64,000 bases of DNA from an uncultured Eubacteriales bacterium (GTDB lineage: Bacteria > Bacillota > Clostridia > Lachnospirales > Lachnospiraceae): NCBI GenBank assembly GCA_900314525.1, contig OMVN01000001.1, forward strand, positions 1 through 64,000, in the 5' to 3' direction. The first letter of the stretch is position 1, and each line of letters starts with the position of its first letter. The notes beneath the pieces were generated by a model, which saw only the letters and a program-made list of their open reading frames with translations, ran no database searches and was not told where the DNA came from. Position numbers and translations under genes: made by a program. Shown piece by piece: positions 1 to 64,000 of the stretch.

Positions 1-29
1 GAGAAACCTTTGTTGTTCATTTTCTTCAT
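1..29 (-). CDS. Type IV prepilin, N-terminal fragment cut by the window edge
   Basis: Only the first nine codons are visible. They read MKKMNNKGF and the next codon begins TC. A short basic leader ending in K-G before F is the classic class III signal cut by prepilin peptidase after Gly, with methylation of the new N-terminal Phe. A ribosome binding site (AAAGGAGA) lies about nine bases before the ATG. It is the next gene after pilC on the same strand, 90 bp away, where a major or minor pilin is expected. The class is well supported by motif plus context. Which pilin it is cannot be told from ten residues. Confidence 0.72.
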
Positions 30-119
30 AATTTTCAATCTCCTTTTCCTTTTTTAATTGATTAATAAGTTATTTATATAAATTGTCCGGCCGGTATGTG
101 CCGAATCAATATATACCTT

Positions 120-1346
120 TTATTCTCCACCGCCATCAGCGATTGAGTACATTCCAAACATTGGAATTAAGATTGCCATAATTATTGTTCCTACAATTCC
201 TGCAAGTACAACTATAATTAATGGCTGTACAATCTGTGAAATATTATTAGTAGCTACTTCTACTTCTTCTTCATAATATGTAGCTGCTGTAGTAAGCATA
301 TCTTCCATACTACCTGTCTCTTCCCCGATACCTATCATCTGAACTATCATATTAGGGAAGACTCCGCCAAGTTTGAGAGGTTCTGAAAGTGGTCTACCTT
401 CTGCAACTTTCTCTCTTGCCTTTAATACATCGTCTCTGAAATATACATTTTTAAGTGTTCTGGCTGTTATTTCAAGTGCCTCTATCATCGAAATACCAGA
501 AGCTGTAAGTGTGGATAATGTTCTAGCAAAACTTGCTGAATTATTCTTTACTGTAAGTGTTCCAAATATTGGTGCCTTCATAGCTATTTTAGCAAAGAAA
601 TATGTACCCTGTTTAGTGGACTTAAATACTTTAATTGCGATTACTGCAATCATAACAACTATAATGCATACATACCACTTAGCTACCATAAAATCACTGC
701 ATGCAACAAGTGCCTGTGTAAGTGCTGGAAGTTTTTGATCCATATCTGCATACATACTTGAGAATGTTGGAATAACCATTATCATCATCGCTATAACTAC
801 GCCGATGATAATTACTAAAAGTGCTATTGGATAAATCATTGCACTTTTTACCATCGAGCGGAGTTTTGTCTGTTTCTCCATCTGTTCTCCAACTCGTTCA
901 AATGCAGTTTCAAGATTACCAGTTGCCTCACCAGCTTCTACCATATTAATCATAATATCTGGGAATACTCCTGTCTGTCTTCCCATTGCTCTGGCAAGTG
1001 TTTCACCTTTCTGAACTGAAAGTTTAGTATCTTCTATTGCTGCTTTAAGTGTCTTGTTCTCTGTCTGGCCGCCCAACATATCAAGTGCATCTACAATTGC
1101 AACGCCAGCGCCTGTAATACTTACAAACTGTCTACAGAAAACGCTCAAATCTCTAGGTTTTACTTTCTTCTTTCCTCCGAAATTAAAGCTCAAATCCTTA
1201 TCGAACAATCCTTCTTCGTCGACCTTTACAGGACTAAGTCCCTGGCTCTTAAGCTGTTCGATGGCGCTCTGTTTATCTTCTGCCTCGACCGATGCCTTAA
1301 CTTCCTTACCGCTCTTGTCTAATGCGGTATATTTAAAATTCGACAT
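120..1346 (-). CDS. pilC: Type IV pilus / type II secretion inner-membrane platform protein PilC
   Basis: The 408-residue protein has the T2SSF architecture: a soluble N-terminal region (1-65), then two homologous T2SSF domains (about 70-195 and 275-400), each ending in hydrophobic membrane segments (near 170-190, 220-240 and 375-400). The repeated V-E-x-G-E-x-T-G / I-G-x-G-E-E-T-G-S signatures (about residues 136 and 340) are typical. PilC is the membrane platform on which PilB and PilT act during pilus assembly and retraction. The gene follows pilB and pilT and precedes a prepilin. The start is supported by GAGAGGAG seven bases upstream. Length is normal for the family (about 400). The close paralogue ComGB/GspF is the main alternative name. 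Confidence 0.93.
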   Translation of the reverse strand: MSNFKYTALDKSGKEVKASVEAEDKQSAIEQLKSQGLSPVKVDEEGLFDKDLSFNFGGKKKVKPRDLSVFCRQFVSITGAGVAIVDALDMLGGQTENKTLKAAIEDTKLSVQKGETLARAMGRQTGVFPDIMINMVEAGEATGNLETAFERVGEQMEKQTKLRSMVKSAMIYPIALLVIIIGVVIAMMIMVIPTFSSMYADMDQKLPALTQALVACSDFMVAKWYVCIIVVMIAVIAIKVFKSTKQGTYFFAKIAMKAPIFGTLTVKNNSASFARTLSTLTASGISMIEALEITARTLKNVYFRDDVLKAREKVAEGRPLSEPLKLGGVFPNMIVQMIGIGEETGSMEDMLTTAATYYEEEVEVATNNISQIVQPLIIVVLAGIVGTIIMAILIPMFGMYSIADGGGE

Positions 1347-1398
1347 TTTTGCACTCCTCTCTTCGAGTATTTATACTATATCGTATTTTCTATAATTG

Positions 1399-1407
1399 AT
1401 TATAGCA
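1399..1407 (-). promoter_or_regulatory. Extended -10 promoter upstream of pilC
   Basis: Read on the minus strand the sequence is TGCTATAAT, a consensus -10 hexamer with the TGn extension, about 50 bp before the pilC start. No good -35 is visible, which is common for extended -10 promoters. It gives pilC and the downstream pilin a start independent of pilB-pilT. Confidence 0.5.
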
Positions 1408-1449
1408 CGTTCGTAAAATTTTTACTACTTATTTTTAATTTGTTAATAG

Positions 1450-1461
1450 TTTGTTAACAAA
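1450..1461. promoter_or_regulatory. Perfect 12-bp palindrome upstream of the pilC promoter
   Basis: TTTGTTAACAAA is a perfect palindrome about 45 bp upstream of the pilC -10 element. A TTTGTTAA half-site is repeated beside it, starting around 1439. The position suits an activator or repressor site. In such AT-rich DNA it may also be chance. Confidence 0.25.
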
Positions 1462-1533
1462 TCGTGCAGTTTGTATATCTTTTGGTTGACTTTTTTGTGC
1501 AATTTTAACAATAGATTCTTATTTAGTTAAATA

Positions 1534-2598
1534 TTAAATCATTCCTCTTAATCTTCTGTCCATATTTACAATATCCTGAGCATAGGAAGCGCAAACATCA
1601 CCAGTTATCTTTCCTCTTCTATATAAATCGTACAGTGCATCATCCATTGATGTCATACCAAGTTTCTTATTAGTCTGAATCATTGAAGGAATCTGATACG
1701 TTTTACCTTCACGAATAAGATTCTTGATGGCTGGGTTAGTAATCATTACCTCAAATGCAGCAACTCGTCCTTTGTTATCAGCTGTAGGGCAAAGCTGCTG
1801 TGAAATAACAGCCTCTAACACCATAGATAACTGTACCCTAATCTGTGCCTGCTGATGTGTAGGGAATACATCGATAATACGATCAATTGTAGCTGCAGCA
1901 CCAATTGTATGTAATGTAGAAAAAACTAAATGTCCTGTTTCAGCTGCTGTTACTGCAATGGAAATTGTCTCAAAGTCACGCATCTCTCCAACAAGAATAA
2001 CATCTGGATCTTCACGAAGTGCTGCACGAAGTGCGTTATTATAAGACATTGAATCGGCTCCAATTTCCCTTTGGTTAACCATAGCTCTCTTATGGCTGTG
2101 CATGTACTCGATTGGATCCTCAAGAGTAATAATATGTGCATTTCTATTTTCATTAACAAGATTAATAATAGAAGCAAGTGTTGTTGATTTACCAGATCCT
2201 GTAGGTCCTGTTACAAGAACAAGTCCTCTTTTTCTTGTATAGAGATCCTGAACCGCCTGAGGAACACCTAACTGCTCAGGTCTTGGAATTTCTGTACCTA
2301 CAATACGAAGTGCTGCTGCCATATTTCCACGTTGTCTAAATACGTTCACACGATATCGTCCAATTCCTGGAAATGCTGCAGAGAAATCAGCCTCGCCAAG
2401 TTCATCATATATAGATTTGTGTCTCTTATCTAAAATACTTGATATTATTGTCTCTGCGTCATCTGGAAGTAATACTGGATAATTCATATTTACAAGTGCC
2501 CCGTTAACTCTCATCTTAGGTGGAACACCTACTGTAATATGAACATCGGATGCATTGAAATTTGCTGCATTACTTAATATCTCTTCTATTGTGATCAT
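1534..2598 (-). CDS. pilT: Type IV pilus retraction ATPase PilT
   Basis: The 354-residue protein has the PilT layout: an N-terminal PAS-like domain (1-100) and a RecA-like ATPase core. Visible motifs are Walker A GPTGSGKST (about 131-139), an Asp box (ITLEDPIEY, about 158-166), Walker B (DVILVGEMRD, near 200) and a His box (GHLVFSTLHT, near 222). It hydrolyses ATP at the cytoplasmic base of the pilus to depolymerise pilin, driving retraction, twitching and DNA uptake. It lies 42 bp after pilB. AGGAGG before ATG fixes the start. The E-M-R-D form of Walker B and the length separate it from PilB. Confidence 0.94.
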   Translation of the reverse strand: MITIEEILSNAANFNASDVHITVGVPPKMRVNGALVNMNYPVLLPDDAETIISSILDKRHKSIYDELGEADFSAAFPGIGRYRVNVFRQRGNMAAALRIVGTEIPRPEQLGVPQAVQDLYTRKRGLVLVTGPTGSGKSTTLASIINLVNENRNAHIITLEDPIEYMHSHKRAMVNQREIGADSMSYNNALRAALREDPDVILVGEMRDFETISIAVTAAETGHLVFSTLHTIGAAATIDRIIDVFPTHQQAQIRVQLSMVLEAVISQQLCPTADNKGRVAAFEVMITNPAIKNLIREGKTYQIPSMIQTNKKLGMTSMDDALYDLYRRGKITGDVCASYAQDIVNMDRRLRGMI

Positions 2599-2640
2599 TT
2601 TTTGTCCTCCTTAAATTGTTTTATTTATGATAATCACTTA

Positions 2641-4368
2641 TTATTCTGATTCGTATGTAATTCTCAGTGCCTCTTTGAAAGATGTAGTTCCTTCAATAAA
2701 TAATCTTGTGGCACTTTCTGCCAGAGGATGCATTCCCTCTGCAACTGCAACTTCCTTAATCTGATCCGCTCTTGAACCTGCTGCAATCTTTATTCTCAGG
2801 TTGTTAGTTACTGGCATAATCTCATATACACCAATTCGACCTTTGTAACCTGTATTACCACATACTTCACATCCTACTGGTTCATATACAGGAATCTGTC
2901 CTGGTTTTGTAATTCCAAGAAGCTTCTTCTCCTGTTCAGTAGCATATGTCATTTTCTTACATTCTGGGCAAAGTCTTCTTACAAGTCGCTGTGCTATAAC
3001 TCCTACAAGAGAATCACCTACAAGATATGGCTCAAGTCCCATATCTATCAGACGGGTAACCGTACTTGCAGTACCATTTGTATGTAGTGTACTGATAACT
3101 AAATGTCCTGTAATAGCGGCACGAACGGCGATATCAGCTGTCTCACCGTCTCGAATTTCTCCAATCATTATGATGTCCGGATCCTGACGAAGAATTGAAC
3201 GAAGGGCTGCAGCAAATGTAAGTCCTGCTTTTTCATTTACATGTACCTGGTTAAGTCCTTCCATATTAGCCTCGACTGGGTCCTCAACTGTGATAATATT
3301 AACTTCTTCTGTATTAAGTTCCGATAGTGCTGTATAAAGTGTAGTAGATTTACCAGATCCAGTAGGTCCCGTTACAAGAACGATACCATGTGGATTTTTA
3401 AGAATTCTGTCAAATTTTTCTAACTCTTCTTCTGTAAATCCTAAATTTTTCTTATCTCTTGTAAGATTTTCCTTAGAAGTAAGACGCATAACTACTTTCT
3501 CACCATTAATTGTTGGAAGAATAGATACACGGACATCATAATCTCTTCTGTCAACAGTCATTGCTATACGACCATCCTGAGGTTTTCTCTTTTCTGATAT
3601 ATCCATGCCTCCGATAATCTTAATCCTGGCAACAATACCAGTAAGAAGGTCTATATCATATGTATACGCATTAACTAATGTACCATCAATTCTGTATCTT
3701 ACTCTTACTTTAAACTCCAGCGCTTCTATATGAATATCACTGGATCTTCTTCTAACTCCCTGTTCAAGAATACTTCGTACTAGCTGTACAATTGGCGAAT
3801 TATCAAGTTCTGAATCTCCTTCTTCATCCTCTCCGCCCTGGATAATTGCTTTATCTCTTTCTCTCTCTTTTCTGTACTGCTCTGCAGCCTGCATAGCCTG
3901 TGTATCACCAAATACTTTATCAAGAGCTATGTCAATAGCAGTCTTGGTAGAAAGTACCGGATCAACCTGAAGGTTAGTAATAATAGAGATATCATCAATC
4001 GCAATAATATCCATTGGATCTGCCATGGCAACCTTTAATACGTTAGGAAGAAGTGGATCATATCCAATTGGAATGATAGAATTCTTACGGAGGAAATCTT
4101 CCTTAAGAAGTTTTACCGCATCCTCGTCAATCTTCTCTCTTCTAACGTCTACATATTCAATTCCAAGCTGATCAACTAGGATGTCAATCATATCATTTTC
4201 TGATACCATTCCCAAAGAAACTATAGTCTCACCAAGTTTCTGTCCTAGTTCTTTCTGTTTGGAAAGTGCCTCTTGTAACTGGTCTTCAGTAATTAAACCC
4301 TTCTGAACAAGGGTATCTCCTAATCTAATCTTATTATATCTAGCCATACCATTACCCCATTCCGACAT
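2641..4368 (-). CDS. pilB: Type IV pilus assembly ATPase PilB (GspE/MshE family)
   Basis: The 575-residue protein has an N-terminal GspE/MshE domain (about 10-150), a linker, an N2 region with the arginine-rich RRRSSDIHIE segment (about 205) and the ATPase core. Walker A is GPTGSGKST (about 334), the Asp box is ITVEDPVE, Walker B is DIIMIGEIRD, and the His box is GHLVISTLHT. Two CxxC pairs (CPEC and CEVC) form the zinc-binding insert typical of PilB/GspE. It powers pilus polymerisation. The longest frame starts at 4368. An internal ATG at 4347 (MARYNKIRL) has a GGA eight bases upstream and matches the usual family start, so the true start may be 4347. It is first of the pilB-pilT-pilC series. 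Confidence 0.93.
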   Translation of the reverse strand: MSEWGNGMARYNKIRLGDTLVQKGLITEDQLQEALSKQKELGQKLGETIVSLGMVSENDMIDILVDQLGIEYVDVRREKIDEDAVKLLKEDFLRKNSIIPIGYDPLLPNVLKVAMADPMDIIAIDDISIITNLQVDPVLSTKTAIDIALDKVFGDTQAMQAAEQYRKERERDKAIIQGGEDEEGDSELDNSPIVQLVRSILEQGVRRRSSDIHIEALEFKVRVRYRIDGTLVNAYTYDIDLLTGIVARIKIIGGMDISEKRKPQDGRIAMTVDRRDYDVRVSILPTINGEKVVMRLTSKENLTRDKKNLGFTEEELEKFDRILKNPHGIVLVTGPTGSGKSTTLYTALSELNTEEVNIITVEDPVEANMEGLNQVHVNEKAGLTFAAALRSILRQDPDIIMIGEIRDGETADIAVRAAITGHLVISTLHTNGTASTVTRLIDMGLEPYLVGDSLVGVIAQRLVRRLCPECKKMTYATEQEKKLLGITKPGQIPVYEPVGCEVCGNTGYKGRIGVYEIMPVTNNLRIKIAAGSRADQIKEVAVAEGMHPLAESATRLFIEGTTSFKEALRITYESE

Positions 4369-4465
4369 TCTAAATTTTTCTACACTCTAATATACCATAT
4401 TTGGTACGTATTTTAAAGTGTTTTTTTGCATGTTTACCATCAAATAGCTGATTTTAATAATTATT

Positions 4466-5764
4466 TTATCTATTTTGTACAATTATTTTTTTGTTATTTT
4501 CACTTAACATTCCCAGATAAATATAGTAATAGACGGCTGTATAAAAGAAAATAACTCCAAACATAGATGAAACAATATAGCCAAACACAACTATTCCATC
4601 AATTATAGTAAATGTTTCCATTTCTTTTATTTTTTTCAATATACAAAATGCTATAACCATAAGTCCTAATAAATAAAATATAGCCCCTGGTATACCTGTT
4701 TCCACTCCAAGCTGAAGTATTTCATTATGTGGTTCATCAGAATATGCATCAGGTCCAACGCCAAATACAGGTGTTTCCTTTATCTGATTTACCGCCATTT
4801 TCCACAGACCAATTCTTCCAGAACCGGCATTGTCTGAAATTCCACTAATTGATGCAACACTTTTTGCATCCCCAGTAGTAACTTTAAAATTATTTGAGAC
4901 TCCTCCGGTATAATAGTTTGTCATAGCACTGGTGAGTGCAAATACCAGTATTACCAGTATTGTACCTGCAAGTATTTCTCTCTTAACAAAAATACTTATA
5001 ATCAAAAGAACAACAAAAGCCATAATAAGAGCTATATAAGTCCCAAAGGTATTATTCATTATCATGCACCACACACTGATAGCAATACATATAAGCCCAA
5101 CTATTTTGGATATAACTTTTTTTGACAAAATAACAATACCAGCACTAGATAAAATTCCTATCACCATAAAATATGCAGAATGATTTCTATTATAAAATGC
5201 GCCAGTTCTGCTACCATATAATCCAAAATGATTAGTAATAAGTAAGATATTTTGTACTGTATTTGTTATCATAAATGTAGCATATATTATAAGTCTATTA
5301 ATTCTGTCTCTTCTAAGGAATTTTCCACATATATAAAAAGAGCCAAATATCAGATAACTTCTAAAACCGCTATTTCTAAACCAATGTCCAAGGAATGAAT
5401 CATTTCTTGCATTCGACAGTATCATGCATAATCCGCTCCATAATATTAGTAAAACAAAAAAGATCTCATATACATGTCCCTTAAAATAGTTTTTTATACC
5501 AGGCATTCCCATAGCTGAACCCTTAGCAAGAATACTAAACAAGACAAATGCAATTGTCAGGTATCCTATTACATAATAATACTTAACCATATATTCTAAT
5601 GTCTGATGTCTAGTCAGATATCTGTTAATAGTTTCAAAGTCTACCATCAGAATCATCAGTATAATAAGAACCAGAGAGCCTTTATTGTAAAAGCTCTCCG
5701 GTAATATATTTCCAATCTCTTTGAAATTATTAGCCTGTTTTAATTTATTAATTGTTTCTCTCAT
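4466..5764 (-). CDS. O-antigen ligase/polymerase family membrane protein (Wzy/PilO-like)
   Basis: This 432-residue polytopic protein has about ten to twelve hydrophobic segments and a large extracytoplasmic loop around residues 285-355. The loop region carries DEPHNEILQLGVETGIPG (about 343-360), matching the H-N-x2-L-x4-E-x-G-x2-G signature of the Wzy_C family. Such proteins polymerise surface glycans or transfer lipid-linked glycans to acceptors. The start ATG lies one base after the stop of the antiporter gene, so the two are co-transcribed. Its other neighbour is pilB. Since PilO/PglL oligosaccharyltransferases share this fold, a role in pilin glycosylation is possible. That part is inference from location. 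Confidence 0.75.
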   Translation of the reverse strand: MRETINKLKQANNFKEIGNILPESFYNKGSLVLIILMILMVDFETINRYLTRHQTLEYMVKYYYVIGYLTIAFVLFSILAKGSAMGMPGIKNYFKGHVYEIFFVLLILWSGLCMILSNARNDSFLGHWFRNSGFRSYLIFGSFYICGKFLRRDRINRLIIYATFMITNTVQNILLITNHFGLYGSRTGAFYNRNHSAYFMVIGILSSAGIVILSKKVISKIVGLICIAISVWCMIMNNTFGTYIALIMAFVVLLIISIFVKREILAGTILVILVFALTSAMTNYYTGGVSNNFKVTTGDAKSVASISGISDNAGSGRIGLWKMAVNQIKETPVFGVGPDAYSDEPHNEILQLGVETGIPGAIFYLLGLMVIAFCILKKIKEMETFTIIDGIVVFGYIVSSMFGVIFFYTAVYYYIYLGMLSENNKKIIVQNR

Positions 5765-5765
5765 T

Positions 5766-6938
5766 TTACTCTGCCTTTTCCTTATACAGCATTTTCATAA
5801 TAATAGGTGTCACAACAGAAGATGTAATAATAAGTAAAATTACAGAAGTAAAATATTTAGGATCAATCATTCCTGCATCAAGTCCCTTTTGAGAGACAAT
5901 TAGTGCCACTTCTCCTCTTGTCATCATACCAACACCAATTCTAAATGTATCTTTTCCCTTGAATCTGCACAATCTTGCAACAAGCCCGCATCCAATAATC
6001 TTTCCAACAAGTGCAACTAATACAAACAGAACAGAGAATAATAAAAGATCTCCTGTAAGTCCCTTTATTGTTGTCTTAAGTCCAATACTTGCAAAGAAAA
6101 TAGGTCCAAATATCATATATGAACTTATATCCATTTTTCTGGATATATAATCAGAATCCTGAATATTACATAAGATTATACCTGCAACAAATGCTCCAGT
6201 AATATCTGCTATTCCAAAATATTTTTCTGCCACATAGGCCATTGCAAAACAAAGAGCAAGACCAAAAATTGGAATTCTTCTGCTATGAGGCCACCTTTTA
6301 TCCATAAGTTTAAATAGAAAATATATAACAAATCCAATACCTATTGAAAACAGGAAGAACAGAGCTGTCTTAGAAATTACGTCACCTGGATCAGTCTTTG
6401 CTGTCTTAAATCCAATAACAAATGTGAGAACTATAATTCCAATTACATCATCAACTATTGCTGCCGAAAGAATTGTAGTTCCTACCATTCCTTTTAATTT
6501 GCCCAGTTCCTTTAATGTCTCTACAGTAATACTTACCGAAGTTGCAGTCATTATTGTTCCAATAAACACTGCCTCATAAAATTTATCAGAGCCGTTTGGA
6601 GCAAATCCATAGTAACAACTATATAAAAGATATCCCGAAAACATTGGAAACGCAACACCTGCACATGCTATAAGTACTGCCTTTGGTCCTGTCTTTATAA
6701 GATCTCTTAAGTTAGTGCCAAGTCCTGCACTGAACATCAGAAGAATTACTCCTATTTCAGCAAGAATTCCAAGGAAATCACTTTGCTCCACAATTCCAAG
6801 TACACTTGGTCCAATTATCAATCCTGCAATGATTTCCCCCACAACCATAGGTGCATGTAATTGTCTCGAAAGTATTCCAAACAATTTAGCTGTGACAATA
6901 ATTATTGCAAGGTCCCTTAAAATCTCATAACTTTCCAT
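5766..6938 (-). CDS. Kef/CPA2-type cation:proton antiporter
   Basis: The protein has 390 residues and about twelve hydrophobic segments across the whole length. It matches the Na_H_Exchanger (CPA2) fold: APMVVGEIIAGLIIGPSVLG near residue 29 and a D-D conserved pair in AAIVDDVIGIIVL (near 160) expected at the ion site. There is no C-terminal TrkA-N regulatory domain, so it resembles GerN/NapA-like antiporters rather than full KefB/C. It exchanges Na+ or K+ for protons at the membrane. GGAGAA precedes the ATG. It sits between sigK and the Wzy-like gene, which could suggest a link to germination (GerN), but sequence alone does not settle the ion. Confidence 0.85.
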   Translation of the reverse strand: MESYEILRDLAIIIVTAKLFGILSRQLHAPMVVGEIIAGLIIGPSVLGIVEQSDFLGILAEIGVILLMFSAGLGTNLRDLIKTGPKAVLIACAGVAFPMFSGYLLYSCYYGFAPNGSDKFYEAVFIGTIMTATSVSITVETLKELGKLKGMVGTTILSAAIVDDVIGIIVLTFVIGFKTAKTDPGDVISKTALFFLFSIGIGFVIYFLFKLMDKRWPHSRRIPIFGLALCFAMAYVAEKYFGIADITGAFVAGIILCNIQDSDYISRKMDISSYMIFGPIFFASIGLKTTIKGLTGDLLLFSVLFVLVALVGKIIGCGLVARLCRFKGKDTFRIGVGMMTRGEVALIVSQKGLDAGMIDPKYFTSVILLIITSSVVTPIIMKMLYKEKAE

Positions 6939-7001
6939 TTTAGTTTTCTCCTTTTGTACAATATATCATCTATTGTATATTTTAAACATCAGATAGTCAA
7001 T

Positions 7002-7625
7002 TTATTCTAATGCATTTTTTAATTTAATTAATGCTCTTTTTTCTATTCGGCTAACATAACTTCTTGAAATCCCTAGTTCAGATGCAACCTTTTGCTGTGT
7101 ATATTCATTTTTTCCATTGAGTCCATATCTTTTTTCTATAATGATGAATTCCCTGTCTGTCAGTATATTTTTAACACATTCCATCAGTTTTTTTTGTTGC
7201 TCATTCCTCACATACCATTCTTCAATCTGGGGATCTTTACTTTCAATTATATCAAACAAATGTATTTCATTTCCTTCGCAATCCGCACCAATAGGCTCAT
7301 ACAATGAAATCTCTTTGGATTTTTTCTTGTCAGTTCTTAGCATCATTAAGAATTCATTTTCAATACATCTCGAAGCATATGTGGATAATTTTCCTTTACC
7401 ACAGTCAAAACTATCAATGGCTTTCATAAGACCAATGGTGCCAATCGAAATTAATTCATCAAGATTTCTGTTAATTTCTGGTTTGACATATTTTTTAGCT
7501 ATAAACGCAACTAATCTCAAATTATGTTCTACCAGCAGTTCTTTTCCCTTCAAGTCACCATCTTTAAAGCATTTCAGATAATACATCTCCTCTTCACTGT
7601 CTAATGGTTCTTTAAATGTTTTCAA
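7002..7625 (-). CDS. sigK: Sporulation sigma factor SigK-like (sigma-70 family)
   Basis: From the proposed TTG start the protein is 207 residues. Region 2 is clear ([51 protein letters not shown]). Region 4 has a helix-turn-helix ([21 protein letters not shown]). [17 protein letters not shown] between them is characteristic of SigK/SigE-type sporulation factors. The frame is open to an ATG at 7682, but that start has AGGAA directly against it. The TTG at 7625 has GAGGTG six bases upstream and gives an N-terminus (MKTFKEPL) like SigK homologues, so I prefer it. No long processed pro-sequence is seen, and the gene is not interrupted by a skin element. It directs late mother-cell transcription. 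Confidence 0.88.
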
Positions 7626-7630
7626 AGAAA

Positions 7631-7670
7631 GCACCTCGAAGCATTTTATATAATTTATGCCCCGAGGTGC
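7631..7670 (-). promoter_or_regulatory. 12-bp hairpin that includes the sigK ribosome binding site
   Basis: On the minus strand GCACCTCGGGGC (7670-7659) can pair with GCTTCGAGGTGC (7642-7631): ten Watson-Crick pairs and two G-U pairs around a 16-base AT-rich loop. The 3' arm contains GAGGTG, the best ribosome binding site for the TTG start of sigK. It is followed by TTTCTTTG, so it could also act as a weak terminator at the end of the U32 operon. Either way it would lower sigK expression. Confidence 0.6.
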
Positions 7671-7688
7671 AATATAGTGCATTTCCTA

Positions 7689-8954
7689 TTACATTTCTTT
7701 TCTTCTCAAAATGTTAAATTTATCCAGCTCCTTGCCCAAATTAATAAATAACTTCTGTTTTGGATGAGGTGCTGATTCCATCGCAACTCCATTTTCATCG
7801 TATATATCTAGTACCTTAACAAAGCTATTTGTACCATCTGTGTTCATTATTTCTATTTCTTCAGAAATACTGAATTTATTTCTCTGCTCTATCTCATAAA
7901 GAGTAATGTCCTTGTCTACACCAATTTCTCTCGCATTGATACTTCCCATTATCATTCCAAGATATGTATATGTCTTATTGTATGTGTTAGAATCATAAAT
8001 CTGTGTCTCTTCTGTAGGCTTTCCATAGAAGAAACCTGTGGTGTACTGTCTGTATGTACATTTTGTGATCTCATCTCTGTAATAATCCAGATTAGCAAGA
8101 TATTTTTCTTCACTTTCAAGATAATCATCTATAGCTCTTCTGTAAGTTCTGGCTACAGTGGCAACATATAGAGCTGTCTTCATTCTGCCCTCTATTTTCA
8201 AACTGTCAATTCCAGATTTCATCAAATCTGGTATATGTTCTATCATACACAAGTCTTTTGAATTGAATATATATGTGCCTCTTTCATTTTCATAAACAGG
8301 CATATATTCTCCCGGTCTAGTCTCCTCAACCACAGAATATTTCCATCTACAAGGATGTGTACATGCACCCTGGTTAGCATCCCTGCCTGTCAGAAAATTG
8401 CTAAGCAGGCATCTTCCAGAGTATGAAATACACATTGCTCCATGAATAAATGTCTCAATTTCCATATCTTCAGGGATTTTCCCTCTAATTTCATTAATTT
8501 CTTCTAATGATAATTCCCTTGCAGTTACAACTCTCTTGGCTCCTAATTTGTGCCAAAAATTAAAAGTTCCATAATTTGTATTGTTAGCCTGAGTGCTGAC
8601 ATGAATGTCAAGATCTGGAAAAATTTCTCTTGCAATAGTAAAAATTGCAGGATCTGAAATTATAAGTGCATCCATATGTACATCTTTTAATTCATTGAAA
8701 TATTTATATGCCGCATCTAAATCATCATTATGCGCAAGTATGTTAGATGTAATATACACCTTTACTCCGTGCTCATGGGCAAATTTTACTCCTTCTTTCA
8801 AATCATCCATCGAGAAGTTCTTCGCTTTTGCTCTAAGAGAAAATACCTCTCCTCCCACATATACAGCATCTGCTCCATATGTCACAGCAACCTTTAACAC
8901 CTCTAGGCTGCTTGCAGGTATCAGTAATTCCACTTTTCTATTATATTCTATCAT
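7689..8954 (-). CDS. trhP: U32 peptidase-family protein, likely tRNA 5-hydroxyuridine synthesis protein TrhP
   Basis: The 421-residue protein begins with the U32 pattern (ELLIPASSLEVLKVAVTYGADAVYVGG) and contains the family signature around ETFIHGAMCISYSGRCLLSNFLTGRDANQG (about 168-197). Four conserved Cys are seen in C-I-S-Y-S-G-R-C, N-Q-G-A-C and H-P-C. U32 proteins are annotated as collagenase-like peptidases, but the TrhP/YrrN-YrrO branch makes 5-hydroxyuridine at tRNA position 34. Here the start codon overlaps the stop of the TrmR-like methyltransferase by four bases (ATGA), which is the expected partner adding the methyl group. B. subtilis has two copies (yrrN, yrrO) at this place and only one is seen here. 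The tRNA role is inferred from family and context. Confidence 0.85.
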   Translation of the reverse strand: MIEYNRKVELLIPASSLEVLKVAVTYGADAVYVGGEVFSLRAKAKNFSMDDLKEGVKFAHEHGVKVYITSNILAHNDDLDAAYKYFNELKDVHMDALIISDPAIFTIAREIFPDLDIHVSTQANNTNYGTFNFWHKLGAKRVVTARELSLEEINEIRGKIPEDMEIETFIHGAMCISYSGRCLLSNFLTGRDANQGACTHPCRWKYSVVEETRPGEYMPVYENERGTYIFNSKDLCMIEHIPDLMKSGIDSLKIEGRMKTALYVATVARTYRRAIDDYLESEEKYLANLDYYRDEITKCTYRQYTTGFFYGKPTEETQIYDSNTYNKTYTYLGMIMGSINAREIGVDKDITLYEIEQRNKFSISEEIEIMNTDGTNSFVKVLDIYDENGVAMESAPHPKQKLFINLGKELDKFNILRRKEM

Positions 8955-9604
8955 TGTTTCCTCCAGCTCATTGCAACACCATCTCCCAAAGGAATAATGG
9001 TTGTATCAAGATTTTCCATGTTCTTTATGTTATAAAGAAATTCTCTCATCTTGCCATGTATTGTGCGGTTTCTCCTCTCTATTGCATACCTGCTCTCTGA
9101 GAGTTCTCCTTCTTGCAGCACATTATCAGATATAATCAGTGCGCCCGGCTCTGTAAGTTTAAACACTTCCATAAGATATTCCATATACCACGACTTTGCC
9201 GCATCAATAAATACCATATCAAACTTAGCTTTATTATCTACAAGTTCTTTAAGTTTATCAAGTGCATCACCCTCCATCAGGGTTATTCTCTCATCCATCC
9301 CAGCTTTAACAAAATTTCCCTTTGCAACAGGGATACGTTTGTCATAATTTTCAATTGTTGTAATATGACATGTCTCCTCAGACGACATTGCCATAAAAAT
9401 AGACGAATACCCAATCGCTGTGCCGATTTCAAGTATACTTGAAGGCTTCCTAAGGTCTATCATCACTTTTAGGAAACTCTCCATCTCTTTTCTAATTATA
9501 GGCACATTATTTGCCTCAGCATACACTCTCAAATTATCCAGAAAATCTCCGTTTCCCTTTTCAAGTGAATGAAGATAAGAAACTATTCTCTCATTTGTAA
9601 TCAA
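8951..9604 (-). CDS. trmR: SAM-dependent O-methyltransferase, likely tRNA 5-hydroxyuridine methyltransferase TrmR
   Basis: The protein has 217 residues and the Methyltransf_3 (YrrM/catechol O-methyltransferase) fold. SAM-binding motif I is ILEIGTAIGYSSIFMA (about 57-72), and the metal-site region is FDMVFIDAAKSWY (about 128-140) followed by ISDNVLQEG (about 158-166). YrrM/TrmR methylates 5-hydroxyuridine to 5-methoxyuridine at tRNA position 34. The gene is translationally coupled to the downstream U32 gene, as expected for that pathway. The start is TTG at 9604, with GAGGTG five to six bases upstream. This TTG/GAGGTG arrangement is the same as proposed for sigK. Confidence 0.87.
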   Translation of the reverse strand: MITNERIVSYLHSLEKGNGDFLDNLRVYAEANNVPIIRKEMESFLKVMIDLRKPSSILEIGTAIGYSSIFMAMSSEETCHITTIENYDKRIPVAKGNFVKAGMDERITLMEGDALDKLKELVDNKAKFDMVFIDAAKSWYMEYLMEVFKLTEPGALIISDNVLQEGELSESRYAIERRNRTIHGKMREFLYNIKNMENLDTTIIPLGDGVAMSWRKQ

Positions 9605-9617
9605 AACAACACCTCAT

Positions 9618-10001
9618 TTATTTCGAATCCTGCTCATCTCCAGCAATCAGTTTATTCACAAGATTTTCACCCGACATAGAAGAATTAAGCGTATACTGAC
9701 CTTCCTTTATTTTATCACTCTTGCTCATATAAAGTTTCAACTGAATGTAGAAGACAATCGAATTATCTACTATACCACTTGTCTTAGCGTCATTTGCTAT
9801 CTCTTTCAGACTTTCTCCCTTAGAAACAGTAATCGTTATATCTTTTCCTGGAGCGCTGTCTTTTCCCTTGCCTGTAAATATAGATTTGCCAAAACTGTAG
9901 GAACTCTTAGCCACTATTATAATTCCAAGTATTACAAATACATATATGGCAATCTTTATTGATGTCCTAAACATCTTCTCTGATGTATTTTTTAATGTCA
10001 A
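9618..10001 (-). CDS. MltG/YceG-like N-terminal stub: membrane anchor plus LysM-like domain only
   Basis: This is a small protein of about 127 residues. One membrane helix lies near residues 15-35 and is followed by an extracellular domain ending around 125. The segment ITVSKGESLKEIANDAK through KIKEGQYTLNSSMSGENLVNKL matches the LysM-like N-terminal subdomain of MltG (B. subtilis YrrL). The catalytic transglycosylase domain, normally another 200 residues with an E-Q-S/T-Y motif, is absent, and the next gene starts 14 bp later. It sits exactly where yrrL lies in B. subtilis, upstream of yrrM. The TTG at 10001 has GGAGG eight bases upstream. A TTG at 10007 is too close. Role is unknown: perhaps glycan binding or modulation of a full MltG. 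Confidence 0.7.
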   Translation of the reverse strand: MTLKNTSEKMFRTSIKIAIYVFVILGIIIVAKSSYSFGKSIFTGKGKDSAPGKDITITVSKGESLKEIANDAKTSGIVDNSIVFYIQLKLYMSKSDKIKEGQYTLNSSMSGENLVNKLIAGDEQDSK

Positions 10002-10044
10002 TTTCAATACCTCCTAAAGCTTCATTCTATAAATTTAACAGACA

Positions 10045-10380
10045 TTAAATAATAAAACTTGTATCTATATCTATCTTATCTACTAATATACTGTTTATCC
10101 TCTTGATAGTTCTGCATAAAATCAGTTCACTGTCTAGATATTCCCTAACTATTCTGTTGTTCATCAGATAATCATATTCCTCTAGTAGTTTCCTGATTTC
10201 ATCTATTTTGTTACTGTTTTCTGAATTCTGAATATAGAAATTCCGTCTTCTGTACTCATTTACTTGCATAAAGAGCTCATTATTCTGGGATAGTGTCTCT
10301 CTTGCTGCAAGATATCTATTGTATATTTCACTGTCCAAAAGTATCCCAGCCAGTTCCCTTGCCTTCTCTTCTATATCCAT
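10045..10380 (-). CDS. YlbF/YmcA family regulator
   Basis: This is a 111-residue, mostly helical protein. The Com_YlbF pattern is seen in the acidic, coiled N-terminal half (EKARELAGILLDSEIYNRYLAARE) and the LFMQVNEYRRRNFYIQ segment. In B. subtilis, YlbF, YmcA and YaaT form an iron-sulphur complex that steers RNase Y cleavage and influences sporulation, competence and biofilm genes. Here the gene lies 15 bp after RNase J, a sensible partner for an RNA-decay modulator. AAGGTGGAAG precedes the ATG. The family call is good. Which paralogue it equals is not clear. Confidence 0.78.
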   Translation of the reverse strand: MDIEEKARELAGILLDSEIYNRYLAARETLSQNNELFMQVNEYRRRNFYIQNSENSNKIDEIRKLLEEYDYLMNNRIVREYLDSELILCRTIKRINSILVDKIDIDTSFII

Positions 10381-10395
10381 AACTCTTCCACCTTT

Positions 10396-12078
10396 TTATT
10401 CCACTTCCATTATTATTGGTAAGATCATAGGACTTCTCTTCATTTTCTTCCAAAGATAATCGCTTAAACTGTCCTTGACAACCATCTTTATTTTGCCCCA
10501 GTCTGATACTTTTCTGTCTATACATTCTGTCACTGCATCAGATACTACCTGCTTAGCTTCTTCTATTAAATTTTCTGACTCTCTGACATATACAAATCCT
10601 CTTGTGACAATATCAGGCCCAGATAAAAGCTGATTTGAATATTTTTCAAGTGTCATAACAACTATGATTATTCCATTTTCAGCAAGATTCTGTCTATCTC
10701 TGAGAACAATATTTCCTACATCTCCAACACCTAGACCGTCTACTAATATTCCACCGGCCTGTATGTGATCTATAACTTTTGCACTTTCCTCACCAATTTC
10801 CAGCACATCTCCTGATGATAAAATTATAGTATTTTCTTTCTTTACACCCATATCAACGGCAAGTTCTGCCTGTTTCTTTAAATGTCTGTACTCGCCATGA
10901 ACTGGTATAGAATACATCGGTTTAACAAGGGAGTATATTAATTTTATATCTTCCTGACATGCATGACCAGAAACATGTGTATCCTGGAATATTACGTTAG
11001 CACCTTTTCTCTCAAGTTCATTTATTACTCTGGAAACAGATTTTTCATTTCCAGGAATTGGAGTTGAGCTTAAAACTACAGTATCATCAGGTCCAATAGT
11101 AACTTTCTTATGGATTGATGCTGCCATTCTAGACAATGCTGCCATTGATTCTCCCTGGCTTCCTGTTGTAATAACAACAACCTGCTCATCTGGATAGTTC
11201 TTCAGTGTTTCTATATCTATAACTGTATTTTCAGGAATATTTATATATCCAAGTTCACTGGCCGTAGTAATTACATTGACCATACTTCTTCCTTCAATAA
11301 CAACTTTTCGACCATATTTGTATGCTGTGTTTATTATCTGCTGAACTCTGTCAACGTTAGATGCAAATGTTGCTACTATTATTCTTCTCTTTATATTCTC
11401 TGCAAATATATGCTCAAATGTCTTGCCAACAGTTCTCTCAGACATAGTAAATCCTTCACGAAGAACATTAGTACTGTCACACATAAGTGCAAGAACACCT
11501 TTTTTGCCAAGCTCTCCAAATCTTGTAAGATCAATAGCATCTCCAAATACAGGAGTATAATCCACCTTAAAATCTCCAGTGTGAACAAGCACTCCGGCAG
11601 GTGAGAAAATTGCAAGTGCAGCGGCATCTACGATACTATGATTTGTTCTGATAAACTCTACCCTGAAACATCCAAGATTTACTGACTGTCCGTACTTAAC
11701 GACTTTTCTCTTTACAGATTTTAACATATTATGTTCTTTTAATTTTCCCTCAATTATTCCGAGAGTGAGCTTCGTAGCATATATTGGAACATTTATATCT
11801 TTAAGAACATATGGTATGGCACCAATATGATCCTCATGACCATGTGTTATTACAAAACCCTTAACTTTATCTATATTATCCTTTAAATATGTTGTATCTG
11901 GAATTACCAAATCAATTCCTAACATATCTTCATCTGGAAATGCAAGACCACAGTCCACAACAATAATGCTGTCTTCGTACTCAAAAGCTGTGATATTCAT
12001 TCCGATCTGTTCTAATCCTCCAAGAGGTATTATTTTAATTTTTGCTTTGCTTCCATTCTTTGCTAATTCTTTTTTCAC
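10396..12078 (-). CDS. rnj: Ribonuclease J
   Basis: The 560-residue protein is a metallo-beta-lactamase/beta-CASP ribonuclease. Metal ligands are seen in THGHEDHIGAIPYVL (about 79-93), in HTGDFKVDYTP (about 166) and in the later HVSGHA motif (about 369-374). The beta-CASP region includes TTGSQGE (about 304) and SSTPIPGNE (about 338). RNase J combines 5'-3' exonuclease and endonuclease activity and acts in mRNA decay and rRNA maturation. Length matches RnjA/RnjB (about 555). The start is GTG, with AAAGGAAA nine bases upstream. It is followed by ylbF and preceded by the DUF1292 gene in one minus-strand series. J1 versus J2 cannot be decided. Confidence 0.94.
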   Translation of the reverse strand: MKKELAKNGSKAKIKIIPLGGLEQIGMNITAFEYEDSIIVVDCGLAFPDEDMLGIDLVIPDTTYLKDNIDKVKGFVITHGHEDHIGAIPYVLKDINVPIYATKLTLGIIEGKLKEHNMLKSVKRKVVKYGQSVNLGCFRVEFIRTNHSIVDAAALAIFSPAGVLVHTGDFKVDYTPVFGDAIDLTRFGELGKKGVLALMCDSTNVLREGFTMSERTVGKTFEHIFAENIKRRIIVATFASNVDRVQQIINTAYKYGRKVVIEGRSMVNVITTASELGYINIPENTVIDIETLKNYPDEQVVVITTGSQGESMAALSRMAASIHKKVTIGPDDTVVLSSTPIPGNEKSVSRVINELERKGANVIFQDTHVSGHACQEDIKLIYSLVKPMYSIPVHGEYRHLKKQAELAVDMGVKKENTIILSSGDVLEIGEESAKVIDHIQAGGILVDGLGVGDVGNIVLRDRQNLAENGIIIVVMTLEKYSNQLLSGPDIVTRGFVYVRESENLIEEAKQVVSDAVTECIDRKVSDWGKIKMVVKDSLSDYLWKKMKRSPMILPIIMEVE

Positions 12079-12106
12079 GTTCGATTTCCTTTCCGTCTAA
12101 GCCTCG

Positions 12107-12379
12107 CTATTTTTCAATGTCTACATCGTCCAAGAGTTCAGCAAATATTTTTGCTACATATTCTATCTCATTGTCATCTTCTAATATCTCGTAATTAGCC
12201 TCAGAATCCACATCATCTGACAAATCTTTTAAAATATATGCTGTCTCCTCATCCGATTCTTCATCCTCCGTCACAAGAAGATAATTAATATTATTAATTC
12301 TTGTCTGTTCAACAACATTAAATTCTACTTCTTCACCGGTTTCTCCATCTGTAAATTTTATTTTCTGATATTCGGACAT
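12107..12379 (-). CDS. DUF1292 (YrzB-like) protein
   Basis: This is a 90-residue, very acidic protein (many D/E in EDEESDEE and DDNEIEYV). It has the DUF1292 pattern of short beta strands: ITFTDGETGEEVEFNVVEQ-like start and YLLVTEDEESDEETAYIL. Function is unknown. Its place after ruvX and ireB is conserved across Firmicutes (yrzL-yrrK-yrzB), and that order is seen here (ireB 12867, ruvX 12413, this gene 12107). It has no membrane segment or Cys pair. Confidence 0.82.
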   Translation of the reverse strand: MSEYQKIKFTDGETGEEVEFNVVEQTRINNINYLLVTEDEESDEETAYILKDLSDDVDSEANYEILEDDNEIEYVAKIFAELLDDVDIEK

Positions 12380-12412
12380 AGTTATACCTTTATTCCTTTC
12401 TAAATCTAATAT

Positions 12413-12847
12413 TTATTCACTGGCTTTATTTTTACGCGCATCTAAATACCCCTGTAAAATAAATACAGCGGCAATCTCATCAACATATTTTTTTCTGTTT
12501 TCACGTCTGATACCAACCTCCATCATAGTCTTATCGGCCATAACAGTTGTCAATCTCTCATCATAAAGTTCTACGCTCAATCCCGTTCTCTTCTCTAATA
12601 GTTCCTTAAACTCCAGAGTCTTTGCACATCTCTCTCCTTCAGTATTATTCATGTTCTTCGGAAATCCGAGTACAATAGACTCTACGTTATATTCTTTCAC
12701 AAGTTCTTCAATTCTAGACAGAGTCTGTCTGAGTTTTCCAGGCTTATCTCTCCTGATAATCTCCAGCCCCTGAGCTGTAAGATACAACTCATCTGATACA
12801 GCAACTCCTACAGTCTTAGAACCAAAATCCAAACCCATTATTCTCAT
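12413..12847 (-). CDS. ruvX: RuvX/YqgF Holliday junction resolvase-like nuclease
   Basis: The 144-residue protein has an RNase H-like fold. It begins [19 protein letters not shown], where the first Asp is catalytic. It continues with [14 protein letters not shown] (about 60-73) and YDERLTT (about 97), and a late conserved Asp lies in [16 protein letters not shown]. YqgF proteins are assigned roles in pre-16S rRNA 5' processing and in junction resolution. All expected acidic residues are present. The length is normal (about 140). It lies between ireB and the DUF1292 gene. AAAGG precedes the ATG by eight bases. Confidence 0.92.
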
Positions 12848-12866
12848 ATTATATGCCTTTCTGTGG

Positions 12867-13142
12867 CTACTTCTTCTTGATAAATTTATTATTAATATAG
12901 TATGTGAGTGCTTCTTCTATAAGTTCGTCTCTTTCAGCTCTCATTATAAGACTTCTCGCACCATTGTGACTTGTGATATATGTTGGGTCACCTGACATAA
13001 TATAACCCACTATCTGTGTTACAGGATTATATCCTTTCTCAGCAAGAGCTTTGTATACTCTCTCTAAGATCTGAGACACTTCAAGATTTGTATCTTCTGA
13101 TTTTGCCTTAATATATTGTGTGTTATTTAAATTATTTCTCAT
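12867..13142 (-). CDS. ireB: IreB-family regulatory phosphoprotein (UPF0297)
   Basis: The protein has 91 residues. The UPF0297 signature is present: [20 protein letters not shown] (about 22-41), then [21 protein letters not shown] (about 43-63) and a helical tail. In Enterococcus, IreB is phosphorylated by the PASTA kinase IreK and restrains cephalosporin resistance, and B. subtilis YrzL is the orthologue. It heads the ireB-ruvX-DUF1292 series, which is conserved in most Firmicutes. No Thr pair near the N-terminus can be assigned as the phosphosite with confidence. Confidence 0.9.
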
Positions 13143-13241
13143 ATCTTCTTCTGCCTCGCAAAAGCAAAGCCATTCCTTTCAAAATATAGTATTTTCGATA
13201 AACTCACGTCCAAGATATCTTTTTATATTCTAATATAATTT

Positions 13242-14546
13242 CTACAAGATGGCAAGCACTATTTCATCGTTAAGCACCTGTGTAATTTCAACTTCCAGTA
13301 TCTGATTTTGCAGATTTTTGTCAGTTTTAACAGCAACTTTAAGATACTCCATTGTATGCCCCATATAATACTCCACTGAATCCACCTTAATGATTTCCTC
13401 GAATAAAACGGGAACTTTCTTTCCCAGATACTTATTCATAAATTCAAGATGCATTTCTCTTCCGAGTTTTATAAGCACATCACTCCTTGCACTCTTTACT
13501 CTGTCATCCACCTGATTTTTATTAGCAGCTGCCACCGTACCTTCTCTTTTTGAGTATTTAAAGATATGCATCTGAGCGAAATTTACATCTCGTAAATATT
13601 TCTTTGTAACTTCAAACTCCTCGTCGCTCTCCTCTGGAAATCCAACAATCACATCCGTAGTAATAGCTGCATCTTCATAATATTTTCTGATTGTTTCACA
13701 GCCTTCCATATACTCACTACATGTATATTTTCTATTCATTCTCTTCAATGTCTCATCGCATCCGCTCTGAAGTGACAAATGAAAATGAGGGCAAAATGAT
13801 TGTACTTTTGTAAGTCTTCTCATAAATTCATCAGTTATTACTCTAGGTTCTAACGAACCCAGTCTTATTCTCTTTATTTCTGGTATTTTCCCTATCATTT
13901 CAATAATATCAATAAGAGAAATTCCATCCTCAAAATCTTTTCCATAAGAAGTCAGATGAATACCTGTCAGTACAACTTCCTGGTATCCTGCATCTGTTAG
14001 TCTTCCTATTTCTTTCATAATATTTTCAGGTCTTCTGCTTCTTATTCTTCCTCGTGCGTAAGGAATAATACAGTAGCTACAAAACTGATTGCATCCATCC
14101 TGAATTTTTATATATGCCCTGGTGTGTTCTTTTATGCTCTCAATATTCAGTTCCTCAAATTCTCCAGCAACACTTGTATCGTTTATATCAATAATTGTTT
14201 CTTTTATGTTTTGTTCTACAATATCAACTATTTCCTTTTTTCTGTCATTTCCCACAATTATATCGATAAGTTCATCTTTTTCAAGTTCTTTGCTAAATGC
14301 CTGAGCATAACATCCAACTGCAACAACCAGAGAATTTTCATTCATTTTCTTTGCTTTATGCAGCATCTGCCTTGATTTTCTGTCTGCTACATTTGTAACA
14401 GTACATGTATTTATTATATATATATCTGCTTCTTTTCCAAATGGAACAATTTCATATCCTCTTTTTTCAAATAGCTGTCCCATGGCTTCTGTTTCATATG
14501 CATTCACCTTGCATCCAAGGTTATGTAATGCGACTTTTTTCTTCAA
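13242..14546 (-). CDS. mtaB: tRNA t6A37 methylthiotransferase MtaB
   Basis: The 434-residue protein has the three methylthiotransferase domains. The UPF0004 N-terminal domain contains LGCKVNAYETEAM (Cys near 11), TCTVTN (near 47) and VGCYAQ (near 78). The radical-SAM core has CNQFCSYCIIPYARG, the CxxxCxxC 4Fe-4S site near 152-159. A C-terminal TRAM-like domain follows (about 370-434). It converts t6A to ms2t6A at position 37 of ANN-decoding tRNAs. B. subtilis MtaB (YqeV) is last in the hrcA-dnaJ-prmA-rsmE operon. Here the same order is kept but with iscS, thiI and an HPr-like gene inserted. Confidence 0.93.
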   Translation of the reverse strand: MKKKVALHNLGCKVNAYETEAMGQLFEKRGYEIVPFGKEADIYIINTCTVTNVADRKSRQMLHKAKKMNENSLVVAVGCYAQAFSKELEKDELIDIIVGNDRKKEIVDIVEQNIKETIIDINDTSVAGEFEELNIESIKEHTRAYIKIQDGCNQFCSYCIIPYARGRIRSRRPENIMKEIGRLTDAGYQEVVLTGIHLTSYGKDFEDGISLIDIIEMIGKIPEIKRIRLGSLEPRVITDEFMRRLTKVQSFCPHFHLSLQSGCDETLKRMNRKYTCSEYMEGCETIRKYYEDAAITTDVIVGFPEESDEEFEVTKKYLRDVNFAQMHIFKYSKREGTVAAANKNQVDDRVKSARSDVLIKLGREMHLEFMNKYLGKKVPVLFEEIIKVDSVEYYMGHTMEYLKVAVKTDKNLQNQILEVEITQVLNDEIVLAIL

Positions 14547-14585
14547 TTTATGTTCCTCATTTCTATTGACACATTATTTTTTGGG

Positions 14586-14619
14586 TTGACTTTTTTATAT
14601 ATAAAATGTAGTATATAAT
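14586..14619 (+). promoter_or_regulatory. Promoter for the HPr-like gene
   Basis: A -35 TTGACT lies at 14586-14591. The region 14609-14619 offers TAGTAT at 17-bp spacing and an overlapping TATAAT at 22 bp. The first spacing is more likely. It lies about 70 bp upstream of the HPr-like ATG in the divergent gap with mtaB. Confidence 0.5.
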
Positions 14620-14687
14620 TATTGATGAATTGCAAAATTTTACCAGTTCATCTGTAAACTATATTATCGTGATAGGAGGTATTTATT

Positions 14688-14921
14688 ATGAAAACAGTTA
14701 AAATTTGTTTAAACTCAATTGACAAAGTAAAGGCATTCGTAAATGATATCACAAAATTCGATTCAGATTTCGATTTAGTATCAGGAAGATATGTTATCGA
14801 TGCTAAGTCTATCATGGGTATCTTTAGTTTAGACCTTTCTAAAGATATAGACTTAAATATCCATGCTGAGGACAATATTGATGATGTCCTTGCAGTACTT
14901 AAGCCATATATCGTTGAATAA
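14688..14921 (+). CDS. HPr-like protein lacking the phosphocarrier histidine
   Basis: This 77-residue protein has the HPr fold pattern. The C-terminal half (YVIDAKSIMGIFSLDLSKD, residues 35-53) matches the KSIMG region, and Ser41 aligns with regulatory Ser46. The active-site loop, normally G-I-H-A-R-P-A, reads LNSIDKVKAF, with no His and no Arg-Pro. It therefore cannot carry PEP-derived phosphate in the usual way, but could still be phosphorylated on Ser41 by HPr kinase, as for Crh in Bacillus. There is a strong AGGAGG site before the ATG. It is a single gene with its own promoter and terminator, divergent from mtaB and convergent with thiI. Confidence 0.85.
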   Translation: MKTVKICLNSIDKVKAFVNDITKFDSDFDLVSGRYVIDAKSIMGIFSLDLSKDIDLNIHAEDNIDDVLAVLKPYIVE

Positions 14922-14944
14922 TCTGCCACTTTGGTAATAGACAA

Positions 14945-14975
14945 CAGGCCGCTATATTTAGCGGTCTGTTTTATT
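14945..14975. terminator. Bidirectional intrinsic terminator between the HPr-like gene and thiI
   Basis: CAGGCCGCTA (14945-14954) pairs with TAGCGGTCTG (14959-14968) around TATT, with one G-T pair. TTTTATTTTT follows on the plus strand. The facing genes end 24 bp and 9 bp away, so it can serve both, although the upstream tract is only weakly T-rich when read on the minus strand. Confidence 0.8.
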
Positions 14976-14976
14976 T

Positions 14977-16155
14977 TTATTCTACTACTATTGTTTCAAC
15001 TGTCTCAATTGCCTTCTTAACAAGTTCTTCCATGTCTTGTGCTATCTTCTGTTCAGACTTTTCTATTATGTCTAATCTTGGTTTTGTCACAGGATGTTTT
15101 GCAACAAAAATAGTACAGCAGTCTTCATATGGCTGTATAGAAGTCTCATATGTTCCAATCTTTTCAGAAATATCTATTATATCCTGTTTATCAAATGCAA
15201 TTACAGGTCTGTATACAGGTAGATCACATACAGCGTTTGTAGCATTTAAACTTTCCATTGTCTGGCTCGCAACCTGTCCAACACTTTCACCTGTGATAAG
15301 TGCAAGACATTTTGATTTCTTAGCGAAATGTTCTGCAATTCTCATCATATATCTTCTCATTATGATTGTTAGTTCTTCATGTGGACATTTTTCATAAATA
15401 TAAAGCTGTGGGTCCGTAAAGTTTACAATATTAAGCTTAATTGGTCCTGAATACTTTGCCACTTCCCTTGCAAGATCTACGACCTTCTGCTTTGCTCTCT
15501 CACTTGTATAAGGTGGTGCATGGAAATATGTTGCCTCTAAAACAACACCTCTTCTGGCAACCATATAGCCTGCAACAGGGCTGTCAATTCCGCCAGATAA
15601 AAGAAGCATTGCCTTTCCAGCTGTTCCTGTTGGCATTCCGCCAGCACCCTTAATCGAAATAGAATAAATATTTATCATCTCTCTAATTTCAACATTTAGC
15701 AATATATCAGGATTATGTACGTCTACTTTCATTTCAGGAAATGCACCAAGAATTGCCTCTCCGAGATCTTCATTTATCTCAGGGGATGACTTAGGATAAT
15801 TCTTTCTCGCTCTTCTTGCATTTACTTTAAATGTCTTATTTTTGTCTTTATATGTTTTATCTATATATTCAACAACCTGTTTTGACAGATCCTCAAATCC
15901 ATTATCCTCAATCTGCACTAAAGGACAAATTGCCACAATTCCAAACACTTTCTTTAATGCATCTACTGTCTCTTCATAATCATAATCGCCTTTGGCAGTT
16001 GCATAGATTCTTCCTGTAAATTTTGTGACTTCAAAATCTCCATCTACTGAAGACAGGGCCTTTTCTATCTGTCTGACTAACGCATCTTCAAACTTGTATC
16101 TGTTCTTGCCTTTTACACCTATCTCTGCGTATTTTAATAAAAATGCTTTAAACAT
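14977..16155 (-). CDS. thiI: tRNA 4-thiouridine(8) synthase ThiI
   Basis: The 392-residue protein has a ferredoxin-like and THUMP N-terminal half (about 1-165) and an adenylating PP-loop domain with LLLSGGIDSPVAGYMVARRG (about 183-202). Length matches the Firmicutes form without the C-terminal rhodanese domain. It activates U8 of tRNA with ATP and inserts sulphur, and may take part in thiazole synthesis. The upstream gene, 11 bp away, is a NifS-type cysteine desulfurase, the sulphur donor. This pairing is known from B. subtilis (nifZ-thiI). Confidence 0.95.
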   Translation of the reverse strand: MFKAFLLKYAEIGVKGKNRYKFEDALVRQIEKALSSVDGDFEVTKFTGRIYATAKGDYDYEETVDALKKVFGIVAICPLVQIEDNGFEDLSKQVVEYIDKTYKDKNKTFKVNARRARKNYPKSSPEINEDLGEAILGAFPEMKVDVHNPDILLNVEIREMINIYSISIKGAGGMPTGTAGKAMLLLSGGIDSPVAGYMVARRGVVLEATYFHAPPYTSERAKQKVVDLAREVAKYSGPIKLNIVNFTDPQLYIYEKCPHEELTIIMRRYMMRIAEHFAKKSKCLALITGESVGQVASQTMESLNATNAVCDLPVYRPVIAFDKQDIIDISEKIGTYETSIQPYEDCCTIFVAKHPVTKPRLDIIEKSEQKIAQDMEELVKKAIETVETIVVE

Positions 16156-16166
16156 TATTTCTCCTT

Positions 16167-17321
16167 TTATTTCCTAACAAATATTCTTAATTTTGGTAAC
16201 ATTTCTTTTATTGTATCAACTGCATAATCAACCTCTTCCTTTGAGGTCTGAAGATTAAAACTAAATCTTATAGCAGACTCTATCTCTTCAGGCTTTAGTC
16301 CCATCTGCTTAAGGGTATTAGATGATACATGTTTATTGCTGTTACATGCCGAACCAGCAGATACATAAATATTTTTAGTTTCAAGTGCATGGAGTAACAC
16401 TTCGCTTCTGACACCAATAAAACTTGCATTTACTATCTGAGGAGCAACATCTCTCCCTTTACCTGAGTTGATTCTTACATCTTCTATCTTAGATAATCTG
16501 TCAATCATATAATCCTTGAGTTCGTATAACCTGTCTATTTTTTCAGAGAGATTGTTATAAATCATTTCAGTTGCCAGTCCCATTCCTGCTATCCCTGGAA
16601 CATTTTCTGTTCCCGAACGCATTCCTCTCTGCTGACCACCACCGTAAATTATAGGTTTTATCTTTGTTTTATCCTTGATATATAAAAATCCTGCACCCTT
16701 AGGGCCATGTATTTTGTGACTGCTTACTGAGAGCATGTCTATTTTTTGTCTTCTGGGATGTATCTCATATTTTCCAAAAGCCTGAATTGCATCAACATGA
16801 TAGATAATATCTGGTTTCTTCTCCCTAATTATCTCACCAATTTCTTTTACTGGCATCACTGACCCCATTTCATTATTAACATACATGATAGAGCACAGAA
16901 TAGTATCATCACATATTGATGTCTCAAGGTCTTTTACGTCAACTACGCCTTTACTGTTAACCGGAAGATACGTAATTCTAAATCCTCTCTCCTCAAGAAA
17001 ATCCATTGTACTGCGAACAGAAGCATGTTCCACACTTGTTGTAATGATATGCTTTCCTGATCTTTCATTTGCAAGAGCGGCTCCAATAATTGCAAGATTA
17101 TTAGATTCTGTTCCTCCTGATGTAAATAAGATTTCTTTTGGGTCAACCTTTAAAACCTTAGAAATACGTTCTGCAGATTTTTTTATATATTCCTCAGCCT
17201 CAACTCCCTTAAGGTGCATTGCTGATGGATTTCCATAATCCTCTATCATAATCTTAACCATGAGTTTTGCCACTTCATCAAATGTCCTTGTAGTGGCTGA
17301 ATTATCAAGATATGCTTCCAT
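16167..17321 (-). CDS. Cysteine desulfurase (NifS/IscS family), partner of ThiI
   Basis: This is a 384-residue PLP enzyme of aminotransferase class V. It begins MEAYLDNSATTR, with the catalytic core HVDAIQAFGK (PLP Asp) and SVSSHKIHGPKGAGFLYI (the lysine that binds PLP). The active-site Cys loop is SAGSACNSNKHVSSNTL. It releases sulphur from cysteine as a persulphide for ThiI. The frame stays open to 17342, but ATG 17321 has AGAGGAGA five bases upstream and fits family starts, so it is preferred. The gene begins 11 bp after rsmE. A more general role in Fe-S assembly cannot be excluded. Confidence 0.93.
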   Translation of the reverse strand: MEAYLDNSATTRTFDEVAKLMVKIMIEDYGNPSAMHLKGVEAEEYIKKSAERISKVLKVDPKEILFTSGGTESNNLAIIGAALANERSGKHIITTSVEHASVRSTMDFLEERGFRITYLPVNSKGVVDVKDLETSICDDTILCSIMYVNNEMGSVMPVKEIGEIIREKKPDIIYHVDAIQAFGKYEIHPRRQKIDMLSVSSHKIHGPKGAGFLYIKDKTKIKPIIYGGGQQRGMRSGTENVPGIAGMGLATEMIYNNLSEKIDRLYELKDYMIDRLSKIEDVRINSGKGRDVAPQIVNASFIGVRSEVLLHALETKNIYVSAGSACNSNKHVSSNTLKQMGLKPEEIESAIRFSFNLQTSKEEVDYAVDTIKEMLPKLRIFVRK

Positions 17322-17331
17322 TTTTTCTCCT

Positions 17332-18078
17332 CTATTCTTCAAGACTAAACATAATAACTGATATAATCATAAGCCCTGCTGTTTCTGTTCTCAAAATCCT
17401 CTTTCCAAGTGAAATTTTATTCACTCCCAAGTCTGATGCAATCTCAACTTCACTTTCATCAAATCCGCCCTCAGGTCCTATAAAAATACCTATTTTTTGA
17501 TTCTTGCCAATTTTCTGTACAGCTTTTTTAGTTTCAGTCATATCCTTATAATTCTCATAAGGAATGAGATTTATATCAAATTCACTGGCATATTTCAGAG
17601 CATCCTTAAAAGTCATTACGCCTTTAACCTCAGGAATAATACTTCTCTTCGACTGTTTTGCAGCCGACTCCGAAATCTTATTATATCTCTCTATTTTTGA
17701 CTTTTCTTTCTTTTCATTTAGCTTGACTACCGTTCTCTTTGTACTTACAGGAATAATCTCATATACGCCCAGTTCAACCGCCTTCTGAATGATAAGTTCC
17801 ATTTTGTCACCTTTTGGAAGTCCTTGAAAAAGGTAGATTTTAGATGGAAGTTCTACCCCACGGGACGTATCATCTGTTATTACAGAAATAACCGAATCAT
17901 TTTCATCATATTTCTCTATTTCACACAAATAATCATGTCCGTTTCCGTCACTGACTAGCATTTCTTCTCCGATTTTCATCCTGAGAACGTTTTTTATATG
18001 ATTAACGTCAGTGCCTTCAATATAAACCCTTTTATTTTCTAAATCTATATTATTTTCCGATACAAAAAAATGGTGCAT
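17332..18078 (-). CDS. rsmE: 16S rRNA (uracil-1498-N3)-methyltransferase RsmE
   Basis: The protein has 248 residues: an N-terminal PUA-like domain (1-70) and a C-terminal SPOUT domain. Visible motifs are GLPKGDKMELIIQKAVELGV (about 88-107), IGPEGGFDESEVE (about 198-210) and the knot-forming SLGKRILRTETAGL (about 222-235). It methylates U1498 of 16S rRNA. It is one base after prmA, as in B. subtilis yqeT-yqeU. Confidence 0.93.
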   Translation of the reverse strand: MHHFFVSENNIDLENKRVYIEGTDVNHIKNVLRMKIGEEMLVSDGNGHDYLCEIEKYDENDSVISVITDDTSRGVELPSKIYLFQGLPKGDKMELIIQKAVELGVYEIIPVSTKRTVVKLNEKKEKSKIERYNKISESAAKQSKRSIIPEVKGVMTFKDALKYASEFDINLIPYENYKDMTETKKAVQKIGKNQKIGIFIGPEGGFDESEVEIASDLGVNKISLGKRILRTETAGLMIISVIMFSLEE

Positions 18079-18079
18079 A

Positions 18080-19039
18080 TCAAACCTTTCTGGCTGTTAC
18101 ATTTACCCAGTCGTTCTGTCTTGTAATTTCTTCTATTTCAAGTTCACTATTGCTATTAATAGCATCAACCACATCTTGTTCCTTTGTATTTATTATTCCC
18201 GAAGTAATAAACAGTCCACCCTTTTTCATATGAGGGGCAATAACTTCTGACAATGGAACAATTACATCTGCTAAAATATTAGCAACAACGATATCGTATT
18301 TGTCATATCCAACTCTGTCTTTAATTTCATCTTCACCAATAATATTTCCTGTAATAAACTCTATATTTTCATCTACACTATTCTCTTTTACATTTTCGCA
18401 AGATGCATCAACTGCTCTCTCATCAATATCAACGCCAAGAGTATATCCTGCACCCATTTTCTTTCCTACAATAGAAAGAATACCGCTTCCGCAGCCAGCA
18501 TCAAGTATTGTTTCTCCACCCTTTAAGTATTTCCTAAGCTGTCTGATACAAAGCTGTGTTGTCTCATGAAGTCCCGTTCCAAAAGCTGTGCCCGGATCAA
18601 TCTTTATTACCATCTTGTAATCATTTTCATTATCAACCTTTTCCCAGGTTGGTCTAATTAAAATATCATCAACAGTGAATGGCTTAAAAAATTCTTTCCA
18701 TTTATTAACCCAGTCCTGTTCGCGTGTTATGGAATCCATGATTTTCACATCACCAACATCCACAAAATCTTTAAGTTCATCTATACCCTTCATAATATTA
18801 GAAAGAGTTTCCTTTTCCTCATCCTCTGGAGTGTCCATATCCATATAAAAGATAATTCTTGCTTTGCCATCATCTGACATTTCAGGCAGTATATCTATAA
18901 ACATAGCCTCTTTGTCTTTTTGGGACAAACCTCTGTTATCCTCTAATTCAAAACCTGTGATTCCATTTTCCATAAGGACTTCGCCTACAAGATCTACCGC
19001 TTCAGTGGTTGTCTCTAATGTAAATTTCTTCCATTCCAT
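18080..19039 (-). CDS. prmA: Ribosomal protein L11 methyltransferase PrmA
   Basis: The 319-residue protein has the PrmA layout: an N-terminal substrate domain (1-110) with WVNKWKEFFKPF (about 112-123), then a class I methyltransferase. SAM motifs are DPGTAFGTGLHETT (about 149-162), LDAGCGSGILSI (about 180-191), a D-I-D-E-R motif after it and NILADVI (about 247). It methylates lysines and the N-terminus of L11. It normally follows dnaJ, and here a glgX gene and a terminator intervene. Its stop is next to the rsmE start. Confidence 0.94.
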   Translation of the reverse strand: MEWKKFTLETTTEAVDLVGEVLMENGITGFELEDNRGLSQKDKEAMFIDILPEMSDDGKARIIFYMDMDTPEDEEKETLSNIMKGIDELKDFVDVGDVKIMDSITREQDWVNKWKEFFKPFTVDDILIRPTWEKVDNENDYKMVIKIDPGTAFGTGLHETTQLCIRQLRKYLKGGETILDAGCGSGILSIVGKKMGAGYTLGVDIDERAVDASCENVKENSVDENIEFITGNIIGEDEIKDRVGYDKYDIVVANILADVIVPLSEVIAPHMKKGGLFITSGIINTKEQDVVDAINSNSELEIEEITRQNDWVNVTARKV

Positions 19040-19051
19040 ATGATTTATCCT

Positions 19052-21163
19052 CTATTCTAAATGCTTGTCTACATTTCTAAATACCATAACACTTCTAGGA
19101 CCTATGATACAGTTACTTCCGTCAAGTATTACATTCTTATCCTCAATATAACCATTTTCATCCATGGTATCAATTACAACTTTCCATTTATATTCATATG
19201 CTATATTAGGCATTGTAAATGTATCTCTTTCCCAATAGGTATTAATTGCAACATAGATAATTTCATCTTCAATTTCATTCTCTTCGTTTCTGCCTGCATA
19301 CATAATACCAATGAATTTTGTATCAGTATTATACTGATTTTCAAAAGGTCGTTTTCCATGTGTGCTGATATATGGGAAACCAAGGGAACATATCTTTGTA
19401 TTTTTTCTGATTACATGGTGATCTTTTCTGAATTTTATTACCCTCTTAAAGAAATCAAATGTCTTTTTGTTCTTTTTAAGAAGATTCCAGTCAAGCCATG
19501 ATATGATGTTATCCTGGCAATAAGCATTATTATTTCCAAATGCCGTATTACAGAACTCGTCACCAGCAAAGAACATAGGAATTCCTCTGCTCATCATGAG
19601 AACGGTACATGCATTTCTTATCATCCTGTATCTAAGGCTTAATACTGCAGGATCATCTGTCTCGCCTTCAGCTCCGCAGTTCCAACTTAGATTATCATTT
19701 GTTCCATCTGTATTATTCCATCCATTAGCATCATTATGCTTGTAATTATACGAAAACAGATCATAAAGTGTAAATCCGTCATGACATGTAATAAAGTTAA
19801 CTGATGCGTTACTTCCTCTGTAAACCTCATCATAAATATCTGTAGAACCTGTAATTCTGTTTGAGGCAAGATATGCACCGCCGCTTCCTTTTAAGAAGTT
19901 TCTTATATCATCACGATATCTTCCGTTCCACTCTGACCATCTGTTCCATGATGGGAACGAACCTACCTGATACAATCCGCCTGCATCCCATGCCTCTGCA
20001 ATTAGTTTGACATCTCCAAGTATTGGATCAAATGCAAGTGACTGCAATAGTGGAGGTTTGTTCATAGGCGAACCATCTTCATTTCTTCCAAGTATTGTTG
20101 CAAGGTCAAATCTGAAACCATTTACTCTGTAGTTGACTACCCAGTATCTGAGACACTCTAATATCATCTGATGAACAATAGGGTGATTACAGTTTAATGT
20201 GTTTCCACATCCACTGAAATTGTAATAGTATCCATCAGGTGTAAGCATATAATAGATATTATTATCTAAGCCCTTAAAAGAAATATATGGACCAAGTTCA
20301 TTTCCCTCGGCTGTATGATTAAATACAACATCAAGAAATACTTCTATTCCGTTTTCATTCAGCTCTTTTATTAATCTCTTTAATTCATTTCCCTCTCTGT
20401 TAAATTCTATTTTAGAACTGTAACTTGTATTTGGAGCAAAGAAACTGATAGGATTATATCCCCAGTAATCGAGAAGTGTCTTTCCATCTACTTCTCTCTT
20501 ATCTCTTGTCTCATCGAATTCAAAGATAGGCATAAGTTCTACCGCATTAACTCCAAGTTCTTTTAAGTAAGGAATCTTTTTTCTGACTCCCTCAAATGTT
20601 CCTCTTTCATTCTCTTCTAGTTCCGAAGAACCATCCTTTGTAAATCCTCTGACGTGAAGTTCGTAAATAACTAAATCTTCCATAGGTATAGAAGCCTTTT
20701 TAAAGTCCTTCCAGTCAAAATCATTTTTCACAACTCTTGCCTTATATACATTATTCAGTGCAACAGGTTTCCCCCAGACACTCTGTCCTGTAACTGCTTT
20801 AGCATATGGGTCCAAAAGATATTTTGTCTTATCAAAAACAAGTCCCTTTTTAGGATCAAACGGACCATCAACACTGTATGCATATTCAAAATCCTCTATA
20901 TTTAAACCAAAAACAATCATAGAGTATACATTTCCAATTTTATACTGCTCAGGAAATGGTATAATTGCAAATGGCTCCGATTCCATTCTATGAAACAGAA
21001 GGAGCTCACATGATGTTGCATTGTGAGAGTGTATAGTAAAATTAACTCCTCCAGGAATTGCTGTTGCTCCATTAATTTCATACATACCTGGTCTCACATC
21101 ATAGCCCTGAAGATTATCAATTGGCACCATATGATATTTTTCTACTTGCGCACTTTTGTCCAT
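19052..21163 (-). CDS. glgX: Glycogen debranching enzyme / isoamylase (GlgX type, GH13_11)
   Basis: The protein has 703 residues: an N-terminal CBM48 domain (about 20-150), a GH13 barrel and a C-terminal beta domain. All catalytic motifs are intact: DVVFNHT (about 278), the nucleophile Asp353 in GFRFDLA, acid/base Glu390 in LIAEAWD, and the transition-state pair His461-Asp462 in TCHDGF. It cleaves alpha-1,6 branches in glycogen or starch-derived glucans. The length is as usual. AAAGG precedes the ATG. It interrupts the conserved dnaJ-prmA junction and lies just behind the dnaJ terminator. A divergent inactive relative lies at 52499-54421. Confidence 0.93.
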   Translation of the reverse strand: MDKSAQVEKYHMVPIDNLQGYDVRPGMYEINGATAIPGGVNFTIHSHNATSCELLLFHRMESEPFAIIPFPEQYKIGNVYSMIVFGLNIEDFEYAYSVDGPFDPKKGLVFDKTKYLLDPYAKAVTGQSVWGKPVALNNVYKARVVKNDFDWKDFKKASIPMEDLVIYELHVRGFTKDGSSELEENERGTFEGVRKKIPYLKELGVNAVELMPIFEFDETRDKREVDGKTLLDYWGYNPISFFAPNTSYSSKIEFNREGNELKRLIKELNENGIEVFLDVVFNHTAEGNELGPYISFKGLDNNIYYMLTPDGYYYNFSGCGNTLNCNHPIVHQMILECLRYWVVNYRVNGFRFDLATILGRNEDGSPMNKPPLLQSLAFDPILGDVKLIAEAWDAGGLYQVGSFPSWNRWSEWNGRYRDDIRNFLKGSGGAYLASNRITGSTDIYDEVYRGSNASVNFITCHDGFTLYDLFSYNYKHNDANGWNNTDGTNDNLSWNCGAEGETDDPAVLSLRYRMIRNACTVLMMSRGIPMFFAGDEFCNTAFGNNNAYCQDNIISWLDWNLLKKNKKTFDFFKRVIKFRKDHHVIRKNTKICSLGFPYISTHGKRPFENQYNTDTKFIGIMYAGRNEENEIEDEIIYVAINTYWERDTFTMPNIAYEYKWKVVIDTMDENGYIEDKNVILDGSNCIIGPRSVMVFRNVDKHLE

Positions 21164-21258
21164 TGTAATATGCCTTTCATCTATTTTTAATTCTTTTTTT
21201 CTTATTTTTACAAATTACTTTTGATTATATCATAATATACAGTGGATATCAAATAAAA

Positions 21259-21308
21259 AAATAGAGCCTATACAAATCCCTGTATGATCTGTATTAAGCT
21301 CTATTTTG
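21259..21308 (-). terminator. Intrinsic terminator of the hrcA-dnaJ operon
   Basis: On the minus strand AAAATAGAGC (21308-21299) pairs with GCTCTATTTT (21268-21259). An inner ATACA/TGTAT hairpin lies between, and a long T-run follows. It is directly behind the dnaJ stop and separates dnaJ from glgX. Confidence 0.8.
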
Positions 21309-21312
21309 ATTT

Positions 21313-22476
21313 TTATTTTAATTTGTCAAAAAAACTCTTTTTCTTCTTATCCTTGCCCTGACTATCCTTGTCATCTGATGTAGCTTCATTAAGACTGCCA
21401 CCCATAGCCTCATCAAATGCTTTCAGTGCTTCCTTCTGCTGAGCATTTAGCTTTCTAGGAACCTGTACTACAAGTGTTACGATATGGTCTCCTCTTATCT
21501 GCTTGTTTCTGAGTGTAGGGATCCCTTTATTTTTAAGTCTTACTCTTGTATTCGTCTGTGTTCCAGGCTTTACATTGTAGATAACTTCTCCATCTATTGT
21601 CTTTATTTTTACATCTGCTCCAAGTGTTGCCTGTGCAAAGGTAATTGGTGCTTCTGAATAGACTGTATAATCCTGTCTTTCAAATACTGGATCTCTTGAT
21701 ACAAGTACTTCCACAAGCAAATCTCCCCTTGGTCCGCCATTTATTCCAGGTTCACCTTTTCCACGAATTCTTATACTCTGTCCATTATCTATTCCTGCAG
21801 GAACATCTACCTGTATCTTTTTTCTCGAACTCTTATATCCTGTTCCATAACAGTCTGGACATTTTTCCTTGACAATCTGTCCTGAGCCGTTACAGTCTGG
21901 ACAAGTAGATACATTCTGAACTGTACCAAAAAGCGACTGCTGCGTAAATACAATTTTTCCTTTTCCTCCGCACTTAGAACATGTAACTTTTGATGTACCA
22001 GGCTTTGCTCCTGTTCCATGGCAGGTCTGACATTCGTCTTTCAGAGTGAGTTCAATTTCCTTAGAACAGCCAAATGCTGCTTCACTAAAGGTAATTCTTA
22101 TACTTGTTCTAATATTCGAACCCTGCTGTGGCGCATTTGGATTTCTTCTTCCTCCGCCGCCAAACATACCGCCAAATATGTCTCCAAATATATCTCCCAT
22201 ATCTCCGAAGTTAAAATTAAATCCTCCGCCGCCTGCGCCTGCACTTCCATCAAATGCTGCATGGCCAAACTGGTCATACTGTGCTCTCTTGTCTTTATCT
22301 GAAAGAACTGCATAGGCCTCACTTGCTTCTTTGAATTTTTCTTCTGCTTCTTTATCTCCGGGATGAAAATCTGGATGGTATTTTTTGGCAAGTACCCTGT
22401 ATGCTTTTTTTATAGCAGCATCATCTGCATTTCTGTCTACACCAAGGACTTCGTAATAATCTCTTTTCTCTGCCAT
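21313..22476 (-). CDS. dnaJ: Chaperone protein DnaJ
   Basis: The 387-residue protein has all DnaJ regions: the J domain with HPD (YHPDFHPGD, about 34-42), a Gly/Phe-rich stretch (about 75-110), four CxxCxGxG-type zinc motifs ([32 protein letters not shown], about 150-210), and the C-terminal substrate domain. It stimulates the ATPase of DnaK and delivers unfolded clients. It is last in hrcA-grpE-dnaK-dnaJ. A 13-bp hairpin lies between dnaK and this gene. The tail is lysine-rich and otherwise unremarkable. Confidence 0.97.
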
Positions 22477-22517
22477 AGTTTTTCCCTTTCACTTTCATTT
22501 CTAATAATACTAAATAA

Positions 22518-22548
22518 GTCATTTCAGGAAATAACTTCCTGAAATGAC
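22518..22548 (-). other. 13-bp perfect hairpin between dnaK and dnaJ
   Basis: GTCATTTCAGGAA (22518-22530) and TTCCTGAAATGAC (22536-22548) are perfect inverted repeats around a five-base loop. On the minus strand it is followed by TTATTTAG, not a strong T-run. It may be a partial terminator or an mRNA stability or processing element that lowers dnaJ relative to dnaK. Confidence 0.65.
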
Positions 22549-22575
22549 AATCTCTGACAATCTTTATAATACTAA

Positions 22576-24453
<1,878 letters not shown>

Positions 24454-24478
24454 TCATTCCTCCTAAATCTATTATTTT

Positions 24479-25093
24479 TTAATTTGCAACCTTTACCATG
24501 CTATGTCTTACTACAGAATCTTTATACATATATCCCTTCTGTAAAACCTCAGCAACTACATTATCTCCAAGCTCTTCATCATCAATATGCATTACTGCAT
24601 TATGGAGATTTGGATCAAATTCTTTACCAAGAGCTTCGATTTCGGAAACACCTAAATCTTCAAGACTCTTTAACAACTGTTTATATATCTTATCCATTCC
24701 GTCAGCGAAAGGAGCTTCTCTTTCCTCATCTGACAATGTGTTAAGACCTCTCTCAAAATTATCAACAACTGGAAGTATTTTTCCAATCACATCCATGGCA
24801 CCAACTCCATACATTGCTGACTTTTCCTTTTCAGAACGTTTTCTGAAATTATCAAACTCTGCAAAAGTTCTCTTGTATTTATCTGTGAGTTCTTCTATGA
24901 GTTCATCTTTTTTGTCCTTTTTCTTTTTGGAAAATCCTTTTTTTTCAGAATCATCTGTAGTTTCTGACTCTACATTTTCTTCTATGTTTTCCTCTGCTGC
25001 TTCTTCAAATTCTACTGAAGTCTCATCTGCTACATTTTCTATATCTTTCTCTATATCAGTGTTCTGATCCTGTAAATCTTTGTTTTCTTCCAC
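24479..25093 (-). CDS. grpE: Nucleotide exchange factor GrpE
   Basis: The protein has about 204 residues: an acidic, disordered N-terminus (about 1-65), a long coiled coil (KYKRTFAEFDNFRKRSEKEK, about 75-95), and a C-terminal beta domain with KGYMYKDSVVRHSMVKV, typical of GrpE. It releases ADP from DnaK. Two GTG codons, 25105 and 25093, could start it. The first lies inside the AAAGGTGG ribosome binding site, so 25093, with that site about eight bases upstream, is preferred. It is between hrcA and dnaK. Confidence 0.95.
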   Translation of the reverse strand: MEENKDLQDQNTDIEKDIENVADETSVEFEEAAEENIEENVESETTDDSEKKGFSKKKKDKKDELIEELTDKYKRTFAEFDNFRKRSEKEKSAMYGVGAMDVIGKILPVVDNFERGLNTLSDEEREAPFADGMDKIYKQLLKSLEDLGVSEIEALGKEFDPNLHNAVMHIDDEELGDNVVAEVLQKGYMYKDSVVRHSMVKVAN

Positions 25094-25112
25094 TTTACTT
25101 TCCACCTTTCAG

Positions 25113-26171
25113 CTATTTATCATGATTTCCTAACTTATCGTCAAGTTCATCGGTAACACTCTTTAACGCCTTTACAACTTTCTCATAATCCATTCTCTTA
25201 GGTCCGATAATTCCAATAGTTCCTGTGACCCCATCTTCAATTTCATATGTGGCTGTAACAACGCTGCAATCCTTCATAGAACTTACTGGTGTCTCATTAC
25301 CAATATATACCTGTATGCCTGACTGTTCTTCATCACCGTTTTTATCAACAAGAAGATTTGTGAGTAGTTTCTTTTCCTCAAAAGTATTTATTATTTCACT
25401 TGCTGTACTGCTCTCACTTAATTCCGGATATTTGAAAATATTAGTTGCACCGCTTGTGTAAATTTTAAAATCATTTTCATTGGCAAGTACATGGCCAACT
25501 ACATCTATTATTTGTCTCACAAGCTCTGAATATTCAGGAGCCTGTGCTGTCATCATAGAAACAAGACTGATATTCATCTCTTCTAATGATAACCCATTCA
25601 AACTAGTATTAAACAAAATATTTAGTTTTAATATAGTCTCTGAACTAACTGTATCTACAATATCTATTATCTTATTCTTAATAACATTACCTTCTACAAC
25701 AATTACACAGAGAAGTTTATCTTCTTCTAAAAGTGAAAGCTGAATAAACTTAAGTTTCTTACCCTTCTTATGAATAGGTGTAGTTACCATTGTGGCATAA
25801 TTGGTATTATTTGCTAAAAGTTTTGCCGTATTCTGAAGTAACTCCTCTACCTGTTCAACCTTTCCTGTAAGATAATCCTTAACCTCATTTAGGTCTTTCT
25901 CTTTCTTATCCAGTTCCTCTATCTTTTCCTTCATCATGTTGTCAACATACAGTCTGTATCCTGCATCAGTTGGTATTCTGCCTGATGAAGTATGTGGCTG
26001 AATAATATAGCCCATCTCCTCTAAGTCTGCCATCTCATTTCTGATTGTAGCTGAACTTAATTTCAAATCTGATTCTTTGGAAATAGTCCTTGATCCAACC
26101 GGTTCGCCGGTCTCAAGATAATTCTTAATTACTGCATTTAAAATTTTAACTTTTCTCTCATCTAATTCCAT
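25113..26171 (-). CDS. hrcA: Heat-inducible transcription repressor HrcA
   Basis: The 352-residue protein has a winged helix-turn-helix N-terminus (ERKVKILNAVIKNYLETGEPVGSRTISKE). It continues with LSSATIRNEMADLEEMGYIIQPHTSSGRIPTDAGYRLYVD (about 33-72), the family's hallmark. A GAF-like dimerisation domain follows (about 100-345). It binds CIRCE and represses the groE and dnaK operons until chaperone demand rises. A perfect CIRCE site sits 44 bp before its start, so it is autoregulated. It is the first gene of hrcA-grpE-dnaK-dnaJ. Confidence 0.96.
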   Translation of the reverse strand: MELDERKVKILNAVIKNYLETGEPVGSRTISKESDLKLSSATIRNEMADLEEMGYIIQPHTSSGRIPTDAGYRLYVDNMMKEKIEELDKKEKDLNEVKDYLTGKVEQVEELLQNTAKLLANNTNYATMVTTPIHKKGKKLKFIQLSLLEEDKLLCVIVVEGNVIKNKIIDIVDTVSSETILKLNILFNTSLNGLSLEEMNISLVSMMTAQAPEYSELVRQIIDVVGHVLANENDFKIYTSGATNIFKYPELSESSTASEIINTFEEKKLLTNLLVDKNGDEEQSGIQVYIGNETPVSSMKDCSVVTATYEIEDGVTGTIGIIGPKRMDYEKVVKALKSVTDELDDKLGNHDK

Positions 26172-26214
26172 ATTGCAGATCCTTTCATCTAAGTACTCCG
26201 GCTTTTTTCATTTG

Positions 26215-26241
26215 TTAGCACTCAATTAGCTAGAGTGCTAA
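26215..26241 (-). promoter_or_regulatory. CIRCE operator of the hrcA operon
   Basis: TTAGCACTC, nine bases, GAGTGCTAA: a perfect match to the CIRCE consensus, at 26215-26223 and 26233-26241. It lies just downstream of the hrcA promoter and is the HrcA binding site. Confidence 0.97.
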
Positions 26242-26256
26242 TCACTTGCTAAACAT

Positions 26257-26285
26257 AAGATAACACCACCATAATTTTTTGTCAA
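26257..26285 (-). promoter_or_regulatory. hrcA operon promoter
   Basis: On the minus strand -35 TTGACA (26285-26280), a 17-bp spacer and -10 TATCTT (26262-26257). CIRCE begins 15 bp downstream, so bound HrcA would block transcription initiation. Confidence 0.85.
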
Positions 26286-26319
26286 CACATTTTTAAAGAT
26301 TTTTGACCTTTCTATATAA

Positions 26320-26348
26320 TGGACAAAAAAATATGTGAATGATATAAT
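26320..26348 (+). promoter_or_regulatory. Promoter for nrdG-dut
   Basis: TGGACA (26320-26325), a 17-bp spacer and a consensus TATAAT (26343-26348). The nrdG ribosome binding site starts 18 bp later, so the leader is very short. Confidence 0.75.
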
Positions 26349-26376
26349 TTCAATATTAATAAATATGGAGGTATCG

Positions 26377-26901
26377 ATGAACTACGCAGAAATCAAATCT
26401 TTTGATATAGCAAATGGTCCTGGTGTGAGAGTATCACTATTTGTAAGCGGATGTACTCACAGATGCAAGGGATGTTTTAACGAAATTGCCTGGGATTTTA
26501 ATTTTGGAATTCCATTTACAGAAGAGACAGAAAATGAACTTCTAGACAAGATTGGCAATCCTGCAATATCAGGTCTGACCCTCTTAGGCGGAGAGCCTAT
26601 GGAACCTGTAAATCAGAAAGCACTGCTTCCCTTTATAAAAAAAGTAAAAGAAGCATTTCCAGATAAAAACATCTGGTGTTATACCGGCTATCTATTTGAC
26701 AAAGATATTATAGAAAATATGACTAACACATTTCCTGAAACAAGGGAACTCATTTCTTATTTTGACGTTATGGTGGATGGTGAATATGTAGAAGATTTAA
26801 GAAATATCAGTTTAAGATTCAGGGGTTCAGAAAATCAGAGAATCATTGATGTCAGAAAATCTCTGGAATCTGGAGAAATTATATTATACGAAGGAGTTTA
26901 G
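26377..26901 (+). CDS. nrdG: Anaerobic ribonucleoside-triphosphate reductase activating protein NrdG
   Basis: The 174-residue radical-SAM activase has the CxxxCxxC cluster motif as CTHRCKGC (about 29-36) and the SAM-binding LTLLGGEPMEP (about 69-79). It generates the glycyl radical on NrdD for dNTP synthesis without oxygen. The frame is open from 26335, but ATG 26377 has GGAGG five bases upstream and gives the family N-terminus MNYAEIKSFDIANGPGVR. The reductase nrdD is not in this window. Here nrdG is paired with dut, both serving deoxynucleotide supply. Confidence 0.93.
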   Translation: MNYAEIKSFDIANGPGVRVSLFVSGCTHRCKGCFNEIAWDFNFGIPFTEETENELLDKIGNPAISGLTLLGGEPMEPVNQKALLPFIKKVKEAFPDKNIWCYTGYLFDKDIIENMTNTFPETRELISYFDVMVDGEYVEDLRNISLRFRGSENQRIIDVRKSLESGEIILYEGV

Positions 26902-26907
26902 TAAAAA

Positions 26908-27342
26908 ATGACAGAAATAAAAATACAATATTTAAACGAAGGAATTGAAAAGCTAAAATATATTAATGGCAAATCTGACTGGATTGATTTAAGATCTGCA
27001 GAGAATGTAGTTATGAAATCTGGCGAGTTCAAATTAATTAATTTAGGCGTTGCAATGCAGCTCCCCGATGGATACGAAGCTCACATTGTGCCAAGAAGTT
27101 CTACTTTCAAGAATTTTGGAATTATTCAGGCCAACTCTATGGGAATAGTTGACGAATCCTATTGCGGACCAAATGACTGGTTCTATTTTCCAGCTATTGC
27201 CCTTAGAGACACAGAAATACATGTAAATGACAGAATATGTCAGTTCAGAATCGAGAAGCACCAGCCTCAAATAACTTTCAGTGAGGTAACCAAACTTGAT
27301 AACGAAGACAGAGGCGGAATTGGAAGTACTGGGATTAAATAA
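26908..27342 (+). CDS. dut: dUTP diphosphatase (trimeric Dut)
   Basis: The 144-residue protein shows the five dUTPase motifs: DLRSAENV (motif 1), [11 protein letters not shown] (motif 2, about 58-68), [15 protein letters not shown] (motif 3, about 73-87), [11 protein letters not shown] (motif 4) and DRGGIGSTG (motif 5, at the end). It hydrolyses dUTP to dUMP, keeping uracil out of DNA and supplying thymidylate synthesis. It starts six bases after nrdG. The gene ends just before a large foldback element. Confidence 0.94.
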
Positions 27343-27355
27343 CATTATATGATGT

Positions 27356-27492
27356 AAAAAATATACCACCTGTTTTGGGGCCTTTTGAACTAGTCGGTAC
27401 TTAGCGATTGGCGGGAATGTCCCGACAGAGCTTAGTTCCGCTACTTAGTTCAAAGAGCGAAAGCGTGCCCATAAACTGGTGGTATATTTTTT
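27356..27492. ncRNA. 137-bp structured foldback element between dut and the cotH pseudogene
   Basis: The ends AAAAAATATACCACC (27356-27370) and GGTGGTATATTTTTT (27478-27492) are a perfect 15-bp inverted repeat. Inside are nested pairings: GTTT/AAAC and GGGC/GCCC; TTTGAACTA (27384-27392) with TAGTTCAAA (27446-27454), 9 bp perfect; ACTTAGC/GCTTAGT with one mismatch; and an apical CGGGA-ATG-TCCCG hairpin. The whole element therefore folds almost end to end, with internal loops. The outer stem ends in T6 on both strands, so at the least it can act as a bidirectional terminator for the convergent genes. The long non-terminator interior is unusual. It may be a structured RNA or a miniature repeat. 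I do not recognise the family. Confidence 0.6.
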
Positions 27493-29333
27493 ATTTATTC
27501 ATTGCCGTCACATATCTGTTATAAATTCTACTCATATAATCACTTACACTCATTCTGTAACCATTGTTCTCAGAAAATGCAAGTGCATTTGTGTATTCTG
27601 CTGTATAGTTATTAGTTCTTCCAATTATAGAATTGTTATAGAGCGGATTTCTCTGATTTCCCTGTAATGCAGTTTCACTTGCATATGGGCTGTACTGAGT
27701 CATATCTTTATTTGATGTTGTAATACCAAAACATCTGTCGTAATCATATGGGAAGAAAATTGCCTTTCCATTTCTGAAATATACATAATGATTATTGAAG
27801 TTATTTCTCAAATCATCTGGATTTCCCTCAAAATAACTTACTGCTGCAAACATTACAAAATCATCCGCATCCACAACGTTTGCAAATGTCTGCTTGCTTG
27901 AATTACTGTTAATCTGGTTTATAAGGTTTTTCAGACTGCTGTGATTTGATGTTGTCTTATTTGTCTTCAAGTCGTATGTAAGCTGTCTGTTTGGAGTTTC
28001 TACACCAACGGAATTAAGTGAATCTGTTGTGTAATTCGCACCTTTGTTACTCTACCCACATTTGTATAAGTCCCCAGTATTTGCACCAGGCATATATCTC
28101 TTCAAGAATTTCTTACCGACTGGCTCATAAATTGTATATACGCCATAGTTATATCCTCCAAATCTTACATTTGCAAGGCTTGTGTTCTGAGCATATACAC
28201 CAAAATTTCTAAACATTATATTTCCATAATAGTTAGCAACATATGTACCATCGAAATTTCTGTTCCATTTTAATTCTAGCCCGTCAAGAGTTGCAAAAGT
28301 TCTCGATTTTCTCTGTTTTCTGAGATTTGCATCCCAGTTAATTGCTTCATTTCCATAATATGATGTATTATCAAAAGCTTCATCAAAACTGAGTTTAAGA
28401 TGAATCAGATTTCTTGAATTAACGTCACCATTGTTGTAAACAGGACATCTTGATGTGTTTCCCTTCATCTTGACACCAACATCATATATATTTTATGAAG
28501 TATTATTTATAGTTACTGTCATCTTTGTCACTCTTCTGTAAATTGGTGACTTTCCATTTCCATATCTTACATAATCATCCTGTAATTTCTGTATTTCTGA
28601 ATCAGGAATGTCAAGACTTATTGTAACTCTGTTTCCAAGATTAAATAAATCATTGTATAATTGCTCTTCATTTCCTTGATTTGTATCAGTACCTGAGCTC
28701 ATTGGTGTTACTGGAATGCTCTGATTTCCACCAGATGTATTTCCACCGCCCTGTGCCTGTCCACCCTGGGTCTGTCCACCCTGACTTGCTGCACCTGCAT
28801 TTGTATTCTGATTTGCGGCACCCTGATTTGTGCTCTGAGTATTTCCACTCTGACCTGCTACATTACCAGTTGCAGCAGTTCCATTATTTGCAGCCTGTGC
28901 CCCATTTCCTGCTGCCGAATTGTTATTTGATGAGCCAGTATTGTTATTTGCTACATTTGTCTTTTTGTTTCCAGTATTATTTGTTTTATTGTCAGTCTGA
29001 CTCTGTTTATTATCCTTTGTTTCCCCATTAGCATCTTTAGTTTCAGAATTGGCATCTTTCTTGTCGTCTTTTTTATCATTTTTTTGCCATCTGCAGATGT
29101 CGTCTCGTTTTCACCCTTTTTTTGTCTTTGTCAACCTTAACGGTTTCATCTTTTAGCATTTTTTTGTCATCTTCCGACTGTGCATTCTTTTTTGTTCCAC
29201 CCGACAATACCAATGCAATAACAAGCACTCCTGCCAATACCAAAAGGGCTGATGCTGTAATAGTTGCTGCCTTTTTATGGCTGCTCACAAAGGAACTTAG
29301 GCGGTCTCCTATTTGTTTTAATTTTTCCTTCAT
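27491..29333 (-). pseudogene. cotH: CotH-family spore coat kinase, broken by two stops and two frameshifts
   Basis: From an ATG at 29333 (AAAGGAGA upstream) runs a cytosolic tail and one membrane helix (about residues 18-42). A Lys/Asp-rich then Asn/Gly/Gln-rich linker and a CotH domain follow. CotH motifs are visible: YDVGVKMKGNTSR, GDLYKCG, and the catalytic-looking FFPYDYDRCFG. The reading frame is lost in two T7 tracts (A7 on the coding strand) at 29117-29123 and 29079-29085. One extra base in each restores a sensible protein. Two in-frame stops follow: TAA at 28495-28493 and TAG at 28054-28052. Homology continues directly through both. The intact product would be about 615 residues. CotH proteins phosphorylate spore coat proteins. 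Four lesions indicate decay unless they are assembly errors. Confidence 0.82.
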
Positions 29334-29478
29334 ACCTTCTCCTTTCAATTTTTTTACATTTTCACACTGCACCCGCCCATATTCATTTCTCTATACTCGT
29401 ATGATAAGTATACCAACTTGCTAATGAAATTGCAAACTTCCTTGCCCCAAAATGGGATGTTTTATAATATTTTAATAA

Positions 29479-30759
29479 TCATTCTCCACTAAGACATTTA
29501 TCAAGTAAATCAGCCAGTGGTTCCATTGCATTTTTTACCTCTTCAAAAGAGTTTGTCTGTGCCCCTGCTTCAATAAGCATAGATTTAGGTCTCATATGTA
29601 GGTTGTACTGGTATGCCTGAATATAATTTCTCCTTGTAAATCCTTTATAATACTGTTCAGCAAGAAGTTTCATTCTAAGACTCATAGCCAGATTTTCGGT
29701 TCTATAAGGGTTATATAGGTACCCAATTTCCCCAACGCTGTTTAGCCTGCTTATTCCATTAAAAAACATAATCTGTGCAGTTGGCTTACCATTAACCTCT
29801 GTAACAAGATGTGTATTTTCTCCAACTCCATCTCTGTGAAGATCAATCACTACTTCTATTGAAGGATTCTCAGCCAGAACCTGAGCTATTTTATTGTATG
29901 CATAATCGTAGGCTTTGCTTCTGTCAAACACCCCATCGACATAATCAAAAGAGTCTGTTATATGTATCACGTTGTACCCGTGATTTCTTAGAAGTTCAAC
30001 CAGGTAGTCGCCGACCCCAATTATTCTAGTTGATGGATCATTCGGAACTGTGTCCGTAAAACCTTCTTGTCCATGTGTGTGATATATAAGAATCTGAGGC
30101 TTATCATTACCAGTCTTCATTTTCATATCGATTCCAAGAAGTTTTCCCGCATCTATATCATCAGGTCTGAGGGTTGTTGCAGACACCACTGTATAATAAT
30201 TTTTCATAAGAAAATCATAGGTAAGTTTGGATATATCTACATCCAGTTTTCTGGGATTACTAATCTGTGCTCCAGTCTGAATCTTATCCCCAACTTTATT
30301 ATCTTCACTAGCTTTACTATCATCCATTTGTTCTCCATTTTCATTTTGAGCCCCTGTGTTATCTAACGGTTGTTTCTGTTCTTCACTACTATCAGCATTT
30401 TCTATCTCACCATTATCCTTTATGGTATTCTCTTCTTTCATATCCAGTTCATATTTATTATCGAGAAAAAAAACCATGTTCTCTTTTGTTTTTAGTGTAG
30501 CCTTTTCTCTTTTGTATTTTGATACAGGAGTTTGTATCATATCCGCAGTCATTTTCGCCATTCCGTCATTACATATATCTAGTTCATCCGAAATATTAAA
30601 ATCTCCATAAACTATATTCTTTATCACAACACCAATTGTCTTATTACAGGTACTATTTGAAAGTATATCCTTACCTGACAAAAACAAAAGATAAATAATA
30701 AGAGTATATATAATTACCGTTATTATAATGTTATTAAAATTATTGTTTCTTTTAGCCAT
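29479..30759 (-). CDS. spoIIP: Stage II sporulation protein P (SpoIIP)
   Basis: The 426-residue protein has an N-terminal membrane helix (about 10-28), a low-complexity linker (about 105-165) and the SpoIIP amidase/endopeptidase domain. Zinc-site motifs are LIYHTHGQEGF (about 224-234), VVIDLHRDGVG (about 298-308) and a late LIEAGAQTNSFEE (about 395). SpoIIP works with SpoIID and SpoIIM to digest septal peptidoglycan during forespore engulfment. It follows gpr as in B. subtilis. In B. subtilis lepA and hemN come next. Here the decayed cotH takes that place. Confidence 0.94.
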   Translation of the reverse strand: MAKRNNNFNNIIITVIIYTLIIYLLFLSGKDILSNSTCNKTIGVVIKNIVYGDFNISDELDICNDGMAKMTADMIQTPVSKYKREKATLKTKENMVFFLDNKYELDMKEENTIKDNGEIENADSSEEQKQPLDNTGAQNENGEQMDDSKASEDNKVGDKIQTGAQISNPRKLDVDISKLTYDFLMKNYYTVVSATTLRPDDIDAGKLLGIDMKMKTGNDKPQILIYHTHGQEGFTDTVPNDPSTRIIGVGDYLVELLRNHGYNVIHITDSFDYVDGVFDRSKAYDYAYNKIAQVLAENPSIEVVIDLHRDGVGENTHLVTEVNGKPTAQIMFFNGISRLNSVGEIGYLYNPYRTENLAMSLRMKLLAEQYYKGFTRRNYIQAYQYNLHMRPKSMLIEAGAQTNSFEEVKNAMEPLADLLDKCLSGE

Positions 30760-30803
30760 TGAAAACCTCGATTATTAAAATGTGGAACAATAATATATAT
30801 GCA

Positions 30804-31763
30804 TCATGTAAAAATAATATTCAGACCTTCAGAAATTGTATAACTTATATATTTCACAGTCGCATCCTCATCCTTTGGTGTAACATACATTTCCTGCAGC
30901 TCAGGTGAAATCACTTCTTTTATCAATTGATACTTCTCCTCATCATTAAACGATTTAAGCACCTTAACGTATGTCTCCATTCCTCCGGACATCTTCATGA
31001 CCTCCATCAGATTATCAAAGGTGTCATTCACAATTGTAGCAGCATCTATTACTGTTGGTATCCCAATTGCAATTACAGGTACACCTATATTTTTTTTCGT
31101 TATTTCCATTCTGTGATTTCCAACACCTGAGCCTGGATTAATTCCAGAATTGGATATCTGAATTGTTGTGTTTAACCTGTTAGATTTCCTGGCTGATAGG
31201 GCATCAACAGCAATCACAACATCTGCTTTGATTTTTTTTACAACTCCCTCTATAATTTCTGCTGATTCCATACCAGTTTCCGCTAATACCCCAGGGGCAA
31301 TGGCACAAAGCTCATACATATCATTATCAAACAATTCAGTATTTCCAACAGACTCATTCATAAGTCTTGTAACACAGAGATTCTCAACAACTCTCGGACC
31401 GAGAGAATCTGCCGTGGCATTTTTATTTCCAAGACCTGCCACAAGAATTGTGAGTTTATCTTTTGTAACTGGAAGCAGTTCCCTCAAATACACAGACAAT
31501 GCCCCTGACATTTCTCTGTGATAGCCTTCTCCCGTCTTCCCCATATCCTCTGATTCAAGAGTGATATATGTGCCTTTAGGCTTTCCTATTGCCCTCGCTC
31601 CCTCATTGCTTGTGATAACCACTCTGGTCACAGATATTTTACCATCGTTAATATATCTTCTCTCAACTTTCACCCCATCAATTTTATTCTGTTTCTTATT
31701 TATATCTTCCTCAAGTTCCACTGCAAGGTCTGTACGTATTTTGAATTTATTCTCATTTTCCAT
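30804..31763 (-). CDS. gpr: GPR endopeptidase (spore germination protease)
   Basis: The protein has 319 residues from ATG 31763 (AGGAGA nine bases upstream). A longer frame to 31832 lacks such support. It begins MENENKFKIRTDLAVELEE, whose RTDLAVE segment is the conserved propeptide cleavage region of GPR. The body has ILVAGLGNKNATADSLGPRV (about 109-128) and VIAVDALSARKSNRLNTTIQ (about 195-214). GPR is made as a zymogen in the forespore and degrades small acid-soluble spore proteins at germination. It lies divergent from rpsT and 44 bp before spoIIP. Confidence 0.94.
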   Translation of the reverse strand: MENENKFKIRTDLAVELEEDINKKQNKIDGVKVERRYINDGKISVTRVVITSNEGARAIGKPKGTYITLESEDMGKTGEGYHREMSGALSVYLRELLPVTKDKLTILVAGLGNKNATADSLGPRVVENLCVTRLMNESVGNTELFDNDMYELCAIAPGVLAETGMESAEIIEGVVKKIKADVVIAVDALSARKSNRLNTTIQISNSGINPGSGVGNHRMEITKKNIGVPVIAIGIPTVIDAATIVNDTFDNLMEVMKMSGGMETYVKVLKSFNDEEKYQLIKEVISPELQEMYVTPKDEDATVKYISYTISEGLNIIFT

Positions 31764-31825
31764 ATATATAAATCTCCTATCAATAATAATAGTATTATTT
31801 TTTTCAATTTTTTTCTTATTATGTA

Positions 31826-31854
31826 TTGACAATAACTAATTTTTAACTTAAACT
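31826..31854 (+). promoter_or_regulatory. rpsT promoter
   Basis: Consensus -35 TTGACA (31826-31831), a 17-bp spacer and TAAACT (31849-31854). It implies a leader of about 110 nt before the rpsT start. Confidence 0.8.
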
Positions 31855-31864
31855 ACACTAGTAT

Positions 31865-31932
31865 GTTTACAAAAGCACGTCCGCGCTTATTAGTAAACGT
31901 TTTATTAGCTCTAAACTCTCTCACAGAGCTGA
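31865..31932 (+). promoter_or_regulatory. Structured 5' leader of rpsT
   Basis: Two hairpins can form in the leader. GTTTAC (31865-31870) pairs with GTAAAC (31893-31898), with an inner AAGC/GCTT. TTAGCTCT (31905-31912) pairs with AGAGCTGA (31925-31932), with one wobble. Neither has a T-run, so attenuation by termination is not indicated. A binding site for S20 is a possibility. Confidence 0.45.
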
Positions 31933-31972
31933 TAGTTACAAATATAATAAGAATATTTTGGAGGTGGACAGA

Positions 31973-32236
31973 TTGGCTAATATTAAATCTGCAAAGAAAA
32001 GAGTTTTAGTTACAGAAACAAAAACAGAAAGAAATAAATCAATTAAATCAAAGGTTAAAACTTCTATAAAGAAGGTTGACGCAGCTATCGCAGCAAATGA
32101 TAAGGCTGCTGCAGCAGAAGCACTTAAAGGTGCTACAACAGAAATTGAGAAAGCTCTTACAAAAGGTGTATATCACAAAAATACAGCTGCAAGAAAAGTT
32201 TCTCGTTTATCTAAAGCAGTTAACAAACTTGATTAA
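31973..32236 (+). CDS. rpsT: 30S ribosomal protein S20
   Basis: The protein is 87 residues from TTG 31973, starting MANIKSAKKRVLVTETKTERN, as S20 does. GGAGG (31960-31964) lies eight bases upstream of this TTG. The frame also opens at a TTG at 31958, which overlaps that site and is unlikely. E. coli rpsT likewise starts with UUG. The protein is basic and helical and binds the 5' domain and h44 of 16S rRNA. Its place between holA and gpr is as in B. subtilis. Confidence 0.95.
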   Translation: MANIKSAKKRVLVTETKTERNKSIKSKVKTSIKKVDAAIAANDKAAAAEALKGATTEIEKALTKGVYHKNTAARKVSRLSKAVNKLD

Positions 32237-32276
32237 TTTATATGATATAAAATACAGGGGTTAATTAAATTCCCTG

Positions 32277-32311
32277 AAAAAAGCTATGAGTTCACGCTCA
32301 TAGCTTTTTTT
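32277..32311 (+). terminator. rpsT intrinsic terminator
   Basis: AAAAAAGCTATGAG (32277-32290) pairs with CTCATAGCTTTTTT (32297-32310) around a six-base loop, ending in T7. Confidence 0.92.
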
Positions 32312-32325
32312 GTATTTAAAGTTAA

Positions 32326-32365
32326 AACCAGACCTGCACTAATATTATTCAATACAGGTCTGGTT
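32326..32365 (-). terminator. holA-side terminator hairpin
   Basis: AACCAGACCTG (32326-32336) and CAGGTCTGGTT (32355-32365) are perfect 11-bp inverted repeats, followed on the minus strand by TTTTAACTTT. It lies behind the holA stop and faces the rpsT terminator. Confidence 0.75.
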
Positions 32366-32389
32366 CATGGGCATTTTTTTAATCCCGTT

Positions 32390-33367
32390 TTATTTGCTAT
32401 ATCTGATAATAATAAGTTCTACTGCCATTTTATCATCCATGTTTCCAGTTTTTACTGCTTCTTCTAGCTTAAGACAATTTTCCATTGCCATTCTTATTGT
32501 TCCAAATTTAAAATTATCACATTGTTTTGCAGTCTTACTCACTATAAATGGCTGCATTCCTATTTTTGAAGCAATACTTTTTGGTGATAACCCTTTTTCA
32601 AGCTGTTCTTTTATCTGCAGCATAATATTAAACTGCCTTGCAAGCAGGTATAAAATCTTCATCGGTGCTTCTCTTACAGCTATAAGATCATAGTATAACT
32701 CCAGCGCCCTCTTCTGATTCTTATTTCCCATCGCATCAATCATCTCAAATACCTTACCAGTAATTTCGCTGATACATATACTGTCAATATCTTTTTTCTC
32801 AATTACCTCTTTATTCAGACAATAAGCTAAAAGTTTATCAAGCTCTGAGGAAATATTTTCCATATCATTTCCAACTGTATTTATAAAGTATGACATTGTA
32901 TCACCTGTGATTTTTTTACCATCACCTGCTATTCTCTTCAAAATCCAGTTGCTAAGATTTGCAGTAGACATTCTCTCACAGTCACAAACATATCCAATTT
33001 TATTTATTTTCTTATAGAGTTTATTTCTCTTATCAACCTCTGATTCTGTAAAAATAATAATTGTAGTTTCTGGAATATTGTCCATATAGGATACAATCGT
33101 TTCATTTGCACTTTTAAAAAAGCCAGAATCTTCTATCAATATCACTCTGTAATCTGAAAAAAAAGGCAGTGTATCACAATTTCCAATTACATCTGACACA
33201 TCTATATCTTTTCCTGCATATTTGGTAAAATTCATTGTATCCCCATCTTTACATGTAGCTTTTATGAGTCTTTCTTTAATATTTCTAACCAGATACTTCT
33301 CTTCTCCAAAAATCAGGTATGCACTTTTAAACTTTCCCTCTTTAATATCACTTACAATCTGTTTCAC
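32390..33367 (-). CDS. holA: DNA polymerase III subunit delta (HolA)
   Basis: The protein is 325 residues. The N-terminal half has the DNA_pol3_delta pattern: KSAYLIFGEEKYLVRNIKERLI (about 14-35), VILIEDSGFFKSANE and WILKRI. The C-terminal helical half has RALELYYDLIAVREAPMKILYLLARQF (about 219-245). It is the wrench of the clamp loader that opens the sliding clamp. The start is GTG, with GAGGAAAAATA upstream. It sits between comEC and rpsT as in B. subtilis (yqeN). Confidence 0.9.
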   Translation of the reverse strand: MKQIVSDIKEGKFKSAYLIFGEEKYLVRNIKERLIKATCKDGDTMNFTKYAGKDIDVSDVIGNCDTLPFFSDYRVILIEDSGFFKSANETIVSYMDNIPETTIIIFTESEVDKRNKLYKKINKIGYVCDCERMSTANLSNWILKRIAGDGKKITGDTMSYFINTVGNDMENISSELDKLLAYCLNKEVIEKKDIDSICISEITGKVFEMIDAMGNKNQKRALELYYDLIAVREAPMKILYLLARQFNIMLQIKEQLEKGLSPKSIASKIGMQPFIVSKTAKQCDNFKFGTIRMAMENCLKLEEAVKTGNMDDKMAVELIIIRYSK

Positions 33368-33417
33368 TATTTTTCCTCGGCTTTTCTCTAAAATATCTCT
33401 GAATTATAATTATATAT

Positions 33418-35742
33418 TCACCTTAAGAAAGTTTCAATCATATTTTGTATAGTATATATTTTTCCTTTGTCTACATCTATTACTATCTCTCCAGTCTGGT
33501 CTGTTCTGTAAATATAGGAATTTATTTTTCTGAGATTATCTAAGGTCGTTTTCCCCGGATGACCATACCTGTTCTTTTTATAAACACTTATAAAAGAATT
33601 GTACGGTTTTACCATATTAAGAAATTCAGGTATAGAAGAAGATTTTGATCCATGATGAGCTATTTTGAGCGCATCTGATTTAAGAAGATAATGGTATTTA
33701 CTTACAAGTATCTCCTCTGCTTCTTTCTCAATATCTCCAGTAAATATCATACTAAAACTGTCACTTTCAAGTTTCATTACCACAGAAAGATTATTTACAT
33801 CCATATCATCATGATTCAAGTCCGGCCACAGGCATTTTAACGTTATACTATTGATCCTAATCTCATCCCCCGCAGATATCTTTAAAATATTTACTTTATT
33901 TTTTCTGGCAGCTTCTGCTATTTTTTTATATTTTTCATCTTCCTTAATGTTTTTGTACACCACAAGATTTTTTACATAAGAATCTCCATTGTGCCTGTAA
34001 TTTAGCAGTTCATACATTCCATTAGTGTGGTCACTGTCTGTGTGAGTCATATATAGATAGTCTATTTTCGAAACACCATTTGCCTTTAAAAATGGTAATA
34101 TTGTATATTTAGATATTTCTTTTTCACTGCTGCTTCCCGCGTCAATAACGCTTACTACTCCCCTACTATTTATATAAATCGAGTCCCCCTGTCCTACATC
34201 AATTACCTTTATAATCAGGTTTGGTTTTTTTTCAGAAGTGACGGATATAAAACAGAAAAAATATACCAGCAAAATAAATATAGTTCTGTTTATTTTTCTG
34301 ATACAGTTTTCGGTATTAATCACCGTTCTGCCCGCCAGATAAATCATTAATGTAAAAAAAATTACTGCTCCGTAATAGATAATCAAATGAAACCTGTCAA
34401 TTGTTGGTACTATTTTAACTGCATTGAATATATTTATAGTTTTTACACATATTTTTTCATAAACTTCAAGCATAATACATCCAGACTGAAATAATATTTT
34501 TGCAGGAAGAATCCAGACAAATCCTGTAATAATCCCAGTTATTCCAAGTATAAGCATGACAGACATTGTGGACAGTATAAATATATTTATTATAAAAGAT
34601 AAGGTCTGTACCTCATTTCCCATATTTATTACAATTGGCAATGTAGTTACATTAACAGAAATACAGGCTATTAGCATCAGCAGAATTTTATTCTTTATTT
34701 TCAGAAATTTTCTTATAGTGTTGTATACTACTGCAATTCCAAATATAGCGAAAACCGAAAGCAAAAATCCGTCATTTAATATAGCATACGGATTATCAGT
34801 TATAATTATTACTATACTTATAGCAAGTGCAGAAATTATATCATACGTTCTTCCAATATATCCAGCTATCATAGCAAGTACAAACATAATAAAAGCACGC
34901 CTGGCAGATAACCCGTTCATAATTATTTCCAGATAAAATAAAAGTCCCATAAATGTCAACACTAAAGCCATAAGCCTTTTACCCGTTTTTCTGAAAATTC
35001 CTAACAAAAAAGCCCCTACTAATGATATATGCAAACCAGAAATAGACAGAATATGGGATATTCCAGCATATTTATAGACACTGATTGTTTCTTCATCTAT
35101 TTCCTGCCTGTCTCCTAAAAGAATTCCCGAATAGATATTTACATATTTTTCAGTGCCAAGTTGTTTCATCTTGTCTTTTATTATCTGTTTAAATCTGAAA
35201 GCACATTCCTCACTTGTTGTTTCATATCTATAAGTTTCATACTTTATAGCATACATAACTAATTTTATACCATTGGAAAAATAATAATTTTTCTCATCAA
35301 AGCCTCCTTCATTTCTTTTATTCTGAAATTTTTTGAAGGTTCCTGTGGATTTTATGTAATTTCCAGGATAAATTTTCTCTTCTCCATCAATTATTATAAC
35401 TGCTCTACCACTTGAAACATAACCATCAAACTTTATATTTTCACTATTTACATAACAGTACTTTTTTGATTTTTTTTCAGTAACTTTATATATTTTCCCA
35501 TAAACAATTACTTTTTCTTTATCCTTAACTAATTTCTGTATATCATATATATTGTATTTTTTTATATTATAAAAACCGGCAAGTATTAATAACATGCATA
35601 ATGCGCCAATCATCATACTTATACACTTTTTGTATTTCACACAAAACATATAGTAGACAATCACTATTGCACTAATAAATACTGCCGGCAAAAAATTCGT
35701 ATTTGTTAAATAAAACCCTTCTCCCAAGAGCAAGCCTGACAT
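33418..35742 (-). CDS. comEC: ComEC/Rec2 DNA uptake channel protein
   Basis: This 774-residue protein has the three ComEC parts: an N-terminal OB-like DUF4131 region, the multi-membrane Competence domain (about 190-490, with ISGLHISLVGAFL near 233), and a C-terminal metallo-beta-lactamase domain with DVGQGDSIYI, MTHTDSDHTNG (about 585) and KIAHHGSKSSS. It carries single-stranded DNA across the membrane during transformation. The only ATG is 35742, but it has no ribosome binding site. AAAGGAG at 35776-35782 sits nine bases before an in-frame ATT at 35766, which would add KRPALFI, like other ComEC N-termini. The real start is thus uncertain. It is co-directional with the GerMN gene 38 bp upstream. 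Confidence 0.93.
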   Translation of the reverse strand: MSGLLLGEGFYLTNTNFLPAVFISAIVIVYYMFCVKYKKCISMMIGALCMLLILAGFYNIKKYNIYDIQKLVKDKEKVIVYGKIYKVTEKKSKKYCYVNSENIKFDGYVSSGRAVIIIDGEEKIYPGNYIKSTGTFKKFQNKRNEGGFDEKNYYFSNGIKLVMYAIKYETYRYETTSEECAFRFKQIIKDKMKQLGTEKYVNIYSGILLGDRQEIDEETISVYKYAGISHILSISGLHISLVGAFLLGIFRKTGKRLMALVLTFMGLLFYLEIIMNGLSARRAFIMFVLAMIAGYIGRTYDIISALAISIVIIITDNPYAILNDGFLLSVFAIFGIAVVYNTIRKFLKIKNKILLMLIACISVNVTTLPIVINMGNEVQTLSFIINIFILSTMSVMLILGITGIITGFVWILPAKILFQSGCIMLEVYEKICVKTINIFNAVKIVPTIDRFHLIIYYGAVIFFTLMIYLAGRTVINTENCIRKINRTIFILLVYFFCFISVTSEKKPNLIIKVIDVGQGDSIYINSRGVVSVIDAGSSSEKEISKYTILPFLKANGVSKIDYLYMTHTDSDHTNGMYELLNYRHNGDSYVKNLVVYKNIKEDEKYKKIAEAARKNKVNILKISAGDEIRINSITLKCLWPDLNHDDMDVNNLSVVMKLESDSFSMIFTGDIEKEAEEILVSKYHYLLKSDALKIAHHGSKSSSIPEFLNMVKPYNSFISVYKKNRYGHPGKTTLDNLRKINSYIYRTDQTGEIVIDVDKGKIYTIQNMIETFLR

Positions 35743-35780
35743 TATAAATAATGCCGGTCTTTTAATTATTATTCACTCCT

Positions 35781-36701
35781 TTACTTAGAAACCAAATCAA
35801 GATTTCTCTCAAATAATTTATTAAGGGATATTTCTCCCCCTAATTTTTCATTCGTCAGACCATTTATGCTAATCTGAACTTTATTAATATATGGCAATTC
35901 ACAGAGAGAGTTAACAACTGAATAAATCTGTATTTGCGGAACTATATCACTTGACTCTGAATTAAATTTAGCATCAAAATTAACATAGCATATTCCATCT
36001 TTTGTAACTACACTTAAAAGAGTAGTATCTTTTGGTATTGTTCTGGTATAATCTTCACCATTATTTCCAGCTATCAGTTTCTCAATAATGAGTTTTTCTG
36101 CTGAAGTATTCTGATCGCAGCTTCCAATGTATCTATATGCCTTGAGTCTGCTGCCCGAACTGTCTCCAAAATAAATATCTGCATCAACCTTTGTGAGATT
36201 ATCGGTATTATTGCCAATATTATCAACAATGGATGCTGCATTCATTATTCCGACAGGTACATCTGAATTATTCGTAAGATTTTCACCATTTACTGTAAAT
36301 GCGACTCCGCCCACTCCATCTATCTGACTAACAGTTAATACAATTGCACTTCTAAGAAGCACCTCTCTTACAGGGGTCATCTCCTCATAATCAGATGTAA
36401 AATCTATTGTTATAATACTATCTAAATAGCTTATATTATTAATTTTCACATCCTCCGGTTTTGCAGTAATTACATTAACTTCCTTTGATGTTTTATTCAT
36501 TTGTCTGATAACATTTTTTGTCTGTTTTAAAACATCATCAGTTTTGTCTGGGGTATACACTGTCTTTACAAGTTTTGTTTCATCCTTATTTATATAATAC
36601 AGATAAATATCATCTCTTGATTTCTTCTTTTCAGCTGTACAGCCTGTCAAAAATATCATGATCAGTGACATAATTACAGCGATTAATTTAATCCTCTTCA
36701 T
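35781..36701 (-). CDS. GerMN-domain lipoprotein
   Basis: The protein is 306 residues from ATG 36701, with GGAGG six bases upstream, overlapping the end of the kinase gene by 14 bases. It has a lipoprotein signal peptide with lipobox LTGC (Cys near 21). Two GerMN (sporulation/germination) domains follow, about 35-165 and 175-295. Each has the pattern of YLYYINKDETKLVK then an IDFTSDYEE/VNFDAKFNSE strand. A longer frame to 36815 has no supporting ribosome binding site. The order regulator-kinase-GerMN lipoprotein resembles mtrA-mtrB-lpqB of actinobacteria. It probably senses or modulates the kinase outside the membrane. That is inference. Confidence 0.82.
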   Translation of the reverse strand: MKRIKLIAVIMSLIMIFLTGCTAEKKKSRDDIYLYYINKDETKLVKTVYTPDKTDDVLKQTKNVIRQMNKTSKEVNVITAKPEDVKINNISYLDSIITIDFTSDYEEMTPVREVLLRSAIVLTVSQIDGVGGVAFTVNGENLTNNSDVPVGIMNAASIVDNIGNNTDNLTKVDADIYFGDSSGSRLKAYRYIGSCDQNTSAEKLIIEKLIAGNNGEDYTRTIPKDTTLLSVVTKDGICYVNFDAKFNSESSDIVPQIQIYSVVNSLCELPYINKVQISINGLTNEKLGGEISLNKLFERNLDLVSK

Positions 36702-38277
36702 CTCTGACCTCCATTTTCTCTTCCAGACTTTTTTCACCATTCTCTTCCTGTAACTCGGATTCTTTTTCATCAATGTCACCTGCAATTTCATCTTTGTAAT
36801 CATCATAGGTCTCATTGTTGACGTAATTAAGAGGAATTCTGACTATAAATGTTGTTCCCTCTCCTTCTTTTGAATAGACCTTTATTGCACCATTATGCAT
36901 TTTAATGATGTTACTGGTTATTGCAAGTCCAAGACCAGTTCCGCCTGTCTGTCTTGATCTCGCCTTATCTACTCGGTAAAATCTCTCAAAAACTCTGTCC
37001 TTTGATTCTGATGGAATACCAATTCCCGAATCTGCTACTTTAATATAAAAATATTTATGATCAGCATTCAGCGTAACTCTTACCCAGCCATCCATTACAT
37101 TATACTTCACAGCATTCTCCACCAGATTGGTTATGGCACTAGTGAGTTTTAGCTGGTCTACGGATGCAATAACTGGCCTGAAACTTTCAAGCACAATTTC
37201 CACATTTTTCTGCGTAGCAAGTGGTCTGACTCTCTTTAATATTGCTTCAACCAATTCGTTTATATTTACACTTTCTATATTTAGATGGCCGTTTTTCTTA
37301 TCGGTTCTAACCAATGTCAGAAGATTTGAAATAATAAGGTTTTCCCTGTCTATTTCCTTTACTATGTCTTCAAAAAATTCTTTATAAATCTCGCTTGGAA
37401 CATTTTCCTGCATAGTAAGTGAATCTGCCAGAACTTTTATTGATGTCATTGGTGTCTTAAGCTCATGTGACACATTTGATACAAATTCTTCCCTTGATTC
37501 ATCAACAATTTTCATTTTATCAAGCATATCATTATACGAAGTAGCAATCTGTTCAGTCTCTGTATATCCGTCCAGAGCCAGCTTGTTATCAAGATATCCT
37601 TCCGAAACTTTTTCAAAAGTCTTCTCAAGTTTCTTGAATGGACGTACCAATCTGTTACAAATAATATATGCGAATAAAACAATTATTAAAAACAGAATAA
37701 GTGTAATTATTGTCTGTCTATTCTGTATATTATTTACCGACATTTCCACGTCCTTTGTGGAAGCTGTAAGGCATAGCACTCCCTCAATATGTTTCTCATT
37801 ATCATAAATCGGTATAGAAATCTCTATATATTTATTTTTTTCATCAAACCTTGTTACACTCTTACCCTTATATGCCTTTAATACATCTGATGAAACACAG
37901 ACTTTACCCTCATCTATGACATATGTATCCTTAACAATATTAAAATTGTTATCAATAACCATTATTCTGCCATCATTCATAGCCGATACTTCTGTAAAAT
38001 CAGAATCAAGCAATTTAGAATTATCGCCAGTAAAAAAATCGCTGACTGATATTTGCTCCCTTATTATGTTGCACTGTCCAAGCATCTTATCAACTTTTGT
38101 ATTTTTCATCTCTCTTTCAACAGATCTCCCGATAAATGGCTGGACAATAATTGCCGGAATCATTCCGGCAATTATAATAGCAATAAAAATCCTAAGTTTC
38201 ATACTTTTAAGGATTCTCTTTATCTTTATGAATAATCTTGAGATTATATTTGATATCTTTCTATTCTCTTCTGACAT
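36688..38277 (-). CDS. Membrane sensor histidine kinase (WalK/MtrB-like)
   Basis: The 529-residue protein has two membrane helices (about 27-49 and 183-205) around an extracytoplasmic sensor domain. A HAMP domain follows (about 206-258), then HisKA with FVSNVSHELKTPMTSIK (His near 271), and HATPase_c with NLVENAVKYN, GIGIPSES and GGTGLGLAI. An acidic tail of about 40 residues overlaps the GerMN gene. No PAS domain is seen, unlike WalK of Bacilli. ATG 38277 has AAGGTGAG upstream, and an upstream GTG at 38292 overlaps the regulator stop. It phosphorylates the adjacent response regulator. Confidence 0.9.
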   Translation of the reverse strand: MSEENRKISNIISRLFIKIKRILKSMKLRIFIAIIIAGMIPAIIVQPFIGRSVEREMKNTKVDKMLGQCNIIREQISVSDFFTGDNSKLLDSDFTEVSAMNDGRIMVIDNNFNIVKDTYVIDEGKVCVSSDVLKAYKGKSVTRFDEKNKYIEISIPIYDNEKHIEGVLCLTASTKDVEMSVNNIQNRQTIITLILFLIIVLFAYIICNRLVRPFKKLEKTFEKVSEGYLDNKLALDGYTETEQIATSYNDMLDKMKIVDESREEFVSNVSHELKTPMTSIKVLADSLTMQENVPSEIYKEFFEDIVKEIDRENLIISNLLTLVRTDKKNGHLNIESVNINELVEAILKRVRPLATQKNVEIVLESFRPVIASVDQLKLTSAITNLVENAVKYNVMDGWVRVTLNADHKYFYIKVADSGIGIPSESKDRVFERFYRVDKARSRQTGGTGLGLAITSNIIKMHNGAIKVYSKEGEGTTFIVRIPLNYVNNETYDDYKDEIAGDIDEKESELQEENGEKSLEEKMEVRDEED

Positions 38278-38291
38278 AAATCTCACCTTCA

Positions 38292-38978
38292 CTACTCTTT
38301 AAAGTAATATCCCACACCCCATTTTGTAAATACGTATTTAGGATCACTTGGATTGCTCTCTATTTTTTCTCTAAGTCTTCTAATATGCACATCAACTGTT
38401 CTGACGTCACCTGGATATTCATATCCCCATACAACATTTAAAAGTTTTTCTCTACTATACACTTTGTTTGGGTTTGTAACTAACAGTTCCAACAGATCAA
38501 ACTCCTTTGCTGTGAGATTAATCTCCCTGTCATCAATCATAACACTTCTTGCATCTATGTCTATCTTTAGACTTCCCTTAGTAATCACATTACTCTTTAC
38601 ATTTTCAACCTTTCCCTTAGAGCTTCGTCTCATTATTGCCTTTATTCTCGCTTTAACTTCAAGTATATTAAATGGCTTTGTTATATAGTCATCAGCACCA
38701 TACTCAAGTCCTAGGATTTTATCCATATCATCACCCTTTGCTGTAAGCATAATGACTGGCATCTGACTAAACTCCCTTATTTTGCTAAGGACTTCAAATC
38801 CGTCGTATACTGGCAGCATGACATCAAGTAAAACCACGTCATATTCTGTTGATTTTGCAAATTCCAATGCCTCTCCCCCATCATAAGCACAGTCAACCTG
38901 CATTCCATCCTGCTCAAGACTGAATTTAATTCCTTTAACTATTAATTTTTCGTCATCTACCACTAAGATTCTACCCAT
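38292..38978 (-). CDS. OmpR/PhoB-family response regulator (WalR/MtrA-like)
   Basis: The protein has 228 residues. The receiver has acidic DDE at 8-10, phosphoacceptor Asp52 in VVLLDVMLP, and Lys in YITKPF (about 102). The winged-helix DNA-binding domain carries LTAKEFDLLELLVTNPNKVYSRE and VDVHIRRLREKIE. It is cotranscribed with the kinase, whose start lies 14 bases after this stop. Likely targets are envelope or cell-wall genes by analogy with WalR and MtrA. This is not shown by the sequence. Confidence 0.92.
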   Translation of the reverse strand: MGRILVVDDEKLIVKGIKFSLEQDGMQVDCAYDGGEALEFAKSTEYDVVLLDVMLPVYDGFEVLSKIREFSQMPVIMLTAKGDDMDKILGLEYGADDYITKPFNILEVKARIKAIMRRSSKGKVENVKSNVITKGSLKIDIDARSVMIDDREINLTAKEFDLLELLVTNPNKVYSREKLLNVVWGYEYPGDVRTVDVHIRRLREKIESNPSDPKYVFTKWGVGYYFKE

Positions 38979-39003
38979 GATATGTATTTACTTCCTTTCT
39001 ATG

Positions 39004-39609
39004 TCATACTGAAATTAAATCTTTTATTTTGTCAAACATAGCCTGTTTTATGCCTGAAATATTCATAATGTCACGTATATTATTATACCTGCCATTTTTT
39101 TCCCTGTATTCAACAATAGCCTTTGCCCGCGACTGCCCAATCCCAGGCAATTTAGTCAATTCATCCTCATTTGCTGTATTGATGTTTATTTTCTGATTAT
39201 CAGTTTTATCATCACAATTCCATTCTGCTGATTCATTTAAATCATTAGATTCAGACTCACCAATTCTTGGAATGTATATTTTCATCTCATCTGTTACTTC
39301 ACATGTAAGATTAATACTATCTGAATCGGCGTCAGCACTCATTCCCCCAGCAATGTCTATTACCTCAAATATTCTGAGGCCACCTTCAACCTTATATACT
39401 CCCGGATTATTAACAGCACCACACAACTGAACATATACTTCTGTTTTTTCCGTGGATTTATCTGTATTATCCATAACTGGATTTTCTGATACAGATGGAT
39501 TTTCCGTGATTTCAGGGCCCTCTTTTATCATCCTCCCCCCTGCCTTATCAGAGCATGAAGTCAGAACGACTGCAATCAGAACGACTATTTTTATTATTAC
39601 CTTTCTCAT
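39004..39609 (-). CDS. comEA: ComEA-like DNA receptor lipoprotein (SLBB plus helix-hairpin-helix)
   Basis: The protein is 201 residues from ATG 39609 (GAGGTGA upstream). A lipobox-like signal, VVLTSC, gives Cys near 19. A Ser/Asn/Glu-rich spacer is followed by an SLBB domain (VYVQLCGAVNNPGVYKVEGG, about 58-77). A C-terminal double HhH reads ININTANEDELTKLPGIGQSRAKAIVEYRE. ComEA binds double-stranded DNA outside the membrane and passes it to ComEC. Most Bacillus ComEA use a membrane helix rather than a lipid anchor, so the lipobox is notable. comEC lies 3.3 kb away, separated by the regulator-kinase-GerMN genes. Confidence 0.88.
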   Translation of the reverse strand: MRKVIIKIVVLIAVVLTSCSDKAGGRMIKEGPEITENPSVSENPVMDNTDKSTEKTEVYVQLCGAVNNPGVYKVEGGLRIFEVIDIAGGMSADADSDSINLTCEVTDEMKIYIPRIGESESNDLNESAEWNCDDKTDNQKININTANEDELTKLPGIGQSRAKAIVEYREKNGRYNNIRDIMNISGIKQAMFDKIKDLISV

Positions 39610-39693
39610 TAATCTCACCTCTTATCATAGAGGAAAGATAAAAAAACACTACCTTCAATTCTACATAAAATAATAACTCTTGACAATACTTTT

Positions 39694-40122
39694 TTATTTG
39701 TTTTTAAAAATTATTATACCTGCAACTGCCATAAGTATACCTGCAAGATTTTTAATTTGAAAGCCTGTTTTCTCTACTCCAAACAGTCCAAAAATCTCAA
39801 TAATATATGCCACAAAAATCTGGGATACAACTATTACCATAACTGCTTTGGCTGGCCCCAGCATTTCCATCGATTTTATTACTGTATAAGTAATCCCTGT
39901 TCCTATAATTCCCGATACAAGAAAAAACTTTGGTGTTACATCTTTCAAAAGCATAAAACTTCTCCTGTCAAAAAAAAGCCACACGGATAATCCTGCTATC
40001 AGTGCGCTAAACTGTACAAAACAGTTGCACACCCAGTTCCCTGTGGCTTTTGTAATACCAGTATTAAAAACACCCTGTATGCTCATCAGCATTCCTGATA
40101 TCAGAGCTATTATAATCCCCAT
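39694..40122 (-). CDS. DMT-superfamily transporter, YdcZ/DUF606 family
   Basis: The 142-residue protein has five hydrophobic segments (about 1-20, 34-50, 66-88, 92-112, 122-140). It matches the half-size DUF606 family, starting IIIALISGMLMSIQGVFNTG and later NLAGILMAVAGIIIF. These small proteins usually act as dimers, and substrates are mostly unknown. No partner gene of the same family is adjacent. The neighbouring argD lies 69 bp upstream on the same strand. No functional link is evident. Confidence 0.8.
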   Translation of the reverse strand: MGIIIALISGMLMSIQGVFNTGITKATGNWVCNCFVQFSALIAGLSVWLFFDRRSFMLLKDVTPKFFLVSGIIGTGITYTVIKSMEMLGPAKAVMVIVVSQIFVAYIIEIFGLFGVEKTGFQIKNLAGILMAVAGIIIFKNK

Positions 40123-40191
40123 GATAATTCTCCCTAATATAAAATGTAAACTATATTATCTACACTCTAAGAAGAATTATTCACATTTTCA

Positions 40192-41388
40192 TTAATTGAA
40201 AGTTTTTAATACATTATTAAGTTTTTCATACATTTCATCTATATTTTCTCTTGTAATAACAAGTGGTGGTACCATTCTCAGTACATTTCCACTGGCACTA
40301 ATTACTATCAATCCCTCATCTAATGCTTTTAAGATAATTTCATTTGCCTTAACCGACTCATCTATTACCAATCCCTTTAAAAGACCTTTTCCCCTATATG
40401 ATTTTACAAAATCAAAATCATCCACAAGATTCTGTAATTTTTCATCAAGATATGTGCTTACATTGTTTACATTAGAAAGCACATCAGTATTTTCAAATAA
40501 ATCAAGGACCTTATTTACTGCAGCACAAGCAAGAGGATTCCCTCCATATGTAGTTCCATGATCACCTGGAAGAAGAACTGCAGCCTTTTCGTTTGTAAGA
40601 AATGCACCAACTGGGAAACCACATCCAAGGGCTTTTGCCAATGTGAGAACATCAGGTTTTACACCATAATACTCATGAGCGAACATTTTTCCTGTTCTGC
40701 CCATTCCACACTGTATCTCATCAAATACAAGTAATATATCATTTTCATCACAGAGTTTTCTGATTCCCTTAATGAATTCCTCATCACCAGGAAATACTCC
40801 GCCCTCACCCTGTACAGGCTCTAATATAATTCCACATGTTCTATCTGTAATTAATTCTTTTACGCTTTCCAAATTATTAAATTCAGCAAACTTCACACCA
40901 CCAATTAATGGTTTAAAAGGATCCTGATAATGCGCATTTCCAGTAACAGAAAGCGATCCCATACTTCTTCCATGGAAAGAATTCTTCATAGCTATAATTT
41001 CATGATCATTTCTACCATCTTTATTGAAGCCATATTTTCTCACAGTTTTTACTGCACCCTCTATAGCCTCTGTTCCACTATTTGTAAAGAAAACCCTGTC
41101 CATACCTGAAAGCTTTTTCAATCTACATGCTGCTGTAGAGGCAGGCACATTATAAAAAAGATTCGATGTATGAATAAGCTTATCTATCTGAGATTTTAAT
41201 CCATCATTATACTCTTTGTTGTTATATCCAAATGCAAAAACTGCAATTCCCGATGCAAAATCAAGATATTTTTTTCCATCTGTATCGTAGAGATAAACTC
41301 CGTCACCCTTTTCTAAAACTATCTGATACCTGTTATATGTGTGAAGTAATGACTCTTCAGCTTCATTGATATATTCTTTTGTTGTCAT
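40192..41388 (-). CDS. argD: Acetylornithine aminotransferase ArgD
   Basis: This is a 398-residue class III PLP aminotransferase. Motifs are FTNSGTEAIEGAVK (about 101-114), LLVFDEIQCGMGRTGKMFAHE (about 219-239), and the PLP lysine in TLAKALGCGFPVGAF (about 248-262). It converts N-acetylglutamate semialdehyde to N-acetylornithine. Its place after argB and argJ and the presence of argG nearby support arginine rather than lysine or GABA metabolism. argC and argF are not in the window. Confidence 0.94.
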   Translation of the reverse strand: MTTKEYINEAEESLLHTYNRYQIVLEKGDGVYLYDTDGKKYLDFASGIAVFAFGYNNKEYNDGLKSQIDKLIHTSNLFYNVPASTAACRLKKLSGMDRVFFTNSGTEAIEGAVKTVRKYGFNKDGRNDHEIIAMKNSFHGRSMGSLSVTGNAHYQDPFKPLIGGVKFAEFNNLESVKELITDRTCGIILEPVQGEGGVFPGDEEFIKGIRKLCDENDILLVFDEIQCGMGRTGKMFAHEYYGVKPDVLTLAKALGCGFPVGAFLTNEKAAVLLPGDHGTTYGGNPLACAAVNKVLDLFENTDVLSNVNNVSTYLDEKLQNLVDDFDFVKSYRGKGLLKGLVIDESVKANEIILKALDEGLIVISASGNVLRMVPPLVITRENIDEMYEKLNNVLKTFN

Positions 41389-41404
41389 AATAATCCTCCA
41401 TTAA

Positions 41405-42292
41405 TTAATCATTCTGACCGTTTGCAAGAAACTGTGTTCCAACACCGTTCTTTGTAAAGATTTCTAGTAACAGACTATGTGGAATTCTTCCATCAAGTAT
41501 ATGTACTCTTGAAACTCCATTTTCAACAGCATCTATACAGTTATTAAGTTTTGGAAGCATTCCTCCTCCGATATAACCACTCTCAATAAGTTCCTTAGAC
41601 TGTTCAACTGTAAGTTCAGATATGAGAGATGACTTGTCATCTGGATCCTTATAGACACCCTCAATATCTGTTAAGAATGCAAGTTTTTCTGCCTTAACTG
41701 CCTTTGCAATCGCACATGCAGCATCATCTGCATTAATGTTGTATGAATTAAATTCGTCATCAAGTCCTATTGGACACACAATTGGAAGGTAGTCTTTTTC
41801 AAGCAAATCATAAAGTATTGATGGATTAACTTCTTTAATATCTCCAACAAATCCAATGTCTTTTCCATCAGAGTATTTCTTTGTACACTTTAAAAGAGGT
41901 GCCCCATCCTTACCACTTATACTTACAGCGTTTACTCCTAATTCATGAACCATTGTTACTAATGATTTTCCAACTTTTCCAAGAACCATCTCTGCAATTT
42001 CCATAGTCTGTTCATCTGTAACCCTTAGTCCGTTTATAAATTTAGGTTCCATTCCAGATTTAGAAACCCATTTGCTGATTTCTTTTCCACCACCATGAAC
42101 AATTATTGGCTTAAATCCTACAAGTTTAAGTAGTGTGATGTCCTGAATTACGCTCTTTTTTAGTTCCTCATCAACCATGGCACTTCCGCCATATTTTACA
42201 ACTATTATTTTCCTGTTAAATCTCTGAATATAAGGTAGTGCCTCAATGAGTACATTTGTTTTTTCCAAATACTTCTCAATATCTTTTTCCAT
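41405..42292 (-). CDS. argB: Acetylglutamate kinase ArgB
   Basis: The protein is 295 residues from ATG 42292 (GGGAGA upstream). Motifs are [11 protein letters not shown] (about 24-34), [12 protein letters not shown] (about 60-71), and [16 protein letters not shown] (about 198-213), then [10 protein letters not shown]. It phosphorylates N-acetylglutamate. The N-terminal helix (about 1-20) before the core is the feature linked to arginine-feedback-sensitive hexameric ArgB, consistent with a cyclic pathway using ArgJ. It lies 16 bp before argD. Confidence 0.95.
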
Positions 42293-42327
42293 AATTTTTT
42301 CTCCCATTATATATATTATTTCATTTA

Positions 42328-43557
42328 TTAAGATCTGTAGTCTGCATTTATCTTTACATAGTCATATGTCAAGTCGCATCCAAAAGCTGTTGCACTTTCA
42401 TTTCCCATCTTTACATCAGCAATACACATTACTTCTTTTTCAGACAAAATCTTAGTCGCCTCGTCTTCACTGTAATCTGTTGCGACTCCATCCTCTACTA
42501 TCTTTAATTTACCTGCAGCACTTTCAAAATATATATCAACTTTTTCAGGATCAAATACAACTCCTGAATATCCCATTGCACAGAGAATTCTTCCCCAGTT
42601 TGCATCGTGTCCGAAAATTGCTGCCTTTGTCAGATTTGAAGTTATAACAGATTTGCTAAGTCCAACTGCATCTTCATGAGTTAGTGCATTTACAACTTTC
42701 ACTTCAAACAATGCGCTTGCTCCCTCGCCATCTCCTGCTATTTTTCTTGAAAGAGTCTTTGCCACCTCAAACAGTGCAGCATAAAACGCATCATAATCCT
42801 CATTCTTTGAATCAATAATAGTATTTCCAGCCATTCCGTTTGCAAGAAGAAGAACTGTATCATTGGTTGAAGTATCCCCATCAACAGATACCATATTGAA
42901 TGTGTCCTTTATTACATCACTTAGTGCTTCCTGAAGTAGATCTTTAGTAATATTAACATCAGTAGTTAAAAATCCAAGCATTGTACACATGTTTATATGA
43001 ATCATTCCAGATCCTTTACACATTCCGCCAATTTTTACTTCTTTTCCGCCAGCTGTGAATTTAACAGCAACCTGTTTATTAACTGTATCTGTAGTCATGA
43101 TTGCATTGGCAGCATCCTCTGCCCCATCACTTCCGTCTTTAAGAGCCGAATATAACTTTTCAATTCCACACTCCATAATTTCAACAGGAAGATTTGCCCC
43201 AATTACTCCTGTTGAACAAATAAGAACTTCATCATTATCTATAGTTGCAACTGATTTTACCTTCTTTGATAAAGTATCGCAGTCATCTATTCCCTTTTGA
43301 CCTGTGCATGCATTTGCCACACCACTGTTAACCAAAACAGCCTTTACTGTTTTATCCGAACTTACAATCTGTTTGTCCCACTTAACAGGTGCTGCCTTTA
43401 CAAGATTACTTGTAAATGTACCTGCTGCCTTACATGGCTCTTTTGAAAAAATCATTGCCATATCTTTTTTATCAGTATGACCTGCCTTTATTCCCGCGAT
43501 AATTCCTGATGCCATGAATCCTTCCGGTGCACAGACACCGCCATTTATTTTCTCCAT
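42328..43557 (-). CDS. argJ: Bifunctional glutamate N-acetyltransferase / ornithine acetyltransferase ArgJ
   Basis: The protein has 409 residues from ATG 43557, with AGGAG eight bases upstream. The frame extends to 43647 without support. Self-cleavage occurs before Thr192 in [16 protein letters not shown]. The usual residue before Thr is Ala, here Cys. Other marks are [12 protein letters not shown] at the start and [14 protein letters not shown]. It recycles acetyl groups from N-acetylornithine to glutamate. It is first of argJ-argB-argD and has its own promoter at 43619-43647. Confidence 0.95.
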
Positions 43558-43618
43558 ATAAAACACTCCTATCGTATATTTAAACAGAATTTTATAAACA
43601 TTTCTAAAAACGTTTATA

Positions 43619-43647
43619 ATTATACATTTTTTATGCATGACTTGCAA
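43619..43647 (-). promoter_or_regulatory. argJBD promoter with overlapping operator-like motif
   Basis: On the minus strand TTGCAA (43647-43642), a 17-bp spacer and consensus TATAAT (43624-43619). The spacer contains ATGCATAAAAAATGTATAA, similar to a motif before argG, which is a reasonable ArgR site. Confidence 0.8.
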
Positions 43648-43716
43648 GTGGAATTTTTAACAAATATTTAATATTGTAAAAATAATCCTTTATAAATATT
43701 TTTCTTACTATACTTA

Positions 43717-43745
43717 TTGATTTTTTTTTTATGATGTTGTATAGT
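43717..43745 (+). promoter_or_regulatory. argG promoter
   Basis: TTGATT (43717-43722), 17-bp spacer and TATAGT (43740-43745). The leader of about 95 nt holds an operator-like palindrome before the AGGAGG site. Confidence 0.7.
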
Positions 43746-43784
43746 GGGGGTATGAAATGCTTCGGTGCATAAACCGAGTATATG

Positions 43785-43819
43785 ATGCATATTTATTCAT
43801 TTTTAATGTATAAATGCAT
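43785..43819. promoter_or_regulatory. Putative ArgR operator pair in the argG leader
   Basis: ATGCATATTTATTCAT (43785-43800) and ATGTATAAATGCAT (43806-43819) form an imperfect 35-bp palindrome. Reversed, the first reads TGAATAAATATGCA, close to the ARG box pattern TGAAT-4-ATTCA. The argJ promoter carries a related sequence. No argR gene is in the window. Confidence 0.5.
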
Positions 43820-43847
43820 AAATTATTTTACAGGAGGATTTTATTAA

Positions 43848-45083
43848 ATGAAAGAAAAGGTTGTTTTAGCATATTCAGGTGGTCTTGATACTACTACTAT
43901 TATTCCATGGTTAAAAGAAAATTTTGATTATGATGTTGTCTGCTGCTGTATCGACTGTGGTCAGGGAAATGAGCTTGATGGTCTTGAAGAGAGAGCTGCT
44001 TTATCAGGTGCATCTAAATTATATATAGAAGACATTACAGATGAATTTTGTGATGATTATATTGTACCATGTGTTCAGGCAGATGCTGTATACGAGAACA
44101 AATATCTTCTCGGAACATCTATGGCAAGACCAGGTATCGCAAAGAAACTTGTTGAAATAGCACGTAAAGAAGGTGCTGTAGCAATTTGTCATGGTGCTAC
44201 TGGTAAAGGAAATGATCAGATTCGTTTCGAACTTGCAATCAAGGCTTTAGCTCCTGATATCAAAATTATAGCTCCATGGAGAATGACAGATATCTGGACA
44301 TTACAGTCTCGTGACGACGAAGTTGACTACTGTAAAGCACATGGTATTGATCTTCCATTTGCTGCAGATTCAAGTTATAGCCGTGACCGTAACTTATGGC
44401 ACATAAGTCATGAAGGACTTGAGCTTGAAAATCCTGAAAACGAGCCAAATTATGATCACTTATTAGTTCTTGGTGTAACACCAGAGAAAGCTCCTGATGA
44501 AGGAGAATATGTAACAATGACATTTGAAAAGGGTGTTCCTACAAGTGTTAACGGAGAAAAAATGAAAGTTTCTGATATTATCAGAAAATTAAACGAATTA
44601 GGTGGCAAACATGGTGTTGGTATCATCGATATCGTTGAAAACCGTGTTGTTGGAATGAAATCACGTGGTGTTTATGAGACTCCTGGCGGAACAATTCTTA
44701 TGGAAGCTCACAGACAGCTTGAAGAGTTAGTTCTTGACCGTGCTACAATGGAAGTAAAAAAAGATATGGGTAACAAATTAGCTCAGATAGTTTACGAAGG
44801 AAAATGGTTTACTCCTCTTCGTGAAGCTGTACAGGCATTTGTAGAATCAACACAGGAATATGTAACTGGTGAAGTTAAATTCAAACTCTACAAAGGAAAT
44901 ATTATCAAAGCTGGAACAACTTCTCCATATTCATTATACAGTGAATCATTAGCAAGCTTCACTACAGGTGATTTATATGATCACAATGATGCAAGTGGAT
45001 TTATCACTTTATTTGGTCTTCCTCTTAAGGTTAGAGCAATGAAATGGTCTGAAAATAAAATAGATAACAAATATTTAAATTAA
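43848..45083 (+). CDS. argG: Argininosuccinate synthase ArgG
   Basis: The 411-residue protein has an N-terminal ATP pyrophosphatase loop ([17 protein letters not shown], about 6-22), then [15 protein letters not shown] (about 115-129) and [14 protein letters not shown] (about 178-191). It joins citrulline and aspartate using ATP. An AGGAGG site precedes the ATG. Codon use is more biased than in neighbours, consistent with strong expression. argH is not visible downstream. A terminator follows within 80 bp. Confidence 0.96.
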
Positions 45084-45121
45084 TTTATAATTATTTTCAT
45101 ATATATCTAGCACTACATTTC

Positions 45122-45167
45122 AACACCTCGTTTTCTCGTATTTATGCGGGTTACGAGGTGTTATTTT
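45122..45167 (+). terminator. argG intrinsic terminator
   Basis: AACACCTCGT (45122-45131) pairs perfectly with ACGAGGTGTT (45153-45162) and is followed by ATTTTTAT. Confidence 0.85.
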
Positions 45168-45190
45168 TATATCTGAAATACTCTAAATAC

Positions 45191-45219
45191 TTGCAAATAC
45201 CTACTATATTTAGTATTAT
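45191..45219 (+). promoter_or_regulatory. Promoter of the glycosyltransferase / GtrA-YfhO pair
   Basis: TTGCAA (45191-45196), a 17-bp spacer and TATTAT (45214-45219), about 40 bp before the glycosyltransferase ATG. Confidence 0.65.
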
Positions 45220-45260
45220 AGAACACAGTCGGAAATGTATTTTGAAATGGAGATGATAAT

Positions 45261-46223
45261 ATGCCAAGTGTAGATATAATTGTGCCATGTTATAACGAAG
45301 AAGATGGCCTTTTTGTGTTCTATGACGAGACAACAAAAATTACAAATAATATAAATAATTATTCTTTTAGATTCATATTTATAGATGATGGAAGTAAAGA
45401 TAATACTTTAGAAAAACTTTTAGAACTTTCAAAGCTTCACCAGGATGTAAAGTATGTTTCATTTTCAAGAAATTTTGGAAAAGAAGCTGGAATGTATGCC
45501 GGACTACAGAATTCTTCTGCTGATTATGTGATCATAATGGATGCAGACTTACAGCATCCCCCTACTCTGATTCCAGATATGATAAAAGGTATTGAGGAAG
45601 GCTTTGACTGCGTAGCTGCCAAACGTACAAACAGAAAAGGCGAGGCCAGAATACGAAGTTTCTTCTCCCGTCAGTTCTATAAACTTATGAATAAAATGAC
45701 AAATAATATTAAGCTTGTACAAGGTGCTGTTGATTACAGAATCATGTCAAGAAAAATGGTTGATGCAGTTTTGTCACTGTCTGAATCACAGCGTTTCTCA
45801 AAAGGTATTTTTGAGTGGGTAGGATTTAAGAAGAAATGGATTCCATACGAAAATGTTGAACGTACCATTGGCACAACAAAATGGAGTTTTAGAAGTCTTT
45901 TTAAATATGCAGTTGATGGTATAACAGCATTTTCTGTAGCTCCCCTTAAAATGGTGACAGGATTTGGATTTTTTATATCCTTAATTTCATTTATATATAT
46001 AATAATAACCCTTGTTCAGACATTCATCTTTGGAATTGTTGTACCTGGATATGTAACCACATTAAGCGCAGTACTTTTTTTAGGTGGAATCATAGAATTC
46101 TCCGTAGGGGTTCTTGGTGAATATGTTGGACACATATATATTGAAACTAAGCAGAGACCCCTGTATATAACTAGACTTACTAATATTCAGGACGAATGCG
46201 ACGACTTGAAAGGAAATAAATAA
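45261..46223 (+). CDS. Polyisoprenyl-phosphate glycosyltransferase (GT2, CsbB/GtrB-like)
   Basis: The protein has 320 residues: a GT-A domain beginning VDIIVPCYNEEDGL (about 4-17), with FRFIFIDDGSKDNT, and the metal-binding DxD in IMDADLQHPP (about 93-102). Two membrane helices follow near the C-terminus (about 230-255 and 265-290). This DPM1/CsbB layout transfers a sugar from a nucleotide donor to undecaprenyl phosphate on the cytoplasmic face. The next gene, two bases later, fuses a GtrA flippase with a YfhO glycosyltransferase, which are the two partners CsbB needs in B. subtilis lipoteichoic acid glycosylation. The sugar is unknown. Confidence 0.9.
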   Translation: MPSVDIIVPCYNEEDGLFVFYDETTKITNNINNYSFRFIFIDDGSKDNTLEKLLELSKLHQDVKYVSFSRNFGKEAGMYAGLQNSSADYVIIMDADLQHPPTLIPDMIKGIEEGFDCVAAKRTNRKGEARIRSFFSRQFYKLMNKMTNNIKLVQGAVDYRIMSRKMVDAVLSLSESQRFSKGIFEWVGFKKKWIPYENVERTIGTTKWSFRSLFKYAVDGITAFSVAPLKMVTGFGFFISLISFIYIIITLVQTFIFGIVVPGYVTTLSAVLFLGGIIEFSVGVLGEYVGHIYIETKQRPLYITRLTNIQDECDDLKGNK

Positions 46224-46225
46224 TT

Positions 46226-49195
46226 ATGGAAAAACTAAAAAAATATATTAACAAAGAAACCATTAATTATCTTATTTTTGGTGTTCTTACTACACTGGTA
46301 GACTTTGTCACATATTTCTTTTTGACCAAAGCATCAGTTAACTATCTAAAAGCCAATGTCCTTTCATGGATTGCGGCATTTTTGTTTGCATTTATAACAA
46401 ACAAAATAATTGTATTCAACAGTAAATCCTTTGAGTTTTCAAAAATAATACATGAATTTTTTGGATTCTTGACCGCAAGACTTTCATCTCTGCTATTCAG
46501 CCTCGTGTTTATTTATATTTCTGTAACTGTATTACATTCAAATGATTATATTGCAAAGGTTTTATCTTGTATATTTGTTGTAATTATAAACTATGTATTC
46601 AGCAAATTTCTGATTTTTAACGAAAAAGACAAAAAAAGTAAAACCTTTTATGCACGTTTCAAAGATAATTTTGCCTTTATTTTATCCTTTTTAATTCCAC
46701 TTGTAATATTGATTATAATCTACCGTGCAAAAAACATTTACCCATGGGGTGACAGCATGTACTTAAGAAGTGACTGTTATCATCAGTATGCACCATTTAT
46801 GAGAGAGTTTTACAATAAGATAGTCAATGGAGGAAGCTTTAAATTCTCATGGAATATCGGAATGGGTGTAAACTTCAGTGCCCTTTACGCATACTACCTT
46901 GCCAGTCCGCTTAACTGGTTCATTGCACTATTTTCTAAGAAAAATATTCCAGAAATAATGAATGGTTTTATAGTAATCAAAACTGCTCTTTCTTCACTTA
47001 CTTTTGCAATTTATCTTAGCAAACATTTTAAAACAAGAAAGATTACAATTGCAACCCTTTCAGTATTCTATGCACTTAACTCATACTTCTGTGCATTCAG
47101 CTGGAATCTTATGTGGCTTGACTGTCTTGTACTTCTTCCACTTATTGTACTTGGTATAGAAAAACTTGTGAAAGAAAACCGTTGCTATCTCTACTGCATA
47201 TCACTTGGTCTTGCAATTCTTTCAAATTACTATATTGCTATAATGATTTGTATATTCTGCGTTTTATATTTCGGAGCAATGGTCTATTCAGACACAAACT
47301 CAAAATCATTATCTTATTACTTTGAAAGAATAAAGAATTTCACAATATTTTCACTGCTTGCCGGAGGTTTTGCCGCAGTAACATTTCTTCCTGCTTATTA
47401 TGCACTTAGTTCAACTGCATCTGGAGATTTCGATTTTCCAAAAACAGTAATAACATATTTCTCAGCATTATTTATGTTATCAAGATCATTAATAAATGTA
47501 GACCCAGCAATATTCTCTGCACATGATCCTAATATCTACTGCAGTGTTGTGGTATTTTTACTTGTTCCACTCTATGTTGTAAATCCAAAGATTAATTACA
47601 AGGAAAAGCTTACAAAGGTGTCAATAATCTGCTTTTTGTTATTCAGTTTTAACACCAATATTCCTAATTACATCTGGCATGGGTTCCATTATCCAAACAG
47701 CCTTCCTTGCAGAGAATCATTCCTCTATATATTTATGGTTCTGGCAATGAGTTATGAAGCTCTACATTATCTTAGATATGTATCAAAGAAGCAGCTATAT
47801 GGATGTTTTGCCGGTGCAATTGCCCTTATTCTTCTTATTGAGCAATTATTCGTATCTGACACATATAAAGCACAGACAATTTATATTAGCCTTGCATTTT
47901 TAATATTTTATCTGCTTGTATTCTCATTATACAGAAATACAAATTATAAACAGGGCTTTGTGGTATATCTAATGCTTGTAATTGTTGTCTGCGAGAGCTA
48001 TATAAATACAGAGGCAACTGGATTAAGCACATGTACTCGTTCTGCATATCTTGCTGACAACAGTGCAATAGAGAGACTCATCAAGCAGGCAGATTCAGTA
48101 GAGGGAAATAATTTTTACAGGACCGAAAAAGCAGAAAGACGTTCAAAAAATGATGCTGCATGGAGTGATTATCACGGAATATCAATATTCTCCTCTGCTG
48201 CCAATTCTGGTCTTAGCGAATACTTCGGTGCACTTGGATTTGAAGAATCAACAAATGCATATGCAAACTATGGATATACACCTTTGACTGAAGCAATGTT
48301 TGGTGTTAAATATCTCCTAAGTCCTAACAAATTAGATGAAACCGAATTCATTCATGAATTCTCATCTACAAGCTATAAAAATTATTTAGGAAATGATTCA
48401 GTATATTATATGTATGAAAATAACTACAGTCTCCCACTGGGATTTATGTTACCTGAGAACTTAGAGGAAAACTTCGATACATCAGATCCTAATCCATTTA
48501 ATGTACAGAACAGTCTTGCTGCACAGATTAACGGAGTTTCAGCAAGTGATTATCCTATGTATTCAAGACTGCCTGTCACAACTGTTGCAGATAGTAATGA
48601 TATTTATTTAGAAAAAGATACTCATTTATTTATATATGTAACAACATCCCTTGACAGTATAAAGGTATCAAAATCCGGTACCGCCGGTGGCAGTTCAAAA
48701 ATGTATTACTCAATGACCCACAGTCATATATTAGATCTAGGAGAAATGCTTGCAGGCACAAAAGTTTCCGTCACATCAACTGACAGTAAGGTATCATCTA
48801 TTCAGCTTTATGCTTATAGCTTCGACAAAAATGTATTTCTCGATGCATATGATAAGTTAAACAAAAACACACTCAATGTTAGCAGTTACACTGATACAAC
48901 TGTTAACGGTACAATTACTGCAGACCAGTCAGGACTTTTATACTTCTCAATTCCATATGACAAAGGTTTTAGCGTATATGTCGATGGTAAAAAGATCAAA
49001 ACTCACGCATTTAAAGATGCCCTCTTATCAGTATATTTAAATGAGGGAACACATGATATAAGACTTGAATTTAATCCTGTGGGACTTGATAAGGGAATCC
49101 TGCTATCACTGCTAAGTGTAATAGCATTTATTGGAATTGTTATACTTGATATAAGAAAAAAGAAATCAAAAAAAGATATAAAGGATAAGGAATAA
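46226..49195 (+). CDS. GtrA-YfhO fusion: flippase domain plus membrane glycosyltransferase
   Basis: This is a 989-residue protein. Residues 1-135 form a GtrA/GtcA domain with four membrane helices (NYLIFGVLTTLVDFVTYFFL at the start, then helices near 45, 80 and 110). From about 145 to 989 it is YfhO-like: many membrane helices to about 590, the extracytoplasmic GDSMYLRSDCYHQYAPFMREF motif region (about 175-195), then a large extracytoplasmic beta-rich part and a last helix near 960-980. GtrA proteins flip undecaprenyl-phosphate sugars, and YfhO transfers the sugar to an outer acceptor. In B. subtilis these are separate proteins. The fusion is continuous in frame with no internal start signal I can see. 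Confidence 0.9.
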   Translation: MEKLKKYINKETINYLIFGVLTTLVDFVTYFFLTKASVNYLKANVLSWIAAFLFAFITNKIIVFNSKSFEFSKIIHEFFGFLTARLSSLLFSLVFIYISVTVLHSNDYIAKVLSCIFVVIINYVFSKFLIFNEKDKKSKTFYARFKDNFAFILSFLIPLVILIIIYRAKNIYPWGDSMYLRSDCYHQYAPFMREFYNKIVNGGSFKFSWNIGMGVNFSALYAYYLASPLNWFIALFSKKNIPEIMNGFIVIKTALSSLTFAIYLSKHFKTRKITIATLSVFYALNSYFCAFSWNLMWLDCLVLLPLIVLGIEKLVKENRCYLYCISLGLAILSNYYIAIMICIFCVLYFGAMVYSDTNSKSLSYYFERIKNFTIFSLLAGGFAAVTFLPAYYALSSTASGDFDFPKTVITYFSALFMLSRSLINVDPAIFSAHDPNIYCSVVVFLLVPLYVVNPKINYKEKLTKVSIICFLLFSFNTNIPNYIWHGFHYPNSLPCRESFLYIFMVLAMSYEALHYLRYVSKKQLYGCFAGAIALILLIEQLFVSDTYKAQTIYISLAFLIFYLLVFSLYRNTNYKQGFVVYLMLVIVVCESYINTEATGLSTCTRSAYLADNSAIERLIKQADSVEGNNFYRTEKAERRSKNDAAWSDYHGISIFSSAANSGLSEYFGALGFEESTNAYANYGYTPLTEAMFGVKYLLSPNKLDETEFIHEFSSTSYKNYLGNDSVYYMYENNYSLPLGFMLPENLEENFDTSDPNPFNVQNSLAAQINGVSASDYPMYSRLPVTTVADSNDIYLEKDTHLFIYVTTSLDSIKVSKSGTAGGSSKMYYSMTHSHILDLGEMLAGTKVSVTSTDSKVSSIQLYAYSFDKNVFLDAYDKLNKNTLNVSSYTDTTVNGTITADQSGLLYFSIPYDKGFSVYVDGKKIKTHAFKDALLSVYLNEGTHDIRLEFNPVGLDKGILLSLLSVIAFIGIVILDIRKKKSKKDIKDKE

Positions 49196-49221
49196 TAACT
49201 ATTTATTTATAATTCATATAA

Positions 49222-49264
49222 AAAGGGTTATTCATAAGAGATAAATTCTCATGAATAACCCTTT
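49222..49264. terminator. Bidirectional terminator between the YfhO fusion and the parvulin gene
   Basis: AAAGGGTTATTCAT (49222-49235) and ATGAATAACCCTTT (49251-49264) are a perfect 14-bp stem. On the minus strand it is followed by TTTTTATAT, so it serves the parvulin operon best, and can stop the plus-strand gene too. Confidence 0.85.
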
Positions 49265-49287
49265 CTGTATATATAAATTAATTTTAT

Positions 49288-50313
49288 TTATTGGTTTTCT
49301 TCAAGACATGTATAAAAGTTGCTGACAGTTGTATCTTTCATACCTTCTATTGTTATTTCATCCCATACTTTATCATTGAATTCTGATGAAAGTCCACTGA
49401 CAAAGGGATCATATACTTTATTAAAAGCTTCTTTTTTTGCCTCATCAACCATCTTAGCTTTATTAGTTTGTGTTTCATTCTCCAGATAATCATTTATACA
49501 CTTTATTATATAATAACCTTCATCAGTTTTTATTACAGAACTTATTTCCCCTGTTTTCAAGCTAAATGCTGCATCCTCAAACTCCTGTATCATTTCTCCT
49601 CTTCCAAACTGATACTCTGTCTTATCTGCATCCGTATTCTCACTTGCAAGGCTCTCAAAATCAGCACCATCGTTTACCTGGGACAATAAATCATTTATTT
49701 CATTTTCTGCTTTCTGTTTCTCATCTTCACTATAATCTGTTCTTTTTCCTTCCGAATCCATAGTGAATGTCTTTTTATAAATTGATACCACCTTAATCAC
49801 TTTTGCATCAGCATCACTAATTTCCGGATTTACATCCTTAACAACATCATCATATACTTTATTTGCAAGTAAATATTCCTTATAAGCATTTATTACATCT
49901 TCTTTTGTGACTTTCAGGTAATCTTTATCAACTTTACCAAGGCTATTGTAATATGAATCACCAGCCCTCTTTGCTCTGTCCTGCTCATCTGCTGATAATT
50001 CAAGTTTTCTTTTTTGGGCAAGTAAGTTAAGTGTTTTTATCTTGGCGCATTTATCTTTTATATTCTGTTTAATATAGTCTTTAAATGTTGTGTCTCCAAT
50101 TTTTTTGTCAAACACGTCTTCCCCAAAAGAATTTTCACATACATTCTTCTCTGTAGTCAGATACAATTTTGCTTCATTTACACTAAAAGGACTTCCATTG
50201 ATTTTAAATAGCTGATCCTTAGATAATCCCGTCGTAAGCTTTACATTCAGACTACCGCACCCAGTTGTGAGAATTACTGCTGTAATTAACACACTTAATA
50301 TTTTCTTCTTCAT
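49288..50313 (-). CDS. PrsA-like foldase lipoprotein (parvulin-type peptidyl-prolyl isomerase)
   Basis: The protein is 341 residues from ATG 50313 (GAGGTAGAG upstream). A longer frame to 50415 runs back into maf and lacks support. A lipoprotein signal with lipobox LTTGC gives Cys near 19. A helical chaperone-like region follows (about 35-185, with many K/D/E). Then a parvulin domain (about 185-300) carries YQFGRGEMIQEFEDAAFSLKTGEISSVIKTDEGYYIIK-type features. It assists folding of exported proteins outside the membrane. It is last in a five-gene minus-strand series. Confidence 0.85.
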   Translation of the reverse strand: MKKKILSVLITAVILTTGCGSLNVKLTTGLSKDQLFKINGSPFSVNEAKLYLTTEKNVCENSFGEDVFDKKIGDTTFKDYIKQNIKDKCAKIKTLNLLAQKRKLELSADEQDRAKRAGDSYYNSLGKVDKDYLKVTKEDVINAYKEYLLANKVYDDVVKDVNPEISDADAKVIKVVSIYKKTFTMDSEGKRTDYSEDEKQKAENEINDLLSQVNDGADFESLASENTDADKTEYQFGRGEMIQEFEDAAFSLKTGEISSVIKTDEGYYIIKCINDYLENETQTNKAKMVDEAKKEAFNKVYDPFVSGLSSEFNDKVWDEITIEGMKDTTVSNFYTCLEENQ

Positions 50314-50332
50314 ATCTCTACCTCTTATATCA

Positions 50333-50932
50333 CTATAATTCAATATTAAATTTATCTTTTGCCTCTCTGTATAGCCTTGAAATAGGAAGTCCAACAATAT
50401 TATTGTAATCCCCATCTATCTTTTCCACGTATTTTGCAAAATATCCCTGTATACCATAAGAACCAGCTTTGTCCATAGGCTCTTTAGTGGCAATATATTC
50501 TATAATATTTTCTCTCGAAAGTTCAGAAACAAAAACATCACTGCATTCATAAAATGTATGCATTCTTGTTTCACCATTATTTACATACATAATACTTACA
50601 CCGGTATATACCTGATGTGCTTTTCCTGACAACATAGTTAACATCTCTAATGCATCCTGCTCATCCCTAGGCTTACCAAGAATCCTATCCCCAAAGGCCA
50701 CTATGGTGTCGGCAGAAATAATAAGTGTATTTTCCTTAATTTCATCCTTAATCTTATTGTAGACATCTGATATCTTTTGTTTTGAAAGTGAACATACAAT
50801 TTCAGAAGGAGTATCCCCTTCCATTATTTCTTCCATCGTGCTTGGGATACATTCATATTCCACTTTTATCTGATCTAATAATTCTCTCCTCCTAGGAGAT
50901 TTCGATGCTAGAATAACTTTACTAATCTTCAT
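50333..50932 (-). CDS. maf: Maf-family nucleoside triphosphate pyrophosphatase
   Basis: The protein has 199 residues. Maf motifs are VILASKSPRRRELLDQI (about 6-22), a DTIVAFGDRILGKPRD segment (about 75-90), and GSYGIQGYFAKYVEKIDGDYNNIVGLP (about 157-183). It hydrolyses non-canonical or modified nucleotides such as dTTP, UTP or m5UTP, depending on subtype, and has been linked to septum inhibition. It lies 12 bp after the pyridoxamine kinase and 19 bp before the parvulin start. Confidence 0.93.
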   Translation of the reverse strand: MKISKVILASKSPRRRELLDQIKVEYECIPSTMEEIMEGDTPSEIVCSLSKQKISDVYNKIKDEIKENTLIISADTIVAFGDRILGKPRDEQDALEMLTMLSGKAHQVYTGVSIMYVNNGETRMHTFYECSDVFVSELSRENIIEYIATKEPMDKAGSYGIQGYFAKYVEKIDGDYNNIVGLPISRLYREAKDKFNIEL

Positions 50933-50944
50933 AATTCTGCCTTT

Positions 50945-51772
50945 CTATTTTAAATATTTAAGTACATCTTCGAAACAAACACCATCTTCAGGCGGTATAT
51001 CTCTCTTATTTGTCACCTCAATACATTTTTTTATAAAACCACTGGCTTTCTTTACCGAAGAAATAAAATCAACATTATTAACCGCATCTGCCGCAATTAT
51101 TGCGGAAAAAATATCTCCCGTACCTGATCTTGTCTCACCTATAACTTTTGTCTTAATTATCAGTCCATCATTTCCTTTCTGATAAACATAATTATTTATA
51201 TACTGTCCTCTCACAATTCCTGTTATTACCACCTTTGATGGTCCCATATTTGATAATTTTTCAGCCATCTGTTTTATCTTACCATAGTTCATGTCTTCTC
51301 TATACGGTGTATCTGTAAGGATACAGCACTCTGTCAGATTAGGTGTGATTATATCAGATATTGCAACAAGTTCTTTCATTTTTTCACACATCTCATTTGT
51401 GTAGGTTTTATATTTTATACCGTCGTCCCCCATAACAGGGTCAACTACTACTACTGTTTTATCATCTTTAAAATCATTTATAAATTTTTTTACTATTTCA
51501 ATCTGTCTTACTGATCCTAAAAAACCAGAAGATATTCCTTCAAATTTCAAATCTAATTTTTTCCAGTTATCTATGTAATCCTGCATTTTATCAGTATAAT
51601 CTTCAAAAAAATACTCTGGATATGCTGTATGGTTTGAAAATACAGATGTCAAAACCGGGCAGCACTGAACTTTTAATGCAGATATAACTGGAAGTGCCAC
51701 TGTTATTGAACATTTTCCAAAACCTGTAAAATCGTTTATAAATGCAATTTTTCTCTGATTGTTATGAGACAT
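50945..51772 (-). CDS. Pyridoxamine/pyridoxal kinase (PfkB/ribokinase fold)
   Basis: The 275-residue protein has the PdxY/ThiD-type ribokinase fold: FINDFTGFGKCSITVALPVISAL (about 10-32), VVVDPVMGDDG (about 103-113), ITPNLTECCILTD (about 138-150) and the anion-hole motif GETRSGTGDIFSAI (about 218-231), with catalytic Asp in G-T-G-D. It phosphorylates B6 vitamers for PLP salvage. Subfamily specificity is inferred from similarity to Firmicute pyridoxamine kinases. It lies 34 bp after the TraX gene. Confidence 0.85.
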   Translation of the reverse strand: MSHNNQRKIAFINDFTGFGKCSITVALPVISALKVQCCPVLTSVFSNHTAYPEYFFEDYTDKMQDYIDNWKKLDLKFEGISSGFLGSVRQIEIVKKFINDFKDDKTVVVVDPVMGDDGIKYKTYTNEMCEKMKELVAISDIITPNLTECCILTDTPYREDMNYGKIKQMAEKLSNMGPSKVVITGIVRGQYINNYVYQKGNDGLIIKTKVIGETRSGTGDIFSAIIAADAVNNVDFISSVKKASGFIKKCIEVTNKRDIPPEDGVCFEDVLKYLK

Positions 51773-51806
51773 TTTCTTCTCCCGCTTAATATATTTATAT
51801 AAATTT

Positions 51807-52502
51807 TTACATGATTATAATTTTAATCAGATAAAGTATTGTTAAGTGGACTGGATAATATGTATAAAAAAGCCACTTTAATAATTGCGATTCACTTCCC
51901 TTTTCCCCATTATACATGCAAATTGGAATCAGGGCAAATGATGCAAATCCCTGTATGCCACCCATGAATATTACATTTATAATAATCTGGGAAACTATTG
52001 ATAATATACCATAAAATCTCAATGTATAGAATAAATATATCATCACAATGCCAAAATAAGTGTAATCACACTTAATATAATACGCTGTCACACACCCTAT
52101 AATTAATAGCAAATATTCTATAATATTAGATATAAATGGATTTTCACTTAGGAAATACATCTTATCCTTTTCAATAAGGAATATCACCAGAAGACCTATA
52201 AATAAGCTAAAAAATACATTTTGTTTTCTCACATATATTATTGAACTACCAAAACACAAATTAAAGGGTATCTCTGATATTATTGCAAATAATAAAAGTC
52301 TTGCCAGATATTTTACGCAGTTTCTGGTATTAAATAGCCCTATTACTATCAGATAACAGAATATTGGCATTGCAATTCTCCCAAATATTTTTAAAATTGT
52401 GGTGATAAATAAATTTTGAGGCAGTAAAACTGCCCCAATATGGTCTAATGTCATTGAAATTAAAGCGATAAACTTTAATTTATTTGTTGAAATACATTTC
52501 AT
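51807..52502 (-). CDS. TraX-family membrane protein
   Basis: The protein has 231 residues and about eight membrane helices. It starts NKLKFIALISMTLDHIGAVLLPQ, where the M-T-L-D-H-I motif and the following GRIAMPIFCYLIVIG match the TraX/acyltransferase-like family. F-plasmid TraX acetylates the pilin N-terminus. Chromosomal Firmicute members have no assigned substrate. The ATG overlaps the stop of the GlgX-like gene by four bases (ATGA), so the two are translationally coupled. A surface acylation role is possible and is inference. Confidence 0.8.
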   Translation of the reverse strand: MKCISTNKLKFIALISMTLDHIGAVLLPQNLFITTILKIFGRIAMPIFCYLIVIGLFNTRNCVKYLARLLLFAIISEIPFNLCFGSSIIYVRKQNVFFSLFIGLLVIFLIEKDKMYFLSENPFISNIIEYLLLIIGCVTAYYIKCDYTYFGIVMIYLFYTLRFYGILSIVSQIIINVIFMGGIQGFASFALIPICMYNGEKGSESQLLKWLFYTYYPVHLTILYLIKIIIM

Positions 52503-54421
52503 GATTTTTTATTGCTTTCCTGATTTATATTTTCTATCCTTTTTCTGGTCTCCTCAGCAAGTTTCAGACTAATTTTTCTTGCATGTTCTTCCTCTTGCTT
52601 TACTTCCTCGTTCTCTCTGCTCACAAGTACAGCTACCGAACGTTTAGGAACAACCATACTCCTTGAGAATTTCACATGTCTGTCATCAATTTTCACTTCC
52701 TCTTTAGATGTAACAAAACATACTTCCCAGTCTCTTCCTTTTCCTGCAGATGGAAGTCCGAATTTTCTCTCCTCCCAGTACATATTAAAGGCAATATAAA
52801 GGCTCTCATCCTCAGATTTATTATACACTTTTAAATATTTACCATTGAGCATATACGCAAAATGTCTTGTAAATAAATCTGTATCTAATGCCCATGTTCT
52901 GTCTGAGTGATATGACATCTCTGGTGTTCCCACAGACCTGTAATCTGTAGTATGTGGCATTGTTCCCATATGAAGCATATCATGCGATTTCCTAAATTCA
53001 ATAAGAAATTTTACAAACTCAAATAATTCCTCATTTTTCTTTCTAGATCTCCACTTTATGTATGAAGTCTCATTATCCTGACAATATGGATTATTATTTC
53101 CATTTGCTGTATTACCAAATTCATCTCCAGCATATATCAAAGGTGCTCCCTGGGATAACATAAGCATACAGAATGCATTCTTTAACTGTTTCATTCTGAA
53201 TTCATTTGTCTTCTTTCCCTTTGTCATTCCTTCAACACCACAGTTCCAGCTATAATTATCTTCTCTGCCATCCCTGTTTAGTTCCCCATTATCCTGGTTA
53301 TGTTTGCTAGAATATGACACCATATCCATCATTGTAAAAGTGTTATTGGTTGCAATAAAATTAATTGGCGTTGCAAAATCCTTATTGTATCTGACTCTGA
53401 ATGCCATATCTTTTACCGTACCCTCGTCTCCTTTTAGAAATTTTCTAGAGACATTCATAAATACATCATTGTACTCACCAAGGTTTTTATTATATGCATA
53501 ATTAGGATTATCAAATCCATAGCTGATAATCTTTGTGTTTGAGAGATATGGATCCGAGCTCACTGCTCCTCTTATATCATCACTCATATTACAATGTATT
53601 CCATCAATATGATAGTTGATAACCCAGTATCTAAAGCAGTCAATCATGTATGCAGGTGAAATTCCCTCTTCAAAGAAGAATTCCATACAAATCTCTATAT
53701 TATTTTTATGAAGCTCTTTAACAAGAGTTTTAAATTCATTAATTGCGCTTTTCGCATCTTTTTTATTTGAAAAAGCAACCTTTGGCATAAAATAGTCTGC
53801 AGTCGTATATCCCCAGTAATTTACCTTTCCGCTCTTCATGCCAAAATTTTCATTAAATTCGTATGCTGGCATAAGTTCCACCATAGTAATTCCCAATTCT
53901 TTGAAATATGGGATTTTTTCAGCTACACCAGCAAATGTTCCCTTTTTCTTAACACCAGAGAATCTGTCCATTGTAAAACCACGTACATGAAGTCTGTAAA
54001 TGATAGAATCACAGAAATCTGTCATTGGCTTTCTGTCATCTTCCCATTTGAACCTGTCAACGTGTACTGCACTTGTCTTTTTTGAAGAGTCATTATCTCC
54101 AAATACTTTCGCACCATTTATTAGAGTGGCATATGGATCAGTCACAATTCTGTTACCAATACGGTAATTGTAATCAAAATCATTTAAATTAATACCACCA
54201 AGGCACATCGTGCAAATATTTCCGTACCACATCTCATTACTAAAGGCAATTTCAGAAACTACTTTCATTGTACCCTTTTCATACAATATCAAAGAGCACG
54301 GTTTTCTCTCGCCATTGTTTACCATGAGTGCAAAGTTGATACCTTCATTAGTCTTTGCTGCTCCAAGAATCATTGGATTTCCTGGTTTGATTTTATAATT
54401 TAATTCCTTACTCTTTGCCAT
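52499..54421 (-). CDS. GlgX-like glycoside hydrolase 13 pseudoenzyme, catalytic residues lost
   Basis: This 640-residue protein aligns along its length with the intact GlgX at 19052-21163 (IIYRLHVRGFT, GTFAGVAEKIPYFKELGI, VELMPAYEFNE, DNYSWNCGVEG, GAPLIYAGDEFGNTANGNNN). Yet all three catalytic residues are changed. The nucleophile motif GFRFDLA reads GIHCNMS (Asn278), the acid/base motif AEAWD reads SYGFD (Tyr301), and TCHDGF reads ATNNTF (Asn359-Asn360). The DVVFNHT motif and about 45 residues of domain B after it are missing. Hydrolysis is therefore not expected. The frame is fully open and the fold core is kept, so it is a selected protein, perhaps a glucan-binding or regulatory one. It heads a five-gene operon with TraX. 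Confidence 0.88.
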   Translation of the reverse strand: MAKSKELNYKIKPGNPMILGAAKTNEGINFALMVNNGERKPCSLILYEKGTMKVVSEIAFSNEMWYGNICTMCLGGINLNDFDYNYRIGNRIVTDPYATLINGAKVFGDNDSSKKTSAVHVDRFKWEDDRKPMTDFCDSIIYRLHVRGFTMDRFSGVKKKGTFAGVAEKIPYFKELGITMVELMPAYEFNENFGMKSGKVNYWGYTTADYFMPKVAFSNKKDAKSAINEFKTLVKELHKNNIEICMEFFFEEGISPAYMIDCFRYWVINYHIDGIHCNMSDDIRGAVSSDPYLSNTKIISYGFDNPNYAYNKNLGEYNDVFMNVSRKFLKGDEGTVKDMAFRVRYNKDFATPINFIATNNTFTMMDMVSYSSKHNQDNGELNRDGREDNYSWNCGVEGMTKGKKTNEFRMKQLKNAFCMLMLSQGAPLIYAGDEFGNTANGNNNPYCQDNETSYIKWRSRKKNEELFEFVKFLIEFRKSHDMLHMGTMPHTTDYRSVGTPEMSYHSDRTWALDTDLFTRHFAYMLNGKYLKVYNKSEDESLYIAFNMYWEERKFGLPSAGKGRDWEVCFVTSKEEVKIDDRHVKFSRSMVVPKRSVAVLVSRENEEVKQEEEHARKISLKLAEETRKRIENINQESNKKS

Positions 54422-54532
54422 AATACCATTCGCTTTCCTATATTATTTCTATATTATATATTAGAATCCTTTAATTAACAATTGCTTTTTTTGAATTTGT
54501 GCCCATTTACTGCTCAATATCCAAAATTGTAC

Positions 54533-54560
54533 TTGAAAAATAACGAATATACTGTAAAAT
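54533..54560 (+). promoter_or_regulatory. Promoter of the ABC-F / PHP gene pair
   Basis: TTGAAA (54533-54538), a 16-bp spacer and TAAAAT (54555-54560), about 37 bp before the ABC-F ATG. Confidence 0.55.
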
Positions 54561-54596
54561 AAGAAGAGAATTAATGTAAGGAAAGGATTTATTAAT

Positions 54597-56231
54597 ATGA
54601 TTAGTGCAAATAATATCACTCTTCGTCTGGGTAAAAAGGCCCTTTTTGAAGACGTAAATATTAAATTTACTGAAGGCAACTGCTATGGACTTATTGGTGC
54701 AAACGGAGCAGGAAAATCTACATTCTTAAAGATTTTATCAGGCCAGATTGATTCTACAAACGGAGATATTGTAATCACACCAGGACAGAGACTTTCATTC
54801 TTAGAGCAGGATCATTTCAAATATGATGAATATCAGGTTCTTGATACAGTAATCATGGGAAATGAGAGACTTTATGAAATAATGAAGGAGAAAGATGCCA
54901 TCTATGCTAAAGAAGATTTCACTGAGGAAGATGGTATAAAAGCCGGCAAATTAGAAGAAGAATTCGCAGGTCTCAATGGATGGGAAGCTGAATCAGATGC
55001 CGCTACTCTCTTAAATGGCCTTGGTATCGATACAGATTTGCACTACAAATATATGAAAGAGTTACGAGGCAGCGAAAAAGTCAAGGTTCTCCTTGCCAAA
55101 GCACTGTTTGGTAACCCAGATATCTTACTTCTCGATGAGCCTACTAACCATTTAGATTTAGATGCTATTGCATGGCTTGAGGAGTTTTTAATTAACTTCG
55201 AAAATACTGTTATTGTAGTATCCCATGACAGATACTTCTTAAATAAGGTTTGTACTCAGATAGCAGATATTGATTATGGTAAAATCAAATTATATGCCGG
55301 TAATTACGATTTCTGGTATGAATCAAGCCAGTTACTTGTAAAACAGATGAAAGAAGCAAATAAGAAAAAAGAAGAGAAAATCAAGGAATTACAGGAATTT
55401 ATCCAGAGATTCTCTGCAAATGCTTCAAAATCAAAACAGGCAACATCAAGAAAACGTGCTCTTGAAAAAATCGAGCTTGATGATATCAAACCTTCAAGCA
55501 GAAAATATCCATATATCGATTTCAGACCTAATAGAGAAATCGGTAACGAAGTGTTAACTGTAGAACATATTTCAAAAACAATTGATGGTGTCAAGGTATT
55601 AGATGATATCTCATTCATAGTTGGACGAGAAGACAAAATTGCTTTTGTAGGTTCTAACGAAATTGCAAAGACTACACTTTTCAGAATCCTTTCAGGTGAA
55701 ATCGAACCTGATGAAGGAAACTACAAATGGGGTGTTACTACTACTCAGACTTATTTCCCTAAAGATAATACCAAGGAATTTGATAACGATTACACAATTG
55801 TAGATTGGCTCACAGGTTACTCTGAAATAAAAGATGCAACATATGTACGTGGTTTCCTTGGAAGAATGCTTTTTGCCGGTGATGATGGCGTAAAAAAAGT
55901 CAAGGTATTATCCGGTGGTGAAAAAGTTAGATGTCTTTTATCAAAAATGATGATTTCTGGTGCAAACGTTCTTATTCTTGATGAGCCAACAAACCATCTT
56001 GATATGGAATCTATCACAGCACTTAACAATGGTCTCATCAAGTTCCCAGGTGTTATACTTTTTGCATCTCATGACCACCAGTTTGTTGAGACAACTGCAA
56101 ATCGTATTATGGAAATTGTTAATGGCAAATTAATTGATAAGATAACAACATACGACGAATATCTTGCTAGTGATGAAATGGCAAGAAAACGTGAGACATA
56201 TGAAATGGACGAAGGAGAGAATGATAACTAA
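54597..56231 (+). CDS. ykpA: ABC-F family ATPase, YkpA/YbiT type
   Basis: The 544-residue protein has two ABC domains and no membrane segments. The first has Walker A GANGAGKST (about 37-45), signature LRGSEKVK and Walker B ILLLDEPTNHLD. A charged linker (about 245-300) follows. The second has GSNEIAKTT in place of a standard P-loop, signature LSGGEKVR, and VLILDEPTNHLD. The altered second P-loop is usual for the YkpA branch. ABC-F proteins act on the ribosome E site. This branch is not linked to a defined antibiotic. The stop overlaps the next ATG by one base (TAATG). Confidence 0.92.
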   Translation: MISANNITLRLGKKALFEDVNIKFTEGNCYGLIGANGAGKSTFLKILSGQIDSTNGDIVITPGQRLSFLEQDHFKYDEYQVLDTVIMGNERLYEIMKEKDAIYAKEDFTEEDGIKAGKLEEEFAGLNGWEAESDAATLLNGLGIDTDLHYKYMKELRGSEKVKVLLAKALFGNPDILLLDEPTNHLDLDAIAWLEEFLINFENTVIVVSHDRYFLNKVCTQIADIDYGKIKLYAGNYDFWYESSQLLVKQMKEANKKKEEKIKELQEFIQRFSANASKSKQATSRKRALEKIELDDIKPSSRKYPYIDFRPNREIGNEVLTVEHISKTIDGVKVLDDISFIVGREDKIAFVGSNEIAKTTLFRILSGEIEPDEGNYKWGVTTTQTYFPKDNTKEFDNDYTIVDWLTGYSEIKDATYVRGFLGRMLFAGDDGVKKVKVLSGGEKVRCLLSKMMISGANVLILDEPTNHLDMESITALNNGLIKFPGVILFASHDHQFVETTANRIMEIVNGKLIDKITTYDEYLASDEMARKRETYEMDEGENDN

Positions 56232-57064
56232 TGGGTTTAATTGATCTTCATGTTCATTCTAATCATTCAGACGGTTCTTTAAGACCGTCTGAACTTGTTT
56301 CTATGGCAAAGGAATCTTCACTGTGTGCTTTTGCCCTTACTGATCATGATACAGTTTCTGGTATAAATGAAGCAGTCCAAGAGGGAAAGAAACAAGGTGT
56401 GAAAGTTATTCCCGGAATAGAGATTTCCGCAGAATACAAAGGAATGGACATTCATATTTTAGGACTGAATATTGACTATAAAAACACAGAATTTATTAAC
56501 AAAATCAAAGAATATGCTGACAGAAGAATTCTTAGAAATAAACAGATGCTTCAAAAAATGCAAGAACTTGGATTTGATATTACCGAAGATAAAGTAAAAA
56601 AAAGATTCGGTGATGTTAACGTAATAACAAGGGCTCATTATGCCATTATGTTTACCGAGGCAGGCTATACAAAGGACAATAACGAAGCCTTTACTAAATA
56701 CTTAGATCCTGGCTGTCCATGCTATATCAGCAGAGTTAAGGTACCTGTAACAGATGCAGTTAAACTAATTATTTCAGCCGGTGGAAAACCCGTCATTGCC
56801 CACCCTGTACTCTACAAGCTAAACGATTCTGAATTAGATGAGCTTATTTCTCTTCTGAAATCTGCTGGACTTATGGGAATTGAGGCTATTTACTCAAAAA
56901 ATAAAGAAGGCGATGAGCAAAAGCTTCGCCTTCTTGCAGAAAAATACAAACTATTTATTACAGGTGGTTCAGATTTCCACGGTGATGCAAAGCCAGGCCT
57001 TAAGATGGGCAGTGGCTATGACAACCTTAGTATCGACTCCTCCCTGCTTGATAATATTTTATAA
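56231..57064 (+). CDS. PHP-domain phosphoesterase (RNase AM / YciV-like)
   Basis: The 277-residue protein begins MGLIDLHVHSNHSDGSLRPSELV with the PHP metal motif H-x-H-S-x-x-S-D-G. Further ligands are seen in FALTDHDTVSG, GIEISAEY, VIAHPVLY and the final TGGSDFHGD. Members of this family degrade 5'-oligonucleotides or 3',5'-nucleoside bisphosphates (pAp) and help mature rRNA 5' ends. It is translationally coupled to the ABC-F gene. It converges end to end with coaX, with no spacer between the two stop codons. Confidence 0.9.
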   Translation: MGLIDLHVHSNHSDGSLRPSELVSMAKESSLCAFALTDHDTVSGINEAVQEGKKQGVKVIPGIEISAEYKGMDIHILGLNIDYKNTEFINKIKEYADRRILRNKQMLQKMQELGFDITEDKVKKRFGDVNVITRAHYAIMFTEAGYTKDNNEAFTKYLDPGCPCYISRVKVPVTDAVKLIISAGGKPVIAHPVLYKLNDSELDELISLLKSAGLMGIEAIYSKNKEGDEQKLRLLAEKYKLFITGGSDFHGDAKPGLKMGSGYDNLSIDSSLLDNIL

Positions 57065-57832
57065 TTATTTATTCATAACATAAAGATCATATAATCCTTT
57101 CAATAATAAATCAGGATCATATATGATCTTTTTTTTGCAATATGGAACTATAAGTCCAGCAATTCCACCTGTGGCTATAACAGTAGCATTGCTTCCTAGT
57201 ACTTCTTCCACCCTATCTATTATGCCATCTACCATAGCTGCATTTGAATACACAAGCCCCGACTGCATACATTCTACTGTATTTCTTCCTATTAGATTTT
57301 TTGGTGCCTTAAACTCAATTTTTGGAAGTTGTGAGGCCTTGTCAGACAGTGCTTGATATGATATTGCAACTCCCGGAATAATAATAGTTCCAAGATATTC
57401 TCTGGATTTATTTACAACCGAACATGTTGTTGCAGTACCCATGTCAAATATAATTATATCACCATCATGCTGATTAACTGCAGCGACTGCATCAACTAAT
57501 AAATCATTTCCAAGCTGTTTTCTGTTCTCTGTCATCACCTTGATTCCAGTTTTTAAATCCTGATTTGCAATTACCGTCTCAGTATCTGTAATGTCATCAA
57601 GTGCCTTCTTTACCTTATCAGTTATTTCTGGAACAACAGATGACAATATTGCACCCTTAACTTCGTTAACAGGGGCTTCATTTTCTTCCAGAATATTCTT
57701 TATTGTTTTGTAAAAATACTCATCATTTTCATTTTTGGCAGTAACTGTTCTCGCCATAAATACTAGTTCTTTTTTGTCATTTAAAATTCCGATTACAATA
57801 TTTGAATTCCCGATGTCTGCTGTAATTATCAT
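57065..57832 (-). CDS. coaX: Type III pantothenate kinase CoaX
   Basis: This 255-residue ASKHA-fold kinase begins MIITADIGNSNIVIGIL (phosphate 1 motif), with DIIIFDMGTATTCSVVN (about 128-144, catalytic Asp region) and VIATGGIAGLI (about 219-229). It phosphorylates pantothenate, the first committed CoA step, and is not inhibited by CoA. The ATG overlaps the coaBC stop by one base. It ends the pan/CoA operon. Its 3' end contains a plus-strand terminator-like hairpin. Confidence 0.94.
   Translation of the reverse strand: MIITADIGNSNIVIGILNDKKELVFMARTVTAKNENDEYFYKTIKNILEENEAPVNEVKGAILSSVVPEITDKVKKALDDITDTETVIANQDLKTGIKVMTENRKQLGNDLLVDAVAAVNQHDGDIIIFDMGTATTCSVVNKSREYLGTIIIPGVAISYQALSDKASQLPKIEFKAPKNLIGRNTVECMQSGLVYSNAAMVDGIIDRVEEVLGSNATVIATGGIAGLIVPYCKKKIIYDPDLLLKGLYDLYVMNK
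57113..57136 (+). terminator. Plus-strand terminator-like hairpin inside the coaX 3' end
   Basis: GATCAT-AT-ATGATC (57115-57128) is followed by eight T (57129-57136) on the plus strand, 50 bp past the PHP stop. It may end the ABC-F/PHP transcript inside the antisense of coaX. The stem is short and AT-rich, so strength is doubtful. Confidence 0.5.
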
Positions 57833-59037
57833 TATTTATGCTCCATAAGTAATTTTATTTCATCTAAAAGTGCTGATGCTGCATCTCTTTTAGACATAAG
57901 TGGTAAATCTTTTATTCCATCTTTTTTTATGAGAACAAGATGATTTGTATCAGTTCCAAATCCTGCCCCTGTATCCCTGAGAGAATTGGCAGCAATAATA
58001 TCTGCATTTTTCTTCTCTAACTTTTTCTTTGAGTTTTCCAGCATATTCTGAGTTTCCATTGAGAAACCACAAATAATCTGTCCTTCTTTTCTATTATGTC
58101 CAAGCCAGTTTAAAATGTCTGTTGTTCGCTCTAACTTTATATTTAAATCACTGTCATTTTCGGATTTTTTAATTTTCTCATCCTTTTTATCAAGCGGTGT
58201 GTAATCTGCCACTGCTGCAGTCTTGATTATTACATCCATATCCTCATAATTTGACTTTACAGCCTCAAACATATCCCTAGCGCTTACAACATTTATACTC
58301 TTTACAAATCCAGGTTTTTTTATATTTACAGGTCCAGATACTAGTGTTACATCTGCACCTCTAAGCATTGCCATTTCTGCAATTGCATATCCCATTTTTC
58401 CTGTGGAATGATTAGTAATAAATCTGACAGGATCAATTGCCTCCCTCGTTGGTCCTGCTGTTATAAGTATTTTCTTGCCTATAAGATCTTTTTCAAATCC
58501 AATTTCCTTAATTATATAAGACAATAGCTCTTCAGGTTCAGGCATTTTACCTTTTCCTGTATATCCGCATGCCAAATATCCTTCATTAGGTTCTATAACA
58601 ATATTATTGTATTTTTTTAGTTTCTCTATATTATCCTGAACTATAGGATTATTGTACATATTTACATTCATAGCTGGTGCAACTATAACAGGGCATCTCA
58701 TTGCAAGATACGTAGTTGATAGCATATCATCTGCAATTCCATTTGCCATTTTTGCAATAATATTTGCAGAGGCCGGCGCAATCATCATTATATCAGCGCT
58801 GTCCGCAAGGGACACATGTTCTACTTCATGTACAAAATTTCTGTCAAATGTCTCAACTATGCACTTATTTTTTGTAAGTGTCTCAAAAGTAATAGGGTTA
58901 ATAAAATTTGTAGCATTTTTTGTCATTATCACATGAACATCTGCACGTAACTTTACCAGGGCACTTGCAAGATTTGCAATCTTGTATGCAGCAATGCTTC
59001 CTGTAACTCCAAGTACAACTCTTTTTCCTTTAAGCAT
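57832..59037 (-). CDS. coaBC: Bifunctional phosphopantothenoylcysteine decarboxylase / synthetase CoaBC
   Basis: The protein is 401 residues from ATG 59037 (GGAG eight bases upstream, better than the GTG at 59046). The N-terminal flavoprotein (CoaC, about 1-180) has VVLGVTGSIAAYK, an active His in FVHEVEHVSLAD (about 68-79), and the PxMNxxMY-like APAMNVNMYNN (about 122-132). The C-terminal CoaB (about 185-401) has ILITAGPTREAIDPVRFITNHSTGKMG. Together they turn phosphopantothenate and cysteine into 4'-phosphopantetheine. It lies 16 bp after panD. Confidence 0.95.
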   Translation of the reverse strand: MLKGKRVVLGVTGSIAAYKIANLASALVKLRADVHVIMTKNATNFINPITFETLTKNKCIVETFDRNFVHEVEHVSLADSADIMMIAPASANIIAKMANGIADDMLSTTYLAMRCPVIVAPAMNVNMYNNPIVQDNIEKLKKYNNIVIEPNEGYLACGYTGKGKMPEPEELLSYIIKEIGFEKDLIGKKILITAGPTREAIDPVRFITNHSTGKMGYAIAEMAMLRGADVTLVSGPVNIKKPGFVKSINVVSARDMFEAVKSNYEDMDVIIKTAAVADYTPLDKKDEKIKKSENDSDLNIKLERTTDILNWLGHNRKEGQIICGFSMETQNMLENSKKKLEKKNADIIAANSLRDTGAGFGTDTNHLVLIKKDGIKDLPLMSKRDAASALLDEIKLLMEHK

Positions 59038-59053
59038 ATTAATCACTCCGTTT

Positions 59054-59443
59054 TTACATATCGCCTAACAAACCGTGTTTTTCGTATCTTGTAACTCTGC
59101 TTATATTATTATTTTCATCTACAAATACAACTTTTGGTGAATTTTCGTGTGCTTCTTCTGGTGTCATCTGGGCATAACACATGATAATCACCTTATCCCC
59201 AACACATACCATTCTTGCTGCTGCTCCATTGAGGCATATCATTCCGCTTCCCTTTTCACCGGCAATTACATAGGTTTCAAATCGATTTCCGTTCTCCACA
59301 TCTACTATCTGCACCTGCTCATACTCTAAAATTCCTGCTGCTTCCATGAGCTCTTCATCAATAGTGATACTTCCCACATAATCAAGGGCTGCCTGTTTTA
59401 CAGTAGCACGATGGATTTTTCCCTTAAGCATTGTCAAATTCAT
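59054..59443 (-). CDS. panD: Aspartate 1-decarboxylase PanD
   Basis: The 129-residue proenzyme starts [20 protein letters not shown] and has the Gly24-Ser25 self-cleavage site in YVGSITIDE that gives the pyruvoyl group. [21 protein letters not shown] (about 61-81) and [11 protein letters not shown] follow. It makes beta-alanine from aspartate for pantothenate. Length is usual. It needs a PanZ- or PanM-type factor in enterobacteria, but Firmicute PanD self-process. GGAGAA precedes the ATG. Confidence 0.96.
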
Positions 59444-59460
59444 AATAATATTTTCTCCTT

Positions 59461-60309
59461 CTATACTTCTTCAAAAATAAAGTTATCTATCAATCTTGTT
59501 TTTCCAATGTATACTGCCATTGCAACTAATACTGGACAATCAATTTTGTGATGTACTTCTATAGAATCCCATTTAACCATTTCAACATAATCAATCTTTG
59601 CAAGTGGTTCTTCATTAATTATTTCTTTCATGGCATCAATGACTTTTTCTCCATCTCTCTCTCCGTTTTTAACCATTTCCTGACCTTTAAATATTGCCTT
59701 TGAAAGAACTAATGCCGACTGTCTCTCTTTCTCTGAAAGATATGTATTTCTAGAACTCTTAGCAAGCCCGTCTTCCTCTCTGATTATAGGACATCCAACT
59801 ATCTCAATATCCATATTTAAGTCTCTTACCATATGTCTTATTACTGCAAGCTGCTGTGCATCTTTCTGTCCAAAATATGCCTTGTCTGGTGTAACAATGT
59901 TAAATAGCTTATTTACTACAGTACATACACCTCTAAAATGAATTGGTCTGCTCTTTCCACATAATTCCTTTGTAACATCGTTCATATCAACAAATGTAAC
60001 GAAATCACCCACATACATCTCATCTACTTCTGGATTAAACAGCATTGCTGCGCCTGTTTTTTCGCAAAGTGCAAAATCAGCATCAAGATCTCTTGGATAA
60101 CTTTCCAAATCCTCTGTTGGTCCAAACTGGATAGGATTAACAAAATCTGATACAACAACCCTGTCATTTTCCTCTACTGCTCTCTTTATAAGACTCTGAT
60201 GTCCCTCATGGAGAAATCCCATTGTAGGAACAAGACCTACTGTAAGACCCTGTTTTTTCCACTCTTTAACCTGTGCTCTGACACCTTTAACTGTTTTCTC
60301 TAAAATCAT
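59461..60309 (-). CDS. panC: Pantothenate synthetase PanC
   Basis: The 282-residue nucleotidyltransferase-fold ligase has [18 protein letters not shown] (about 24-41, containing the HxGH motif), [16 protein letters not shown] (about 60-75), [15 protein letters not shown] (about 150-164) and [11 protein letters not shown] (KSSRN, about 187-197). It condenses pantoate and beta-alanine with ATP. It is 20 bp after panB. GGAGG precedes the start. Confidence 0.96.
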
Positions 60310-60328
60310 TTTTTATGTCCTCCGCTTA

Positions 60329-61156
60329 TTAATATAATTTTTCTATAACATCTTCATCAATAGTGTAACAGTTTTCTTTTGCTGGGAATGTGCCTGCATC
60401 CACTTCTTCTATATAACTCTTAAAGGCATTTTTCATGACTTCACCAACATTTGCAAATTTCTTTACAAACTTAGGAGTAAAGTCCGAATACATTCCAAGC
60501 ATATCCTGATATACAAGAATCTGTCCATCACAGTCCTTTCCTGCTCCAATTCCAATTGTTGGAATACCTGATCTCTCTGTTACAATTTTAGCAAGTGCAG
60601 CTGGCACTCCTTCTATAACTACCGAAAATGCTCCTGCCTCTTCTACTGCCTTAGCATCCTCTAAAAGTTTCTTCGCTGCTGCCTCTGTCTTTCCCTGAAC
60701 TCTATGTCCACCAAAAGCATTTATTGACTGTGGAGTGAGACCAATATGAGCCATAACTGGAATTCCGGCGTCAACTATTGCCTTAATCTGCTCTTTTACT
60801 TCAACTCCGCCTTCAAGTTTTACTGCATTAGCTCTTCCCTCTTTCATCAGGCGACCAGCATTAACTACTGCGTCATAAACGCTTGTCTGATAAGACATAA
60901 ATGGCATATCTATTACAACCATTGCATTTTTTGCACCTCTTGCAACTGCAGCACCATGATGAATCATATCTTCCATAGTAACTGACACTGTATCTTCATA
61001 ACCAAGCATAACGTTTCCAAGAGAATCGCCAACAAGTATACCATTTATTCCTGCCTCATCTATAAGTGATGCTGTAGAGTAATCGTATGCTGTAAGCATT
61101 GATATCTTCTTGCCTTCCTCTTTCGCCTTTTTAAATGTTAATACTGTATTCTTCAT
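60329..61156 (-). CDS. panB: Ketopantoate hydroxymethyltransferase PanB
   Basis: The protein is 275 residues from ATG 61156, with AGGAGA seven bases upstream. It is a TIM-barrel enzyme with [18 protein letters not shown] (about 20-37), [16 protein letters not shown] (about 41-56), an AVKLEGG segment (about 116) and [21 protein letters not shown] (about 200-220). It adds a one-carbon unit from methylene-THF to 2-oxoisovalerate. It starts two bases after the DUF2520 reductase stop. Confidence 0.96.
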
Positions 61157-61158
61157 CG

Positions 61159-62016
61159 TCAAATCTCCTCCAACAATTTTTTTATTTTTTCATAATCCCT
61201 TTCAGGATTCTTTTTACTTGCTATTTCTGTTAATACTTTAGATAGTCCAGCATAAATATAAGATTCTTCCTGGTTCAATACTGACAAATGTTTTCGAACT
61301 GTTCCATCATCTGCTCTTTCTACCGGTCCAGTAAGGGCCATAACAGGTCCTTTTTCACTTATATTCTCACAATTATTCAAAAACAACGGCATAAGTGCCT
61401 TCCTGCTATCTTCTTCACTAAATCCGCAATCCTGTAATAGCTTTGCTGCCTCATACACAAGAGAAACCACAAGATTACTTGCAAATACTGCAGCAGCATG
61501 ATATTTTGTTTTCTGATTATCTTTTATTACCATAACCTGATTGCCAAGCTCTGTTATCATATTTCTGATAACATCTAATTTTTCAAATGATTTTTCATCA
61601 GAATATTCAATTGTAAAAAATGCTTTTGATAAATCCCGATATGATTGGAGCTTATCACAAACTGCCAATAATGGGTGGACTGAATAGCCATAAGCCTTAC
61701 ACTTATCTATTCCAGAAAAAACTGCGCTAGACATAGCGCCACTACAATGACAAATATATTTGTTTTCTAAAGAATATTGTTTTAGAGATTTCCAAACGTC
61801 CTCAATTGCTCCATCTGGAACTGTCAGAAAAATAATATCGCTTTTCTCAACTATTTCACTTATATTTTTAAAAAAATCAGTATGTGTAAAATCTGCAGCC
61901 TCTCTTGCTGAATCAATATTTCTGCTATAGTAACCGCTTACTGTGATACCATTGCATACCATATATTTCCCCAGGGAAAATCCAACCTTTCCGGCTCCAA
62001 TAAATCCTGCTATCAT
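61159..62016 (-). CDS. Rossmann-like / DUF2520 oxidoreductase, candidate ketopantoate reductase (PanG-like)
   Basis: The protein has 285 residues. Residues 1-120 form a Rossmann domain with the dinucleotide motif [16 protein letters not shown] (GxGxxG, about 4-19), [14 protein letters not shown] and HCSGAMSS. Residues 130-270 form a helical DUF2520 domain with [15 protein letters not shown] (about 168-182). It is the first gene of the operon DUF2520-panB-panC-panD-coaBC-coaX. No panE is present, so the ketopantoate-to-pantoate step between PanB and PanC is otherwise missing. A non-PanE ketopantoate reductase, PanG, is known in Francisella, and I believe it belongs to this family. The reductase role is a context-based inference. 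Confidence 0.82.
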
Positions 62017-62146
62017 AAAACCACCATCCTTTACTACAGGGCGCTTTATGTTACATAAATCTCATTTGTAAAACAATATAAGTTTATCTTTAGGATTCAC
62101 AAACTATTTTCATCATCGGTATAGTTTCCTTCCAGAATACCATCCG
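62017..62146 (-). promoter_or_regulatory. Pantothenate operon leader, possible structured RNA
   Basis: From the predicted start near 62146 the untranslated leader is about 130 nt, long for this genome. It can form GGTAT/ATACC (around 62142-62116) and GTTT/AAAC stems (around 62104-62078), but no terminator. Pan RNA motifs are known before panB-type operons in Firmicutes. I cannot confirm the conserved bulged adenines by eye. Confidence 0.35.
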
Positions 62147-62152
62147 CAAGTT

Positions 62153-62161
62153 ATTATAGCA
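62153..62161 (-). promoter_or_regulatory. Extended -10 promoter of the pan/CoA operon
   Basis: Minus-strand TGCTATAAT, a consensus extended -10, identical to the element before pilC. No good -35 is seen at 17 bp. Confidence 0.6.
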
Positions 62162-62190
62162 CATTTAATTTTACATAGTTGTACAAAAAT

Positions 62191-62223
62191 AAAAACATAT
62201 TGGAATATATCCAATATGTTTTT
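62191..62223 (-). terminator. apt intrinsic terminator
   Basis: AAAAACATATTGGA (62191-62204) and TCCAATATGTTTTT (62210-62223) form a 14-bp stem with T5 at the end on both strands, directly behind the apt stop. Confidence 0.88.
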
Positions 62224-62237
62224 ATAAATTAACTTTT

Positions 62238-62762
62238 TTATTTACCTTCGTACTGTATAACTGATTCTACATTATACCCTTTTAAAATTTCACGACCTTT
62301 AAGTCCTTTAAGTTCCATTAAAAAGCAAATTCCAACAACTTCTCCGCCTAATCGCTCAATCAGTTTGATTATAGCTTCAGTTGTACCACCTGTTGCAATA
62401 AGGTCATCAATAATGACAACCTTCTGACCTGGTTTTATTGCATCCTTGTGTATTTCAATCTCTGCTGTTCCATATTCAAGTGCATATTCCTCGCTAATTG
62501 TCTCACATGGGAGTTTACCTTTTTTTCTCACAGGAATAAAGGGCTTATACAAGTTATATGCAATAGGAACTCCGAAAATAAATCCTCTTGATTCTGGTCC
62601 AACTACAACGTCAAAATCTATATCTTTTATTTTATTCTGCATCTCATCTATGGCAAGATGAAGTCCATCAGCATCCTGTAAAACACTAGTCACATCTCTG
62701 AAAATTATTCCTTCTTTTGGAAAATCTTTAATGCTTCTTACATATTCTTCTAACTTCTTCAT
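62238..62762 (-). CDS. apt: Adenine phosphoribosyltransferase
   Basis: The 174-residue protein has the type I PRTase fold: YVRSIKDFPKEGIIFRDVTSVL (about 7-28), FDVVVGPESRGFIFGVPIAY (about 49-68), and the PRPP motif VVIIDDLIATGGTTEAI (about 115-131). It salvages adenine to AMP. The gene follows recJ, as is common in Firmicutes (recJ-apt-relA), although relA is not here. AGGAGG precedes the ATG. Confidence 0.95.
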   Translation of the reverse strand: MKKLEEYVRSIKDFPKEGIIFRDVTSVLQDADGLHLAIDEMQNKIKDIDFDVVVGPESRGFIFGVPIAYNLYKPFIPVRKKGKLPCETISEEYALEYGTAEIEIHKDAIKPGQKVVIIDDLIATGGTTEAIIKLIERLGGEVVGICFLMELKGLKGREILKGYNVESVIQYEGK

Positions 62763-62828
62763 TGTATCCTCCTGAATATTTATCTTAATTCGTGATTTTA
62801 TTAGTATTTGTTTTAAACATATCTGCGT

Positions 62829-64000
62829 CTAATTGTACCACATATAGTTGCTTATCACAACTTTTATCGACTTTGTCCCATTATACTCATTTATAACTGG
62901 ATAATACAATACTTTCATTTTTATATCGCATTCCATATTCTGAATCAGGTCATTAATTTTACTTTTGCCATAAAAATTCATAATATCATCAAAAAATTCA
63001 TCTTTATCCTTAAATAATGTAGCATCCGCCATGCTACCATTTTCACTTATAATTCGCATGCTTATAACATTATTATTTTTACCAAACACCCTAAATCTCT
63101 CAATCCTTTGTATTTTCTCTGCAAATACAGGCTTTTTGTTATTTGCCCCAAATGGTTCTAGCATATCAAGCTCTCCAATCAGCTTCATTGATATATATGA
63201 AAATGGCATATTTACATCTATCATAATTTCCTCATCATAAATATTTTCTGTCACATCATGGAAACTATTCATAATTTCTGTAAGCAGAGGCAGTTTATCG
63301 GCTTCTACTGATAATCCTGCTGCCATTTTATGTCCGCCAAACTTTGCAATAAGTTCTTCCCCATTTTCCTCTTTATATATTGAATTTGCCCTAATAAGCT
63401 CATCAATTATGCTATATCCTTCTATAGACCTTGCCGAACCTTTAAGCATCGTCTCTCCATCCGTAAGTGCGATGGCTGGCCTGTAATATTTTTCCTTAAT
63501 TCTGCCTGCAATTATTCCTGCCAGACTTTCATGACATCCTTTTAAATACACAATTATAATGCTATTATTATATAAACCTTCATTATCAATTATTTCAAAT
63601 GCATATTTTGAAAACTCCTCCGTCATATTCTTTCTTTCATCATTCAATGCTTTCAGATTTTCTGCCATCAACATAGCTTCCCCTTCATCCTTGCATCTGA
63701 ACAGTTTAAATGCCTTCATGGCACTTTCAAGTCTTCCACCAGAATTGATACATGGTCCAATTACAAATCCAATATGATATGATTTAATCTCCTTATCTGA
63801 CAACATATTCACTTCTATTAATTTCTTTAGTCCTAGGTTAGTTGTTCTGTTCACTTCCCTAAGACCATTTTTTGCAATTATCCTGTTCTCATCTTTTAAA
63901 GGAACAATGTCTCCTATGGTTCCAATTGCAGCAAACCCAAGATATTCCCTGAGGAAATCTTTTCTTTCTTTTTCATCTGGAATAAATCTTTCAGATACTG
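62829..64000 (-). CDS. recJ: Single-stranded-DNA exonuclease RecJ, C-terminal part (cut by the window edge)
   Basis: The frame stays open from the stop at 62829 to the window end, so about 389 C-terminal residues are seen. The conserved AAIGTIGDIVPLKDENR (63936-63886) matches the end of the RecJ DHH domain. ESLAGIIAGRIKEKYYRPAIAL and AKFGGHKMAAGLSVE are the DHHA1 region, where GGH is the family signature. An OB-fold-like tail follows. RecJ degrades single strands 5'-3' in recombination and mismatch repair. The N-terminal DHH motifs lie outside the window. An internal GTG near 63854 is not the real start. Confidence 0.93.
   Translation of the reverse strand, partial: VSERFIPDEKERKDFLREYLGFAAIGTIGDIVPLKDENRIIAKNGLREVNRTTNLGLKKLIEVNMLSDKEIKSYHIGFVIGPCINSGGRLESAMKAFKLFRCKDEGEAMLMAENLKALNDERKNMTEEFSKYAFEIIDNEGLYNNSIIIVYLKGCHESLAGIIAGRIKEKYYRPAIALTDGETMLKGSARSIEGYSIIDELIRANSIYKEENGEELIAKFGGHKMAAGLSVEADKLPLLTEIMNSFHDVTENIYDEEIMIDVNMPFSYISMKLIGELDMLEPFGANNKKPVFAEKIQRIERFRVFGKNNNVISMRIISENGSMADATLFKDKDEFFDDIMNFYGKSKINDLIQNMECDIKMKVLYYPVINEYNGTKSIKVVISNYMWYN

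Follow-up and report, generated by a model that had tools for sequence, protein, structure and literature searches.

A non-catalytic protein of the GlgX/isoamylase fold, widespread in the family Lachnospiraceae, and its possible role in glycogen metabolism

The window, a stretch of 64,000 nucleotides of contig OMVN01000001.1 (assembly GCA_900314525.1) from an uncultured representative of the family Lachnospiraceae, contains two genes for proteins of the GlgX/isoamylase fold. One of them encodes canonical GlgX, and the other encodes pGlgX, a protein from which the catalytic residues are absent. The question raised by this locus is what function an open gene of this type may perform without hydrolysis. 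The two genes and the altered catalytic positions are as follows.

19052..21163, minus strand: canonical GlgX of the same genome, the comparison protein, 703 aa (TIGR02100 662.8 bits, cut-off 640.9)
52499..54421, minus strand: pGlgX, a pseudoenzyme of the GlgX/isoamylase fold, 640 aa (open reading frame, alignment, profile and model)
53663..53683, minus strand: codons 247–253 of pGlgX, EFFFEEG, the CSR I remnant in place of DVVFNHT, with Asn and His gone (alignment; coordinates from residue numbers)
53588..53590, minus strand: codon 278, Asn at the position of the nucleophile Asp (alignment; Asp in 0 of 120 members)
53519..53521, minus strand: codon 301, Tyr at the position of the acid/base Glu (alignment; Glu in 18 of 120 members)
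53342..53347, minus strand: codons 359–360, Asn-Asn in place of the CSR IV His-Asp (alignment; Asp in 32 of 120 members)

The pGlgX protein is 37% identical to the GlgX of the window (220 of 596 aligned positions, pairwise alignment). Asp353, Glu390 and His461-Asp462 of GlgX correspond to Asn278, Tyr301 and Asn359-Asn360 of pGlgX, the position of the CSR I His is occupied by Glu252, and domain B lacks about 44 residues. The initial annotation, which reported an intact gene with these replacements and the loss of DVVFNHT together with about 45 residues of domain B, is borne out by the open reading frame and the alignment. The catalytic set of active GlgX and isoamylases, namely, the Asp nucleophile, the Glu acid/base, the Asp stabiliser and the CSR I His, is absent from pGlgX of the window. 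The NCBIfam GlgX model TIGR02100 matches the protein with 326.1 bits (E 3.6e-97), under its cut-off of 640.9, and the alpha-amylase Pfam model with 49.8 bits; the CBM48 Pfam model gave no report on it and matches three of four other scanned members, one of them above the cut-off.

Homologues were analyzed in 140 loci (L081–L220), sorted by motif into 119 pseudo and 22 canonical open reading frames; one locus contains both types, and no intermediate form was found among the 140. The loci L081–L140 were picked by hand from 175 carriers of the family and from members of the window's genus, with strong and some weak matches, and the loci L141–L220 are the best 80 of 591 matches from a scan of named genomes. 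The labels of the 59 pseudo members among these best 80 of 591 matches include Butyrivibrio, Anaerocolumna, Konateibacter, Velocimicrobium, Acetatifactor, Oribacterium, Roseburia and Dorea; a few of the 59 have looser labels, namely, Clostridium sp. chh4-2 and Eubacterium sp. With the window pair added, 120 pGlgX were compared with 23 canonical GlgX; L089 and L141 are the same in sequence and one copy is therefore counted twice among the 120, and the canonical set, a by-product of the search for pGlgX, is not a balanced sample of GlgX.

The nucleophile Asp is present in all 23 canonical GlgX and absent from all 120 pGlgX, and the CSR I His is retained in one pGlgX. The spacing between CSR I and CSR II is 30–31 residues in every pGlgX, compared with 75 in every canonical GlgX, which corresponds to the loss of domain B. 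This loss of the nucleophile and of domain B, seen in 120 of 120 members, is not a matter of chance. The dead catalytic positions differ between members, and the combination Asn/Tyr/Asn, with which the initial annotation proposed to collect homologues, does not serve as a constant signature. If residues had been relocated to give a new catalytic activity, the candidates would be Asp332, Glu333 and Asp493, acidic positions whose conservation is much higher in the pseudo clade than among GlgX, and the CSR III Glu and the CSR IV Asp persist in 18 and 32 members, respectively. However, only those few acidic positions are specific to the clade, the old catalytic sites differ from one member to another, and a check for shifted catalytic residues, suggested by the initial annotation, detected no evident relocated set among the 120 members; we consider such an activity highly improbable.

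In a quick unrooted maximum-likelihood tree (LG+G4; 142 different rows of 143), all 120 pGlgX, the window protein and its 119 relatives, are located opposite the 23 canonical GlgX across a branch with SH-aLRT 100, and the relatives thus fall together, as the initial annotation had asked. This protein tree suggests that the loss probably occurred once in an ancestor and was then inherited within Lachnospiraceae, as one loss with drift at the dead sites is a simpler explanation than repeated loss. Among nine orthologues of the genus, NG86 dN/dS has a median of 0.106 and a maximum of 0.192, values that are rough, as dS is largely saturated and finite in 18 of 36 pairs, with no finite value in the other 18. 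This is far below 1, in accordance with the selection proposed earlier, and exceeds the value for PdxK (0.077) but not that for TraX (0.216) in the same loci. The open reading frame is uninterrupted in all 119 pseudo loci classified (loci chosen for good matches, with broken copies elsewhere uncounted). A single long copy is present, beside weaker, split matches to canonical GlgX, in all 10 genomes of the window's genus; the nine other copies are 59–76% identical to pGlgX of the window. Decay of a pseudogene, to which the loss of catalytic residues might point, was rejected on the basis of the intact reading frames, the low dN/dS and the copy in every genome of the genus, and its probability is practically nil.

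The fold of pGlgX is predicted to be preserved over the whole length. The AlphaFold2 model (52 sequences, the window and named records) has a pLDDT of 90.1 and a pTM of 0.89, and its top Foldseek match in PDB is rice ISA1 (E 2.6e-55, TM 0.81 by query), followed lower down by Chlamydomonas ISA1, Streptomyces venezuelae GlgX, TreX, E. coli GlgX (E 6.7e-42) and chains of ISA2. According to the model and Foldseek, the N-terminal beta-sandwich, the (beta/alpha)8 barrel and the C-terminal beta-sandwich are all present; the first strands appear from residue 10 and the barrel from about residue 140, which leaves space for a single N-domain. Neither a transmembrane stretch nor a signal peptide was detected in pGlgX of the window by a crude hydropathy scan, and a hydrophobic window above 1.6 occurs in five of 120 members, in none of them within the first 45 residues.

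Conservation is distributed unevenly over this fold. Canonical GlgX has 205 columns with an identity of 95% or higher; of these, the pseudo clade retains 70 at a level of 90% or above, and another 90 drop under 50%; 72 columns are conserved in both groups. The residues 246–360, which include motifs I–IV, contain 39 of 57 relaxed columns, the others being spread, many of them in the N-domain, and six catalytic-site columns have the canonical residue in 0–36% of the pseudo clade. Two of the retained sites are as follows.

53246..53248, minus strand: codon 392, Trp, at the place of W578 in maize ISA1, which touches glucan in surface site SBS2 (Trp in 119 of 120 members; mapped by spacing)
53084..53092, minus strand: codons 444–446, N-P-Y, in which Asn444 and Tyr446 align with the sugar contacts Asn534 and Tyr536 of S. 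venezuelae GlgX (120 of 120 and 118 of 120 members)

In S. venezuelae GlgX, the sugar in subsite -1 is contacted by Trp222, Tyr224, His271, Asp342, Glu378, Trp380 and His449, and other sugars by Arg212, Glu470, Asn534 and Tyr536, as stated in the available text of PMC9530166. By motif and spacing, Trp222 and Tyr224 correspond to Trp203 (119/120) and Tyr205 (108/120) of pGlgX, and Glu470, Asn534 and Tyr536 to Glu380 (118/120), Asn444 and Tyr446. The counterparts of His271, Asp342, Glu378, Trp380 and His449 are lost or variable; Arg212 was left unmapped. In maize ISA1, the available text of PMC12510319 describes W578 as touching glucan in SBS2 and R504, N561 and N628 as sharing its border lobe. 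By spacing, at a constant offset on a plant chain, N561, W578 and N628 correspond to Asn375 (120/120), Trp392 and Asn442 (120/120), and R504, one residue off, to Arg326 (115/120).

All eight groove and lobe sites tested are retained, compared with the background of 70 of 205 columns (Fisher p 1.4e-4, descriptive only, as the list of conserved columns had been seen before the contact residues were drawn from the papers; Glu380 was left out of the eight, as this position is variable in canonical GlgX too). The retained residues could also be structural. The loop 447–453, beside the retained contacts, has a pLDDT below 50.

With middling confidence, we propose that pGlgX is a cytosolic, non-hydrolysing alpha-glucan-binding protein that would guide or regulate the enzymes of glycogen metabolism, the binding being read from residue conservation and the role from analogy. 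Probably, it holds or steers glycogen and does not cut it. Chains of glycogen or maltodextrin would be held by the outer part of the old groove, namely, by Trp203, Tyr205, Glu380, Asn444 and Tyr446, and also by the surface of the border lobe around Trp392, and pGlgX would guide or regulate other glycogen enzymes by a logic like that of plant ISA2. A glucan sensor or scaffold, named earlier as a possible role, would fit the retained glucan contacts.

Alternatively, pGlgX may be a scaffold for protein interaction that does not bind glucan, with a barrel core and loops of structural significance and a surface that binds, for example, TraX or DUF5662. The retained loop residues are invariant in active GlgX too and may be needed for folding. 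Domain B forms one wall of the groove in GH13 proteins, and its loss takes this wall away. However, the named sites are retained above the background, and pGlgX keeps the W578/SBS2 lobe, whose sequence is absent from ISA2 according to the available text of PMC12510319, which argues that the GH13_11 fold can do without SBS2. The scaffold without glucan binding is possible but unlikely.

Genes of pGlgX are widespread in the taxonomic family of the window. A match at E <= 1e-100 was found in 175 of 298 genomes of the family. A profile search of 200 family genomes (199 genera) gave 165 genomes with E <= 1e-80, of which 158 were counted as carriers at our own cut-off of E <= 1e-130, that is, by profile score and not by inspection of motifs; the carriers G106, G131, G178 and G193 are located near the cut-off. 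Seven genomes with weaker matches were set aside, namely, five with canonical GlgX and the undecided G119 and G166. The carriers in a sample of the order (245 genomes) number 68, every one of them from the family, and in a sample of the phylum (299 genomes), the two carriers are the window genome and another one of the same family. Accordingly, no carriers were found outside the family in these two samples, which were searched with the window protein alone at E <= 1e-75, less sensitively than with the profile.

Among the 200 family genomes, 68 contain both pGlgX and GlgX (GlgX at E <= 1e-120), 90 only pGlgX, five only GlgX and 37 neither. In this table, assembled by hand from two lists, pGlgX and GlgX co-occur above chance (Fisher p 1.2e-4, with phylogeny ignored). 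GlgA was found in 195 of 200 genomes (in 156 of 158 carriers and in 39 of the 42 other genomes). In a sample of 71 genomes chosen by hand, comprising 35 without any match and 36 carriers, 34 of them without GlgX, GlgP (E <= 1e-60) is present in 67 (35 of 36 carriers and 32 of 35 others) and type I pullulanase (E <= 1e-60) in 17. Since GlgA and GlgP are nearly universal, their co-occurrence with pGlgX hardly tests a glycogen role and was discarded as an uninformative functional test.

These counts bear on the possibility that pGlgX is an obligate subunit of the ISA2 type, acting only in a heteromer with canonical GlgX and tuning its activity. Plant ISA2 is a precedent, and the co-occurrence above chance is in its favor. 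However, 90 of 158 carriers lack GlgX, and 23 of the 34 GlgX-less carriers in the sample also lack type I pullulanase; strict pairing of the ISA1/ISA2 type with GlgX and strict pairing with type I pullulanase were both rejected for this reason. Across the family, pGlgX cannot depend on GlgX and is not simply its partner subunit, and the obligate subunit is very unlikely. A complex of pGlgX with GlgX is possible where both exist, which the positive association permits. Under the glucan-binding proposal, GlgA, GlgB or GlgP would be a more likely client than GlgX alone, because over half of the carriers are without GlgX.

The gene downstream of pGlgX in the window encodes a membrane protein.

51807..52502, minus strand: TraX-family (PF05857) membrane protein, 231 aa (PF05857 144.1 bits, cut-off 25)

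The overlap of the pGlgX stop with the TraX start, pointed out in the initial annotation, was read as ATGA at 52499–52502. A scan of positions 49000–55200 for promoters and terminators gave results no better than shuffled sequences. TraX was found directly downstream on the same strand, at -108 to +142 bases, in 37 of 119 pGlgX loci. It is not always next door, being downstream in 36 of the 110 loci with at least 1.5 kb of downstream sequence. DUF5662 (PF18907) is downstream, directly or behind TraX, in 49 of these 110 loci (by HMM, DUF5662 was counted in 51 loci; BLAST clusters gave 43). According to HMM, the 110 loci include 26 with only TraX, 39 with only DUF5662, 10 with both and 35 with neither, so that one or the other is downstream in 75; where both are present, the order is pGlgX-TraX-DUF5662 each time. 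The 35 loci with neither gene count against the partner part of the proposal. No match to TraX or DUF5662 was found elsewhere in the stretches of the 119 loci, and neither is downstream in any of 21 loci with canonical GlgX only, a mixed set from several phyla. In the set of 200 genomes, coordinates were listed for 150 of the 158 carriers, and among these 150 placed copies, matched to contigs by eye, at least 38 have TraX downstream, at least 66 DUF5662 and at least 14 both. By our own estimate, the chance adjacency of a single-copy gene is about one in a thousand.

On the tree, 16 changes are required for TraX and 15 for DUF5662, and the three-gene order occurs in separate groups (with DUF5662 as counted from the BLAST clusters). 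An ancestral trio of pGlgX, TraX and DUF5662 may have been followed by losses, with repeated gain as the alternative. The genes are also found apart: TraX is present in 186 of 200 genomes, often away from pGlgX, and DUF5662 in 171, so neither depends on pGlgX. The nearest genes of the window are pdxK, maf and the parvulin gene, assigned by Pfam, and an ABC-F gene, assigned by eye; no conjugation genes are among them. The hallmark of TraX is acetylation of F-pilin, within a conjugation operon. The arrangement of the pseudoenzyme and TraX followed by a B6 kinase, Maf and a parvulin is indeed seen in the window, but it is local: PdxK, the first of this run, occurs in nine of 60 loci, none of which lies outside the window's genus and its two nearest loci, and these three proteins were rejected as conserved partners.

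DUF5662 contains invariant His and Asp residues, and a phosphohydrolase-like reading of this pattern is a guess. Its model has a pLDDT of 84.4 and a best PDB match at E 0.63; a sequence search against PDB gave no match, and no paper naming DUF5662 was found in the open PMC literature. To our knowledge, no link to glycogen is known for either TraX or DUF5662. In the proposed mechanism, the membrane protein TraX and DUF5662 are likely functional partners of pGlgX, which might tether or modify the bound complex; membrane tethering or acylation via TraX is speculation. More tentatively still, and rather improbably as a whole, pGlgX would be the Lachnospiraceae counterpart of ISA2, evolved separately, with an ancestral pGlgX-TraX-DUF5662 module that links the glycogen particle with a membrane acyltransferase and with a further, possibly metal-binding, protein.

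The same neighbourhood allows a role in the envelope apart from glycogen, in which pGlgX would assist TraX in acylating a glycan or protein of the surface and DUF5662 would be an accessory enzyme. The order pGlgX-TraX-DUF5662, found in at least 14 of 150 genomes and 10 of 119 loci, and the position of TraX as a borderline member of the TmAT acyltransferases, given in the available text of PMC12423673, are consistent with it. However, pGlgX looks cytosolic, whereas AT3-type proteins of the same superfamily are reported to use extracytosolic acceptors; moreover, TraX is common in genomes of the family at sites away from pGlgX, and DUF5662 occurs without TraX in 39 of 110 loci. Such a role is quite unlikely.

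The closest known analog of the proposed glucan-binding protein is plant ISA2, the non-catalytic partner of ISA1. In the available text of PMC12510319, the nucleophile is varied in every ISA2 examined, and ISA2 is a large, fast evolving clade; the accessible part of a review states that ISA2 raises the activity of ISA1 in rice. Similar to ISA2, pGlgX has the GH13_11 fold, has lost the nucleophile in all members and most catalytic residues, although some members keep one or more, and appears to evolve fast, being 63% identical where GlgX is 77% identical (one genome pair). Unlike ISA2, it is bacterial, has lost domain B, has no extra N-terminal beta-sandwich, has other neighbours, retains the SBS2 lobe and occurs in many genomes without active GlgX. 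These differences in features, considered without a joint tree, suggest an origin independent of ISA2. With GlgX, TreX and isoamylases of GH13_11, pGlgX shares the whole-length fold and the 72 conserved columns, but not the nucleophile, the CSR I His (with one exception) or domain B, nor a TIGR02100 score above the cut-off.

GlgD, described in the available text of PMC10395257 as a regulatory subunit of GlgC in some bacteria, is similar in that one pathway contains a catalytic subunit and a regulatory one; however, the enzyme is another one, and GlgD acts on GlgC, whereas pGlgX often occurs without an active relative. By analogy with ISA2 and GlgD, we infer a regulatory or scaffolding role in glycogen metabolism. 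The c-di-GMP-regulated GlgX of S. venezuelae, which has the same fold, demonstrates that GlgX can carry regulation, but it is an active enzyme. A c-di-GMP receptor of the Streptomyces type was rejected for pGlgX: the motif ExR(X)6R is present within the first 110 aa in three of 120 members, and RxxD within residues 31–80 in 23.

No description of a bacterial non-catalytic GH13_11 protein was found in the open PMC literature, and the terms 'pseudoenzyme' and 'Lachnospir' are absent from the part of the text covered of a Chem Rev review of prokaryotic alpha-glucan enzymes. Two glgX homologues are mentioned for Blautia obeum in the accessible text of a review of gut glycogen (PMC10395257), one of which may be pGlgX. 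A non-catalytic isoamylase is already known in plants, and the bacterial one appears to be new, so far as the open PMC literature goes.

With an E value of 3.6e-97 on the GlgX model, pGlgX could pass for a debranching enzyme and mislead metabolic models, and by profile score it occurs in 158 of the 200 genomes sampled from this major family of the gut and rumen. The role of a dead isoamylase could thus be studied in bacteria, in genomes both with and without the active enzyme.

Among 34 examined genomes that carry pGlgX, the pseudoenzyme of GlgX/isoamylase fold, without GlgX, GlgP was found in 33, and 23 contain GlgA and, at the cut-offs used, lack both GlgX and type I pullulanase. Both debranching enzymes are likewise missing from most of the 35 genomes without any match to the pGlgX profile.

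In the canonical GlgX of the window (19052-21163, minus strand), residue 482, which aligns with the sugar-contacting Glu470 of the S. venezuelae enzyme, is Trp. This substitution is shared with three others among the 23 canonical GlgX compared, the remaining 19 having Glu.

Other genes of the window are represented by the following:
46226-49195, plus strand: ORF of 989 aa, read by eye
49288-50932, minus strand: ORFs of parvulin and Maf, the parvulin ORF as listed overlapping Maf
57065-61162, minus strand: ordinary pantothenate/CoA cluster (CoaX, CoaBC, PanD, PanC and PanB), assigned by eye

The product of the 989-aa ORF resembles a fusion protein in which a domain of the GtrA type is joined to a membrane protein of the YfhO type, and the gene adjoining it is taken to encode a family-2 glycosyltransferase. 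Translation of parvulin probably starts at the internal Met, residue 35 of the listed ORF, rather than at the listed start, because a lipoprotein-like signal begins there.

The single DUF5662 gene of the window genome is located on the same contig beyond the window (G000:C49:91973-92422), about 37 kb from pGlgX, and not behind TraX. A TraX–DUF5662 pair is present in another sampled genome, G144 (G144:C96:1136-2313), in which pGlgX was not found by profile at E <= 1e-80; this pair looks as if the pGlgX–TraX–DUF5662 trio had lost its first gene.
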